Assembly (NCBI GenBank): GCA_964036195.1
Contig: OZ038450.1
Coordinates: 16,618,701-16,682,700 of the forward strand
Direction: 5' to 3'
DNA length: 64,000 nt
DNA from: Sphaerolaimus hirsutus
Taxonomy: Eukaryota; Nematoda; Chromadorea; Monhysterida; Sphaerolaimidae
Below are positions 1 to 64,000 of this stretch, one piece after another (position 1 is the stretch's first letter; the number at the start of each line of letters is the position of its first letter). Both the position numbers and the translations under genes were made by a program. The notes under the pieces were generated by a model. It was not told the DNA's origin. It saw only the letters and a list, made by a program, of their open reading frames with translations, and ran no database searches.

Positions 1-1029
1 GGTTCTTGTTGAGGCGGAGACGGTAGATTTTATTGTAAAGTGAGCAGTTTATACAATTCAAACATGTATTTTTGGGCCACCAGGCACACAAAAAACAAGT
101 GCAGTTATCATTTTCGATCGTTGACTGACACAAAACGCGTTGGTCTTATTTGGTACCAAATATTTCAAACAATATTTACACATTGGGAAATCAGGTGAAA
201 TATGAAAACATTTATAAGATGGAAGAAAAAATTATAAATGCAAAATCGACTAAGGCCTAGTACACATCTAAACCCATTACACATCTAAACCCATCACCCA
301 TCTAATTCTACCCATGACTCATCTAGGGTTACGAGATTAGCCTATTATTTGACACACCCGCTCTACAGTGGAAGGCAAACACAAAGACAAAGACCGCTAT
401 GCCTTTGTATTTACCGCCCACTGTAGAGCGAGCATGTCCACTAATCTCACTACATATCATCGAACCAGATTAGGCTGCGCTGATGATTGGAAACTATGCG
501 TGTTGCCAGTGTAATGAGCTATTGTCCTATTTTTCATTTCATCAACAATACCACGGGTGGCTACGCGAGTCATGGATATCCTCAAAACATGTTTGATGAA
601 TGATAGACGTTTATCGATTCAACATGTAGATAATCGCTCTTTATTCACAAACTCTGTCATGTAATGGGTCCAGATGTGTACCGGCACAGGGCCGCAAATT
701 CGAACAACAAAATGAGAATAACTTAACTTAAAACTGGGAGAAATTTGTGCTGTGAAATAACGCGGACTTGCGAGTTGCGGCAATATCTTTGACTGCGAAC
801 TGAGCATTGCAAGTGGCTGCATCTCACCTGTGGGTCACCTCATGTGGATGTGATATACGGCAAGTGCAGTGGAAATTGTTTGCATGGAGTAACAATGCAG
901 ATAAATAAACCAAAATGGCAGCTTCGCACAGTTATTGTATCTTAAATGAGTACATGTTTTTTGCTAAAAATGGGCAAGGTACAAATACAAATCAGCATTC
1001 TATCAATACAGAAACATTTATACAGCAGC
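1..1029. other. No gene seen; AT-rich flank
   Basis: No open frame here shows recognisable protein similarity or splice structure. The stretch holds short direct repeats of an ACACATCTAAACCC unit around 262-312 and part of a weak inverted repeat, listed separately. I see no RNA gene. It lies 3' of the OTU gene, whose stop codon is at 4950-4952. Confidence 0.5.
257..684. repeat. Degenerate inverted repeat (foldback-like)
   Basis: The left end reads TAGTACACATCTAAACCCAT and the right end reads as its imperfect complement near 659-684 (ATGGGTCCAGATGTGTACC). A second inner pair, GCTCTACAGTGG at about 360 and CCACTGTAGAGC at about 419, is exact. No target duplication was found, so the class is unknown. 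Confidence 0.4.
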
Positions 1030-1037
1030 ATTGGTAT

Positions 1038-2399
1038 TAGCATTGTAAAAATCTCTGGGAGATTTATATTTTAAAAATCTCAGAAAATCTCAGAAAATAT
1101 AAGATTTTCTGAGATTTATATTTATTCCATGATTTTCCAGAGAGATTTAATTATATTTTCTCCCGATTGAGAAAAGCTCTCGAGAAAATCTCCCTATATT
1201 TGCCCATTTTCACCTTCAAATTCACTAGTTCATGTGTTTTTTAAACCAATTTTCATATATTTTTAACTATATTTTTGCTTATATACCCATTTTTGACTAT
1301 TTTCCCCCTATTTGTAGTTTTTCCTCCCGTTTTTCTGTTCTATGGCATGAAAGAGCCAATAAAAAAGTTACCGTATTTCCTCGAATTACCCCCGGGGGGA
1401 AATTTTTTCAGAGTGAAAATTTTGAGAGAAAAACGTGTAAAAATGCAACAATAACCACCATTTGTTTGTTTTTACAGCCTTTTATAAGGATGTAGATAGT
1501 AAAAACGATGTTCTAACGTAGCACAGTAAGTGTTTTGAACGTCTGTTATGCATTTCCCGGACCACAATTTCATAGTGCCCATTTTGAGGGGGGTATTTTT
1601 TTTTTTGGGGGGGGGGGTATTTCGAGGAAATACGGTAGGTATCTGAAATACATTTTCTGTACTCAAGTACTTTCAAGAAGTATACATAAAAGAGAGCACT
1701 GGTACTTTTTCAGAGGAAATTTAGATGTATTCACTTAGTACTCAAGTATATGTATTTTTGAGTAAATGAACCATACCCCTGAACCATGCCAAACCCCTGC
1801 TGTTTCATGAAAACCCAGTGCTCAAGTACAGGGCTGTACTTAAGCACCAGGTGTTCATTGGCACTGGATGTTGCTACTTGTGCAATGTGTAAACTTATGC
1901 AGTGGGTTCTAGCCATTTGAACAACTAAAGAGTTGACAGCATGCTTTGGAAATATAGTTACCAAATTTTGGTGAAAAAGTCATCTGATAAATTCTGTGGG
2001 GATCATCACATGCTAAAGTAATGTGTTCTACTATGAGGAAAAATGTGCCTAAACCATATTTTTGTTCATTATTCAAATACTCAATACATGGTAGTGCAAA
2101 GTGTGCCATCAGTAGACAATATGCTGTTATCATATGAAATTGTGAATGAAAAGGTTAAACATCATGTAATGTGCTTAATATCTACTCTCAATGGTTCAAA
2201 CACCTTGAAACATAGATTAAATAATACTTTGAGTTGAGAGATTTTATGAGATTTTTTTGAACTGAAAGAGATTTTCTCAGAGATTTAATTATATTTTTGA
2301 AAATGACCCAAGAGATTTAATTATATTTTTTTCTTGAGAGATTTTCTGAGATAATATTTAATTATATTTTCTCAAAATCGGTCGTTTTTTACAATGCTA
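1038..2399. mobile_element. hAT-type non-autonomous element, AGATTT-array family
   Basis: The termini TAGCATTGTAAAAA and TTTTTTACAATGCTA are inverted repeats. They are flanked by the exact 8-bp duplication ATTGGTAT at 1030-1037 and 2400-2407, the hallmark of hAT transposition. Both subterminal zones are arrays of an AGATTT/TCTGAGATTTA motif. No transposase frame is present. A TA-flanked MITE is nested at 1371-1635. A smaller relative sits at 56465-56743. Confidence 0.85.
1371..1635. mobile_element. MITE, CCGTATTTCCTCGAA family
   Basis: The element starts CCGTATTTCCTCGAAT and ends with the complement (ATTTCGAGGAAATACGG), with a TA dinucleotide on each side. G-runs lie next to both ends. It is nested in the hAT element at 1038-2399. 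The TA flank and terminal sequence suggest Tc1/mariner-Tigger type mobilisation; that class is inference. Confidence 0.7.
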
Positions 2400-4047
2400 A
2401 TTGGTATGGACTACATTTTCATGATGGTAAAGACCCAAATAAAAATCTATCCATAAATTTATCCATAAGAATTGCATTGAAGGTTTTAAATTATTTTACC
2501 GGTGCCGTGAATCTTATTGGCACGTATTTTGCCCAAACGATTGATAAAAATCCCTATTAAACATTTTCTGAAAATTAATACCGACATGTGGAGCGATCTT
2601 TAATGTCTCCAACCAGGGTTGGTTTTAGTAAAATTCTTTTTACTAAAATTGTATTTCATTTTTATAAAAATTGTATTTTATTTTTATTTTATTCATGTTT
2701 CATTTCATTTTATTTTATTCTGAAATGTCATTTATAAAATAAAATGAAACTATTTTACATAAATTTTACAAAAAATCGGAATCTTGCACGCAATGCCATA
2801 AAACACTGTGGACACTAGAAGCATGCAGATGAATACAAAAAAATTGAATGTTGACTTGTGACACGGGTTGCGACAAGGTATTTTTTATAATTATCTTGAA
2901 TTTTGACCCCCGCGGGGGGCAGAAAAATATGTAGCTAATTGGTCTTCTGGAGAGAAAGATAGCTGATTTTTGGAGAGCAGGGTTGGGGCGGGCCTGTGGG
3001 GGTTCGATACATATGCTTTTTCAATGTATGGAAATAAGAATGAACCGTATGAACCGTACGAAAAAAATGTGCGAAACGTGCCAAAACTTCAAAATCACCA
3101 AAAATATATAAGTAAAATAGAAACCATGTATAAAAGCCTATGAAAACCGATGTTTGTATAAACAAAAATTATGATTATGACGGTGAGATTGGCAAAATGG
3201 AGCCACTTTTAGCGATTTTGTGCAAAAACATAGGGAAAAATTGCTCGGACTTGAACGTGGGTCAAATCACTTATGTAACTTGGATGAAGGCGTCTAAATG
3301 TCCGGATCCAAATTACCGGTTGCGTATTCTACGAATGAGAGTTAAAGCTGCCCCCGCAGCGTCTAAATTATCCCTTGAGTCGCCCCTAAAAATCGCTCAG
3401 CAAGCTATCTATGTATGTCTAGCAAATTTTTAACGATTTTTCCCCATTTGTTGCCCAAAATCGCTCATATTTGCTTCATTTTGTAAACTTTGAGGTTTGT
3501 AATCAGTATTCTTATCTTTTTACATTGTTGTATACCTTTTTTTGGCATAATTTATCTAGATTTATAGAGATTTCGCAATTTTGGCTGACTGCCAAGTGTA
3601 CAGATCATTTTTCATTTTATTTTTGTTAGTCAAAATCCCGCCCGAACTGCCCGTCGCGCCAGGCACCTGACAGCTGCCGCCCAGCACGCAATTGAATCTC
3701 GATTTGTCTGGCAGTCGGGCAGCGGCTGTCAGGTGCCTGGCGCGACGGGCGGGTCCGGCGGATTTTACTCCCAAAAATAAAAATAAAAATCGGATACATC
3801 TTTTAAAAACTTGGCAGCCGGCCAAAACTTTCGAAGCGCCATTATTATAAGAAAATAGGCCAAAAATATGTAAATAACCATGTAAAATAGCTATAAAGTA
3901 GGTCAAAGTTTTGAAAATGGGGCAAATCTGAGCGGTTTTGGGCAAGCGAGCGGGCGCGGGCTTGCCTGCCCAATCAAATCTCAAATTGCCAGAAACGCCC
4001 GTCATGTCCTTGCTCTCAGGGATAATCTGCCCAATTAAATCTGGGGC
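2400..4047. other. Repeat debris, no gene
   Basis: Contains a hAT-end fragment at about 2612-2775 (CAGGGTTGGTTTTA) related to the element at 13535-14746. It also holds dispersed GATAGCTG repeat pieces near 2940-3050 and AT-rich sequence. Open frames such as 3140-3433 lack any similarity I recognise. A strong inverted repeat is listed separately at 3632-3766. Confidence 0.5.
3632..3766. repeat. Short inverted repeat with GC-rich arms
   Basis: Arms of about 30-35 bases containing CGCGCCAGGCACCTGACAG and its complement CTGTCAGGTGCCTGGCGCG face each other across a spacer of roughly 40 bases. Outer bases (AAAATCC...GGATTTT) also pair. It could be a small foldback element or MITE; I see no transposition scar. 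Confidence 0.6.
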
Positions 4048-4480
4048 CAGGGACGTACGCAGGGAGGCGTGGGGGGGGGCGGCCGCCCCCCCCCGTTCCC
4101 GGGCTGGACATAAAAATTTGCCAGAAATAGCACTTTTCTAAAGCGATTTTCTGGGCACTTTGAAAAAATTTTGCGCGCAAGTGCGCAAATATCAACCCCT
4201 CTATTAAATAAATATGTTTCAAGAGTGTCGCAGCATTAAAAACGTGCCCAACGTGGTCATAGTACGATATATGAAGGTATAAATAGTTACCTATACCCTA
4301 AACGTTGGCGCCAACGCCAATGCCAATACTGTCATGGCGCTGGCGCCTAGTAATGGTGCCAGCGCCATGGCTCCATTCCTTTACTAATGGACCAAAATTT
4401 AGGGGGGGGGGGCGCCCCGTTCGTCGGGCTCCGTATACAATCCGCCCACCCCCCGCTCAAAAATCCTGTGTACGTCCCTG
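4048..4480. mobile_element. hAT-like element, CAGGGACGTA family
   Basis: Ends CAGGGACGTACGCAGG and CCTGTGTACGTCCCTG are inverted repeats with G/C homopolymer runs inside, as in the better preserved copy at 32332-32768. The flanking octamers (TCTGGGGC and CTCACCCC) do not match, so this may be a chimera or an old copy. Confidence 0.6.
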
Positions 4481-4499
4481 CTCACCCCATTTGCTCATC

Positions 4500-4800
4500 C
4501 CCCGGCAGCAGCCTGGACACTCTCGCGATGGCACTGCGCCAAGCACAAACGATGGCACTGCGCCAAACACGCGCCATGGCACTTCGCCAAACACACGCGA
4601 TGGCACTGCGCCCATCGCTCCCATACGCTATCGCCCCCCTATCACTCCCATACTTGTGCACCGGGCAGGGCGCTTGCACCTGCCCGGTGCCCACGTAAAC
4701 ATCCGCCCGGTGCCCAAGTAAAGAGCCGCCCGGTGCCCAAGTACGGAACCTTTACTTGGGCACCGGGCGTACTTGGGCACCAGTTTTACTTGCCCACCGG
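4500..4800. repeat. Short tandem repeats (GATGGCACTGCGCCAAACAC; CGCCCGGTGCCCAAGTAA)
   Basis: About 4525-4610 holds three to four copies of a unit close to GATGGCACTGCGCCAAACAC. About 4670-4800 holds copies of a CGGTGCCCAAGTA unit, partly inverted (TACTTGGGCACCGGGCG). Long frames across it are an artefact of the repeats. Confidence 0.65.
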
Positions 4801-4949
4801 CTCAGCGCCAATGAAACTTATATCACACTTTTTTTGCTGTCACACGTTTTTCTTAATCGTCACACCAAGACCATGAACGCCGCTTCTATTGGTCATAACT
4901 GTCTAGGTACATTGGTGAAACAGTAACAAAATAACCAGCATATGCGAAA

Positions 4950-5189
4950 TCAACCAACCATTCTGGCCTGGGCGCCGCTGCGGTCGCCCTCGGACGCCAG
5001 ATTTGAACACATGAGGGCCAACTGCCACAGGGGCTCATTCAAGGCGCGATTCTGCACCACACTCGGCTGGTCCGCCACGACGAGACGGTTGAACTCGGCC
5101 GCCCGTGGCTCCTGCGCCGCTAGCTGGGCATCGATGTCCTTGCGCAGCGCGGCGATTCGCGAGTGCCGCTCAGCCGCCGATTGAGCCCC
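4950..5189 (-). CDS. OTU gene exon 6 (C-terminal, stop)
   Basis: The acceptor CCATTGCAG precedes GGG GCT CAA; 79 codons follow before TGA at 4950-4952. The peptide is rich in Ala, Arg, Glu and Gln and probably helical, with no Pro before about residue 29. The last sense codons, GTT GGT, could also be a splice donor (ATG|GTTGGT), since GTTGGT appears to serve as the donor of E1 exon 11. I saw no plausible further exon down to base 1, so the stop is preferred. Confidence 0.65.
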   Translation of the reverse strand, partial: GAQSAAERHSRIAALRKDIDAQLAAQEPRAAEFNRLVVADQPSVVQNRALNEPLWQLALMCSNLASEGDRSGAQARMVG

Positions 5190-8100
5190 CTGCAATGGCA
5201 ACGAAGAATGGCGAATCACCCCGCGCATTTGTGCGCAGTGCACATCGGAGGCACGTCGCCGCGCCGCACCGCCCACCTATCTATCCAGCCCAGAGGCCGC
5301 TCAGCTATCTATCTATCCCGGAGGCAAAATCTTGGGCTACTACACCCTAGCGATTTTTCTCCCTTTTCTTCCTTCTAAGTGATGGAAAAGCGCCAGGAAA
5401 AATGGCGCCATGGCGCCATTCAAAAAATTGGCGCCGGGCGTTAAAGGGCGCCAGTCAAAATGGCGCCAGGCGCCATCTGAAAAAATGCCGCCGGCGCTTT
5501 CGTCAGACGTGTTGGAGGGGGAGTTATTCTAGGGGGGAGTTATTCGAGGGGGGGGGGAGATTTTTTCCTCAGGAAACTTGGACTTGATTCATTGTATGGA
5601 TGCAGTATGTAAACTCGTTTTATTCAGGTATTTCACCGTCCAATAACAACAAAACAATGTGTATACACTTCATACATATTATGTATCTGCTGTCGCGGTT
5701 ATAAGCGGTTATATACTATTCTTTTATAGTTTTGTATTGTATCCTTTTCATCAGAGGGAGGAATGTTTAACAGGGGGAGTTATTCAAGGGGGGCAGTTAT
5801 TTTTTCCTCACCTCGCCAAAAGGGGGGACTTATTCAAGGGGGAGTTATTCGAGGGGGGGTCTTATTCGAGGATTAGCGGTATGCATAGCAACCCTTCCTA
5901 AGGCAACTACTGTGTTTCCTCAGATAAACCCCCCTCAAAATACCCCTAGGTACCGAGCTGGGAAAAAGGCAAGGTAGGCGAGCTGGGAAAAAATAAAACC
6001 CCGAAAGTACTTCAAGAAAATACAGTGCGTTGTGAATAGGTTATCAACGATGTAAGGCCTAGGAAAAATGATTGACATTTTTTCTAATTGCGGGTTATAT
6101 TTGAAAATTTGCAGTTTGTGGTATAAAACCATCAACATGACCCCAGCCTCGCAATGCTAGCATAAAAATTACAAAGGTGAATGTGTTCAACATCATTCAA
6201 CATCAAAGTTATATCATTCGGCAGATAAGGCACATGAATATGGAAAAATATGCCCGTTAATCTAGGCATTTTGGCGCCATTTCCGGCGCCATCCACAACA
6301 ATGGCGCTTGGCGCCAAATTGGCGCCACTGAAAATGGCGCCAGGCGCCAAGGGCGCCATGGCGCCATTCGAAATAATGGCGCCAGGCGCCAGATGGCGCC
6401 ACAGAAAAGGGCGGCAAGCGCCAATGGCGCTGGCGCCATTAAACGGCGCCAGCGCCATGGCGCCATTCCATCACTAGTGGCAACTGACCTTGAAAAATTG
6501 GAAAATGGAAAAAATGTACAGGGCCGATGTTAGACGCCACGTCTAGAAGTTAGTTTTCGACAACTTTAGAAGTTTTATACTGTTAGAAGTGGAACGCTCC
6601 ATATTTATACCGTATTTATGTCACTAAAAACACACCAATATGAACAAAATAAATACAAAATAAGGAATATATTTGCCAGGACAAATAAATCAAAGCTGTG
6701 AAAAGAACACGAGCCAACCGTCTCGTCTGTGTCCATGTGCTGCTGGCGCTGGCGCTTCCTGTTCGGGGGCGGCGACGCGGCCTCCTCGTCCATCGGCTCG
6801 TCCATCGGCTCGCCCCGCTGCTGCGCGTCTTCGATCACATCGTCCTCCTGCGTCACGTGTGCTCATTTTGCACTTGTAGATCATGTACTCCAGAAAATTA
6901 AAAAGATTACGCCGCAGTACATTTCTGTGTGTTTTGAGTATGAGATGGGAAATTTAGGTTGTAATTGAGGCGTCCAATTCTAAAAGTCGACAAGTCCAAA
7001 ATATGAAAATTTCGAGTTAGGCCCGAAAACGTCATCTGTGGCTACTTCCGCACATTTTTCATCATTTTCCAAAAATTTGTTGACCTCATATGCCCATGGC
7101 AAAGTGCTAAATATGACATTTTTGGGAAACAATCAAAAAAATTGGGCAAGAAGTCGACAAGTCCACTTAATTTTGGGCTAAAAGTCGACAAGTCCACCTT
7201 CTGCCGCCGTTTTTATGGGAAAAAACGCAAGAAATGGTATAAGTCTATCATGGACAGCGATTTCTAAAAGTCGACAAGTCCATAAATTTCCCATAAGCTG
7301 GCAGGCGCAACCTGGGCGGGAACAAAAATGTTCTGGAGTGCAAGAGGTCGACAAGTCCATTTTCCTCCCCAAAACAGTTTTGTTCGGACCGAGTAGAATT
7401 TATAGACACCCAATTTTTCCATTATATTTACGTTGAGAGCAGGGGCTGAAAATTTGACACTTTATTTTGACCATTTGGAACTTAATGTTGAGCATGAGAG
7501 AGCCCCATTGGACACGCACCTCGGACCTGGAATTGGAAATGAAACTTAAAATGCAATTTACTCAAAACTGAATTTTGTGGACTTGTCGAGTTTTAGAATT
7601 AGACGCCTCAATTATATGGTCTGAGCGATTAGGGGAAATATGCACACACGAATTGAGTGTACAGATGATTGAAATGACAAAAGTGCAGATTGTGGTCTGT
7701 GTGATGCAGCTGCAGGATACATGTAAAAACAATGACTGTGTAGGACAGGGCTCATACCGTCGACATACTTACCGTATTTCCTCGGTAAATACCCCCAGGT
7801 GGTTTATTTTTTCAGAGTGGAAATTTTGAGGGGGGTATTTCGAGGGGGGGGGGGGGCTTATTCAGGGGGGGGGGTATTTTTTCGTCATAAATTTTCGCGA
7901 AATCCATGGTAAGGAACGCGCTCTTACATACCTAAAACCGGTTCTAAACATGACTAAATAGGAAAACGTGGGACATTCAACGTACATCCCTATATACAAA
8001 CTAGTGTATCGGTGTATCTAAGATGCAAATTGGCAGTAATACATACATCATGCACATTGCATACATGATGTACATCATTCCAGACGGGGGTATTTCGAGG

Positions 8101-11100
8101 GGGGGTTAATTCAAGGGGGGTATTTCAAGGAAATACGGTATTTGTAGCAAATACGGTAGTTATTTTTCGAGTGTCCGCAGGGCGTTACTGCCATCAGCAC
8201 AGAAGCATACATCATGCAATAGGGCATTGGAAAATCGCTAGTCACACGTTCCATCCAACACGATGAGAATTGACGCGCGGCGGCACGGAAAACCTGCATC
8301 AAACTAGGTATTGGGCTGTCGGGAAAGTTCGTTCCGTCTTCCCTTGGATGGTCGGGGATTGTGAGTTTTGAGTCGGTGTATATAAGCTGGGATTACCGCT
8401 CAACGTAAAATTCAAAAATAAAAGTTTACCGCGAAATGAATTACATAAAAGTGGATGATAATACATATCTCCTACTTTATGTTTCCAGCCGATTTTACAT
8501 TGAAATTTCATCGAAAGATCGAAAACCACGGAAACGCTGGATCGTGCACGTTGAGTTTTGAACATTATTGAGAGATATATCAGCACTGCATTGACTTTTA
8601 CGTAATCAATTTTGTGGTAAAAATTTATGCTTGGATAAATTCCAGCTTATATACGCCGGCTGAATGCCCACTGATCGTCCAGGACGATCCAATTGGCGAC
8701 GATCCTGAAACGGCACGAACTTTCCCGACAGACCAATACATGGGCGCACCCACCTGTTGATGACCACATCCGGCCTCGACCACATCGAGCAACGGCTCGT
8801 AATGGACGCCGGCTATGTTGGCCAAGTAAATCGCTCGCCTGTCGTCCGTGGGCAGCGCGAATCCCGGCAGTGCGGACAACGGGCGGTGCTCCCGCCATTT
8901 TAGCTCGCCAGAATTTGGCTGCAGCTCATTCAGCGTGTAAATGCGAGTCTGCGAAGGGTATTCACAAATGTTGTTACTATGATACGAACAATTGCGGTAA
9001 GTCATGAAATTGTGTCAGATGTAGGAAAAAGGGTTCAAACGGTACCAGTTTTTTAAGCCGGGATCAAAATTTGTTTTCCAGGGATTGGGAGTAGTGATGG
9101 AACCATTGCAAAATTTTATCGTTTTTATAAAACCACCCTGAAACCGTGTTGGCGCCATTGTGGCGCCCTTTTAGGACTTTAGGGAAATTTACCGTACCGT
9201 ACCATACCGCGTACTGCACTTTTCGGATTTACCGTACCGAACCGCTTACCGCAAAATTGAAGATTTACCGTACCGTATCATTTACCGCATAATAGAAAAT
9301 TTACCATACCATACGGTTTACCGCAAGGCCGTACCGTCTGCCACCCTAGCGCCCCGCGCCATTTTTTGTGGATGGCGCCATTTCTTTGCGCGTTTCCATC
9401 ATTAATTGGGACCGTAACCATCCCAGTTCCGAAACTTCGGCGAACCATCACAGGGCGCCGTGGTCCCGTTTGAACGCCAGTTGAAAACATTTTGCAATCT
9501 GGTGGGGAACACCGATTTCAAGTTCCATTCAGGCATTCCCGTTCGAGTGAATAACGCTTTTCCAGGCGTTTGGGATAGCAAATGACAGTAGCTGCACAGC
9601 GGGACCCAAGACACGCGCACCTGCAGGATGGTCGCAAGGGCGTAAATGGCTGTGACGTTGGCCCAGGCGTCGTGGCGGCGCTGCGCGGCCACCCAGTCGG
9701 CTAGGGGCTCGTCGCAGCGGGCGGCCAGGGCGCGGCCACACGCGGCCAGCTGCTCGGCCGCCGGATCCGCGCCGCTCGAATAGAGGTCCATTTGTTCGCG
9801 CGCGCGATCCCACCGCGCCACTTGCGCGCACACCTGCGGGGAGGCGTTGCTTTCGAGACTCACTTTGCACCAGCACCACTCGTTGGCGCCGCGCCAGTGC
9901 TGCATTGGCCTGGCGCCGACGCCAACCTATACTATTTATGCACACATACATAAGACCTAAATAAATGCCAGTGCGCACCGCGTTCAGAAAATTGCTTCAG
10001 TGTTTTTACTCCTGAAAACTTTTGTTATGAAATGTTTTGGTATGAAAAAGTTGTTATTTTGCTGTGGAAATGCACGCTTGCATGCCAAATATTTGCCTAC
10101 AAAGTCGCCATTTCTGGCACCCATGGAAATTTGCATGTTGCAGTCAACAGAACAGCTATTGAGTCGCACCTAATGTCAAACGAACAAAGGTCCAATTGTG
10201 AAATCCGGAAGGAAACAAACGAAAGCCCTTATAAATGCATGACCGGCATCGTGGCCAGACAGCACAGTGGCGATTGATCGAAACAAGCAGGACCCATCGG
10301 CCAGCACCGGAAATGTTCTAAGTTGGTCCGCGCGCAGAGCGCTCGGCACAAGCTTGTTCTCAGCCGGGACGAAGCCATCGCCCTGCTGCCGGGCCTCGTC
10401 GATTGGCACCGCGCCAGACTGGAAAAATGACCTCATTGCAGATTGACTTACATGTTGAAACTGTGAAGGCAAGGCCCTGGGGCAGAGTTCTTAAAAGTAC
10501 TGAACTTTTTTCAAAGTATACGTAAACGTAAAGTATGTATTTTTTACTCACCCCCTGAGTACAGAAAACGCAAAGTAAATTTTTAATACTTTTCCCTCCA
10601 GAAAAATTATTTTTGGTAAATTTTGGCTCAATTTTCACTCAAAATCACTCATTTTGTCATGTGCCTATTTTTAGCAATTTTTTCCTATTTTTTTGCTTTT
10701 TCTCCTCCTTTTTCCAATCTATGCCTTGAAAAAGCCTATAAAAAGCCTATCTAAAGTACGTATTCTGTACTGTAAAACTTTTTTCAAAGTGTACGTAAAT
10801 GTGTTTACTCAGCACTTGAGTATACATACTTTTTGAGTAAACGTAAATAAGTTTTAACAACTATGCCCTGGGGATCACAGGAGCTTATTTTTTATTAAAA
10901 GAAGAAAATAATTGAAGATAAAAATGTCAGCCTTCTCTGGGGTTCGACTCACCTTGAAGTTCACGTAAGGCAGGTACACGCCGGCGTCGGCAGCCATTCT
11001 CGTCAAAGCGGCCACTCTGCTGCTGCGCCACTCTTCGTTTATCCAATGGAATTCGCGCCGCTCGTGAGCAGCGGGGCGATCGGGCGGGTCGAGCAGCTGC

Positions 11101-11207
11101 AGCGAGCTGTCCGATGAAAGCTGTTCGGCCGACACGTTCGGGTCCAACGCCCGCTTGGGGTGCGCGCCCCCGCTGCTGCCCGCGACCGGCTTCTGTGATG
11201 TGGACGC
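4950..11207 (-). CDS. OTU-family cysteine protease (deubiquitinase-like), 6 exons
   Basis: OTU proteases are cysteine isopeptidases that normally cleave ubiquitin chains. Six minus-strand exons (11207-10953, 10418-10221, 9833-9621, 8948-8754, 6847-6719, 5189-4950) join in phase 0 into 409 codons. The OTU core spans exons 2-4: DGSCLFRSI supplies Asp and the catalytic Cys, HAFIRAF continues the N-terminal half, DAWANVTAIYALATIL matches the central helix, and HYEPLL supplies the catalytic His. Exon 5 is acidic with an NRKRQRQ basic cluster; exon 6 is helical and ends in TGA. No obvious ATG exon was found; an in-frame ATG at 11238-11240 would read through a strong acceptor. The gene lies just downstream of an E1 gene on the same strand, so it may be a separate gene or the 3' part of a fused E1-OTU gene. 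The exact OTU subfamily is not recognised. Confidence 0.8.
5190..6718 (-). other. Intron between OTU exons 5 and 6, repeat-filled
   Basis: No coding sequence seen. It contains a GGCGCC-array relic starting GTGATGGAAAAGCGCC at about 5382-5510. G-rich MITE pieces (GAGTTATTCGAGGGGGG) lie at about 5507-5882 and a MITE end lies near 5910-5960. A second GGCGCC array at about 6262-6478 ends CCATCACTA. Frames across the GGCGCC arrays give Ala/Pro/Trp-rich translations that are not genes. Confidence 0.6.
6719..6847 (-). CDS. OTU gene exon 5: acidic linker with basic cluster
   Basis: The 43 codons after CAG| read EDDVIEDAQQRGEPMDEPMD, then a Pro run, then NRKRQRQQH, a possible nuclear localisation signal. 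The exon is phase 0 on both sides, so it fits between exons 4 and 6. The acceptor tract (ACACGTGACGCAG) is weak and the donor is GTTGGC, so this is the least certain exon. High GC relative to the flanking AT-rich DNA supports coding. Confidence 0.55.
6963..7613. mobile_element. Non-autonomous element with AGTCGACAAGTCCA arrays
   Basis: Terminal inverted repeats of about 35 bases (AATTGAGGCGTCCAATTCTA and its near complement) enclose a region with at least six copies of AAGTCGACAAGTCCA in mixed orientation. The element lies in the intron between OTU exons 4 and 5. No coding capacity is seen, and a target duplication is not clear because the ends run into an AATT palindrome. Confidence 0.65.
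7772..8138. mobile_element. MITE, CCGTATTTCCTCG family
   Basis: Starts CCGTATTTCCTCGGTAAATA and ends TTTCAAGGAAATACGG with TA on both sides. It carries poly-G tracts next to both ends and internal ATGATGTACATCAT repeats. Intronic in the OTU gene. Confidence 0.65.
8311..8736. mobile_element. Mariner-like MITE
   Basis: The ends TTGGGCTGTCGGGAAAGTTC and GAACTTTCCCGACAGACCAA form inverted repeats flanked by TA (8309-8310 and 8737-8738), as in mariner elements. There is no transposase. The right end stops 17 bases from OTU exon 4, whose last base is 8754. A second copy is at 33548-33975. Confidence 0.8.
8754..8948 (-). CDS. OTU gene exon 4: catalytic histidine
   Basis: The acceptor CCTTCGCAG precedes ACT CGC ATT; 65 codons end at CAG|GTGGGT, a strong donor. 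The peptide runs TRIYTLNELQ ... AIYLANIAGVHYEPLLDVV. HYEPLL matches the C-terminal His-Tyr motif that completes OTU catalytic sites. Phase 0 at both ends. Confidence 0.82.
9031..9473. mobile_element. Nested hAT relics in OTU intron (GGGACCGG, GGCGCC and CGGTACGG families)
   Basis: Outer ends GGGTTCAAACGG and CCGTTTGAAC match the element at 18417-18705. Inside, 9092-9404 runs from TAGTGATGGAACC to GTTTCCATCATTA with flanks ATTGGGAG and ATTGGGAC (7 of 8 matching). Within that, about 9185-9350 is an array of TTACCGTACCGTA ending TCTGCCACCCTA, the right end of the family at 52017-53160. Three element families are stacked in under 450 bases. Confidence 0.6.
9621..9833 (-). CDS. OTU gene exon 3: central OTU region
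   Basis: The acceptor CCTCCCCGCAG precedes GTG TGC GCG; 71 codons end at CTGCAG|GTGCGC. The peptide starts VCAQVARWDRAREQM, joining exon 2's HAFIRAF into a continuous helix, and ends WANVTAIYALATILQ, matching the OTU pattern W(A/G)xxxxxxALAxxL. GC-rich. Phase 0 on both sides. Confidence 0.8.
10221..10418 (-). CDS. OTU gene exon 2: catalytic Asp and Cys
   Basis: The acceptor TTTTTCCAG precedes TCT GGC GCG; 66 codons follow. Residues 39-52 read LADGSCLFRSIATV, the OTU signature DGxCLFR with the catalytic Cys at exon residue 44. The proposed end is TTC|GTTTGT, chosen because it joins HAFIRAF to VCAQV in phase and in register with the OTU fold. The frame stays open about 22 codons further, so the donor is inferred. 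Confidence 0.8.
10483..10865. mobile_element. hAT-type element, AAAGTACGTA-array family
   Basis: Ends CAGAGTTCTTAAAAGTAC and TTTTAACAACTATG; exact 8-bp duplication CCCTGGGG at 10475-10482 and 10866-10873. Subterminal copies of AAAGT(A/G)TACGTAAA occur on both sides. It lies in the intron between OTU exons 1 and 2. Confidence 0.8.
10953..11207 (-). CDS. OTU gene exon 1 (first recognised exon)
   Basis: A strong acceptor (TATCTTTTTCAG) precedes GCG TCC ACA; 85 codons end at TTCAAG|GTGAGT. The peptide ASTSQKPVAGSSGGAHPKRA continues to HERREFHWINEEWRSSRVAA and VYLPYVNFK. I do not recognise a domain. Because it begins at an acceptor there must be an upstream exon: either an unseen short ATG exon or E1 exon 15, which ends in the same phase. 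An in-frame ATG at 11238-11240 is an alternative start, in a poor context. Confidence 0.75.
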
Positions 11208-12027
11208 CTGAAAAAGATAGAAAACAAGTCGACAGCGCATAGAGCTTTTTTAGGCTTAAGTTTAAAAAAAAGATGTTTTTAAAAAGACCCCTTGGTAGGA
11301 TGCGATACAGGTGACAAAGACACGCTACTTTCAACAGAGCGCGAGATTTACTAAAACAAAGCTCCTACGTTTGCATACTCAAAACCATTTCTGCGGGCAA
11401 AACCAGAAGCACATTGAATGAGATAATTATACACTCACAACTTCAGTTAAATACTCAAACAAGTGCTGGTGCCGTATACTGTATATCCTCGAATAAGACC
11501 CCAGGGGAGTTATTATTTTGTCATAAGTTTTGGAGGGAGGAGTTATTCCAGGGGAGCGTTATTCAAGGGGGTCGTATTCAAGGGACGTATTCGGTTTCCT
11601 CAGAACTGTGAGAAAAACTTGCACTTTATTAATGTATGAATGCATTCCGTCAACTCACGTCATCCAGGAATTAAGACTCGCTTTCCCTAAGAACCAAACC
11701 TGCCAAATGCCCATCATCACAGACAATCCCGCTCTGAAGACTCTTTAGATGACATTTGAGATGACATTTTATGAAAAAAAGTTTCCATGATATACTCAGG
11801 TTATTTTATCATGCTCTGATGGGTCCTATTATGTGTATATATGCCGGGATAGATAGATAGCTGACCGATTTGGTGGGGGGACAGCCCCCCCCCCTAGGAG
11901 ACCCCTGCCCCAACCCCCTTACTGAACCCCTGACTCAGATAACACCGACGAAAAATTCAGCGTACTCCAAAAGGCACAGCGCGCAAGTACACAGCGCACC
12001 AAAAAATACGCAAACCACCAATAATCA
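11208..12027. other. Junction between E1 and OTU exons; no UFD coding seen
   Basis: This stretch should hold the E1 ubiquitin-fold domain (about 330 coding bases) if E1 were a normal separate gene. I read all three minus frames and found nothing resembling the conserved WTLWDRF region. It contains an incomplete CCTCGAATAAG MITE at about 11473-11600, a GATAGATAGCTGACCGATTTGG dispersed repeat at about 11848-11925, an AATAAA on the minus strand at 11630-11625, and AT-rich sequence. A short frame at about 11650-11720 ends in GATGAC|GTGAGT but carries stops or no Met. Confidence 0.6.
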
Positions 12028-12243
12028 TCAACCAACTTTTTTCTTGGGCGCGGCGATGGGCTCGCTGAACGCGAACAAAGGCAACGCCAAGTTCAAAAAG
12101 CCGTTTTTGAACCGATCCATCGGAATCGGGTGCCGATTCGGCCCGGCGGCGATCATTTTGTACATCTCTAAGCAAACGAGTCCCGCTACGGCAGCGGTGG
12201 TCGTAGATATGGCGGGAATTATGCCACCGGCGATTTGTTTTAT
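12028..12243 (-). CDS. E1 exon 15: end of adenylation domain, possible terminus
   Basis: The acceptor TTTCTCGCAG precedes ATA AAA CAA. The 69 codons include [22 protein letters not shown] and [25 protein letters not shown], all strongly UBA1-like. After AAA at 12037 the frame reads GTT GGT TGA (stop 12028-12030). GTTGGT is also a possible donor (phase 0), as at E1 exon 11. Human UBA1 continues about 110 residues with the UFD; nothing equivalent follows here. Confidence 0.88.
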
Positions 12244-15200
12244 CTGCGAGAAATTGAATTGAAATGATCCATGGGAATCGGTATGGCATCATGGGTTCTG
12301 AAGGTTTCTTTTTATAAAATTGGGAAGTCCCACCATTGAATTGAACAATCAACCAACCAGGGGGTTGGGTGGGCTCCATTTACAAAATTCGGATAACAAA
12401 ATCCATGATATAGAACTGGAAAAAACATCCATTTTCAGAAACAGTCCGAATAACGCGTCACAGAGCTTGATATGGAACAATTTAACACAGCGTTTCGTCA
12501 CAACGGACACTTTGACAACTGGACACAGCACATCTCTATCATGCATTGCCAATAAAACATGATAAAGTGGCATGGCAAAGGCCCCCCACCCGTCAATAGT
12601 TAAGTGAACACTTTCCGTTTTCAACTTTTATAATTTAGTTACATTTGTGACAAAATTTACACAAGTCACAATTTCGTAAGGCCACAGTTTACACGGTTTA
12701 TTTTGTGACGACTACATAAAACTAAAAAGCTCAATAAGTTAATTAAAACAGTTCCATATGAAGGCTGTGCTTCTAAAACTACCGATCTACAAATTTTGCA
12801 AACTTGAGTTAGGACCATTTTTGGGGTCCCCATAAAAATGCGCTTCAAAAATATATATATAATATGTGGGGGGTGCGAAATTCAATTTTGAGATATGGGG
12901 GGTCGAAAAAAGCAAAAAAAGTCGCAAAATACAGTTTTTGAAATTTTAAAAGTACCGATCTACAAGCTTTTTCAGCTTTCGTATTTTTAAAAGTACCGAT
13001 CTACACACATTTTTCAAAATTGTACTTCTAAATGTACCAATCTGCACTTTAATTTTTGTTGCTTCTAAAAGTACCGATGTCAGCTCGGCATCATCAGCAG
13101 CAAAAACTCAATTTGTGCTTTTTTACTATGGGTAAAAGTACCGATCTACATCTATCTGATTTTGTGCTTTAAAATGTACTGATCTACATGCTATTACCAA
13201 TTTGTTCTTTTAAAATGTACTGTACTACAAAAAATACGATTCACTAAATGTTATAATGTTAGTGTTATGTGCATAAACAATGATTATACCCATGCATGTG
13301 GATACCCAACAATATGGCCGAAATACCCATACCCAAAATTGCCATACCCAATACCCATGTATGGGTATTCCATACTCCAAACTTTCAATTGCGATTATCT
13401 CAAAATCGATTTTTTTGTAGATCGGTACATTTAGAAGCACACCCTTCATATGCATGAGGAAAAGTGGCCATCTATACATTCTACCTAGGCAAATATGTAT
13501 ATCAAATTGCAGAATCGTGCTCCTAGCTCAAGAGCATGGTTGGTTTTATAAAAATTCATTTTGAAAAATTGTATAAAAATTGTATTTTATTTTAATTTAT
13601 TCTTGTTTCATTTTATTTTATTTTGTTCCCAAAAGTCGTTAATAAAATAAAATGACACCAAATCAGAATCATGCATGTTATCATTATACATACCGTATAT
13701 CCTTGAATAAGTCCCCCGGGGAGTTATTTTTTTGTCAGAAGTTTTTGAGGGGGGAGTTATTCGAGAGGGCCTGTGCCTCTGTGCATGTTTACCCGCTGTG
13801 CATGTCAGGAGTATTTAAGACTTTGACCCTCCAGGGGGTTGGATAGATGGCTAATCGCTCCTCTGGTAGGATAGATAGCTAGAAACAATTTTTGGGGGGT
13901 TTGGGGGTTCGTGGGGGTTCATTGTATAGGCTTTTTCATAATGAGGAAAAAAGGTAGAAAAATCGCTAAAAGTAGGTGAAAAATTACTAAAAATGGGTAT
14001 ATAAGCACATATACTACAAGAAATAGCTTAAAATAGACAATAAAACACATGAACTAGTGATTTTGAAGGTAAAAATGTATAAAATGGTATGAAAATGAGC
14101 GATTTTGTGTGAAAATTAGGGTCTACATGCACAGCGGGTTAACATGCACAGAGAGCCTCAGTCATTCGAGAGGGAGTTATTCGAGGGGCGGAGTGATTTT
14201 TTTCATCAGAATTTTCAGTAACATGTATGATTTATTTACTGCACAAATGGGATAAATTTGGTAAAATAATCATTTGTAGGAGTACATAATTCACAATTGA
14301 AGCAGTGAAATAAATATTAGTGAACTCTTGCTGCAAGATAATACAAATATTTACATATTAAATACATAAAACGTCTTCTGTAAGTGTGAAATGTTTTTTC
14401 ATCAAAGTGGGGGGGAGTTATTCGAGGGGGGGAGTTATTTTTTACATGTTATGACATGTGACACTTTATGAAATTTGGGACTGCCTCCAGTTCCACAAAT
14501 AAACAGGTAGAAACTCAAGCAGCAAGACTAACATTTTACAAAAAAAGAGGAATTTTTATACAATTATCAAAATTTTTAATTTTTATACAATTTTACAGAA
14601 ATTTTACAAAAACTTGAATTTTTATACAATTTTACAAAAATTCAATTTTTTATAAAGATTTTCTTTTTCTTTTGAAATTTTCCATTTTATTTTATCTTAA
14701 ATTTTCCATTTTATTTTTATTTTTTTCTGAGATTTTGCTAACCCTGCTCAAGAGTTATAACGTCTGAAAAAATTTTGCTGTTGTCGCTGGCTGTCGGGTA
14801 ACTTCCGACAACCGGCGACAACAGCAGAATGTTTTCAGACGTTATAACTCTTGAGCTACAAGCACGATTCTGCAACTTGACTTGCACATTCGCCTATGCA
14901 GAATGCATACTTGACCACTTTTTCTCATGATTATGTAATTTTCTTCTCAACTTATTGAACCTTTGAGTGTTGTCGCGTCGTCACAAAAAACCCCGTGTAA
15001 ACGCGGTCAATGTTTTTAATTTAGGGCTATGCAACCATTTCGCCACGATATAAAATTCTGTATGAAGGTGTCTGTGACTTATCTCCATGATGCCTCTCTA
15101 CCATTTACCAGAGTTGTTAAAATACCGGTATTTTTGGAAAGTGTAAGTGTAAGTGTAAATACACTTTCCCAATTTTGAGTATGGATACCAAAAGTGTAAG

Positions 15201-18200
15201 GTATTTTAAAAATACCTAGGAAAGTGTACAAAAAGTGTAAGTGTAAAACAATTTTTGAGAAAGAGCTCTCACTGTTGAGCATTAGAAAACACTGCTGTTC
15301 TCACCTTTAGATCAATTTATTTATAATTTTCATGCATTTTTTTACAATGAAACATTTCAGACTGTAACAAATACTGTAGTGGTATGAAGTTCCCTAATAA
15401 TGGCACTTTTTCAGTGTTGATATTTTACTGATTAAGCAATGCGATACACACTGTTTAAATGCAAGAATAGACATGCAACAAATGTCAATGCAAAAGTTGA
15501 TTTTGTGTCCAGCTGGTGAATTTCCATTGATCTTGTCCTTTTTACAAAAGTATGATGAAACTGTAGGATACCATGAGTACAGATCAAAGGTTGTAGCTCA
15601 AAGGCTAGTTTGTACATTTGCCATATTTTCTACATTCAATGCATTTTTTTGTACATGACCCTATTTTATGCTTTCTCAAAAGTACATCTGAACGAAAAAA
15701 TACACTTTCTGTACCCGGGTATTTTGCCCAGGAATGTGTAAAAAAGTGTATGGGTATTTTATGAAAGTGTAAGTGTAAATATAAATACCCATTTACCCGG
15801 GTATTTCGGATAAGTGTAATACACTTTCGCAACTCTGCCATTTACATTTACATGTTCATTACATCGCAAAAGCACTATTCCGACTAATCGCCAATTTCCA
15901 ATCTGAAAAAGTGACAAGAAAAGTCTTAAGTAGTAAGTTAACTGCAGCGGTAAGTCAAATAACACGTAAACTTATGTGATTTCGCTACCACTTGTCACCT
16001 GTCCACTTGCAAGAATGAAGCGATATATAAAAATATTTAGCACCCACTTTTAGCACATCGGCCGTCTGAATGTCATAATTGCAAGCCCTCAGATTTGCTG
16101 CCGCCGCCACAAATTCCATATGATGATTTGTATCATCGTCTCTCTCGAAATCGATCGGCACCAGAGGTTGGACTTTTTCCGGTCCCATTTTCGCCATGGC
16201 CAACTGCATCGCCTCCACTTCGCTGTCAACGTCGCCGACTGAAATTTTTTTCTTTTTTATTTCATTTATCGGTCAGTGTTCTGATGACATCTATTCAGTA
16301 TCGAATATTGTCCAATTTTATCGATGGAATGTCGATGTATCGACGACAAAATACCCAGATTTTGGAATCCCAATTTTATAAAACGGGCGCACCCGAACCT
16401 CCGTTGTTTCAATTCTCCTACAAGTGACATAGTGTTCCGATTTTACAAAAAAAAAACACGAAAACATTATCATCTCTGAATAGATAATTAGCTGAGCAGG
16501 GTCTGGGACAGACAGACAGCTGAAACATTGGGGGTATACCGAAACCACTCCCCTCTCTACCCCTGACAACCCCCCCCCCAAGAAAAAACCCATCGCCAGG
16601 CGCCAGAAAGTCCATGGCGCTCACCTCCCTCGAACCCACCATCCTCGGCTTGCTGTTTAGCCTCGGCATCGGTGACTGCGATTTTGACGCCGCTTTTCGC
16701 CACGAATTTGGGCGCCTTGTAGCTGGTGGCGATTCTTTTGACCGATTCAATGTCCACTATTGGTTCCAGGCCATATTGTTGCGCGTGTAGAATGGAGGCG
16801 GAGTAGACGAATGCTAGGTGGTCGGACTGGATTGGGGGGGGGGATTTTTCCGCAGGTGGAGAGTAAAAAACTACAATTAAAAAATTATATTTACTCATTT
16901 TTAAGTTTTCTGGGAAAAGTACTTCAATTTGAACAAATACAAATACTCAAGTACTTTTGGTTTTATCATGCGAAAGTTACTTTTACGTTTGATCCAAGTA
17001 AAACACTTTCCTCCTCTACGTTTTCTGTAATCGAACAGTGACTAGTTTTGAATACTCGTTTTCTTTACTTAGGAAAAGTGAACTAACTGAAAAAGTTAGG
17101 TATTTACATTCAACAACTTTATTTTTAGTACCTGAGTAGACAAACAAGCGTCAACAAGTTCGCAGGCCGCCATTACCTGTAAAATACCAACTACCCAAAC
17201 CCCAAAACCCACATTATTCTCGTCGAAATTCAGCGGATGGGGACACCTTTTACTGCCGCTCCAAAATCTGGCACCCTGTTCAGTCATTTGATCCGTGGGA
17301 AAATTTTGCAATAATTGCGCGATTTGATTGTGAAAATTCTCCTGCCACAATTGTCTGGCCCAAATGACACACGATTCCGAATTGGCCGGCCTTTCGTCAA
17401 CTAAAGCTCTTTTCGCGTCGGCGTGAACTTCCAGCTGTGTATTGGGGGGGGGGGGGGGTATTTAGATTTGGGACCTCGCACTGAAGTGGTTGAAATTATG
17501 TTGAAAAAATTACGCGTTAAAAGACTCGGGTAGATAAAACGATGTCTACGATTTCAAATGACATTATTGCCACAACAAAAACTTTTTTTCTCGGCACATA
17601 GCCAAGTTTGGGGGTAATAATGCTAATGATGTAAACACGCACTGGGGGCAGTCCCAAGCCCTGTAAAGTGTAAAGTAAAGTGTCAAATGTAAAGTCAAAT
17701 GCAAAGTAAAGTGTCAATCAAAATAAACAAAAACGAAAAGATTTTATTACTGAACTTTGCATGACAATTGACAGTTTACTTTGCATTTGACACTTTACTT
17801 TACACTTTACAGGGCTTGGGACAGCCACCTGATCAGAAAGGGTGCAAAAGTATTCGAAACATAACTATTTGCAGGAAGTAATAATAATACCGTATTACCT
17901 CGAATTATCCCCCCCCCCTTGAATTACCCCCCCCCTCGAATTAACCCCCCCCCCCTCAAAATGGGCTGGGGAAATAATAAACCCCCCCTCGAAATACCCC
18001 CCCCCTCCAGAATGATGTACCTCAAGTATGTGATGTACATGATGTACTTATTACTACTAATTTGCATTGCAGATATACTTATACGCTCATTTGTGTACAG
18101 ATGTACATCTATAGCCCCAATACTACCTATTTTCTCGCGTTTATTACCATTTTTGTGTGTGAAAAAGCGTATTCTCTACTACGAATTTCACGAAAATTTC

Positions 18201-21200
18201 TGACGAAATAATAAAACCCCCTCTCGAATAAACCCCCCCTCGAATTAACCCCCCCTCAAATTTTGCTGGCGAAATAAAAAAAACCCATGGGGGTATTTCG
18301 AGGTAATACGGTAATTGAAAAATTCAAATTTTGATATTTTCATTGTTTTAAAGCGATCTTTCAAAAAAACTGGGCGTCGCAAAACGTAAACATCCCGGCG
18401 CTTTTCACATCACTACTAGGGTTCAAACGGGACCAGTTTTTCCGACCGGGACCAGAAATGTTCTAATGTCGGGACCAGGACCGGGACCTGACTGGGGGGT
18501 CGGTAACGGGACCGGGACTGGCTTTTTTCAATTGTCGGGACCGGCAATGGAGGGTCGGGACCGGGACTGGGGTGTCGGGACCGGGACTGGCTTTTTTCAA
18601 TTGTCGGGACCGGGGCTGGAGGGTCGGGACCGGGACTGGGGTGTCGGGACCGGGACCGCCCCAGTCCCAACCATGTACCGGAACCGCGGTCCCGTTTGAA
18701 CCCTTATCACTACTAGTGAGAAAATATATATACCGTAAATCCTCGAATAAGTCCCCAGGGGAGTTTTTTTTCCTCAGAATTTTTTGAGGGGGGCTTATTC
18801 GAGGGGGGAGTTATTATTTCATCGGAATATTCAGGAAGATGCATGATCAAGATATTGTCTTTATGGGGATAAATCAGGTGCATAAACGTGTAAGACCGAA
18901 TAGAATTAACGTAATTCATTCAATGAAATCAACGCTAGTGTGCATCAACTGCTGAATAGAACATTCTTCTAATGAACATTTACATAATGCATTTTTTAAT
19001 GCAAAGGCATCTTTCCCATCCATCAAAGAGAGGGGAGTTTTTCGAGGGGGGATATTTTTTCCTCAGTCAGTTAGCAAGGGGGTTATTCGAGGGGAGAGTT
19101 GTTCGAGGGGGGGACTTATTCGAGGATTTACGGTACTTCGCGGACCGCATGCTATGGAAAGGTTGGATCCACGGTTGGAAAAATCGACACGACACAGAAA
19201 TCGGAATGTTTTTTTGGGGCGCATAATTTGCGGTCCGCCGAGTATCACCAAACCTAACACAGCACAGGTTTTGCATGCCATCAAGCTATTTACATCAATA
19301 CAATTTGTGACAACAGTATTCAATGATCTACAAGACAACAACAAAACCCATGGCTGACTCACTATATTGTTGCCTCTAAGATCCTGTTAAAACAAAAGCC
19401 CTTTATCAATGCCGAACAAATAGTTGTTGAAAGATAATTGATAATCAATTTACCGAATGATACCGCTTTTCGAAAAACCGGCATAAATTCAGTGCTAAAC
19501 GATGTAATAGCCAAAGTAGTGTATTCTGAGGAAAATACACGTATCTCTTCTTCACAATTCAGCTCGGTAGTTTTCATTGCAATGTGTGCACCCAGACGAT
19601 TACACCACAATGGCGCCATTTTTACGCCAAATATGGCGCCAGCGCCATCCAACCACTAAAAAAACCAAACCAACCCTCTGCCCAGCGCGCATCTGATCCG
19701 CCCTCTGAGCAAACGCCGTGGGATCCGCTAGCCACTGATTGGCTACTTCACTGGGATTCGTGTACAACCCCTCGAACATGTCCCTGGCCCACTGAATCGC
19801 GTGCTCAATAGCGTTGGGAAAATTCTTCAGGGTGTAAATAGGGATGAATTTTTCTGGCGGGTCGGCGGAACTGCTGTATGATTCAGTCGGGTGCGGGTAG
19901 ACAACCTTGGATAAGGTGGGGGATTATTTGAGTTGATTTTATTGAGGGGGTGTTTGCAAATTAAAAAGCAATTACTCGAAATTGTACGTGTACGTGAAAT
20001 TGTACGAAATTATAAATTGTTTTACCCGGTGGGGCCAGTGATATCTTTACCTTATATATTTATTGAGTAGCCGCTAGTGTAGGAATCAATTGTCATTTTG
20101 CACATTCAAGTTTGCATTTTATGCAGATTAGGTAAAATACAAATAATTTACATCAACACAGTGACATTCTCAAAATCCGAAAAACCGCCGCTAAACGACA
20201 CAATTCGAAAACAAAACCCATCACTAACAAATCCACTACCGTTCATAATAGTTTGGAATCTGGTATCAGAAACTGTTCTGGTGATATTCAATTGCAGAGA
20301 AAAATGGCTATGAAGTAAGTAGCCATTTGTTTGATGTACAAGAGTGTTCACAACACGCATGCGAAATATTATTTTTCAATTTTACTCATGAGCCATTTTA
20401 TAACAAATGATTTGCACACACCTCAATTTGTTCCTCGTGCATAAAAGTCCGGAAAATGCAACAAAAGCTATTCTAAGGTCTCAAAGAGAAAAGTCTAAGA
20501 AAAGTCTCAAAGAGACTACCAGTTGGACGGTTCATTAGACGCATCTGATGGATCAGAAAGCTAAGAATGCTATTCAATTTTTGTCCATTTCAACAAAACA
20601 TCAATGGGAAAAAGGGAAGTGTGTTTAGTGTAACACATACACAGACATGAGCGGACGTCTTCAACATGCTTTCCATCCTTGTCACGTCTATTATCAGCAT
20701 GTCTAATGTTGTTGACGGTCTCGTTTTTGTTGAATGCATCATGGGGAAAGTGAATGAACCAGTCAAATGTGTGGACAACATTGCGAAAGTAATATTTAGG
20801 GCACAGGCAGGGTTTGTATGCAACAACCCATTCTGGCGCCCTTTTTCCAAATGGCGCTCTTGGCGCCCTTTGCCCTTGGCGCTCTCTTTCCGTGGCGCCC
20901 TAGCGCCTGGCGCGCACTTTCGCAATGGCGCCATGACGCCCTTGGCGCCTGGCGCCCTCTTCCTGTGGCGCCATTGGTGCCTGGCGCCCGGTTTCCGAAT
21001 GGCGCCATTGGCGCCTGGCGCCACTTTTTCTGGCGCTTTTCCATCACTAGATATATATATATATATATAAGTTTTTTTCTGAAATTTTTATGTTGCATAT
21101 TATTCCGGCTATCCAACTGCTAGCCCCTTTGAGGGTTTTCTTCACCTTATAATAGCTTTTGTTGCATTTTCCGAACTTTTATGACCCAGGAACATATTGA

Positions 21201-24200
21201 GGTGTGTGCAAACCATGTTGATTTGTTCTAAAATGGCTCATGAGTAAGATTGAAAAATAATATTTGAAAAATTTGAACACCCTTGTGCATCAAACAAATG
21301 GCTATTTACTTCGCGGCCATGTTTCTCTACAGATATGGAATATCACCAGAACAATTCCTGATGTTAGATTCCTGACTTTTATGAACGGCAGTGTATACAC
21401 CCAAAAAACACACCTGAGTATTCCCCTTTGGCCCCATAGTTCCACTCTCCAAAAGCGGCAGCCTATAATAGACACATCTACGATCCATATAAGCCCTCGC
21501 CTCGACCTTATCCAAGGCATAAGCCACCCCATTCAAGCGAGTGAAAAATTTGTCGTCAAAAATCGCTTCCGTGTCGCCGCCGACCCTTTCAGCCATGGCG
21601 GTGCCGTTGAAGTCCGAGTTGAACTGCTTGACGGCCGCGATGGCCGCGCTGGACTTTTTCGACTGCGGGGGGGTGGGGGGGTTCGGGGGTGACGGTTGGG
21701 TTTGGGCATCGAACAGACTCGATTTTTGGAACCGAAACATGATACCCGAACGGGAGTTTTTTGGAACTGATACAGCGCACCTAAAATGTAAGACAAATTT
21801 GTCAAGTGCAAAGTATCCGTAAGATTTTTCTTTGTCATTTTACAGGGCACTTTACATTTTGCATGACATTTGAGAAATGTCATGATAAATTTTAAAGGAC
21901 TGGCCTCAGTCTCAGGGTTGACCGATTCTCAATTATCTAAATGGAAACATAATTTGTGTAAAATAAATACATATCATTTTCACGTTGTTTTTTTCGTTTA
22001 AAAAGTATTTTAAATACTTACGCAGTGTAAAGTGAAAAAAAAAATTATTTAAGTTTCCTGCACTCAGCGGTAAAAATTACTTTACGCTTACTTTGAAAGA
22101 AGTTGAGTACAGTTAGCAACTCTGAATTCTACCAGTAACCTAACCAACACTAACACAAATGGCTTCAATTTAAACAACAAAAGCAACTCACCCCAACATC
22201 GTGTCTCCTAAACAAAAACTGGCGGTTCAAATTGGACACCTCAATCTGGTCCATATCCGTAACAATTACACCGCCTTCTTTCGAACAGCCCAATCCCATC
22301 ATTGCAAAATTTTTCAGCAATTCGCAGCCAGTGGCGCCAGCGCCAACGACGAACCATTTTTGCAATTGCATCGCTTCTATGAAGCGCCAGCCGAAAATCG
22401 CCGCCGCGCCGTCGTAGCGACTTTGGCGCTGTAAAAATGTCGAAAGCGTGAATTAATTAAAGTTTTGCAATTATACCGTATTTACTCGAATAATTCCCCC
22501 GGGGATTTATTTTTTCGTCAGACATTTTTGAGGGGGGAACTATTCAAGGGGGGAATTATTCAAGTGGGGGAATTATTATTTCCTCAAAATTTTCAAGTAG
22601 GTATGTTTCCGCCACACAACATACACATGTACGTCCAATTTCCATTCATAGTGCAGATTCCTTTGCATCCTTACACACCGAATGTGCTGCATTTGTATTC
22701 GATGAATCAAACGAGGGACTGCTTTTTTGCTTGGTTTGATTTCATCGATTGTCTTTTTAATAAATGTGCATTATTTATTCTCCGTCATAATGGGGGGGGG
22801 GTTATTCAAGTGGGGGAATTATTTTTTCCTCACTTGTCTAGCAGGGGGGATTATTCGAGGGGGAAATTATTCAAGTGGGGGGAATTATTCGAGTAAATAC
22901 GGTAGTTTGAATGATTTTGAAGCGAAAAGTGGGCGGAGTTTACGTGGCAAAAATGTCGCGGAAAATGTGGCGCTAGATACTATCTAGTAGATAGGTTAAA
23001 GCGCCCAACTATCTACAGTGATATTTGATAAATTTGGCAACATTTTCGCTATAAATGGTCAGCCTTCATACCATTTTGCCCATTTTAACCTACAAAATCT
23101 CTTGTCCTTATTTTACCCTATAGTTACGCTTTCTTTCCCTTTTCTGCCTTCTATACCCTAAAAAGCCCGCACATTGAACCCGCTCCCCAGAAAAGTTTTC
23201 AGCATTTTCCCCACCGACCGGGGCGCACATTTCCTCGGTGAGTTTACGCGAATCGAACTCTGGGCACCATTCCGTCGGCAGGCACTCTAGCGCATCGAAG
23301 TACAGGTATTGTTTGAGCGGAGTGAATACACCAGTGACCGCTTTCATGGCTTCCTGAGAAATTTGGGGAAATTTTGGGCGCGAAATTTTGAAGCAGGGTT
23401 TTTTATTTGATGGGAATTTTGCGGGGAAACGCAATTCGTTTGTAATGGAACGAGATTGAAATTGAAAATAGATTCGAGGATTTACGGTATATAAAGATTT
23501 CGAAATTCGGAATAATGATAACAAGTTTTATGAGGTACATTTCTCAAAATATCCAAGATTCTTCACTCAACTCAAAAGAATTAAACCGAAAAATTGGAGA
23601 AAAAAACAAATCTGTCACCCCCTGCAAACCTGCGCAGCGACTCCGCCCACAAAACTGGTCATTGGACACAAAGAACCCACGGCATTATAAGAAAACGCCT
23701 GGGTCAATTCCTCAGGAACCTCCTTACCCACATCAATCGCGGCCAAAAACTCCTTAATTTTCTGGGCGTCATCCTTATTCCTAGGTTTAGGCAATCTTTT
23801 GTGGGCCGCCTGAAATTGGTGCAGCGCCTGCCATAAAGCGTGCAAGTGGGCGGGGCGTCCGAATTTTGCAAAATCCGATTCTAAAATGTCCGGTGAGGCG
23901 AGGGAATCCGCTAATGATTTGAACGGCATCTGCGGAGTTTTTTGGGGGTTGTATTGATTTGTGCGACGATAGAAAAGCATCCAAGGAAAAGCTAAATATT
24001 TATGTAGCAGGGTTCGATTGTGCACGTGGGCAACCGAAAATGGACCCAGCAGATGTAGGCAACAAAGACCGCATGGCAACTGCGCTCAGTGGGCAACAAT
24101 CACCGCATGGCAACCGCGGCACACGCACAGTGACCGCAGGCGCCCACCAAGATTTGATTTTTGGGGCAATGTTGTTTACGCGAATTTTTACCTTAAATCA

Positions 24201-27200
24201 TCTCCTAGAAGGCATCGTAAACCAGCTTTAAAAGTGTGTATTAAGGATTTGACTTAAATCGAAATTTAATCTGGTACTTGTGTATGGGTGTCAAATACAC
24301 TTTCATACCAGATCAAATTTTTGTTTTAAAATTTGCTTTTTGAATACACACTTTTTACAGTGGTATACATTGTCCTCCAAGGGACATTCTAATGTAATTT
24401 TTAATTTTGCTGTCCAGTGCTAAACCTGGACAGCGAATTCTCAAAAATATCATATTATTTTCCAGTGGTCAACTCTCAGGGGGGTCGCCAGGGGGCTCAA
24501 CCTTCCGTGAAAAGTAGTGGGGGGTGTCGTGTACACCCCCTCAAAATTTCGATCAATTCCCCCCAACAGTTTTAGTTTGGCAGCCCGTTATATCAAAAAA
24601 ACAACGGGTGGCGGACCTCGCGTGGACAGCGATTTTTTCAAAAAAAAACTATTCATTTATACGGCGACCCACACTCAGGTGGGTCGCCGACCTTCCCCAG
24701 CCCGTATATAGTAGTGGGTGGGTTTCGAGTATATGCCCTCAAAATTTCGAATAAATCCACCCACTACAACTGGAGATATGGCGTCCGGCACCGACCCAGA
24801 ATTTGGGTGGCGGACCTGGCGTGCACCCTGTTTACAAGCACATATCACAGTATGTCTCCCTGCACATGCCGCAGTGCTCATATCAGTTTGTCTCCCTGCA
24901 CATGCCCGAAGGCACAGATCACATGTCGCTGTTCTCATTGCACATACACGCGGGGCGGTGTTGTCGAAATGCGTGTGCGCGCGTGAAGAGTACATGTATT
25001 TATCTCTATAAACATCATCTCAAATTTATTGTAATCGTTGTTGGGAATGTGCTGCCATTTGCTCACCTGAAAAACTCCCTTGGGGTGTATTTTTTCATTG
25101 AAATTATCAACTTGTTACTGGTATACACAGGGGGATTATTCAAAATGATGAGTTATTCAAGATAACATTATAGATAATTTTACTATTACTAATCAGTCTA
25201 ACATGTCTCTACAATTTATTTCACAGATTATCTATTGATTTCAATTTTTGATATTTGTTAATGGCTGTATATTTGTTTGGCTGTATATTTGTCAATGTGC
25301 TGTAGGGATAGATAGATAGCTGAGCGGCCTCCGGGAATGATAGATAGCTGGCCGATTTGCGGGGGCTCCCCCTAGGAGATCCCTGCTTCACGCGCGCACA
25401 CGCATTTCGACAACACCGCCCCGCGTGTATGTGCAATGAGCACAGCGACATCTGTGCTTTTGGGCATGTGCAGGGAGACAAACTGTGATATGAGCACTGC
25501 GGCATGTGCAGGGAGACATAAATACTGTGATATGTGCTTGTATGTGCAATGTAGCACACTCATTGTGGCTCACTGAGCGCACGCAGTTGCCCACTGAGCG
25601 CTGTTGCCACGCGGTTATTCGCCCCGAAAATAGTGCGAAAGTGTTAAGTGATAAGTAAAGTTATAAGTGTAAATGAAGTGACAAGGTAAATTGTAAATGA
25701 ATACAATGAATAATGAATCATACAATGAATAAATTTTCGACACCTGTCTACTTGCGGAATTGACAGCTTCTCAACAATTGAAGCAGATTTTTTCGCTGAT
25801 TTCTGATGATAAATTTCCACTGGTTGTTCGTTTCCTTATCTCATATTTTTGCTATTTGTTTACATATTTCAATGTGAAATTCAAAAATGTTTCTGGAGTC
25901 ACCGGAGAAAATCAGTCGCTATTTCATTATATAACGTGGAAAAAAACGAACCTTTTTGGGCACTTTGACTTGTTTGGCGCGCCCGCCCTCCAAGTAACTA
26001 TCAGCCATCTCAGAGCAAACACTGCCAATGTTGAATTTTGTAGGACCTGAAAATCAATGAATGTTTTTCCTATCAAAAATACCAATTTCAACGGGGGTCT
26101 TGTAGATTTGAACCCCATTCCGTGGTTCAGATCATATTTGAATCGCTCCTCAGAACAGATAAATAGCTGTAAAAAATTCCTGGGGGGTTGGTTGGAGGAG
26201 CGTTTCAGGGGGTCCAATATTCACGCATTTTCAAGGTGTAGAAGGCAGGAAAGGGAGAAAAATTGAGCTTCGACCCATATAGCTGAGCTGCGCATTGGAT
26301 GGATGGATGACTGGAGCGTTTTTTTGAGGGAAGGTAACCCCTACTAGACCCCTGACTGTCAAATGTCAAAAACATTCGATATCCGCTGTAAACGTCATAT
26401 CATTTCAACCCCAAACCCAACCAAAGTAATAAGGTAACAAACTTTTCACTGTGACAGGCACAGGCACAATTCCATTTAACCCGCTGAGACCTTTGATCTC
26501 CGCAAAAGTGACATGATCCCCGTCTTGCAAATTGTGTTTAGCATCTTCCAATGTGGTCACATCGCCGGTGGTTTTGTCGATGTGCTCAATTAGCACCTGG
26601 GAATTGTTTTAGAATTTTGTTTGAAAGTGCGGGTTTTTTCGAAAATTTTTTCCACAAGGTGTCTTTAAGTGTCATGCACGAGTTAGAAAGAAATCAGCTG
26701 GTGAATTGTGAAGTTGTATTTATAGGTTCTATCGTTGATGGACAACTAGGGTTGGAAAACAGGTCCTCCAACGTAGAGGACCAAAAACGGTTTTAAAAAA
26801 GATACTGAAAGAATTTTTGTCAAATAACAGACTACACACTCTATAAACGATTAGTGCACACTTAAACAAGAAATAATTATTTTGCGAACAATATGGCAAA
26901 CATGTGAAATATCTAGTGAATTAGTACTGAAAATTTCAGTATTTAAAAAACACGGTTCGCATGCCCGTTTTAAAAACCTTCTCTAAAAACAGACAAAAAC
27001 GGTGATCACATCCCCCAACTCACTTCCACACACTGTTCCCCATCCGAATCGTCCACCATGTGTTCGTCGCAAAAATCGTCGAAAATCATCGCAAACAAGC
27101 CTCTGGCGTCAGCGATAACGGTTTTGGTGCCGTTGGCACGCGCCCAAGAATTGATTTCTAGCTGTTTCGATAGCGGCGTCTCGGTTAGAATGATAAGCTG

Positions 27201-30200
27201 TGGGCAGGGAAAGGTGGTTTGTTGTAATTGGGGTAACTATGGCAATTTTTTTCAATTGTTTGAAGTTGCGGTTGAAAAAAAGAGTTTGAAGGAATAATTT
27301 TCCATTCAGACAACGTTATAATTTATTTGGAGCTAAGATATGGGAAACGCAGGCCTAATAACTTTTTGATATAGATAATCCGATTTTTTTTTTAAACCAA
27401 CCACCAAGTCCCACCACAAAATACCCCCAACCCACATCGAACTGCTTGACGACCCCCTCAGCAATCTCCTGGGTACTAGCAGTGACAGTAACCGAGTCGT
27501 TCAATTCCTCCAAACGCGGTAGCGACACGTCGGCTCTGTTGCTGCCCACGTCTTTCTGGGTCAGGTAGTACTGGCTGGACAGGTCCGGCCATTGGACCGT
27601 AGAGGTGTCCTGTATGGGGTGGCCGGAGTTTAGTGGGGGGAGGTGGGCGGAGCTTAAAGGGGAGGGGTTTGGATGTGAGTAGTGATGGAAAAGCGCCAGG
27701 AAAAATGGCGCCATGGCGCCATTCAAAAAATTGGCGCTGGGCGCCAAAGGGCGCCAGAGAAAATGGCGCCATGGCGTCTTCTGAAATAATGGCGCCAGGC
27801 GCCAGAAACAATGGCGCCAACAGTAAAATTCACTATTTTAGCCTGTAAATCATCACAGAAGCATTCAGAGAAGAGAAACAGGCTGTACAATTTTTCTGAT
27901 GGTGACTCAACTCACCTTATCGTGAATATTACCTACCGAATTTATTCAAAATACCCCCTCGAAATACCCGCAGGTGTTTTCGAGCTGGTGAAAATGAACC
28001 CCCTCGAAATACTTCCCGTCTGGAATAATGTACATCATGTATGCAATGTACATCATGTATATATTGCTCGCAGTTTGCATTGTAGCTACACATATAAATA
28101 CTAGTTTGTGTATTCAGTTATGCACGTTGTAACGTCCACATATACCCTTTTTGGACGCATTGATTGCCGATTTTGGGTATATAAAACCGTACTCCTACTA
28201 TGAATTTCATGAAAATTTCTGACGAAATAATGATACCCCCCTCGAAATACCCTTCTCAAAATACCCCCAGGACTGAACAAGACTGTGGAAATAATAAATA
28301 CCCCCAGGCCCCAAGGGTTTACAGTGCATTGTTAATAGGTAATCAATTATGCAATGGCTGCGAAAAAAATCATTTAAGATTGACATTTTTTCCAATTGTC
28401 ATATTTGAATACCTATTTGCAGTTTATGTGATATAAAAGAATCAACATGAACCCAAACTTGCAATGCTGGCGAAAAATTCCAAAGGTGTAAGTGTTAAAT
28501 ATCACATAAATGACATCATTCAGCAGAAAAAGCATTTTAATAAACACCTTCCCGGACAAGTTCACCACCCATTTTTTTATTTCACTTAAAATGCAATAAA
28601 TATCTCTGGCTATGGGAGTCGTATAAACCTAATATTTGGTGGGTATATAGTCATAACACCCTACTACTCCGAATAAATGGGGGAAGGTGCGGCGACTCAC
28701 TACAGGGTGGGTCGCCCTATATGCAAACATTTTCTGTGGCTTTTTCGGTGTCCCAAACAAGTTCACCACCCACTTGATTAGCAACACTACGAGGGCCATA
28801 TCTCCAGCTGTGAGGACGATAGAAATGTGTAATTTGGGGGTTCCTTTGCAAACAACCCCCTCTCACAATACACCAGTGGGTGGCCGCCAACGACCCACTA
28901 GAGAATGGGTCGCCGCTTATAAATTTGTTCATTTTTCACAAACAACTCAAGTCTCCCAAACAAGTTCGCCGCCCAACTGCATTGTAAAAAAGTGTTGTGA
29001 GAACAAACCTGATATAAAATTGAATCAGATTTGAACCTTAGTTCTGCTCATTAAAGTTTTCAGTAGGGCACCCACCCTGTCCCATAAATGGCAGACTGAA
29101 AATTTCAGTTAATAATTTTTTGTTTCATACTTAAGAAGTTGGTTTACAAAGTTCACTAGGGGAGGGTCTAAGGTTCAAAGTTATGTGAACAACATAACCT
29201 CTAAAATGCCTGCATAACAAAATTTATTTGGGGTGAATGAAAAAGTAAAAATTTTGTCAAATTTTGTTCCTGTAATGTTGTGATTCTGACATCATAATAT
29301 TCACCCCAAATAAATTTCCTTATGGACGCATTTTAGAGGTCATGTTGTTTACGTAACTTTGAACCTTGGACCATTCCCTAGTGAACTTTGTAAACCAACT
29401 TTTTAAATGTGAAACTAAAAATTGGTTTAAAGTGAAATTTTTGCTCTGCTGTTTTTGGGACGGGGTGGGTGCCCTACTGAAAAAAATTTAATTAGCAGAA
29501 CTAGGGTTCGAATCTGACTCAATTTTATATTAGGTATCTTCTCACAATATTTTTTTTTTTGGAGCTGGGTGGCAAACTTGTTTTGAAAAAAATGAACAAC
29601 TGTACATACAGTAACGCATACCGTAGTGGATCGCTGGCAGGCACCCCCACAGGTGTATTGTAAGGGGGGTTGTTGGCAAGACATCCCCCAAATTTCAGCT
29701 TTATACCAGCCTCACAGCTGGAGATATGACCCTCGAAGTGTAGCTAATAAAGTGGGTGGTGAACTTGTTTGGGAAACCAAAAAAGCCAAAAAAATTGTTG
29801 CATATAGGGCAACCCACACTGTAGTGAGTCGCCCCACCTCCCCCCATTGAAGCAAAGTAGGGGGTGTTACAACTTTATATATTCAAAGTTTCAGCTTTAT
29901 AACACCCCCATAGATGGAGAAATTACAACCGAAGTGAAATAAAAAAATGGGTGGTGAACTTGTCCGGGAAGGTGTTTATGACCAAAAATAATCACGCATC
30001 CCGGCATCTTGGCGCCATTTCCGGCGCCATCGTAACAATGGCGCCGGGCGCCAAATTGGCGCCAGCGAAAATGGCGCCAGGCGCGCCATGGCGCCATTCG
30101 AAATAATGGCGCCACAGAAAAGGGCGCCATGGCGCTGGTGCCCTTTGGCGCCATTAAAGGGCGCCAGCGCCATGGCGCCATTCCATCACTAGATGTGAGT

Positions 30201-32237
30201 GACCCCCCACTCTAATGCTCAAGATCTCTATCTATAGTCATCCCCGGGTTATCGGGTGACGTGAAATTTTCAAAATCTCACCCGATCATGCGGGGAACCC
30301 GATAACCGGAGGTGTAAAAGAGACGCGCCATTATGCAGGCGCATGGCATCACAATCATTTCAATCACATTTGATTTCACTCACACAATCACATCCATCCA
30401 GATTAAAGATTTATGTTTTATCAATTGCGCGATGTTATAATTTGCTGTGCGGAATGTGTATTTCATCAGATTTTTGAAGTTTTTAGGAAGTCTTGTAAAT
30501 AAGGGTTTTTTTCAATGCTATACCCTATAACTGAAGCTGTTTTGTATAAGAAAACGCAGGATATTTTCAGAAATCCCACCCGATAACCGGGAATGCGGGG
30601 AAACCCTCAATCCGGGGAATTTACTTCCCACGTGTCCCTGCTTTTCAAAACTCCACCCATTAACCCGGGGAACCTTATAACAGGGGGAACCGGTCACCCG
30701 GGGACGACTGTATCCATCTCAGACCCCGCTCAACTGGTTATCTTTCTGTCACGAGGGGACAATATTTGAACACTGTCGCTTACTAGCCCTCACACGAATC
30801 GCCCAGCACCTATGTGGAGCAAATTTTCAAGTGATTTGCCTTAATTTTGAAACAAAATCGGTCATTTTTGGCCGCTCTCTCAAATTCAAAGTCGCCTTTT
30901 CGGCTATGTTTGAAAATGTTTCTTGTGTCAACTGTTTCTCCCCTTCCTGCCTTTACACGAAATAGCCCACATACTGAATGCCAAGAAAGAAAATGTTTTC
31001 AACCACCAATCCCTCCAGATGAACAATTAACTATATAATCTGAACCCCCATCGCGGGTCCAAATCCAAGACCCCCGCAATATCAACGGCCTAGGCCTTCT
31101 GTGCATGTTTACCCGCTGTGCATGGATACCCGGTGTGCATTTTTCTCAACTCGGTGTGCATGGAGGGGCAGCCGCATGCACACCGGGCCTCCATGCGCAG
31201 CGGGTTGATAAAAATGCACACCGGGCCTCCATGCGCAGCGGGTTGATAAAAATGCACACCGGGTATCCATGCACAGCGGGTAAACATGCACAGAGGCACA
31301 GACCCATATCAACTACACAATATCAATCCAGCCACCCCTCACCTGAATGGTGACATGCCTGACTCCGCCCAGCACCAAGTTCTTGGCGATCTCGACGCCG
31401 ACTCCGCCCATGCCGCTGATGAGCACGCGAGCGGTGCGCAGCCGCCGCATGGCCGCCTCGCCCAGGGCGTATCTGCGTTTTTAAAAGACTTTTTTAGCCA
31501 GGTGACACTCGCAGATCATGTCAAAAGCCCTGTAAAATGTCAAATGTCATGCAAAGTTTCAAAAGTCGTGGAAAATGCCCTGAAAAATGGCAAATGTTTG
31601 CTTTTTTCCAGGGCATTTTCCATTACTTTTGACACATTGCATGAGATTTGACATTTTATAGGGCTTTTTACAGGGTCTGAGTGGTACCAGTTGAAAAAAA
31701 ATCAAGTACCATCCCTATGAACGGGTATAGTGGGTTTCTTCCCTGTTTGCGTTGACTACTTTCTAGTCAAAATGTTAATACAAATTGCACTCAGTTTTGA
31801 AATTTTTAATTTGAAAATATCTCCTTGACAACATGGATCTTCTCCAATTATCTCTTTCGGGATTAGATAGTGATAAGAAATGGTGTGGCGATTTTTTTGG
31901 TAAAGCTTCGGAAAACGGAAACTGTACGCATTTTTGATGTATAAACAATTTTGGATTTTTGAGAAATTTCAACCACTTCATCATTGATATTCGATTTGAT
32001 ATTTGATATTCCACTGCTAGGTTCGAAATTCCGTAAAAAATTTATTCGAAATCAAGAAATAACGCACAAATCTAAACAACAGAAACAAACACAAGAGATA
32101 ACACCAAACCCACAAAAATCACCCCCCCCCCCCACTCACAACTGCCGACTATACAAATTGGCGCTGTCATTGGTGCCGTTGGCGCTCTGCCCGGCGCTGC
32201 TGCCCATTCCGTCCAAGGCGACCCCGTTGCGTTCCAT
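12028..32237 (-). CDS. UBA1-family ubiquitin-activating enzyme E1, catalytic Cys replaced by Tyr, UFD absent
   Basis: E1 enzymes adenylate ubiquitin with ATP and then carry it as a thioester. Fifteen phase-consistent minus-strand exons give 933 codons, or 935 plus TGA at 12028-12030 if exon 15 is terminal. Seen in order: LYSRQL with the conserved Arg; inactive adenylation half with [13 protein letters not shown]; first catalytic-Cys half; [20 protein letters not shown]; active adenylation domain with [24 protein letters not shown] (res 475-480), NLNRQFLFR, a Lys at 502 equivalent to human Lys528, and Asp550 equivalent to Asp576; second catalytic-Cys half. Nucleotide-binding residues are intact, but the thioester Cys (human 632) is Tyr606. 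The C-terminal UFD is missing. All exons are open with proper splice sites, so this is not an obvious pseudogene. It may be a diverged paralogue, or the N-terminal part of an E1-OTU fusion. Confidence 0.88.
12755..13454. mobile_element. Element with ACCGATCTAC arrays
   Basis: Ends CATATGAAGGCTGTGCTTCT and AGAAGCACACCCTTCATATG are inverted repeats. Inside are many copies of AAAGTACCGATCTAC in both orientations and a block of near-palindromic CCCATACCC pieces at about 13300-13370. A related copy is at 54062-54766. It lies in the E1 intron between exons 14 and 15. Class unknown. Confidence 0.65.
13452..14930. repeat. Foldback palindrome split by a hAT insertion
   Basis: Bases 13452-13534 pair with about 14848-14930 (TTGCAGAATCGTGCT and its complement). 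The inner arms TTATAACGTCTGAAAA and TTTTCAGACGTTATAA pair around 14755-14850. The hAT element 13535-14746 interrupts only the left arm. The right arm keeps the undisrupted CTCTTGAG, i.e. the pre-insertion site. Confidence 0.75.
13535..14746. mobile_element. hAT-type element, TTTTATTTT-array family
   Basis: Ends CATGGTTGGTTTTA and TTGCTAACCCTG; exact 8-bp duplication CTCAAGAG at 13527-13534 and 14747-14754. Subterminal arrays are AT-only (AAAATTTTTATACAATTTTAC). It carries a nested CCTCGAATAAGTCCCC MITE from about 13693, which itself contains a TGCATGTTTACCCGCTGTGC inverted repeat (about 13776-14163). Confidence 0.85.
15109..15837. mobile_element. hAT-type element, AAGTGTAAGTG-array family
   Basis: Ends CAGAGTTGTTAAAATACC and TTTCGCAACTCTG; exact duplication CCATTTAC at 15101-15108 and 15838-15845. 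Subterminal arrays of AAGTGTAAGTGTAAATAC lie on the left and the same motif in both orientations on the right. E1 intron between exons 14 and 15. No coding frame recognised. Confidence 0.88.
16048..16238 (-). CDS. E1 exon 14
   Basis: The acceptor ATTTCAG precedes TC GGC GAC (one base carried from exon 13). It ends CTAAAA|GTGGGT. The peptide includes [20 protein letters not shown], then [20 protein letters not shown], matching the UBA1 segment PIDFEKDDDSNFHMDFI closely. The usual Glu in LRAENYDI is Cys here. Confidence 0.9.
16625..16826 (-). CDS. E1 exon 13
   Basis: A C-rich acceptor (CCCCAATCCAG) precedes TCC GAC CAC. It ends GGA G|GTGAGC in phase 1. The peptide [20 protein letters not shown] through [20 protein letters not shown] matches the UBA1 second catalytic-Cys half region YVMAAANLFAQTYGL ... 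FTPKSGVKIHVSD. Confidence 0.9.
17213..17434 (-). CDS. E1 exon 12
   Basis: The acceptor AATACACAG precedes CTG GAA GTT; it ends AATAAT|GTGGGT. The peptide [16 protein letters not shown] ... [20 protein letters not shown] continues [10 protein letters not shown] and [18 protein letters not shown]. The FWSGxKRCPHPL block is diagnostic of UBA1. Phase 0 at both ends. Confidence 0.92.
17651..17822. repeat. Palindromic element with AAGTGTAAAGT arrays
   Basis: GTCCCAAGCCCTGTAAAGTG at the left and its exact complement at the right (CACTTTACAGGGCTTGGGAC) enclose AAAGTGTCAAATG/CATTTGACACTTT repeats. Similar AAAATGTCAAATGTC blocks occur at 31529-31665, about 21830-21900, 57100-57150 and 61800-61900. E1 intron 11-12. 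Confidence 0.65.
17890..18311. mobile_element. MITE, CCGTATTACCTCGAA family
   Basis: CCGTATTACCTCGAATTA at the left and its complement ending GGTAATACGG at the right, TA on both sides, C-runs next to the ends and ATGTACATGATGTAC repeats internally. E1 intron 11-12. Confidence 0.75.
18417..18705. mobile_element. hAT-type element, GGGACCGG-array family
   Basis: Ends TAGGGTTCAAACGGGACC and GGTCCCGTTTGAACCCTT with exact duplication ATCACTAC at 18409-18416 and 18706-18713. Almost the whole 289 bp is an array of GTCGGGACCGGGACTGG. It sits against the end of a GGCGC-type element (GGCGCTTTTCACATCACTA). Frames across it are repeat artefacts. Confidence 0.85.
18733..19133. mobile_element. MITE, CCGTAAATCCTCGAATAAG family
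   Basis: CCGTAAATCCTCGAATAAGT and the complement CTTATTCGAGGATTTACGG with TA flanks. GAGTTATTCGAGGGGGG blocks lie at both ends. The core near 18830-18990 is shared with 62100-62270 (TGCATAAACGTGT ... ATGCTAGTGTGCAT). E1 intron 11-12. Confidence 0.78.
19675..19905 (-). CDS. E1 exon 11: mutated thioester site
   Basis: The acceptor TTATCCAAG (weak -3 base but pyrimidine-rich upstream) precedes GTT GTC TAC; 77 codons end at AGG|GTTGGT. The peptide reads [20 protein letters not shown], then [20 protein letters not shown]. In UBA1 the same stretch is [20 protein letters not shown] with the catalytic Cys632. Here that codon (19834-19836, minus strand) is TAC, Tyr606. There is no other Cys in the exon. 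Confidence 0.92.
20236..21400. repeat. Foldback with about 250-base arms and GGCGCC array in the loop
   Basis: Sequence at about 20236-20480 reappears as the reverse complement at about 21140-21395 (for example AATATCACCAGAAC and TAGCTTTTGTTGCATTTTCC). The loop carries a GGCGCC array (about 20826-21050) ending TTTTCCATCACTAG and an (AT)n tract. E1 intron 10-11. The arm identity I can read is high but not perfect. Confidence 0.7.
21414..21662 (-). CDS. E1 exon 10: adenylation domain
   Basis: The acceptor CCCCCCGCAG precedes TCG AAA AAG; 83 codons end [24 protein letters not shown] aligns without gaps to KLKSDTAAAAVRQMN, keeping the Lys equivalent to human Lys528. [20 protein letters not shown] keeps the Asp equivalent to Asp576. 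[15 protein letters not shown] completes the match. Confidence 0.93.
22192..22428 (-). CDS. E1 exon 9: nucleotide-binding core
   Basis: The acceptor TTTTTACAG precedes CGC CAA AGT; 79 codons end [22 protein letters not shown] starts the active adenylation domain; the P-loop-like [20 protein letters not shown], then [20 protein letters not shown] follow. The ATP and Mg contacts known in UBA1 (Asp of TDMD, Arg of NLNRQ) are present. Confidence 0.93.
22476..22902. mobile_element. MITE, CCGTATTTACTCGAATAA family
   Basis: CCGTATTTACTCGAATAATT and its complement ending GAGTAAATACGG; TA on each side; AATTATTCAAGTGGGG blocks near both ends. E1 intron 8-9. Confidence 0.75.
23219..23353 (-). CDS. E1 exon 8
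   Basis: The acceptor ATTTCTCAG precedes [22 protein letters not shown] is the UBA1 motif [15 protein letters not shown] place the end at GCCCCG|GTCGGT because MCAP then joins RQSRYDG of exon 9 exactly as CLQRQNRYDG does in UBA1. The frame stays open further, so this donor is inferred. Confidence 0.88.
23630..23929 (-). CDS. E1 exon 7
   Basis: The acceptor CTGCGGCAG-type site (CCGCAG) precedes ATG CCG TTC; 100 codons end [31 protein letters not shown] and [20 protein letters not shown], ending SFVGGVAAQ, match the UBA1 four-helix and adenylation region (DFAKFSRPAQLH ... FIGGLAAQ). Confidence 0.92.
24480..25550. repeat. Compound inverted repeats in E1 intron 6-7
   Basis: About 24660-24836 matches one arm of the foldback at 35691-36006 (GACCTTCCCCAGCCCGT; GGTGGCGGACCTGGCGTGCA), with a degraded partner arm before it. 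Then 24831-24991 (GTCTCCCTGCACATGCCGC ... ACGCGGGGCGGTGTTGTC) reappears inverted at 25386-25550, enclosing about 400 bases with a GATAGATAGCTGAG dispersed repeat. No gene. Confidence 0.65.
25952..26046 (-). CDS. E1 exon 6
   Basis: The acceptor GATTTTCAG precedes GT CCT ACA (two bases complete a Ser codon); it ends AAAAAG|GTTCGT. The peptide [20 protein letters not shown] continues [11 protein letters not shown], equivalent to YTFSICDTSNFSDYIRGG ... VSQVKVPKK of UBA1. Confidence 0.9.
26443..26596 (-). CDS. E1 exon 5: first catalytic-Cys half
   Basis: The acceptor ATTCCCAG precedes GTG CTA ATT; it ends GTG AAA A|GTTTGT, phase 1. The peptide includes [20 protein letters not shown], then [11 protein letters not shown], the equivalent of ESGDFVSFSEVQGMVELNG in UBA1. 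The frame stays open beyond the donor, which was chosen by homology. Confidence 0.88.
27024..27197 (-). CDS. E1 exon 4
   Basis: The acceptor TGCCCACAG precedes CTT ATC ATT; 58 codons end [30 protein letters not shown], then [16 protein letters not shown], then DSDGEQCVE align to VVVLTNTPLEDQL ... VVADTRGLFGQLFCDFG ... DSNGEQ in UBA1. Confidence 0.92.
27436..27609 (-). CDS. E1 exon 3
   Basis: The acceptor CCATACAG precedes GAC ACC TCT; 58 codons end [32 protein letters not shown], then [14 protein letters not shown] is nearly identical to the UBA1 inactive adenylation segment [33 protein letters not shown] in spacing. Phase 0 at both ends. Confidence 0.93.
27680..30191. mobile_element. hAT-type element, GGCGCC-array family, with nested insertions
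   Basis: Starts TAGTGATGGAAAAGCGCC and ends GGCGCCATTCCATCACTA; exact duplication GATGTGAG at 27672-27679 and 30192-30199. GGCGCC arrays occupy about 27690-27820 and 30000-30185. The 2.2 kb between them holds MITE-like C-rich sequence (about 27930-28320) and a foldback (28546-29980). It lies in the E1 intron between exons 2 and 3. Confidence 0.85.
28546..29980. repeat. Foldback element, AAACACCTTCCCGG family
   Basis: AAACACCTTCCCGGACAAGT at the left and ACTTGTCCGGGAAGGTGTTT at the right. The arms also pair internally: CACCCCAAATAAATTT and its complement near 29230 and 29300, and AAAGTTGGTTTACAAAGTTC and its complement near 29140 and 29385. It is nested in the hAT element. A compact 316-bp relative is at 45469-45784. 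Confidence 0.7.
31099..31299. repeat. Inverted and tandem TGCACACCGGG repeat
   Basis: CTGTGCATGTTTACCCGCTG at the left and CAGCGGGTAAACATGCACAG at the right pair for about 50 bases. The interior holds direct copies of CCTCCATGCGCAGCGGGTTGATAAAAATGCACACCGGG, about 40 bases each. The same unit brackets 13776-14163. It lies 44 bases from E1 exon 2. Confidence 0.7.
31343..31472 (-). CDS. E1 exon 2: first nucleotide-fold
   Basis: The acceptor AACGCAG precedes A TAC GCC, completing the Leu codon split from exon 1. It ends [32 protein letters not shown], then [20 protein letters not shown], equivalent to UBA1 [22 protein letters not shown]. Confidence 0.93.
31529..31665. repeat. Palindromic AAAATGTCAAATG repeat
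   Basis: GCCCTGTAAAATGTCAAATG at the left and ATTTGACATTTTATAGGGC at the right are imperfect inverted repeats. Inner GAAAATGCCCTG and CAGGGCATTTTC also pair. Related to 17651-17822. E1 intron 1-2. Confidence 0.6.
32140..32237 (-). CDS. E1 exon 1 (start codon)
   Basis: ATG at 32237-32235 in a strong initiation context (CAGCCATGG). 32 codons plus two bases, ending CGGCAGTT|GTGAGT. The Gly/Ser/Asn-rich leader [20 protein letters not shown] is followed by LYSRQL, the conserved E1 start of the adenylation fold. A non-coding 5' exon further upstream cannot be excluded. Confidence 0.87.
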
Positions 32238-32331
32238 GGCTGATTCACTGGCTGGCGCCTTAAAGGGGGGTGGCGTTTTAGGTTGGATGTATTTTGGTAG
32301 TGTTTGCGATGAGAAATAGTATTATATATTG

Positions 32332-32768
32332 CAGGGACGTAGCCAGGATTTTTGAGCGGGGGGGGCGGATTGTATACGGAGCTCGGCGAACGGGGGGCGC
32401 GGCGCCCCCCCCCCCTAAATTTGACCCCTGTGGTAAAGGAATGGCGCCTTGGCGCCAGCGCCATTCGTAGGCGCGACGCCATGGCGCCATTGGCGTTGGC
32501 ATTGGCGCCAAATTGTGCCGTACTTGTATGTATTTTACATACAAATACAGCGACGGGGGCGAATTTTCAGTGCTTTTTTGGTCCTAAACCACAGGTATAA
32601 CTAAAATATACTGTGCGGCGCTGAAATGCGCGCTTGCGCGCAAAATTTTTCCGGACTGGCGACATAATCGCTTTACGGAAGCACCATTTCGGGTATATTT
32701 TCTTGTCCGACCCGGGAAGGGGGGGGGCGGCCGCCCCCCCCCCCCGCCCCCCCCTGGCTACGTCCTTG
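32332..32768. mobile_element. hAT-type element, CAGGGACGTAGCC family, just upstream of E1
   Basis: Ends CAGGGACGTAGCCAGGAT and CCTGGCTACGTCCTTG; exact duplication ATATATTG at 32324-32331 and 32769-32776. Poly-G and poly-C runs lie inside both ends, with a GGCGCC-containing core. Its near end is 94 bases from the E1 start codon, within the likely promoter or 5' leader. Confidence 0.87.
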
Positions 32769-33082
32769 ATATATTGGACCCACACCGGCTAGTTGACGGT
32801 CGAGATTTAGGAAACTGATAAATTGGGTTTGAGAGACTTGTTGGAATGACGAGTTTATTGGAATGACGAATCGGTCAACTACTGTTGATGGAGATCGAAA
32901 ATGATTCATTCTGGTAAACTACAATGTGTGCAAAACAGACTTGTCACTTTCCGTTTTGTCAGTTTTGGGTCGTGAAGTGGTATGTGTAAATGCATGGACG
33001 ATCCCTGAAATTCGTGTAGTTGTTTTGCACACGTTTTATGCATAGAACTGTTCACAAAGCATTTTCTATACCACATCAAATA

Positions 33083-33547
33083 CCGTATTTCCTCGAAATA
33101 CCCCCACGGGGTTTATTTTTTCAGAGTGGAAATTTTGAGGGGGTTAAACGAGGGGGCGGGGTATTTCGAGGGGGGGGGGGGTTATTATTTCGCCAGAATT
33201 TTTTTAAAATCCCAGTACAAAATTGTCGTTGGAAACGTACGCAGACGCTGAAAAATGCAACAAAAACTGCCATGTTTATGACTCTATATAAATACTTGTA
33301 TTTATATGTATCTAGACGGTATAAACACAGGAGCCTAAAATCGACCATTAAGGCAATGTTCGTGGATCTAGTTGTCTCCATTCAGGACTTTCAGGAGCAT
33401 CAATTTCATCATCTTCATCCTTACTGGTGTCAACTTCAACCACTCCTAATGGCTCCGCCGCCATTTTCACAAATAGACCCGCGGCACGATTTTTTTTAAG
33501 AACGTTCATAGGACATTTTTTCATCCACGCTCGCATTCTTAGAAATA
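33083..33547. mobile_element. Truncated MITE or transposon, CCGTATTTCCTCGAA family
   Basis: The left end CCGTATTTCCTCGAAATACC with TA before it and G-rich blocks to about 33200 are clear. No matching right end occurs before the mariner-like MITE at 33548. The remaining part contains an unusual acidic open frame, listed separately. Confidence 0.5.
33348..33536 (-). pseudogene. Acidic-tailed open frame, possible transposase remnant
   Basis: The minus-strand peptide MKKCPMNVLKKNRAAGLFVK, then an acidic stretch (VDTSKDEDDEIDAPESP) and a stop at about 33348, has a protein-like composition unlike the surrounding repeat frames. I do not recognise the family. It lies inside a transposon of the CCGTATTTCCTCGAA type and is cut off upstream near the mariner MITE at 33548, so a transposase C-terminus is a guess. 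Confidence 0.3.
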
Positions 33548-33975
33548 TTGGTCCGACGGGAAAGTTTTTTCCGTTTCTGGGTCGTCTCTTATTGGATCGT
33601 CCTGGACGGTCAGTGGGGTTTCAGCCGGGCTATATAAGCTTGAGTTTACACAAACATAAACTTTTACCGTGAAATTGATTGCGTAAAAGTGTATCCGGTA
33701 GCAATTTTCCTCTCAAAAATGTCCAAAACTCAACATGCATGGTCCACCGTTTCTGGCGTTTTTTATTTTTCAATTAAATTTCGATGTAAAATCGTTTGGA
33801 AACATACATTTGGAAACATGTGGTATCATCCACTTTTGTGTAATCAATTTCAATTTCAATTCGTAATTTTTGAATTTTTCGCCGAGCTGTAATTGCAGCT
33901 TGTACACCGCGGCTGAAATCTCACGATCCTATGGGAGACGATGCGGAAACGGAAAGAACTTTCCCGACAGCCCAA
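33548..33975. mobile_element. Mariner-like MITE, second copy
   Basis: TTGGTCCGACGGGAAAGTTT and AACTTTCCCGACAGCCCAA inverted ends with TA at 33546-33547 and 33976-33977. Length 428 versus 426 for the copy at 8311-8736, with shared internal CTATATAAGCTT and TTTACCG(T/C)GAAAT sequence. No transposase. Confidence 0.78.
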
Positions 33976-33986
33976 TAACTACCGGT

Positions 33987-35060
33987 CAGGGTTGGAAAAA
34001 CGTATTTACGTTTACCCGAAATACCCAGTTATTCGGATATTTATATTTACGTTTACGTTTACATTTTCCAAAAATACCGTTACGTTTTGTTACGTTTTCC
34101 TGACCAAAATACCCGGGTACTCGGGAAAACGTAAAAATAATGATATTTAGTAGTTTCTTAGTGGCCGCACCCTCAGACGGAAATCACATTTCCATGAATT
34201 CTCTACAGATTTTGACCGTCGAGCACTTAAAATGATCAGAATGATGTGGCGATCCCATTAGTGCAGCGATTGGGATGATCACAAACAATAGCTAAAACAT
34301 TTTATAAACTCCAATACATAGTCACCATTGTCTACCGACCATAGCCGATGCCGCACAGAGAATGTATGTAACTGTATTTTGTAATAAACTGACAACAAAT
34401 TATGAACAAAATAGTGAAAGAAATGCCATATTTATGATTAAAAATTCAACACAATTCCAGGTACCCTCTCCAGATAGGTGTGGCAGATTTCACAGTATAT
34501 TTGATGGAGTGTTTTTTTCAAAAAAGACTAAGAGCAGTTGTAAAAGTTTCAATGCACTGAAATAACTGTCTGTTCCCCTTACATCGGTGGCTGAAGAGTG
34601 ACCATTTAGCCATGGGCATGTGAAATTTGCTAAAATAATCAATTTGGGATCAAAATAATTTGAATGAAAATCATGTTTCAGATTAAATTACAAAAACGTG
34701 TAATTTTTGCTCAATATTGATGTTTATCTCATCGCTGTTTGTGTTAGATCATAAATGATAATGTTATTGATAATTGTTATAGTTGTCTCACTCATGTTGT
34801 TGATGATGGTGAGCATGTAGTGCTAAAAACATGAAGATATCGCATGGAAATAAGTGATTGTTCCATCCAAAGGTGAAAATAATGGTATTTTCCAAAGCAC
34901 AGTGGCAAATACGACACATAACATTTTTACGTTGACACTTTTTTTACGTATTCATTGGTATTTTAAAAACCTACGTTTTAGTATTTATACTTTTGATTTG
35001 GAAAAAGTATTTACGTTTACGTTTACGTTTTCTAAAAATACCAGTATTTGTACAACTCTG
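33987..35060. mobile_element. hAT-type element, ACGTTTACG-array family
   Basis: Ends CAGGGTTGGAAAAACGTA and TTTGTACAACTCTG; exact duplication CTACCGGT at 33979-33986 and 35061-35068. Subterminal arrays of TTTACGTTTACG and ACCCGGGTA. The core, about 34155-34560, is homologous to the core of the GGCACC element at 46669-47678 (GCACTTAAAATGATCAGAAT is identical), although their ends differ completely. Confidence 0.88.
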
Positions 35061-35412
35061 CTACCGGTACAGGCGCAGATGTCGCTTTTTTTGCTCTCCG
35101 CGCGTGTTTATTGAATTTTCTGAAATACCCAAAGTACCCAGTACTTGTGAAAAAATACTGGGTACAATGGGGGGTACTAGTACAATTGAAGTATTGTACC
35201 CATGGGTATTTACTCAGTAAGCTGTTTTATGCGTATTTTAGAGTAAAAGTAAATACCCAATATCAACTCTGAAGATCTGGGCGGGTGGACAGTTTTTCTC
35301 TATGAATCATGCGAAAATTACTTTAATCACGCCACGGTCAAATTCAAAAGACAATGAGATGAGTAGTGATGGAAAAAGCGCCAGACTGGACTGACGCCAT
35401 GGCGCTTTCCAG

Positions 35413-36227
35413 CAGAGTTGGAAAAACGTATTTACGTTTACCTGAAATACCCGGTTATTTGGGTATTTATATTTACTTTTACGTTTACGTTTTCCAAAAA
35501 TACCATTACGTTTTGTTACGTTTTCCTGGCACAATTACCCGGGTACCAGAGAAAACGTAAAAATCGTATGGAAAATGCACAAAAACAGTGCATTTTTGAA
35601 CATCTGATAAAATACGTACAATTTATGTTTTTGGCCAATTATCTTCTCAATTGTTTGATAAATAACATAGGTAAGCAAGAATGTAATCGTAAACAGGGTG
35701 CATGCCAGGTCCGCCACCCAAATTCTGAGTCAGTGCCGGACGCCATATCTCCAGTTGTAGTGGGGGGATTTATTCAAAATTTTGAGGGCATATACTCGAA
35801 ACCCACCCACTACTATACACGGGCTGGGGAAGGTCGGCGACCCACACTCAGGTGTGTCGTCGACCTTCCCCAGCCCGTGTATAGTAGTGGGTGGCTTTCG
35901 AGTATATGCCCTCAAAATTTCGAATAAATCCCCCCACTACAACTGGAGATATGGCGTCCGGCACCGACTCAGAATTTGGGTGGCGGACCTGGCGTGCACC
36001 CTGTTTATTAGCAGAGAAATGGTTGAAATAGGAAAAACAAGAGTGTTTTTCAATGCACTTGGTCATGGGTGGGGCACTTCAAAGAAATTTTTACGTTTAC
36101 GTTTTTTTACGTTTACCCGGGTATTTTAGAAGTATTTTACGTTTTAAGTATTGATACTCACAATTTAGAAAAGGTATTTACGTTTACGTTTACATTTTCC
36201 AAAAATACCAGTATTTGTACAACTCTG
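35413..36227. mobile_element. hAT-type element, ACGTTTACG family, nested
   Basis: Ends CAGAGTTGGAAAAACGTA and TTTGTACAACTCTG; exact duplication CTTTCCAG at 35405-35412 and 36228-36235. Its ends match the element at 33987-35060 but its core is different, being largely the foldback 35691-36006. Confidence 0.88.
35691..36006. repeat. Near-perfect 316-bp palindrome (foldback)
   Basis: AAACAGGGTGCATGCCAGGT at the left, ACCTGGCGTGCACCCTGTTT at the right. The two arms of about 155 bases pair almost without mismatch up to the centre at about 35848 (CACACTCAGGTGTG). Related sequence lies at 24660-24836. Its length equals that of the unrelated-looking palindrome at 45469-45784. Confidence 0.85.
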
Positions 36228-36339
36228 CTTTCCAGACACCAGGGTCAAACGTCAGAAGCGCCATGGCATCTATTGCTTTGGCGCTGGCGCAGCGCCAAAG
36301 GCCTGCGCCAGGCGTTTTGTTCCTGGCGTCACGCAAAAA

Positions 36340-37513
36340 TACACTGGTGTTGGCTTGGCTTCGGACACTTGGTCAATTTTTATAAAAAACTTCATTCCAC
36401 TGGAACTATATAACTCTGAAAATTTTAGCCAGTATCCATATAAAGCCCTACCATTTGTCTAAAAAATCCATGAAACACCCCCCAGTATAACGCCATGTGG
36501 GCCGCGTAAGAGGCCCACACATTTTTTAATACAAAATTTCATTGCTGACTTGGGTTCGGACACTTCCTTTATGTAGCTGTAAATCTGTCTATCAAGGCCG
36601 GATTTTGGCTTTGAAGACTCTGGCTTGTTGCCAGAGTCCAATTCTTTGAATAAATCAGATTAGGATAGACGTTTATTATATCATGTTCTTGATACTTGTT
36701 GGTTGAGTTAACGATCATTTTCCTCAGTTCCTCACACATGTGCATCACTCAAGCACAGTTGGCATGCGATTTTGGGCATTCAGCAGTGTGAAGGGCACTG
36801 GGAACAACCAGGACAGTTACAGGGGGTTGTGGGGAATCTTTTATACACACCCATATTCAAAGAAACCTTCCTAAACTAGAGGCGTTTAAGTGCAAAAAAT
36901 TATTGTGTGTATGTTACCTTTTTACTACTAAATTTTTACATTTTTTGAATTTTACATTTTTGCTCTTAAGCGTCTTGAGTTTGGGGGGTTTCCTTGAATA
37001 GGGGTGAGAATAAAAAAATCCCCACAACCCCCTGTAACTGTCCTGGTTGTTCCCAGTGCCCTACACACTGCTGAATTCCCAAAATCGCATGCAAACTCTG
37101 CTTGAGTGATGCACTCGGTGAGGAACTGAGGAAAATGATTGTTAACTCAATCAACAAGTATCAAGAACATGCGGTAATAAAAGTCTATCCTAATCTGATT
37201 TATCAAAAGAATTGGACTCTGGCAACTAGCCAGAGTGTTCAAAGCCACTATCCGGCCTTGAAAGACAGATTTATTGCTACATAAAGGAAGTGTCCGAACC
37301 CAAGTCAGCAACACAATTTTGTAAAAAAAAATGTGTGTGCCACTTACGCGGCCCACATGGCATTATACTGGGGGGTGTCCCATGGCTTTTGTAGTCACAC
37401 GTTTTGGCTTTTTTTCGGTACCGGCCAAAATTTTCTGAGATAATAGTTCTGGTGGAATAAAGTTTTTTAATAAAAATTTTCTAAGTGTCCGAACCCAAGC
37501 CAACACCGGTGTA
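36340..37513. repeat. Long foldback element, TACACYGGTGTTGGCTTGG family
   Basis: TACACTGGTGTTGGCTTGG and CCAAGCCAACACCGGTGTA at the ends. Arms of several hundred bases pair, for example AAGTGTCCGAACCCAAG, CCAGAGTCCAATTCTTTGA and CCCCACAACCCCCTGTAACT with their complements. The centre near 36880-36960 is AT-rich. It lies inside the GGCGCC hAT. No coding frame recognised. Confidence 0.8.
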
Positions 37514-37624
37514 GCATCCAAATCCAAAAGCACCATGGCGCTTTTCCACCACTAGAGATGAGTCATATGTGATGACACCATTGCAAAATTTCTCGGGTCA
37601 ATAAACTTAAGTCACAAATAGATG

Positions 37625-37731
37625 TAGGGTTGGGATGATATATCGCATGGAATATCGAATATCGGATATCGACTTTTTTTTCATATCAAATATCGAATAT
37701 AGATATCGAAAAGTCATATGGTCCCAACCCT
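37625..37731. repeat. Small ATATCGA palindromic element
   Basis: TAGGGTTGGGA and TCCCAACCCTA ends enclose ATATCGAATATCG repeats. No target duplication matches, so it may be a deletion derivative related in style to 50535-51375. Confidence 0.5.
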
Positions 37732-39323
37732 AGTTTTGGGTACGAAAATGCCTACTCTTTACTGCGATCCTTACGAAAATTTCTGACGAAATAATAAAAC
37801 CCCCCTCGAATAGACTCCCCCGCCCAATTCCTACTCTGTGTCACAGCAATACAGCATGCCCCAGAGTATTTTTTTGTTTCTTGGAGCCTGCTCACCTGTC
37901 TTTGTCCGACGGCGGTTTTCTGCCACTCAAGGATTTTAAGAGGTATTCAGAGGTATAGAGTCACATTTAGTTCCTAGATTAAGGGTATTTCTTAAAAAAA
38001 GTTCAGACGTGATTTTACTCATTTTTATGGGGTCAATGTATCCAATTTTTTGCATTTTTTGATGCCCAACTGCCCCCCTCACAGTCAGAGAAAACACATG
38101 GATGGTGTGCAGTGGCTCGAGTGCCTGCTGACATCTAAAGCACACCACCGTCGACTTGGGAATAGGGTTGGAAAAAATCAATTTTTTAAACGCCTTGATT
38201 TAAAAAAAAATCCATTTAAAAAATTTGATCTTTTTCAATTAAAATCAGAATTTTTTTTTAAATCGCCAAAAATGGGGGTATACAGAACAAATATGTGTAT
38301 GTTAAGTGTCAGACAATGTATTATTATGTCTATTGTGGTGATATTATGACTGTGGAGTCATGGGATAGCATTATAAGCAGTGATTTCTGTCAAAAATATC
38401 CATTTTACATCAACTTATTACATATATCGCCTTTTGTTGAACATTCGTGACTTCAAGTGAAGTTTAGCATGGAATAGTGCTTAAATAAGGTTGTAAGAGA
38501 AGGCTAATACATTGACAGTGATGTTACACACTGTAGAAGTATGTTGGAGCACATTGGTTAGATATTATATACTACACTAGCATATCACGGCTTATTATTG
38601 CACGGTAACATGAATAAATGGAAGATTTTACACTAAAAATGTCCCAAAACCCATGAAAACACCACAAATGGTAACATGGATGAGAAATTGCGCGCTTGCG
38701 CTCAAAAAAATGCAAAATACATAGTGCAAGTCTACCAGAAATTTTGACTTTTGATTTTTTTAAATTAAACTCAGTTTCCACCCTGTGATTTAAAAAAATG
38801 TCTTATCACCTAATTTCAGCTATTTTTGGCTATTTAAGTGCTTATGTACCTATTTGTACCCACTTTTAACCTATTTTTAGCTATGTTTCACCTATTTTTA
38901 GCGATTTTTCCCCCTTTTTAGCTTCTTAACTACAAAATTTTCACTTTACTCATATCTGAAAATCACTTGAAAAAGTGTCAAGTGAAAAAAACGGGCAAAT
39001 GTGCGTATCGGACATATGTGCGTATCAGTGCACCCCCGATCAATGTACCCCATTTGTTGTGTTAAGTGCACTGTTCCACATCACAAAAATTCATGTCGGA
39101 ACGTGAAGCAAAGTTTAATACATGTTTGAGCGTGGTGCATGTCAGGCAATCATTCACCCAATTACCAATTATTCATAAAAATAGTCCAAATTTGGCATGG
39201 CAGTAGATAAATGTACCCTATTTAGTATGTTACACACACACATAAATATCACTAAATTTTCACATTTATCACATCGTATGCAAAACAACGTACGTCACTC
39301 CACAGGACCATCTACAATGGGAC
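37732..39323. other. No gene; scattered repeat pieces
   Basis: Contains a MITE fragment (CCCCCCTCGAATAGACTCC) at about 37798. A probable hAT relic runs from about 38164 (TAGGGTTGGAAAAAATCAAT) to about 38784 (TTTCCACCCTG) with no matching flanks. AT-rich sequence fills the rest. No frame here is convincing. Confidence 0.5.
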
Positions 39324-40762
39324 TAGTGATGTGAAAAGCGCCAGAGTTTTGGCGCCAAGCGCCAACAGCGCCATGGCGCTTTTCACATTGCGGCGCCAAG
39401 CGCCAATGGCGCCAAACGATTTTAGCGCCAAGCGCCAAAAGCGCCATGGCGCTTTTCCAGACCGTAGCGCCAAGCGCCAATGGCGCCAGAGGACAATGGC
39501 GTCAAGCGCCAAAAGCGCCATGGCGCTTTTCCAGACCGTAGCGCCAAGCGCCAATGGCGCCAGAGGACAATGGCGCCAAGCGCCAATAGCTCCAGCGCCA
39601 AAAATTTCTTGTCCGATTTACAATTAGCCATGTAATCAATGTTTAAAGTTACATGGTACGTTGTATATGGATCGAACTGGATGCTCAATACACAAAGCTG
39701 TTCCTCTACTTGATGAATGAAACTGCGTGAAAATTAATGGAAAAAAATAACTTGCAGTGAATGCAAGTGCTGTAAATATATCCTCAAATTGGGACAAAAT
39801 AACTCAAAAATCGCTTCTAGTTAGATAGCTGCCGATTTGGTAGGGATAGATTGTAGGCTGAGGCTGAGCGGCCCCGGGGATAGATAGATAGATAGCTGGA
39901 GCGTTTGGGGCTGGGGCCGGGGGGTTACCATGGGGAAAAATAGTTGTGATATGATAGATACATAGATTGTTTGTAACGTGTACATTCAGCATGCTATCTA
40001 TATAGGTAGTTTTATTCCGAATGCAAAAAGTTTCTGTAGGTTACTCTTTCAAAGCAAGTGAAGTTGTGCTAGTTACCCTATTTCCTTGAAATACCCCCCA
40101 GGGGTGATTGTTTCAGAGTGAGAATTTTGAGGGGGGGAGGGGTTAAACGAGGGGGGGGGGAGCTTATTATTTCCCAGAAATTTTTTGAAATCCCGGTACA
40201 AATTTGTTGTTTGTAACATATGCAGACATCGAAAAATACACCAATACACACCATGTGATAGAGTCTATACACCTACATAAGTATGTAGATGGTATAAAAT
40301 GGCTCTAATGTAACACAGTGGTTCTTTTTAACGTCTGTTCTCTATTGCCCGGATCACAAGCCGCAGCTTTAGTCATGTATGTTCCCTTTACATACAATTA
40401 GGGGGGGGGGGGTATTTCGAGGGGGTGGGTAATTATTTCATAGTGTCCAATTTGAGGGGGGTATTTCGAGGAAATACGGTATATTAAAATTTTGAAATTT
40501 GGATGTGTGAACCATATCTGTTATTTGATGGGAAATTGGATGGAACAAAAAAAACAATCATCTCATATTTTGATGGCATGTTTGATGCCACCTATCGAAA
40601 TCGTACACAGATGGTATGGTGCTTTTTTGGCGCTTTTTAAAGTGTGAGCGCCAAGCGCCAATGGCGCCACGGCATTATAGCGCCAAGCGCCAAAAGCGCC
40701 ATGGCGCTTTTTGGTTTGGCGCTAGCGCCAGGCGCCAGCGCCATGGCGCTTTTACATCTCTA
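39324..40762. mobile_element. hAT-type element, GGCGCC family
   Basis: Ends TAGTGATGTGAAAAGCGCC and GGCGCTTTTACATCTCTA; exact duplication AATGGGAC at 39316-39323 and 40763-40770. GGCGCCAAGCGCCAA arrays lie at 39335-39605 and 40630-40755. It contains a nested MITE at 40076-40479 and a GATAGATAGATAGCTG repeat near 39880. Confidence 0.85.
40076..40479. mobile_element. MITE, CCCTATTTCCTTGAAATACC family
   Basis: The left end CCCTATTTCCTTGAAATACC and right end GGTATTTCGAGGAAATACGG variants with TA flanks; G-runs near both ends. Nested in the hAT element at 39324-40762. Confidence 0.65.
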
Positions 40763-41072
40763 AATGGGACACATTCAAAAATGTAAATATGAAACTCTTA
40801 CACATTCTGACACGAAATCTTGCAATATGAAACCGTGCACTTAACAGCTACATTTAATTTCCCCCATACCAAATTCGAGCGGTTTCCATTCAAAATGGAT
40901 GTGTTGGGGGCCAATCAAAACCGTGCGCCTGACGTGGGCCACCCGGTATGTATGGACAACAATTTTTAGTTTATACGTTTGTAGATTCCAAATTCACAAT
41001 AAAAAGGGGGTCAGAATTTTGTACATAAAAAGTGCATTTTTGTATGACAGTACCCTTTCAGATTATGTTTAA

Positions 41073-41522
41073 CTAGCAGGATTCTCTCTGACCTTCGGTC
41101 GGGTTTTGTGGTTCTCTACAATTAATACCATTGGAGGAAATATGATACTTTAGTTAAGTTCGCCCACATGCTAGGCATGTGTTTTGAAATGCGGTATGTA
41201 ATGTACCAACAATAACAAGACCAATACCAAAGATGCAATGTTTTGGAATGGATTTTTGTAAACTTCCGTAAAATAGTTGGGCATGAAACTCGGTAGTAAA
41301 ATGTGGACAGTTTGCGATTTGGTATGATGGTGTGCAGTGTGCATTCTGTGTGGTACAGGTTTTGTGATATGATAGTGTGGTTTATGCAAGGTGTCAAACT
41401 TTGTTGTAATCTTAAATTGGTTACATTTGTGTTTTGCTGTTCTTTTTGTGTTTGTAAATCCTTGTGGTATTAACTGTAGAGAACCACAAAACCCAACTGA
41501 AGGTTGGAGAGAATCCTGCTAG
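41073..41522. mobile_element. Element with 45-base inverted ends abutting tandem arrays
   Basis: CTAGCAGGATTCTCTCTGACC at the left and its near complement (GGTTGGAGAGAATCCTGCTAG) at the right, continuing through GGGTTTTGTGGTTCTCTACA. The same end sequence occurs at 59131 and, inverted, at 63426. In both places a tandem array follows directly. Confidence 0.65.
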
Positions 41523-41539
41523 ATGTACCCACTACTCAG

Positions 41540-42040
41540 AGGCTTGCAAAAACTGACATCCCAGTGGGGACCCCCCTCCAAATGGCACCTCCCGGGGAAC
41601 CCCCAAAAAATGGCACCCCCTAGGAACTTCCCGAAAATGGGACCCCCTAGGGCACCACAAATATGGCACCCCCTGAGGACCACCAAAAAATGGCACCCCC
41701 TAGGGACCCCCCAAAAATGGCACTCCCTAGGGACCCCCCAAAAATGGCACCCCCTTGGGGACCCACCCAAAGTTGGCTCCCCCTGGGGACTCTCCAAAAA
41801 TGGCACCCCCCTGGGGACCCCCCCTCCCTGCCAAAAAAATGGCACCCCCTATGGACCCCCCGCAAAAAAATAGCACCCCCCTGAGGACCACCACAAAATG
41901 GCACCCCTGGGGACCACCCAAAAAATGGCATCCCATGGGGACCCCCTTGAAATGGCACCCCCATATGTACCTCCAAAAATGGCACCCCCTGGAGACCCCC
42001 CAAAAATGGCACCCCATGGGGACCCCCTCTAAATCCTGTA
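41540..42040. repeat. Minisatellite, ATGGCACCCCCTGGGGACC unit
   Basis: About eighteen copies of a roughly 24-30-base unit, CCAAAAATGGCACCCCCTAGGGACCC with variation. Long Gly/Pro-rich frames on both strands (up to 143 codons) are produced by the repeat and are not genes. Confidence 0.85.
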
Positions 42041-42440
42041 AACACAGCCTTAGTTTGGAAACTCCTGTAAACTCAGCCCCTAATTTGGAAACTCCTATAA
42101 ACTCAGCCCCTAACTTGCAAACTCCCGTAAACTCAGCCCCTAACTTGCAAACTCCCATAAACTCAGCCCCTTATTTGTAAGCTCCCATAAACTCAGCTTC
42201 TAATTTGAAAACGCCCAGAAACTCAGCCCCTAATTTGGAAACCCCTGTAAACTCAACCCATAATTTGGAAACTGCTGTAAACTCAGCCCTAATTTGGAAA
42301 ACCCCATAAACTCAGCACCTAATTTAGAAACTCCCATAAACTCAGCCCCTAATTTGGAAACTCCCATAAACTCAGCCCCTAATTTGGAAACTCCCATAAA
42401 CTCGTCCCTAATTTGGAAACTCCCATAAACTCATTTTCAG
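42040..42440. repeat. 30-base minisatellite, CTCAGCCCCTAATTTGGAAA unit
   Basis: About thirteen copies of a 30-base unit, CTCAGCCCCTAATTTGGAAACTCCCATAAA. Related copies return at about 44430-44640 and 61050-61340. Confidence 0.85.
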
Positions 42441-43616
42441 GTTTATGGTAATGTAGTGTCAAAATGGAATGAATATTTCAAATAATTGCTATCATCAATC
42501 CATAAAATTCATCAATTCACAATTTTAAATTTTTTAGCCCTGGGGGTTAGACTTAAAGGTTATGGTAATGTAGAGTAGAAATGGAGTGCACATCTCAAAT
42601 CACTGCAATAAAAAACCCACAAATGCATCATTTCACAAATTGAAAGTTTTTGAGCCCAGGGGTTCATTATCAGGGTTTTAGTAATGTGGTATCAAAATGG
42701 AGTGCATATTTGAAATCGCTACAATCAGAAACCCACAAACACATCATTTTATGATTTGAAAATTTTTGGCCCTGGGGGTTCATTTTCAGGGTTATGGTAA
42801 TGTAGTGTCAAAATGAAGTGCATATTTCAAATCAAGGCAATCAAAAAGCCACAAATGCATCATTTCACAATTTCTAATTTATTAGCCCCAGGGGTTCAAT
42901 TTAAGGCTCACAGTAATGTAGAGTTGAAATTGAGTTATTTCAAATCAGTGCAATTAGAAACCCGCAAAATGCATCAGTTCACAATTTGAAATTTTTGTGT
43001 CTAGGGGTTCAATTTCAGGGTTTTAGTAATGTAGTGTCAAAATGGAGTGCATATTTGAAATCGCTACAATCAGAAACCCACAAATGCATCAGTTTATGAT
43101 TTGAAAGTTTTTGGCCCAGGGGGTTCATTTTTAGGGTTATGGTAATGTAGTGTCAAAATGAAGTGCATATTTCAAATGAGTGCAATCAGAAACCTGAAAA
43201 TGCATCATTTCTCAAATTGAAAGTATTTGGCCCCATGGGTTCATTTTTAGGGTTATGGTAATGTAGTGTCAAAATGGAGTGCATATATCAAATCAGTGCA
43301 ATCAGAAACCCAAATTTGAAATCAGTGCAATCAGAAACCCAAAAATGCATCATTTCACAAATTGAAAGTTTTTAGCCCCAGTGGTTCATTTTCAGGGTTA
43401 TGGTAATGTAGTGTCAAAATGTAGTGCATCATATATCAAATCAGTGCAATTAGAAACCCACAATGCATCATTTCACAATTTGAAAGTTTTGGCCCCAGGG
43501 GTTCATGTTCTGGGTTATGGTAATGTACTGTCAGAATGGAGTGCATATTTCAAATCATTGTAATCAGTAACCCACAAATGCATCATATCACAATTTATAT
43601 CTTTTAGCCCCGGGGG
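42440..43616. repeat. Roughly 120-base tandem array
   Basis: About ten copies of a roughly 120-base unit carrying GGGTTATGGTAATGTAGTGT, AATGGAGTGCATATTTCAAA and AACCCACAAATGCATCATTT. Units are diverged, so the array is old. The same unit is present at 59200-59420 and 60770-61030. Confidence 0.85.
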
Positions 43617-44394
43617 TAGGGCTCGAAACTCGATTTTTTTCAAACTCGAGTTCGAGTCAGAGCCCCAAAATTTTTCCGGTCGAGTCGGACGAGTCAGTGA
43701 AAAATCGAGTCGAGTCAGGCATAAATGTCGAGTCTCGAGTCGAGTCGGATGTATTATCTTCTGGTAGGATGCTTGTGGAAATTTTAGATACTGGTTTCTT
43801 TACCAATGTTTTACCACACACTTGATGAAGTAAAAAGCCAACATTTCATTTTAATATCAAGTTAGATAAAGATAAAGCAAAAATCATAACTTTTTCTCAC
43901 ACAAGTTCACTTTCTTGATATTGCCATAAATAAAAACAGCCTAGGGATAGAAAAATGACATATTTTAATTACTTGGTTTTTATAATAAAACAACATTTTA
44001 AAATAAAAACCAGTAAAAAATGCCATCCCTCAACCAGCCAGCAAATTACAATTTCAGGCAAGGAATGGAAAACAACATCCTATGTATTTATCATTGAATA
44101 CATATGCCAACCCAATTGATGATTAATCATGAATGTGGTGTGGAAATGTGCATTTGCGCGCAAAATTTTCAAAAAATGTTTTAAAAATCCTGTCAAAATT
44201 GATATCTTTGACATGATTGAATGGAGAACCCTGACTCGAAATTTGCCAAAATTTCGAGTCGAGTCGGGCAAAAACCTCGAGTCTCGAGTCAGGACGATAT
44301 TTTTCCGGTCGAGTCGGCCGAGTCGAGTCGGTACCATATTTTACCCTCGAGTCACAAGTCGAGTCGAGTCGAGTCGAGTCGAGTTCGAGCCCTA
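43617..44394. mobile_element. hAT-type element, GAGTCGAGTC-array family
   Basis: Ends TAGGGCTCGAAACTCGA and GAGTTCGAGCCCTA; exact duplication CCCGGGGG at 43609-43616 and 44395-44402. Both subterminal zones are arrays of CGAGTCGAGTC. Inserted in the 120-base tandem array. Confidence 0.9.
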
Positions 44395-45263
44395 CCCGGG
44401 GGCCTCACTTAAGGATTATGGTAATGTTATTGTCAACTCCCATAAACTCAGCCCCTAATTTGGCAAACACCCATCAACTCAACTCCCATAAACGCATCCT
44501 CTAATTTGTAAACTTGTGTCAACAGCCCCTTATTTTTCAACTTCTGTCAACTCAACCCTAATTTATAAACACCCATCAACTCAACCCTGAATTGTAAACT
44601 CAGCCCCTAAAAACTCAAGTCAACCCCATATACATGTGCAATTGCATTCTTGGGAAGCAACTTTGCCATCTACTAACCCTGTTTGTCAAGATTGTAAAGG
44701 GATCGTGTTTGTAAAGGGCATTTTGTGCCGATAAAAGTGTCCGCATTGTGTGTAAAAACACACACGAATCGGGTAGAGTCAGTGACCCCTATCGTTTACG
44801 TTGGAGCATACTTTCCACACGAATAAATAGTGTCTTTATAATATGGTATTGATAAAAAATAGACGTATACAAATGAAAGACCATGAAAAAATAACCTAAA
44901 ATATAATGTAAACTTTTTTCATAAAATGTCATGTGGGTCTTCAGAGTCTGCGTCTGTGATGGGTATATGGGTGTCGTGCGGTTTCAAACGTTTGTGGAGA
45001 AAAAGTGCATCGTTATATATAAAAAAACTAGGCAATTGGGCACAGTTTTTGTAAAATTTGCTAAGCTCTCGCTTCAAAACTGAAAGTTTGGAGCTATTTT
45101 CAAAATTTCAGCCAAGATTTTCACTGGAAAAAAAGGCTTGATGAAGTTTGTTTGTATGGGCCAATTAATCTCCAAAACTATTATGACAAAAATCTAAAAA
45201 CAGTACAGAAAAAGGTACAGAAACAACGTACAGAAACAACGTTACGAAATCAATTGAACGTAA
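44395..45263. repeat. End of tandem-array repeat family and unassigned sequence
   Basis: 44400-44640 resumes the tandem units (AACTCAGCCCCTAATTTG). About 44640-44860 is homologous to about 61370-61620 (TTTACGTT(G/A)GAGCATACTTT), showing a shared unique end of the family. 44870-45263 is AT-rich with no gene seen. Confidence 0.65.
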
Positions 45264-46630
45264 ACTGTATTTCCTCGAAATTTAAGTCACGATGAAGCCA
45301 GACAGATCAAAAGGGGTTTTATTTTTTTCAGTGATAATTTTGAGGGGGGTATTTCGAGGGGGTTTATTATTTCGCCAGAAATTGTTTAACTCCCAGTACT
45401 AATTTGTTGTTCGTGACGTACGCAAATGTAAAAGAATGCAACAATTAGCACCATGTATAAATATAAGTAAACACCTTCCCGGTCAAGTAAGCCACCCATT
45501 TTTTTCTTTCACTTCGGAAGCTATATCTCGGGCTATGGTGGGGTTATAGAGCTGAAACTTTGTGAATATATACTTGTAACATCCCTCTACTCTGCATCAA
45601 AGGGGGGAGGCATGGCGACCAACTACAGGGTGGGTCGCCATGCCTCCCCCCATTGATGCAGAGTAGAGGGATGTTACAAGTATATATTCACAAAGTTTCA
45701 GCTCTATAACCCCACCATAGCCCAAGATATAGCTTCCGAGATGAAATAAAAAAATGGGTGGCTTACTTGACCGGGAAGGTGTTTATGTATGTAGTATAAA
45801 CCCTGTTCTAGAGTAATACAGTCATTGTTTTTAAGTGAAGTCGGCAGACGTATCGCCCTACAAACATTTGCGTCAATCTCTCCAGTTGAGAGTGCATGAT
45901 GTCAATTTTGCGTCACAATATTTTGAGGATTGAAATGGATCGAGTCATGTATGAAAACTTGGCCCTTGTCCCAGTTACCAGTTGTGTATTATACAAATGC
46001 AAGTGAAAGCTCAAAGTTAGCTAAAAATCGTTGAAATTTGCACCACTTTGCCAATATCCATCTCCATAATCACTATTTCCGTTTATTCACATGGTTATAT
46101 AGCTAGTGTTAGGCTATTTTATTCATATCTATAGCGGATTTCGAAATTTTGGCCGGCTGCCAAGTTCTCATACGGGACTCTTCCTTGAAATGGAGCCAAC
46201 GAATGAACAATTAAAAACAAAAACGGTAGAACAGTAGTTTAAACAGTCAAAATTTTTCGCTTGCAACCAGCAATGTTGAAAATGTAAGTAGATAAAAAGG
46301 GAGTCGCACGCATGGACGTGGCCAATGTCCATTTCTTTTTTAATTTTTTTTCTTGTTAAATTCCGAGCATTCGGGTGGGACCCAAGTTTCGTGTTCGCTC
46401 TATTCGCGAGCGAATTCTAACTCTCCGATTTTGTAGGATGAAATGTCCGCCGACTTTATGTTCTGCACTTCCCCTATCACAAACCGCAGCTTTTGTCGGG
46501 TACGTTCTGTATACATTCAATTGGGGGTATTTCGAGGGGGGGGGGGTTATAGGTTCATAGTGGCCATTTTGAGGGGGGGGTATTTCAAGGGTGGGGGTAT
46601 TTCGAGGGCGGGGGTGTCGAGGGAATACGG
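45264..46630. mobile_element. CCGTATTTCCTCGAA-family element with inserted foldback
   Basis: The left end CTGTATTTCCTCGAAATT with G-rich blocks following, and the right end TCGAGGGAATACGG preceded by long G-runs at 46521-46620. It contains the foldback at 45469-45784. Internal sequence (CGTACGCAAATG, GCAACAATTAGCACCATG) is shared with the elements at 33083 and 40076. Confidence 0.5.
45469..45784. repeat. Near-perfect 316-bp palindrome (foldback)
   Basis: AAACACCTTCCCGGTCAAGT at the left and ACTTGACCGGGAAGGTGTTT at the right. Arms of about 150 bases pair almost perfectly around a loop near 45626. TTCAGCTCTATAACCCCACC and its complement are inside. Confidence 0.85.
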
Positions 46631-46668
46631 TACCAACAATTGGAGCTATTACGGAATATGGTAGCAGT

Positions 46669-47678
46669 TAGTGATGTTAAACGCACCGGGAAAAATGGCA
46701 CCGCACCGCACCGGCACCTTTGCCAACGCATGGAAAGGGCACCTGGCACCCTGGGGCACCGGCCAGAAAATGGCACCGCACCGCACCGGCACCTTTGCCA
46801 ACGCATGGAAAGGGCACCTGGCACCCTGGGGCACCGGCCAGAAAATGGCACCGCACCGCACCGGTGTCATTCGGACCAAATGGCACCGGCACCGAAGGGC
46901 ACGGGCGGGTTGCCGGTGCTAGCACCGAAAAGCACCGCACCGGGCTGGAATTTCCGAAGTAAATATCGGGCAGTTTACTCAGTGGCCACACCTTCGGAAG
47001 TGCATATTTCCATGAATTTTCAACCGATTTTGATGGTTGAGCACTTAAAATGATCAGAATGATGTGGCGATCACTTTTATGAAGCAATTACAATGATTAC
47101 AAATGAAAGATAAAATATTTAATTCGCTAGAAAGCCCATAGCCACTATTGTCTACTGATCAGGAGTCGTTGCTGTACAGAGAATGGGACTATCTCTGTCG
47201 TAAACTGACAACAATTTTTGAGCAAAATGTAAGAGAAATCTAAAATCTAAAAATGATTTAAAATTCAACCAAATTTTAGATTCGCTCATCAGATCACATA
47301 TCGAGTATAATGGATTTCACAGTAGGTATATTTATTTGATGGGATATTTACAAAATAGGCAAAAAAAATGGTTGGGTAAATATATCGCTGTTTTTTGAAA
47401 TATGAAAAAGCACATACTATGGACAACATTGCACAGCACATGAAGGCTTCGCCGGTGCCTTTCCCGGTGCCTTTTACTTTGGCGCTGGTGCTAGCACCTT
47501 TGGCACCGCCAAAAAAATGGCACCGCACCGCACCGGCACCGGTGCTATTCTGAAAAAAATGGCACCGGCACCGGCATGGCACCCCTGAAGATTGCAATGG
47601 CACCGCACCAGCACCGGTGCTGGTGCCCTTCGGTGCCCAGCACCGGGGCACCGGTGCCCCGGTGCCTTTACATCACTA
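46669..47678. mobile_element. hAT-type element, GGCACCGG-array family
   Basis: Ends TAGTGATGTTAAACGCACCG and CGGTGCCTTTACATCACTA; exact duplication GTAGCAGT at 46661-46668 and 47679-47686. Subterminal arrays are (ATG)GCACCGCACCGCACCGG, including a perfect 76-base direct duplication at about 46700-46850. The core matches that of 33987-35060. Confidence 0.9.
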
Positions 47679-47686
47679 GTAGCAGT

Positions 47687-49389
47687 GTCCTTTCAACAAA
47701 ATGCATTTGGACAGGAACAAAAAAACAAATACCGTAAATCCTCGAATAAGTCCCTCCTCGAATAACTCCTCCTCTTGTGAGCGTGAGGAAAAAATAACTC
47801 CCCCCCCGATCGATGTCAAAATGCATCGTGTCACATAAAAAAACATTCGATGAAGCCAGACAGACCATAAGAGCCACAGTCTGATTCATCGAATGCAGAT
47901 TAAGCGTGTGGTTTTATCTACAAATTATTCAAATTTGAGTTAGGACCATTTTTGGCGTCCCCATAAAAACGCACTTCAAAAATATATATAATATGTGGGG
48001 GGTGCGAATATCAATTTTAAGATATGGGGGGGTCGAAAATGCTAAAAATCGCGAGATGTAGCCAACCCCTCAGGGTACCCACCCACCTATGATGTCCAAA
48101 TGTCTGCACATTCATCATTTTGAAATTTTGGACGCACATCTGCACTGATACGCACATCTGCCCGTTACGCACATTTGCCCGGTTTTTTTCACTTGACACT
48201 TTTCCAAGTGATTTTCAGATATGAGTGATCTGAAAAACGCCGCGCAATGACATTAGTGAACTTTTTTCACTTCATTCATATCTGAAAATCACTTGAAAAT
48301 GTGTCAAGTGAAAAACGGTGAAAAATGGCTATTTGGATGGTTTCCATTTTCCATCCATGGTTTAAAAAAAACGTTTTTTGTTGAAAAAAACATCGAGATA
48401 AAAAAAACGTTTTTTTTCCAACCCTAGGTGCAATTGATGCTCAAAATATCACTATATTCGGCGGACATCACACTTAGTATGAAAACCTACCGTAACACAC
48501 CTGAATAATGAACCAAAAATTATGCAGATTTTTCATCACAATATCTCGTTTTTACCGTGGAATGAGGTTATTTATGTGGATAGGAGGAAAAGTTTGAAGT
48601 GCGATAACTTTTGATCGGAAAGAGATATTGAACTCGTTGTTGTTTTATACGAATTCTCATTGTCTAAAGTATATGATAGCATGTTCAGAAAAAAATATTT
48701 TTCGTGTTTAAAAACCGGATCAAATCGGCATACGTAGATTAGACATCACTAAAATTACTGAAAAATTTAAATATGCAGGTTGTCCCGATCATTTTAAGTG
48801 TTACACGATGCAAATCGGCCCAGAAATCGCCGAGTTATTAATGTGCAAAGTTTGCATGTTCTGAGCGACAGGCAAAATTTTCGCAAATGACCACCTTTTT
48901 ATAGACCACCCTATCTCCGGTCTGGGAGGTCATGGAAAAAGTTCGTCGAAATTGTGCGTAACCCCAACATTAAACAATATCATATCCAAATTGTAACATT
49001 TTTAGCCAGGCGGTTCCCGAGTTATAAGCACGTGCCGGCAGGTTGACCCCACCCCCCTCAAAATGCTATAACCCCAAAATCCCCTATGACTGCACCCCAC
49101 TGCGTTACCACATTCAAATGATCATGTGAAAGTCACGTGAACAGCGAACAGGGACTGTGATCAGAGAATTTTGCGATCTTTAGTAGCCTGCCAGCGCATA
49201 ACGATGACAAACAAAAATTCGAAAAGTGCTAAAAAAAGGCTCAAAAATTCGAAAAGTGATCAAGAATATTCGAAAATTTGGAAAACTTATTTTGAAAACT
49301 CAAAACATTTTTCAGGAAAAATTCAAATTAACACTGCGGTAATTACATAATTTGCGGGTCAATTCCGCAAAAAGTTGAGTGAAAAGTGA
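47687..49389. other. No gene; MITE end and AT-rich sequence
   Basis: A MITE left end (CCGTAAATCCTCGAATAAGT) is at 47732 without a clear right end. 47930-48060 resembles 12800-12920 (GAGTTAGGACCATTTTTGG). A hAT right-end relic (TTTCCAACCCTA) is at about 48425. From 48430 to 49380 I see no repeat and no convincing coding frame. Confidence 0.45.
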
Positions 49390-49750
49390 AGTAAAAACTG
49401 GGACGTAAATATAAGTGAAAAGCTAAGTGAAAAGTGCGGTGAATAGCGAAGTGAAAATCGAAGTCAATAGCGAAGTGAAATTTTGAAGTGAAGCTTTTTT
49501 GAGTTTGGTAACATTCTCAAGTACAAAGTTCCGATGCAAGCGAAAAAGGGGCACGTTTCCCTCCAAATCATCATTACCGTCGTCAGAAACAATGCTTTCT
49601 ATGTCAAAATTCATCCTTTACGTTTTTATTTACTTTTTTATCATTTTAATTGTTTTTTTACTTCGCTTTTCACGTCGTTTTACGCTTCAATTTTCACTTC
49701 ACTTTTCGCTCCACTTTTTACTTACCTTTTCACTTCACTTTTCGCTTGTT
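49390..49750. repeat. Inverted arrays of AAGTGAAAAGTGAAG
   Basis: About 49375-49500 carries repeated AAGTGAAAAG/CGAAGTGAAA. About 49660-49745 carries the complement CTTTTCACTTCACTTTTCGC. The layout matches the motif-array elements elsewhere, but I could not define termini or a target duplication. Confidence 0.5.
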
Positions 49751-50526
49751 TTGTTTGGCACATGTTTTTAGCAGAGAAAAATTTTAACAGTGGGAAAAAC
49801 AAATGAATAATTTCAACAGCCTGTATAACAATGAACAAGTATTCAATTGAATCAAGCAAAAATGCTAGAAAAAAGAAAAATGGCTGCGAAAAATGGCAAA
49901 AGACATCATGGAAATAACGCGTTCTCACTATGCTGAGATAGAAAGATTCTATTGTTGGCGCTGGGCGCCATTGTTTCTGGCGCCATTTGGAGCTTGATGC
50001 GCAGCACGCGACAACTTCGCAGCACCTTTGTATTTGAAGTTGCCGCGACATTACGACGAACAAAATGTAATTGTGTCTGCGTAAAACGCGGCATTAAATA
50101 ATATGTTGACCACCTTGTAAAGTTGATGCATATTCAAGAGTTTCATTTTCCTCAGTTCTCGAATCAACGGTAAGGGGCAATGAAAACTGTTACCAGCTGG
50201 CCCACTGAAAATATTTATTAGTATTCAGATTATTTTGGATTAGTTGTGAGAATGAAAATGTAAAATGTAATGTCCATGGAAAATCTAAAAGCGAGTACTT
50301 TTCTTTGTTGAATAAATATATAAAATGAGTACTCTTATCATGGAAAATGTAAAAGCTACTACGTTTTACATGTGAAAGGGGTGTGTGTTTCAAAGCAGTG
50401 CGGCCACCTGGGGTAAACACAAAGGTGCCACTGAGGTGCCGTATGGCTATGTGAGGCCTCCAAAGGGTGCCAGCGCCATGGCGCCATTGGCGCTTGGCGC
50501 CCCTTTTTCTCTGGCGCCATCTGACA
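49751..50526. other. No gene; GGCGCC fragments
   Basis: Short GGCGCC pieces at about 49960-49995 and an array at about 50465-50530 (which continues at 51384 after the nested hAT). The rest is AT-rich with no coding signal I trust. Confidence 0.45.
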
Positions 50527-50534
50527 CCTGGCGC

Positions 50535-51375
50535 TAGGGTTCAAACGATATATCGTATCGAATATCGAATATCGGATATCGACCATTTTTTAATATCGAA
50601 TATCGAATATCGATATCGAAAATTTTGAAAAAATATCAAATATCGAATATCGATATCGAAAATTTTGAAAAAATATCGAATATCGATATCGAATATCGAC
50701 CATATTTTCGATATATCGAACCTGTATAATGTCCTTGATTAAGTTATTATTTTTTTGTGATTAATTTGATTTGCTTATAGTATCTAAGTTGATGAGTAAA
50801 AGTAAAGTATTTAATGTCATCTTTGTTGGAGTGCTTACTCCACATTTCTTGTATTTGGTTTGGCCACATACCTACTGAACTACCTACCTCAAATTTGAAG
50901 CCAGAAAATGCTGATATGCTGCTTTTTTGCAACATGCCCTTAAACAATTGGGTTATAAGTATGAATTGTAATATCTACCAATTTTTGTTTGTCTGATACA
51001 TATTGATTAGTCATGTTTTTTCTTTGATTTTCTCATTCTGACCATTGTAAACCTTGTTAAAATCAATTGTACTTTTCAGTAAAGAGATAATCAACCATGT
51101 TTGCAACCATATGAAAATACAATATGCTGCTTGGAATATGCCTTGCTATACCAAAAGCTAAATATTGAATATCGAAAATATCGAAATATCAATATCGAAT
51201 ATCGACCATTTTTTAGTATCGAATATCGAATATCGATATCGAGGGTCCATATCGTATCGAATATCGATATCGAAAATTTTGAAAAAATATCGAATATCGA
51301 ATATCGATATCGAAAATTTTGAAAAATATCGAATATCGAATATCGATATCGAAAAGTGATATCGTTTGAACCCTA
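50535..51375. mobile_element. hAT-type element, ATATCGA-array family
   Basis: Ends TAGGGTTCAAACGATATAT and GATATCGTTTGAACCCTA; exact duplication CCTGGCGC at 50527-50534 and 51376-51383, within a GGCGCC array. Subterminal arrays of ATATCGAATATCGATATCGA. The core (about 50720-51160) is shared, inverted, with 57984-58947. Confidence 0.92.
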
Positions 51376-51637
51376 CCTGGCGCCATTATTTCGAAACGTC
51401 TTTTTGGCACCTTATTTAAATTCATTTATGAGAAGGCGCCATGGCCCCAAACATTTCTGCCGCCGAAAATAAATTAGCGCCTGTTCATTTCAGCGGCGCC
51501 AATCCTTAAATTTTAGGGCGCCGGAAGTTTGCACTTCCATTTCGGCACCCGGAAAACTGGATATCAGCGCTTAGGCGAACATCCAAATTCATTCTGGCCG
51601 AAATATAATGTGTGTATAATTGTGGAGTTGCTGACAT

Positions 51638-51837
51638 NNNNNNNNNNNNNNNNNNNNNNNNNNNNNNNNNNNNNNNNNNNNNNNNNNNNNNNNNNNNNNN
51701 NNNNNNNNNNNNNNNNNNNNNNNNNNNNNNNNNNNNNNNNNNNNNNNNNNNNNNNNNNNNNNNNNNNNNNNNNNNNNNNNNNNNNNNNNNNNNNNNNNNN
51801 NNNNNNNNNNNNNNNNNNNNNNNNNNNNNNNNNNNNN
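51638..51837. other. Assembly gap, 200 N
   Basis: Exactly 200 N, as in the second gap at 62723, so the length is probably a placeholder. Flanks are a GGCGCC fragment on the left and a CCTCGAAAT MITE piece on the right. Confidence 0.99.
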
Positions 51838-52016
51838 CCCCTCCACCTCGAAATGCACCCCTGGAACTGTGACATAACTTTGCACTCTGAAAAATAAACC
51901 CCCTAGTATGGATATTTCGAGGAAATACAGTATAGCTGCGATGTAAATTGGCAGCCATGAAAACATCATGTTCATTGCAAACATGATGTACCTTATTACA
52001 TATGGGGAGTGTCGAG

Positions 52017-53160
52017 TAGGGTGGCAGACGGTACGGGCTTGCGGTAAACCGTACGGTAAATTTTCTCTTTTGCGGTAAACGGTACAGTACGGTAAATCTT
52101 AAATTTTGCGGTAAACGGTACGGTACGGTAAATCTGAAAAGTGCGGTTCGCGGTACGGTACGGTACGGTAAATTTTCTCTTTTGCGGTAAACGTTACAGT
52201 ACGGTAAATCTTAAATTTTGCGGTAAACGGTACGGTACGGTAAATCTGAAAAGTGCGGTTCGCGGTACGGTATGGTACGGTAAATTTTCGCTCGTCAAAA
52301 ATGACTACAGACAACTTTTACTTCATGAATTGACACTAAATTGAATTATGCAAAGTGTTAATGGACTTTTAGAACACAATAACAGTGTGATAACATAGAA
52401 TAACATAAAATTACATTAACCACAATGCAGTGATTCAATATATAGGCTTTTTCAAGGTTTAGAAGAAAGAAATGGAGAAAAATTGCTTAAAGTGGGTGAA
52501 AAATTGCTAAACGTGGGTGAAAATGGTAAAAAAAGTATATAAGTGCATATGGCAATGAGCCATGAATTCAATTTGGGGACACACTTCAAACCCCATTGGA
52601 GACCCCTACTGTGTAGCCATAAGATAGCAACTGATTTCAATTCCACAGCAAAGTTGCTATTTCATTAAAACATTAATTTTTCTTTTGATTACCTTTTGTA
52701 TACTACCCTACAGCAAACATATGTACCTAAATACAACAAACAAGCTCAAAACATTGAGGGTGATGTAAAACACCTACAGTGCAATTTGAAGCACATGGCT
52801 TGATTTTAAAAACACATTATACTTATGTAAATGAAGAGTTGCAGCCATATTGCATGTGGAAATGGAAGAGCTTCAAATCAGTCAAAACAATGTTGTCAAA
52901 TTTGCGCACTTGCGTGCAAAAAATTTGCAGAACACCACATTTTATAGTAAATTTTAAGGTACATTTTTAAGGTCAATCTGAGTAAAATTTACCGCATTTT
53001 CTGCGGTAAATGAGTGCGGTACGCGGTACGGTACGGTAAATTTTGGAAAATGCGGTACGCGGTACGGTACGGTAAATTCCCATAAGTGCGGTAAACGGTA
53101 CGGTACGGTACGGTAATTTTTCCAAAAATGCGGTACGGTACGGTAAATTCTGCCACCCTA
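52017..53160. mobile_element. hAT-type element, CGGTACGGTA-array family
   Basis: Ends TAGGGTGGCAGACGGTACGG and CCGT-rich ...AATTCTGCCACCCTA; exact duplication GTGTCGAG at 52009-52016 and 53161-53168. Subterminal arrays of GCGGTAAACGGTACGGTA; a 124-base block is directly repeated at 52060-52290. Inserted in a CCTCGAAAT MITE whose ends lie at about 51925 and 53255. Confidence 0.9.
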
Positions 53161-53304
53161 GTGTCGAGTGGTGGTTATTTTTTCCCCAGCTCGCTCAGAC
53201 TTGGGGGTATTTTGAAGGGGGGCTAGTTTAAGCGGTATTTGGAGGAAATACAGTATTTAACATATTGCTCTTCTAAAAAAGCTTCTGCTAAAAGAGTGAC
53301 TTTT

Positions 53305-53495
53305 ATCATTGGCGCCATTTTGGCGCCCGGCGCCATTTTTCCTGGCGCCCTTTGGCGCACGGCGCCATTTTTTCAGATGGCGCCGTGGCGCCATTGGCGC
53401 TTGGCGCCATTTTCTCTGGCGCCATTATTTTGAATGGCGCCATGGCGCCATTGGCGCCTGGCGCCATCTTTCCTGGCGCTTTTCCATCACTAATC
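53305..53495. mobile_element. GGCGCC-family hAT fragment (right end)
   Basis: Array of TGGCGCCATTGGCGC ending GGCGCTTTTCCATCACTA. No matching left end with the flank ATCACTAC was found, so it is probably truncated. 53496-54061 contains nothing recognisable. Confidence 0.6.
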
Positions 53496-54061
53496 ACTAC
53501 ATATAATCAACCATTCAACTGCACTGTCATTTCACTCTGGCTTGATGCCCCTCATATAGCTGGTCGCGCACAAGGCCATCATGTTCGCTGCGCATCATGT
53601 TAGCTGAATTCGCGTCATATCGCTGTCTTCTATGTAGGTGCTCACCTTTTTTTCATGTTTATTTATTCTACTGTACAAAATTTATCTGAGTTACCCAATC
53701 ACATTATACATGCACACAAGTTTTGTGATTTGAATCTTTTGAATAGAATATCAGGTAAATATAATCAACTGATGGCACACTTCTACCATATCGACCATAT
53801 CTACTATCTACCATATTCCATCTGAAAAAAAATTTACTCATAATATTACATTGCTATCGCTTTGTGGGAATCTGGAGTAGGGATGACCATCTTTTTAAAC
53901 AACGTTTTTTTTAAAGAGAGGCATCGAAACCGTTTTTTTAAACGTCAGCCAAAAAATTTTGTACTTATGCACTAGGTATTTTGCAATTTTTTGTACGCAA
54001 GCGCGCAATTTCACATACACATTGCCGTTGGTGGTTGTTTTGAGGCATTTTTAGTGTGAAA

Positions 54062-54766
54062 GCTTCCATTTGAAGGGTGTGCTTCTCAAAGTACCGATCT
54101 ACAATTTTTTTATTTTGAGTTTGGGCCATTATCGAAGTGCCCATAGAAAAGCCCTTTAAAAAATAAAATAAAAAGTGGGGGTATGAAAATAAATTTTGAG
54201 ATATGGGGGGAAAATTGCCAAAAAATAGCAAAATACAATTACTGAAATTTTAAAAGTACCGATCTACAAGCTTTTTCAGCTTTTGTATCTTACAAAGTAC
54301 CGATCTACACAGTTTTTCCAAAATTGTTCTTTTAAATGTACTGATCTGCACATTATTTTTTGTGCTTCTAAAAGGACCGATTTCAGATCGGCACTTTTCA
54401 GAGCACAAACTCATTTTGTGTTTTTTGTACTGATAAAAGTACTGATCTACAATGAAAGAATGTGTACTTCTGAAAGTACCGATGTTAGATCGGTACATTC
54501 AAATGCACCTTTTTTTTGGTGATTCTAAAAGTACCGATCTGCATGTAGATCGGTACTTTTATTTGCACAAATTTGAAATTTTTATTTTTTAGCACTGTAG
54601 ATCGGTACTTTTAGAAGCACACATCAGAAAAAAATATGTTTTTCATCAAAATTGAATCAAAACGGTGTTTTTGAAGGTACTGATCTACATGTAGATCCGT
54701 ACTTTTTTTGCACAATTTTTAGAATTTTATATTTTGTGCTGTAGAGGAGTAATTTTAGTAGCACAT
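54062..54766. mobile_element. Element with ACCGATCTAC arrays, second copy
   Basis: TTGAAGGGTGTGCTTCTCAA at the left and TAGTAGCACATGCTGG at the right, with many GTAGATCGGTACTTTTAGAA units in both orientations. Same family as 12755-13454. Confidence 0.6.
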
Positions 54767-54809
54767 GCTGGAAAAATTATGTTAAACTTGTGATTAAAGA
54801 TTGAATATA

Positions 54810-55166
54810 CTGTAAATCCCCGAATACGTCCCCGGGAGAGTTATTTTTTCCTCAGAATTTTTTTGAGGGGGGCTTTTTCGAAGGGGAGGAGTTAATTTTT
54901 CGTCAGAAAATTCAGGTAAAAAGTATAAAAGGAAGCAAAAATAAGCATAAAACTGCATAAATAAGAGCGTAAATACATCGCCGCTGTGGATAAAACATTA
55001 TTATGAGTTTAATGTTGACGCTGCACTGCATTTGCATTCGGTGAATGACACAATGCATTTGCAGCATCTGTCAGGGGGGGGGGTTATTTGAGGGGGGGTT
55101 ACTTTTTCCTCACGCTCACAACAGGGGGAGGTTTTCGAGAGGGAGGACTTATTCGAGGATTTATGG
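54810..55166. mobile_element. MITE, CTGTAAATCCCCGAATA family
   Basis: CTGTAAATCCCCGAATACG and complement CTTATTCGAGGATTTATGG with TA flanks. G-rich blocks lie at both ends. A further MITE end follows at about 55290-55370 (GTCGAAATACCCCTC). Confidence 0.65.
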
Positions 55167-55379
55167 TAAGTCATAATTATTGAAAATTAAATATAGGTAT
55201 ATGAAAATTAAATATATGTATGTAGAAAATTTTATACGTCTGCGTACGTTACAAACAATTAGTACAGGATTTCAAAAAAATTCTTATATTAACCCCCGTC
55301 GAAATACCCCTCAAAATTTTCAGTCTGAAAAAATAAACGCCCTGGAGGGTAATTCTAGGTAATATGGTATTCATTTTAC

Positions 55380-56456
55380 ATACGCAAATTGAAATATCGA
55401 TCTGCCAAAAATACATCATTTGCACATGCAAATCTAAATTTCTTAGTTTGTAAAAATATTCAGTTCACATAAGCAAATTTCGATTTGCAAAAAAATTTCG
55501 ATTTGCCGATTTGATTTCGAAATTTTGATTTACCAAAAACATGTCCATTTTTGCACATGCAAATCAAAATTAATTTAATTTGCACACACAAATCGAAAAT
55601 TCGATTTGCAATAAAATGAATGCTTATGTATGCAAATTAAAATTTCGATTTGCAATAAAAATATGCGAAAAGGTGCATTTTGTGCTTTTAAAGGTGCCAA
55701 TCTCCATGCGATTTCCAGATTTGTGCCACTAAAAGTACCGATCTACAGTAAACTTATCAGTATCACCATCGCTAAATTTTATATAGCTAGTTTCATGTGT
55801 ATCTTCAAAGATTATACTCATTCATATAGATACCCAATACTATACCCCAAATACCCATACCCAAAATTCCCATACCCGATACCCATGTACGGGTATTGCA
55901 TATTGCATATATCTAGTTAATTTTTTTGGTGGGGATCAAAGTGCAGCATAACCTCATTACTTTATGATGCATTGAATGCAGTCATAGACTAAGCGATTAA
56001 TTTACAGAAATAAAGAATTTAAAGAAAGACTAAGCGATTAATATGCTGCCAAGTCAAAAACAGCAATTTTGAAAAACAGCGGTTTTGAGCAATCAATTTT
56101 GTACCCGTTAGAAAGTTGTTTTAGTCTGTAGTCACATTATTTGTAGAAGGCAAGCGCTTTGTTCTGAAACAAATTTATTTTAGGTAAATTCACGCTATGT
56201 AGAGCTGGTGATAACTTTCACGAAGTACCTGGGGTTTCATTTATCATTTGTTCAGTAATAAGTAAAATAAAGTGGTAAATATGATGACAAGAGTTCCGGT
56301 TCCAATTCTCCAAAAAAATAAGTTATAAGAACTGTAGTTATTATCATTGGGTTGACAAATAAATTCATAGATAAAAACACTTTCCACTTTTTCAGGTGTT
56401 CAATTTTACACACCAGGTTCTAGTAGCTAACTTTACTTATCACTTAGAACTTTTTC
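55380..56456. repeat. AAATCGAAATTTGCA-type array, then unassigned sequence
   Basis: About 55380-55650 holds repeated CATGCAAATCGAAATTT motifs in both orientations. A ACCCATACCC block follows at about 55835-55900, like that inside 12755-13454. 55930-56456 shows no gene or repeat that I recognise. Confidence 0.45.
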
Positions 56457-56464
56457 ATTGTGAC

Positions 56465-56743
56465 TAGCATTCCAAAAATGGGTGATTTTCAAAAATATAT
56501 AATTAAATATAATCTCAGAAAATCTCTCTAAAAATAAAATATAATTTAATCTCTCTGAAAAAACGCTGAGAAACTATAAATAAATATAAATGATAGATTT
56601 AATCATATTTTTTTCTCATAAATAAAATATAATTAAATCTCCCTGGAAAAAAAACTGGAGAAAATATAATTAAATAAGATATTTTTTTATATTTTATTAT
56701 ATTTTTTAAATATAAATCTCCCAGAGATTTTTGGAACGCTAAC
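56465..56743. mobile_element. hAT-type element, small AGATTT-array copy
   Basis: Ends TAGCATTCCAAAAAT and TTTTTGGAACGCTA; flanks ATTGTGAC (56457-56464) and ACTGTGAC (56744-56751) match at 7 of 8 positions. ATAATTAAATCTC arrays fill it. Same family as 1038-2399. Confidence 0.7.
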
Positions 56744-57238
56744 TGTGACGTGTCCACTTGTGGAATTCACTCCAGTTTACAGCTATCTATATACCCCGGC
56801 ATCAAGCTGTTCAACGACATTTTGGTTCGAATAACAAGTTTGAGCGTGATGTCTTTATCTATCCCATGGGCAATTTTTTTGGCTATATTTCCCCAAAATC
56901 AACCAGCTATCTATTATCTTGAGCGATTTTTTAGAAACTTTGCACAAATTTTTGCTTAAAATTGCTAATTTTCATACCTTTTTATAGTTTTTCATTTTCA
57001 AAATCTCTATTTCATGTGTTTCATTTCATTCATCAGAACGCCTAATAATAAAATAATTACGGTAGACATCATTGTAAATTGTAAATCATCCCAGACCCTG
57101 TCAAATGTCAAATCTCATGCAAGTGTCAAATGTCACACTAAATGCCCTGGAAAATGGGATACATCTTTTGCCATGAAATTAAAATTTCTACATTGTAGCT
57201 GACGACCGAAATTACAATATTGACAAATCACATGAGAT

Positions 57239-59073
57239 TAGTGATGGAAAAGCGCCAGAAAAAAAGGGCGCCAGGCGCCAATGGCGCCATACGGAAACGG
57301 GGCGCCATACGGAAACACGGCGCCAAGCGCCAAGGGCGCCACCGAAAAAGAGCGCCAGGCGCCATGGCGCCATTGGGAAAGTGGGCGCCAAGCGCCAATG
57401 GCGCCACGGAAAGAGGGCGCCAAGGTCCAAGGGCGCCATGGCGCCAATTGAAAAGAAGGGCGCCAGGCGCCAATGGCGCCAGATCAAAAAAGCGAGTAGA
57501 ATACCCTGCGTGTGCTAAAAATGCTTCTCCAGCACTAGTGCACACATTCACTTCTTTATTCATGTTCTCCAGGATGTAATCAGCAAAAATGAGACTAGCA
57601 ACAAACTTTTGTGCAAAAACCGTACTCACACGTGATATTCAATTCAAACACTTTGAAAATTGTCATTCGACAAAACAATGAATGCACTTCGAATAGATTT
57701 TCCAATTATGTTTTCTTGAAGCGGACGACAACGGAATTCCGATAATTTCAATCCGTTGATTGACGAATTTGCAAGTTCACCGGTCTATCATGCTCAGCTT
57801 CTGATCCGTTACACGTATCTGATAAAAATGGGATGAAACGTATACATCCACTCACACCACTTCATGCATTTTCCGGTGAATTTTGATCATTCACAGGCCT
57901 GTTTTTTGTTTTTTATTCATTCACGCAGCACTCACCTTGAAACCCTGCTGGCGCCATTTTGGCGCCCTTTTAGGGCAGGGCGCTAGGGTTCAAACGATAT
58001 CACTTTTCGATATCGATATTCGATATTCGATATTTTTTCAAAATTTTCGATATCGATATTCAATATTCGATATTTTTTCAAAATTTTCGATATCGATATT
58101 CGATATTCGATAGTTTTTCAAAATTTTCGATATCGATATTCGATACGATATGGACCCTCGATATCGATATTCGATATTTGATACGATATGGACCCTCGAT
58201 ATCGATATTCGATATTCGATACTAAAAAATGGTCGATATTCGATATCGATATTTTCGATATTTGATATTTAGCTTTTGGTATAGCAAGGCATATTTCAAG
58301 CAGCATGTTGTATTTTCATATGGTTGCAAACATGGTTGATTATCTCTTTACTGAAAAGTACAATTGATTTTAACAAGGTTTACAATGGTCAGAATGAAAA
58401 AATCGAAGAAAAAACATGACGAATCAAATTGTATCAGACAAACAAAAATTGGTAGATACAACAATTCATACTTATAACCCAATTGTTTAAGGGCATGTTG
58501 CAAAAAAGCAGCATATCAGCATTTTCTGGCTCCAATTATGAGGTAGGTAGTTCAGTAGGTATGTGGCCAAACCAAATACAAGAAATGTGGAGTAAGCACT
58601 CCAACAAAGATAACATTAAATACTTTACTTTTACTCATCAACTTAGATACTATAAGCAAATCAAATTAATCACAAATATCTCAAAACAAAAATAATAACT
58701 CAATTAAGGACATTATACAGGTTCGATATATCGAAAATATGGTCGATATTCGATATCGATATTCGATATTTTTTCAAAATTTTCGATATCGATATTCGAT
58801 ATTCAATATTTTTTCAAAATTTTCGATATCGATATTCGATATTTGATATTTTTTCAAAATTTTCGATATCGATATTTGATATTCGATATTTAAAAATGGT
58901 GGATATCCGATATTCGATATTCGATACGATATATCGTTTGAACCCTACAGGGCGCCACGGAGAAAATGGCGCCAAGCGCCAAGGGCGCCATGGCGCCTTT
59001 CAGAAAGTGGGCGCCAGGCGCCGAGGGCGCCACAGAAAAAGGGCGCCAGCGCCATGGCGCCATTCCATCACTA
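57239..59073. mobile_element. hAT-type element, GGCGCC family, with nested hAT
   Basis: Ends TAGTGATGGAAAAGCGCC and GGCGCCATTCCATCACTA; exact duplication CATGAGAT at 57231-57238 and 59074-59081. Arrays at 57250-57485 and 58950-59065; the core at about 57500-57950 has no coding frame I recognise. Contains the hAT element 57984-58947. An inverted, nearly identical partial copy lies at 63139-64000. Confidence 0.9.
57984..58947. mobile_element. hAT-type element, ATATCGA-array family, nested
   Basis: Ends TAGGGTTCAAACGATATC and ATATCGTTTGAACCCTA; exact duplication CAGGGCGC at 57976-57983 and 58948-58955. The core is shared with 50535-51375 in opposite orientation. The site without this insertion is present at about 63655-63670 in the inverted copy. 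Confidence 0.93.
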
Positions 59074-59130
59074 CATGAGATTGACAAAAAATTTAATCCA
59101 ATATCAGTGCACTGCGGACACAGAAATAAA

Positions 59131-61650
59131 CTAGCAGGATTCTCGCCGACCTTTGGTCGGGTTGCACAGTGTTCTAAAACAATGAAAAAAGCATTATTTC
59201 ATAATTTCAATTTTTTAGAAGCAGAGGTTCAATTTGAGGGTGGCGTGGAGGATGTCATTTGTCACAATGGAGGGCCTATTTCAAATCATTGCCATCAGAA
59301 ACCCACATATGCATCATTTCACAATTTCTAATTTTTGAGCCCCAGGGGTTCAATTTGAGGGTTATGGTCATCTCAAAATTAAATGCATATTTTAAATCAC
59401 TGCAATAAGAAACTTTCAAATAAACAGCGTTCGGATCAGGTCCGGCAGTCAGTTTCTGACCTGACTGCTGGCGCTATAACTCCCGCTGTGGGGTGAATTA
59501 AGAGATGAAATTTGGGTGGGACGTAGCCGACATTCCCCCCCCTACTATACTCCAACGCAGGGGCGACGGCGACCCCCCTAAGTGTGGGTCGCAGTAAACG
59601 CGCAAAAAAATTTACAGAATTTCTCTGTCCGCGTCAAGTCCGGCACCCAGTGGTTTTTCATCACTTCGGGTGCCATCACTCCAGAAACTCGGACAGGACA
59701 AAGCTGAAACTGGGGGTGATATAGCCGACACCCCTCCCCTTACTGTACACTAGATGGCGGGCGCCGGCGACCCACCAAAGTTGTCGCTCGCGGGTTTAAC
59801 GCGTTTTTAATAAATCTGCTGTCTGCATCAGGTCCGGCACCCTATAAATTTTTTCAAAAATGCTCAATGCAGTCATGTAATGCAGTTTTACAATTCTACA
59901 GACCCATACGATACTGTACAATGCAGTGAAGTTACCTGTTAAGCGATATTTTAGCAATGCCCCTACAGTTGCATCCTAAAAATACACATAAAATATATTT
60001 TTTTGTTAGACACTTTAAAAGTTGGTTTAGGATGCCCTCTAGGTAAGGGTTTAAGGTATAAAATTGCGTAAAAAACTGTACCCCAAAAATGCCCCAGTAA
60101 GGAATTTTAATGGGGGTGACTGTTCTGACATCACCTATGACATCATCACAGTACAAATTTGTATGGTGATGATGTCATAAGTGACTTCATCACATTCACC
60201 CCCATTAAAATTCCTTAGTGGGGCATTTTTGGGGTTAACTTTTTTACGCAATTTTATACCTTAAACGCTTCCCTAGAGGGCATCCTAAACCAACTTTTCA
60301 AGTGTCTAATAAAAAATATATTTAAAGTGAATTTGGCTCGGTGAAACGCAAGTTGTTCCTGGACCTGATGCGTACACTGTATCTGTAAAAAACAGCGCCG
60401 TATATGCAGTGAGCGACACTTTTGGTGAGTCGATGGTGCCACAGGATGTTGACGATAACCCCCCAAAATTTCAGCTATTTCGTGTCCGCGTTTCTGGAGT
60501 GATGGCACCCGAAGTGATGAAAACCACTGGGTGCCGGACTTGACGCGGACAGCGAAATTCTGTAAAAATTTTTGCGCGTATACTGCGACCCACACTTAGG
60601 GGGGTCGCCGTCGCCCCTGCGTTGGAGTATAGTAGGGGGGAATGTCGGCTACGTCCCACCCAAATTTCATCTCTTAATTCACCCCACAGCGGGAGTTATG
60701 GCGACAGCAGTCAGATTAGAAACTGAATGCCGGACCTGATCCGAACGCTGTTTACATCATTTTATATATTGAAAGTTTTTGGCCCCATCGTATAATTTAA
60801 TAGTTATGGTAATGTGGAGTCAAAATGAAGTGCATATTTCAGTTCATTGCAATAAGAAACACACAAATGTATCGTTTTACAATTTCTAATTTTAGCCCCA
60901 GATGTTCTACTTTAAAAATTATGGTAATGTAGTGTCAAAATGGAGTGCGCGTTTGAAATCACTGCAAAAAAACCCCACAAATGCATCATTTCACACTTTC
61001 TAATTTTTAAGCCGCAAGGACCCCACTTAAGGGTTATGGTAATGTTATTGTCAACTCCCATAAACTCAGCCCCTAATTTGGCAAACTTCCATTAGCTAAA
61101 CTCCCATTAACTCAGTATCTAATTTGTCAACTCATGTTAATGCAGCCCCTTAATTGTGAACTCGTGTCAACTCAACCCTTATTTATAAACTCCCAACAAC
61201 TCAACCTCAAATTGTAAACTCTGCCCCTAACTTGAAAACTCCCAAAAACTCTGACCCTAACTTGTAAACTCGCGGAAAATTCAGACCTTAATCTGTAAAC
61301 TGAACCCCTAATTTGTCAACTCCAATAAACTCAGCCCCTAAAAACTCAAGTCAACTCCCACACATTTGCAATTGTCATCTTTGGATCAACACAGACAAAT
61401 AGATTTTACTTTTTTCGCAATCCAGAGTGATTGTGCACCCTTTACTACAAATTTCGCCGTCGACCTTTTTTCAGGATTTTCCTGTGTGTAAAGGACATTT
61501 GTGTCAATAAGTAGTGGCTGCACTGTGTGTCACACACACAAATCAGGCGGCAGAATGAAGCGTGTCATTCCGTGTCTATCTTTTACGTTAGAGCATACTT
61601 TGCACATAAACAAATTCATCCACATATTTGTTTTGATTTATGACACAATT
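59131..61650. repeat. Second copy of the tandem-array repeat family
   Basis: Begins CTAGCAGGATTCTCGCCGAC like 41073. It carries roughly 120-base units at 59200-59420 and 60770-61030, 30-base units at 61040-61340, and the shared unique end at about 61370-61620. Interrupted by the foldback 59421-60754. Shorter than the copy at 41073-44870. Confidence 0.7.
59421..60754. repeat. Foldback element, TAAACAGCGTTCGGATCAGG family
   Basis: TAAACAGCGTTCGGATCAGG and CCTGATCCGAACGCTGTTTA ends. Arms of about 270 bases contain GGTCGCCGTCGCCCCTGCGT and its complement. The centre (about 60030-60300) is a second palindrome with AAAATTCCTTA and CACCCCCATTAAAATTCC pairs. No coding frame. Confidence 0.8.
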
Positions 61651-61982
61651 TTCAACAAGTGCATCAGTTTGGTATCCTGCTTTCTGAACCCGTTTTACAG
61701 TTGTTTCTGTATGTAAGGACATCATTTTCACAGGAAGGCAATACTTTTTTGCAAGATATATTTACAGAGACAAATATCGCTTGGTTGGAAGAAACTTATA
61801 TTATTTCCCAGGGCATTTTACATTACTTTAGACATTTCGAATGATGTTTTCCATGAATTCAGACACTTTGCACAATATTTCACATTTTACAGGATCTGCT
61901 AGTGGCACCAGATTCAGATCGTTGGTAATTGTAAACACCTTCCCGGTCACGTCCGGCAGCCATTTTTTGATTTTACTTTTTA

Positions 61983-62407
61983 CCGTAAATCCTCGAATAA
62001 GTCCCCGGGGGAGTTATTTTTTCCTCAGAATATTTTGAGGGGGACTTATTCGAGGGGGGGAGTTTTTCGAGGGGGGGAGTTATTTCTTCGTCGGAATATT
62101 GAGAAAAATACTTGATCAGTATATCATCTGAATGGTGTTAAGTAGGCTGCATAAACGTGTGAGCCAGAATACAAATCCCGTAATTCATGCAATAATATCA
62201 ATGCTAGTGTGCATAAACTGCAAAATAATGAATGCTTTTAATTATCATATACATACATACGTTTTTTATACGTGGACTTTGTTCCCACCCATAAAAGAGG
62301 GGGAGTTATTCGAGGGGGGAGTTATTTTTTCCTCATTCAGTTTACAGGGGGGAGTTATTCGAGGGGGGAGTTATTCGAGGGGGGGGGACTTATTCGAGGA
62401 TTTACGG
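61983..62407. mobile_element. MITE, CCGTAAATCCTCGAATAAG family
   Basis: CCGTAAATCCTCGAATAAGT and CTTATTCGAGGATTTACGG with TA at 61981-61982 and 62408-62409. Its core is shared with 18733-19133. It is inserted in a foldback fragment starting AAACACCTTCCCGGTCACGT at about 61936; 62410-62720 holds related foldback arm sequence. Confidence 0.78.
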
Positions 62408-62722
62408 TATATCCTATCCCCAGTTCTACGGTGCCCCCGAGGCTGAAACTTGGGGGAGATATTGGCGCAACCCCCTTCTACTTCGCATGAATTGGGGGGG
62501 TCGCGGCGACCCCTCTCAGGGTGGGTCGCCCTAAGTGCAATTTTTTTGTGCCTTTTTTGGTGTCCCACAGCAGGTCCGGCACCCGCTGATTTCTGAACTG
62601 TGGGAGGGGTATGAGTCTAAAATTTTGGGGATGTGTTACCAACACCACTCCCCTACTATACACTATTCAAAAAACGTGAAATTAATGTGAACAATTTCTC
62701 AAAAATTCACTTATTCTCTAAA

Positions 62723-62922
62723 NNNNNNNNNNNNNNNNNNNNNNNNNNNNNNNNNNNNNNNNNNNNNNNNNNNNNNNNNNNNNNNNNNNNNNNNNNNNNN
62801 NNNNNNNNNNNNNNNNNNNNNNNNNNNNNNNNNNNNNNNNNNNNNNNNNNNNNNNNNNNNNNNNNNNNNNNNNNNNNNNNNNNNNNNNNNNNNNNNNNNN
62901 NNNNNNNNNNNNNNNNNNNNNN
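62723..62922. other. Assembly gap, 200 N
   Basis: Exactly 200 N. The sequence to its right starts inside a foldback arm, which could mislead scaffolding because the arm occurs in both orientations nearby. Confidence 0.99.
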
Positions 62923-64000
62923 TTGACGCGGACAGAGAAATTCTGTAAAAATTTTTGCGCGTTTACTGCGACCCACACTTAGGGGGGTCGCCGTCGCCCC
63001 TGCGTTGGAGTATAGTAGGGGGGAATGTCGGCTACGTCCCACCCAAATTTCATCTCTTAATTCACCCCACAGCGGGAGTTATAGCGCCAGCAGTCAGGTC
63101 AGAAACTGACTGCCGGACCTGATCCGAACGCTGTTTATTTGAAAGTTTCTTATTGCAGTGATTTAAAATATGCATTTAATTTTGAGATGACCATAACCCT
63201 CAAATTGAACCCCTGGGGCTCAAAAATTAGAAATTGTGAAATGATGCATATGTGGGTTTCTGATGGCAATGATTTGAAATAGGCCCTCCATTGTGACAAA
63301 TGACATCCTCCACGCCACCCTCAAATTGAACCTCTGCTTCTAAAAAATTTAAATTATGAAATAATGCTTTTTTCATTGTTTTAGAACACTGTGCAACCCG
63401 ACCAAAGGTCGGCGAGAATCCTGCTAGTTTATTTCTGTGTCCGCAGTGCACTGATATTGGATTAAATTTTTTGTCAATCTCATGTAGTGATGGAATGGCG
63501 CCATGGCGCTGGCGCCATTTGTGGGCGCCAAGGGGCGCCGCGCCATGGCGACATTGGCGCTTGGCGCCCTTTTTCTGTGGCGCCCTTGGCGCCTGGCGCC
63601 CACTTTCTGAAAGGCGCCATGGCGCCCTTGGCGCTTGGCGCCATTTTCTCCGTGGCGCCCTGCCCTAAAAGGACGCCAAAATGGCGCCAGCAGGGTTTCA
63701 AGGTGAGTGCTGCGTGAATGAATAAAAAACAAAAAACAGGCCTGTGAATGATCAAAATTCACCGGAAAATGCATGAAGTGGTGTGAGTGGATGTATACGT
63801 TTTATCCCATTTTTATCAGATACGTGTAACGGATCAGAAGCTGAGCATGATAGACCGGTGAACTTGCAAATTCGTCAATCAACGGATTGAAATTATCGGA
63901 ATTCCGTTGTCGTCCGCTTCAAGAAAACATAATTGGAAAATCTATCCGAAGTGCATTCATTGTTTTGTCGAATGACAATTTTCAAAGTGTTTGAATTGAA
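62923..64000. repeat. Inverted near-identical copy of 57638-59636
   Basis: 62923-63138 is the reverse complement of 59421-59636, and 63139-64000 of 57638-59420, with only scattered single-base differences. Two structural differences exist. The nested hAT (57984-58947 plus one duplicated octamer) is absent, leaving an intact CAGGGCGC site. The GGCGCC array is about 50 bases longer. It continues past the window end. Confidence 0.85.

Follow-up and report, generated by a model that had tools for sequence, protein, structure and literature searches.

Most cellular ubiquitination starts with UBA1. The human enzyme (structure 6dc6) has the same domain order as the E1 gene of the window, the 64-kb stretch of DNA analysed here, up to exon 15 of the latter. 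Unlike UBA1, however, the window E1 has no UFD, carries a Tyr in place of the catalytic Cys and has replaced the Asn on either side of the catalytic Asp. OTU deubiquitinases (PF02338) carry DG-x-C and H-x-E motifs, which are likewise present in the OTU gene of the window. The PDB structures nearest to the profile of the window OTU family were OTUD3, OTUD1 and OTUD5 (E = 7e-4 to 3.3e-3). In contrast to known OTU deubiquitinases, no homolog of this family was found outside the genome, neither at E 0.001 among 1413 candidates nor with the family profile at E 0.01 among 7997 candidates scored.

An E1 domain and a deubiquitinase are present in one polypeptide in the bacterial JAB-E1 fusions of ubiquitin-like operons, according to PMC11354881. 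The E1-OTU architecture proposed in the earlier note was not encountered elsewhere: PF02338 was present in none of the 120 homologs listed, of 4995 scoring E 1e-30 or better, and none of the titles returned by a literature search showed an E1-OTU fusion. To our knowledge, bacterial JAB-E1 is the sole analogue of a combined writer and eraser. It differs from the candidate E1-OTU in having a JAB and not an OTU protease, in being bacterial and in not deriving from a UBA1 duplicate. If the OTU is joined to the E1, the product would be a eukaryotic protein uniting writer and eraser modules.

A UFD-less duplicate of the UBA1-type gene

The working E1 of the genome is a UBA1-type gene on contig C13, in which both the catalytic Cys and the UFD, encoded by three exons, are present. 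The window E1 is a duplicate of this gene that lacks UFD and Cys alike (a pseudo-E1) and breaks off in intron 15. Its 15 exons (Table 1) form 931 stop-free codons and all exon edges are GT/AG, except the 5′ edge of exon 1, which is led by an ATG. The alignment to human UBA1 covers 901 residues (residues 2-902; E = 3.5e-290). PF10585 matches were found for the Cys domain, and the tandem adenylation domains and Cys half-domains could be aligned to UBA1.

Table 1. Positions of exons and of the E1-OTU gap in the window.
Feature	Position	Strand	Remarks
E1 exon 1	32140..32237	-	from MERNGVAL... (start) to LYSRQ; 11 residues of the C13 gene missing
E1 exon 2	31343..31472	-	
E1 exon 3	27436..27609	-	
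E1 exon 4	27030..27197	-	
E1 exon 5	26443..26596	-	3′ edge inferred from GT/AG and frame
E1 exon 6	25952..26046	-	edges inferred from GT/AG and frame
E1 exon 7	23630..23929	-	
E1 exon 8	23219..23353	-	3′ edge inferred
E1 exon 9	22192..22428	-	nucleotide loop GAGATG (C13 gene: GAGAIG); VTDMD, NLNRQF
E1 exon 10	21414..21662	-	YALDK in place of NALDN
E1 exon 11	19675..19905	-	Tyr (codon TAC) at catalytic Cys position
E1 exon 12	17213..17434	-	second catalytic Cys half-domain
E1 exon 13	16625..16826	-	3′ edge inferred
E1 exon 14	16048..16238	-	5′ edge inferred
E1 exon 15	12037..12243	-	last E1 exon present; phase-0 end, donor GTTGGT
E1-OTU gap	11208..12036	-	829 bases
OTU exon 1	10953..11207	-	contains SLQLLDPPD and the conserved FHWINEEWRSSR; both edges in phase 0; first Met at codon 71
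OTU exon 2	10221..10418	-	DGSCLFRS, active-site Cys
OTU exon 3	9621..9833	-	
OTU exon 4	8754..8948	-	GVHYEPLL, active-site His
Possible further exon	6719..6847	-	acidic, EDDVIEDAQQ...NRKRQRQQ, phase 0
Possible further exon	4959..5189	-	coiled-coil-like, phase 0

The C13 gene has three such duplicates, in the window, at C3:11.7 Mb and at C1:18.15 Mb. The similarity of all three to C13 stops at the same base of intron 15 (C13 offset 18915), and all three lie amid exons that belong to other genes. Chimera formation can be seen in one of the sister copies: at C1:18.15 Mb, a foreign exon has been fused in frame to E1 exon 1, and the E1 has lost both its own ATG and its 5′ flank. An ATG is left at the junction of this fused exon, and translation could begin there. 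A match of 277 aligned columns between C3 and C13 further downstream resembled a remnant of the lost 3′ end of E1 but turned out to belong to a dispersed repeat, for which 40 of 1943 candidates were scored.

When the window was searched with the three C13 UFD exons, there was no credible match (best E 0.51 over 10 residues), and the same held for 40 kb around each of the C3 and C1:18.15 Mb copies. PF09358 was found at E 0.001 or better in two places of the genome, C13 and C589, in a search that was run exon by exon and picked up a single C13 UFD exon out of three. The statement that no UFD-like coding lies between E1 and OTU was therefore borne out, and a hidden UFD was rejected both for the window and for the surroundings of the other copies.

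Lost active-site residues and selection on the E1 copies

The position of the catalytic Cys (human C632) is occupied by Cys in all 117 homologs scored, and the C13 gene reads IPICTLKNFPN around it. As the earlier note had claimed, the window core is Cys-less: the codons in the window, C3:11.7 Mb and C1:18.15 Mb copies are TAC, CGC and TAC (Tyr, Arg and Tyr, respectively), whereas C13 has TGC. Given the invariance of this Cys, a Cys-less and UFD-less duplicate that is under selection is surprising by itself.

In the adenylation site, the Asp and the glycines of the nucleotide loop are kept, while one Ile (conserved in 116/117 homologs) and both outer Asn of NALDN (Asn in the C13 gene and in 116/116 homologs scored) are changed. 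With the residues flanking the catalytic Asp altered, the window copy may have lost adenylation too. Changes in the window E1 fall on near-invariant positions at the random rate (7 of 35; 8.7 expected), which counts against the fusion reading given below.

The E1 fragment and its neighbouring exons might be debris of a segmental duplication that yields no product. We regard this as improbable, although several observations would fit it. Constraint on the window branch is relaxed relative to C13 (N/S of 19/22 versus 10/78, P = 2.4e-5), the C1:18.15 Mb branch alone is indistinguishable from neutral (23/12, P = 0.17), active-site residues have been lost and further exon-like fragments lie nearby. 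Against such decay, no stop was found in the 899 codons compared in any of the four E1s, three of them duplicates, and N/S on the window branch is far below neutral (P = 1.4e-4). In addition, exons are substituted at less than half the rate of introns. Between the window and the C3 copy, substitution is 4.4% in exons and 11.2% in introns, with 3 exon and 156 intron gaps; for the C1:18.15 Mb copy, the values are 3.7% and 9.8%, with 1 and 136 gaps. The ratios and indels disfavour neutral decay, although constraint is relaxed, and they show that the E1 part of the window locus is under purifying selection and that the duplicates are not simple pseudogenes.

The OTU gene and its family

The OTU gene (11207-8754, minus strand) has the E1 directly upstream on the same strand. 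The PF02338 profile scored 24.1 bits for OTU exons 2-4, above the cut-off of 23.3, and 22.8 bits, just below it, when exon 1 was added. Since the DGSC and HYEP motifs are kept as well, we agree with the earlier description of a complete OTU protease. By its sequence, the gene is a member of a lineage-specific family. In the family alignment, the active-site Cys is kept in 6/7 rows, with Ser in the C2 paralog, and the region of the active-site His is covered by 4/7 rows, all four of which keep the His. The nearest of the six aligned paralogs is 63% identical to the window OTU. Two paralogs have a Met ahead of the region corresponding to OTU exon 1, whereas the window OTU has none before codon 71.

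We also searched 40 kb around each of the C3 and C1:18.15 Mb copies with the four OTU exons and obtained no credible match (best E 0.21). Since these two UFD-less copies have no OTU nearby, the loss of the UFD and of the Cys was independent of the OTU, and the OTU is not needed for retention of the E1. The description of the OTU as replacing the UFD consequently holds for the outcome but not for the event. Co-duplication of OTU and E1 was not supported either, given the lack of a credible OTU match at the other two copies and the distance of the nearest paralog.

Possible joining of E1 to OTU

An assembly join between E1 and OTU was rejected, because there is no N there; the N runs of the window lie at 51638-51837 and 62723-62922 only. 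The gap continues the similarity of E1 intron 15 to C13 down to 11933, followed by repeats and by sequence found nowhere else. Both ends of the proposed junction were recovered as previously described, with exon 15 ending in phase 0 at its donor and the next coding exon starting at a phase-0 acceptor (tatctttttcag). Both sites show an ordinary consensus; the donor of OTU exon 1 is GTGAGT. The canonical C13 gene carries an identical KKK followed by GTTGGTTGA and has its UFD exons downstream, so the exon 15 donor of the window should be usable. Two cautions raised earlier were upheld. Reading through exon 15 gives VG and then a stop, and agreement in phase is weak evidence because 11 of the 14 E1 introns are in phase 0.

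The simplest reading of these signals, to which we give slightly less than an even chance, would be a splice from E1 exon 15 to the OTU. The fusion is favoured by the Cys-less and UFD-less core, the OTU match, the unbroken frames and splice sites and the lack of a Met before codon 71 of OTU exon 1, but a truncated E1 beside a separate OTU gene still fits. Besides the VG-stop, the gap contains one AATAAA, at 11630, and three short ATG-to-donor candidates (12028-11966, 11717-11700 and 11714-11700; 21, 6 and 5 codons), whose donors score 4/7, equal to that of exon 15. Together these leave room for a two-gene arrangement, in which a truncated pseudo-E1 is polyadenylated near 11630 and the OTU starts independently, either through a gap exon or by leader trans-splicing at 11208. 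Leader trans-splicing is common in nematodes, among which the E1 of this genome groups. Moreover, all of the about 11 OTU-family loci except the window locus lie away from any E1, and the other family matches are not at the same places as E1 Cys domains. On the other hand, two separate genes would require that the KKK/GTTGGT donor, without which the canonical gene could not splice on to its UFD exons, stays unused here. A leader at 11208 would also put the first Met at codon 71, which discards a segment common to the paralogs, namely FHWINEEW together with SLQLLDPPD, which we take to be SIM-like. We consider two separate genes a serious possibility but on balance a doubtful one.

Another arrangement would be an older OTU gene whose first intron has taken up the E1 fragment, which is then skipped as an upstream exon splices directly to 11207. 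Upstream of E1 there is an open stretch (33464-33351) with an ATG and an acidic tail that might serve, and foreign exon-like sequences precede the E1 in the C3 and C1:18.15 Mb copies as well. However, the 33464 stretch had no homolog among the sequences searched, and an E1 frame that is skipped would be under no selection, contrary to the open frames and the N/S ratio. We think this arrangement very improbable.

The duplicate of the C13 gene, ended in intron 15, lies upstream of an OTU gene. In the fusion reading, transcripts that start in the 5′ region kept by the E1 would most likely continue beyond exon 15 and join the phase-0 OTU exons. The predicted product consists of the 931-residue E1 core, the SIM-like segment and the OTU protease. 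Its E1 part would neither charge nor transfer ubiquitin, but might form a folded scaffold that binds ubiquitin or a partner. Such a scaffold could present either ubiquitin or the E1/E2 machinery to the OTU for cleavage. That the pseudo-E1 is spliced into an E1-OTU protein working as a scaffold is a proposition we hold at close to even, erring towards doubt.

The repeated loss of the Cys after loss of the UFD leads to the prediction that an E1 which loads ubiquitin but does not hand it on would be harmful. More tentatively, we suggest that the window protein, a Cys- and UFD-stripped E1 core fused to an OTU as the targeting scaffold of an eraser, may belong to a three-member family of pseudo-E1 chimeras within a single nematode lineage. 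The Cys would have been removed at least twice (Tyr, Arg) and the rest kept, as if a charged E1 thioester that cannot be delivered were harmful.

Two further exon-like sequences lie beyond the OTU exons. The possible exon at 6719..6847 is presumably NLS-like, and no similar DNA was found away from the three E1 loci without a UFD. For the possible exon at 4959..5189, the nearest homolog is found directly downstream of E1 in the C3 copy, and a tandem array on C14 contains weaker homologs.

E1 copies and their shared truncation

The whole genome (348 Mb, 762 contigs) was searched with the E1 Cys-domain profile and with that of the UFD, the E2-docking C-terminal domain of UBA1-type E1s. A complete E1 gene with IPICTLKNFPN and three UFD exons lies on contig C13, near 22.40-22.42 Mb, and it is this gene, not the window copy, that is the working E1 of the genome. 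Three further copies were found: in the window, which spans C1:16618701-16682700, at C3:11.708-11.724 Mb and at C1:18.141-18.161 Mb (here C1:18.15, on the contig that carries the window); C16 gave one weaker Cys-domain match (32.5 bits). The small contig C589 (57.5 kb) matches the C13 E1 region in its 3′ part and is probably its uncollapsed second haplotype. In a tree of the four E1s with 35 rows chosen from 120 homologs listed, midpoint-rooted for drawing only, the four form one clade (support 100/100) that adjoins 23 rows, chromadorean wherever named. At that fork a long row without a label also branches off; Trichuris and Trichinella lie outside this grouping.

The E1 and OTU exons described in the earlier note were recovered with fitting edges, and its coordinates and frames were correct. 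Joined by GT/AG edges and frame, the window E1 exons give 931 codons with 0 stops; 11 of the 14 introns are phase 0, and no N run occurs between window positions 4959 and 32237. Upstream of this E1, an open stretch that starts with ATG and has an acidic tail (33464-33351, minus strand) had no homolog among the sequences searched.

Features of the window E1-OTU region and related loci
Feature	Position	Strand	Remarks
UBA1-type E1, 15 exons	window 32237 to 12037	minus	edges fitted by GT/AG and frame
OTU exons 1-4	window 11207-10953, 10418-10221, 9833-9621, 8948-8754	minus	phase 0, AG/GT edges
Possible further phase-0 exons	window 6847-6719 and 5189-4959	minus	
End of C13 similarity	window 11933; C3 offset 23507; C1:18.15 offset 25577		
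Gene-conversion-like block	window 19946-18686 and C1:18.150-18.152 Mb		exon 11 with the intron 3′ of it; carries Cys-to-Tyr
Exon with DAEFQQAIRNSLEE	C1:16953984-16953690		some 400 bases 5′ of OTU exon 1, C1:16.95 Mb paralog

The truncation is common to the window, C3 and C1:18.15 copies: in each of them, similarity to C13 DNA spans exon 15 and breaks off at C13 offset 18915. The earlier note had seen no UFD-like coding between exon 15 and the OTU, and this holds for the whole window, where, as in 40 kb around each other copy, the three C13 UFD exons found no credible match (best E 0.51). A match between C3 and C13 further downstream was considered as leftover E1 sequence and rejected as a dispersed repeat.

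Active-site changes and constraint on the copies

In UBA1, C632 is described as the catalytic Cys, and E2 binds the UFD during transfer (PMC11099125). The catalytic position is Cys in all 117 aligned homologs (of the 120 listed, three of at least 1200 residues were left out) and is encoded by TGC in C13, but reads TAC (Tyr) in the window and C1:18.15 and CGC (Arg) in C3. In the window copy, Tyr and Lys also replace two Asn conserved in 116/116 homologs, and Thr replaces an Ile conserved in 116/117. By alignment to human UBA1 these would be N573, N577 and I479, the former two flanking D576 and the last beside A478.

At synonymous two-against-two sites C3 groups with C1:18.15 (15 sites; 4 join C1:18.15 to the window and 1 joins C3 to it), whereas replacement sites divide 4 to 6 between the first two pairings and the protein tree pairs the window with C1:18.15 (support 90/85). 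Exon 11 holds four of these six replacement sites, including the Tyr, within 1294 bases that are 91.7% identical between these two copies, which lie 1.5 Mb apart. This pattern fits a spread of Tyr by gene conversion. With or without conversion, Cys must have been lost twice; with replacement counts of about 21/899 and 42/899, the chance that both changes hit the catalytic residue is about 0.001, a rough back-of-envelope estimate and not a test.

Over the 899 codons compared, all four E1s are free of stops (exons 2-15; exon 1 was left out, as were three exon 6 codons at which C3 has two extra residues and local mismatches). Leaving out 30 two-against-two and 11 multiple sites, lineage-private N/S counts were 19/22 for the window, 21/17 for C3, 23/12 for C1:18.15 and 10/78 for C13 with the inner branch (P against the neutral expectation 1.4e-4, 0.009, 0.17 and 3e-35, respectively). 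Compared with the window, introns differ by 11.2% (156 indels) in C3, 9.8% (136) in C1:18.15 and 14.9% (152) in C13, whereas exons differ by 4.4% (3), 3.7% (1) and 5.6% (2). The N/S counts and the exon-intron contrast therefore indicate that the copies were retained as coding sequence, less constrained than C13. The case is weakened by the C1:18.15 branch, which alone is compatible with neutrality, and by the window changes, which fall on near-invariant sites at the random rate (7/35, expected 8.7). C3 avoids such sites (2/39, expected 9.6, P = 0.0025), the catalytic Cys being one of its two; C1:18.15 has 5/43 (expected 10.6, P = 0.05).

The OTU gene and its possible junction with E1

Downstream of the window E1, the joined exons 2-4 of the putative deubiquitinase gene matched PF02338 with 24.1 bits (cut-off 23.3), and 22.8 bits with exon 1 included; DGSC and HYEP motifs are both present. 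Six of seven aligned family members match PF02338 at E 0.1 or better, six of seven rows keep the active-site Cys, and all four rows that reach the His retain it. The C2:29.18 Mb paralog, with Ser for Cys (DGSS) and exon 1 shortened by repeat-like sequence, is probably a dead copy. Against the C1:16.95 Mb paralog the window OTU has a dN/dS of 0.29 (dS 0.88), a value not specific to the time since E1 arrival. The 29 exon matches in the genome group into about 11 loci including the window; no other coincides with an E1 Cys-domain place in the whole-genome profile matches, and sequence and profile searches beyond this genome found no relatives.

The earlier note had proposed that one transcript joins the E1 core to the OTU. 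Loss of the native E1 3′ end in the window copy favours this, as does a good phase-0 acceptor 829 bases beyond exon 15. KKK followed by GTTGGTTGA, which directly follows the end of exon 15, is identical in C13 and the window; the phase-0 donor there should be usable because C13 must splice at it to reach the UFD. The window OTU also lacks a Met at its start: exon 1 shares a FHWINEEWRSSR block with the paralogs, and a Met precedes this region in the C1:16.95 and C1:17.31 paralogs, whereas the first Met of window exon 1 is codon 71 of 85. This exon also contains a SIM-like run. In favour of two genes are the stop two codons past exon 15, the single AATAAA at window 11630 and three short ATG-to-donor candidates in the gap, with a donor score (4/7) equal to that of exon 15 (the 14 E1 and OTU donors scored span 2-6). 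The prevalence of phase-0 introns also counts against joining. Judged from these signals, a joined transcript would have a probability slightly short of even.

Paper searches, judged by titles, found no E1-OTU fusion. One report describes a bacterial fusion that likewise joins an E1 domain to a deubiquitinase, there a JAB (PMC11354881).

No counterpart of the UIM-like exon with DAEFQQAIRNSLEE turned up near the remaining OTU loci examined.

Foreign exons around the E1 copies

Joining of E1 to a foreign exon was seen at the DNA level on the 5′ side of one copy, C1:18.15. There a foreign exon (offset 5816-5950) is fused in frame to E1 exon 1, E1's own ATG and 5′ flank are absent, and C13 similarity starts at C13 offset 5332, 79 bases inside the coding part. 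Because an ATG persists at the junction, translation could start there rather than in the foreign exon. DNA resembling the window 6847-6719 exon turned up five times, always at one of the three E1-copy loci; three of these occurrences lie upstream of the C3 E1. The nearest homolog of the 5189-4959 exon lies directly downstream of the C3 E1, with weaker homologs in a C14 tandem array, from which it may derive, and at two other places. The E1 fragments are thus now parts of mosaic loci.

The acidic exon, of which window 6847-6719 is a copy, is present in triplicate ahead of the C3 E1 (C3:11.690-11.701 Mb), the two further copies having 100% and 98% identity to the nearest one. A SIM-like exon is present at least twice upstream of the C3 E1 and twice at C1:18.139-18.141 Mb. 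The C14 array (C14:9.868-9.891 Mb) consists of coiled-coil-like exons and is apparently a repeat-built gene.
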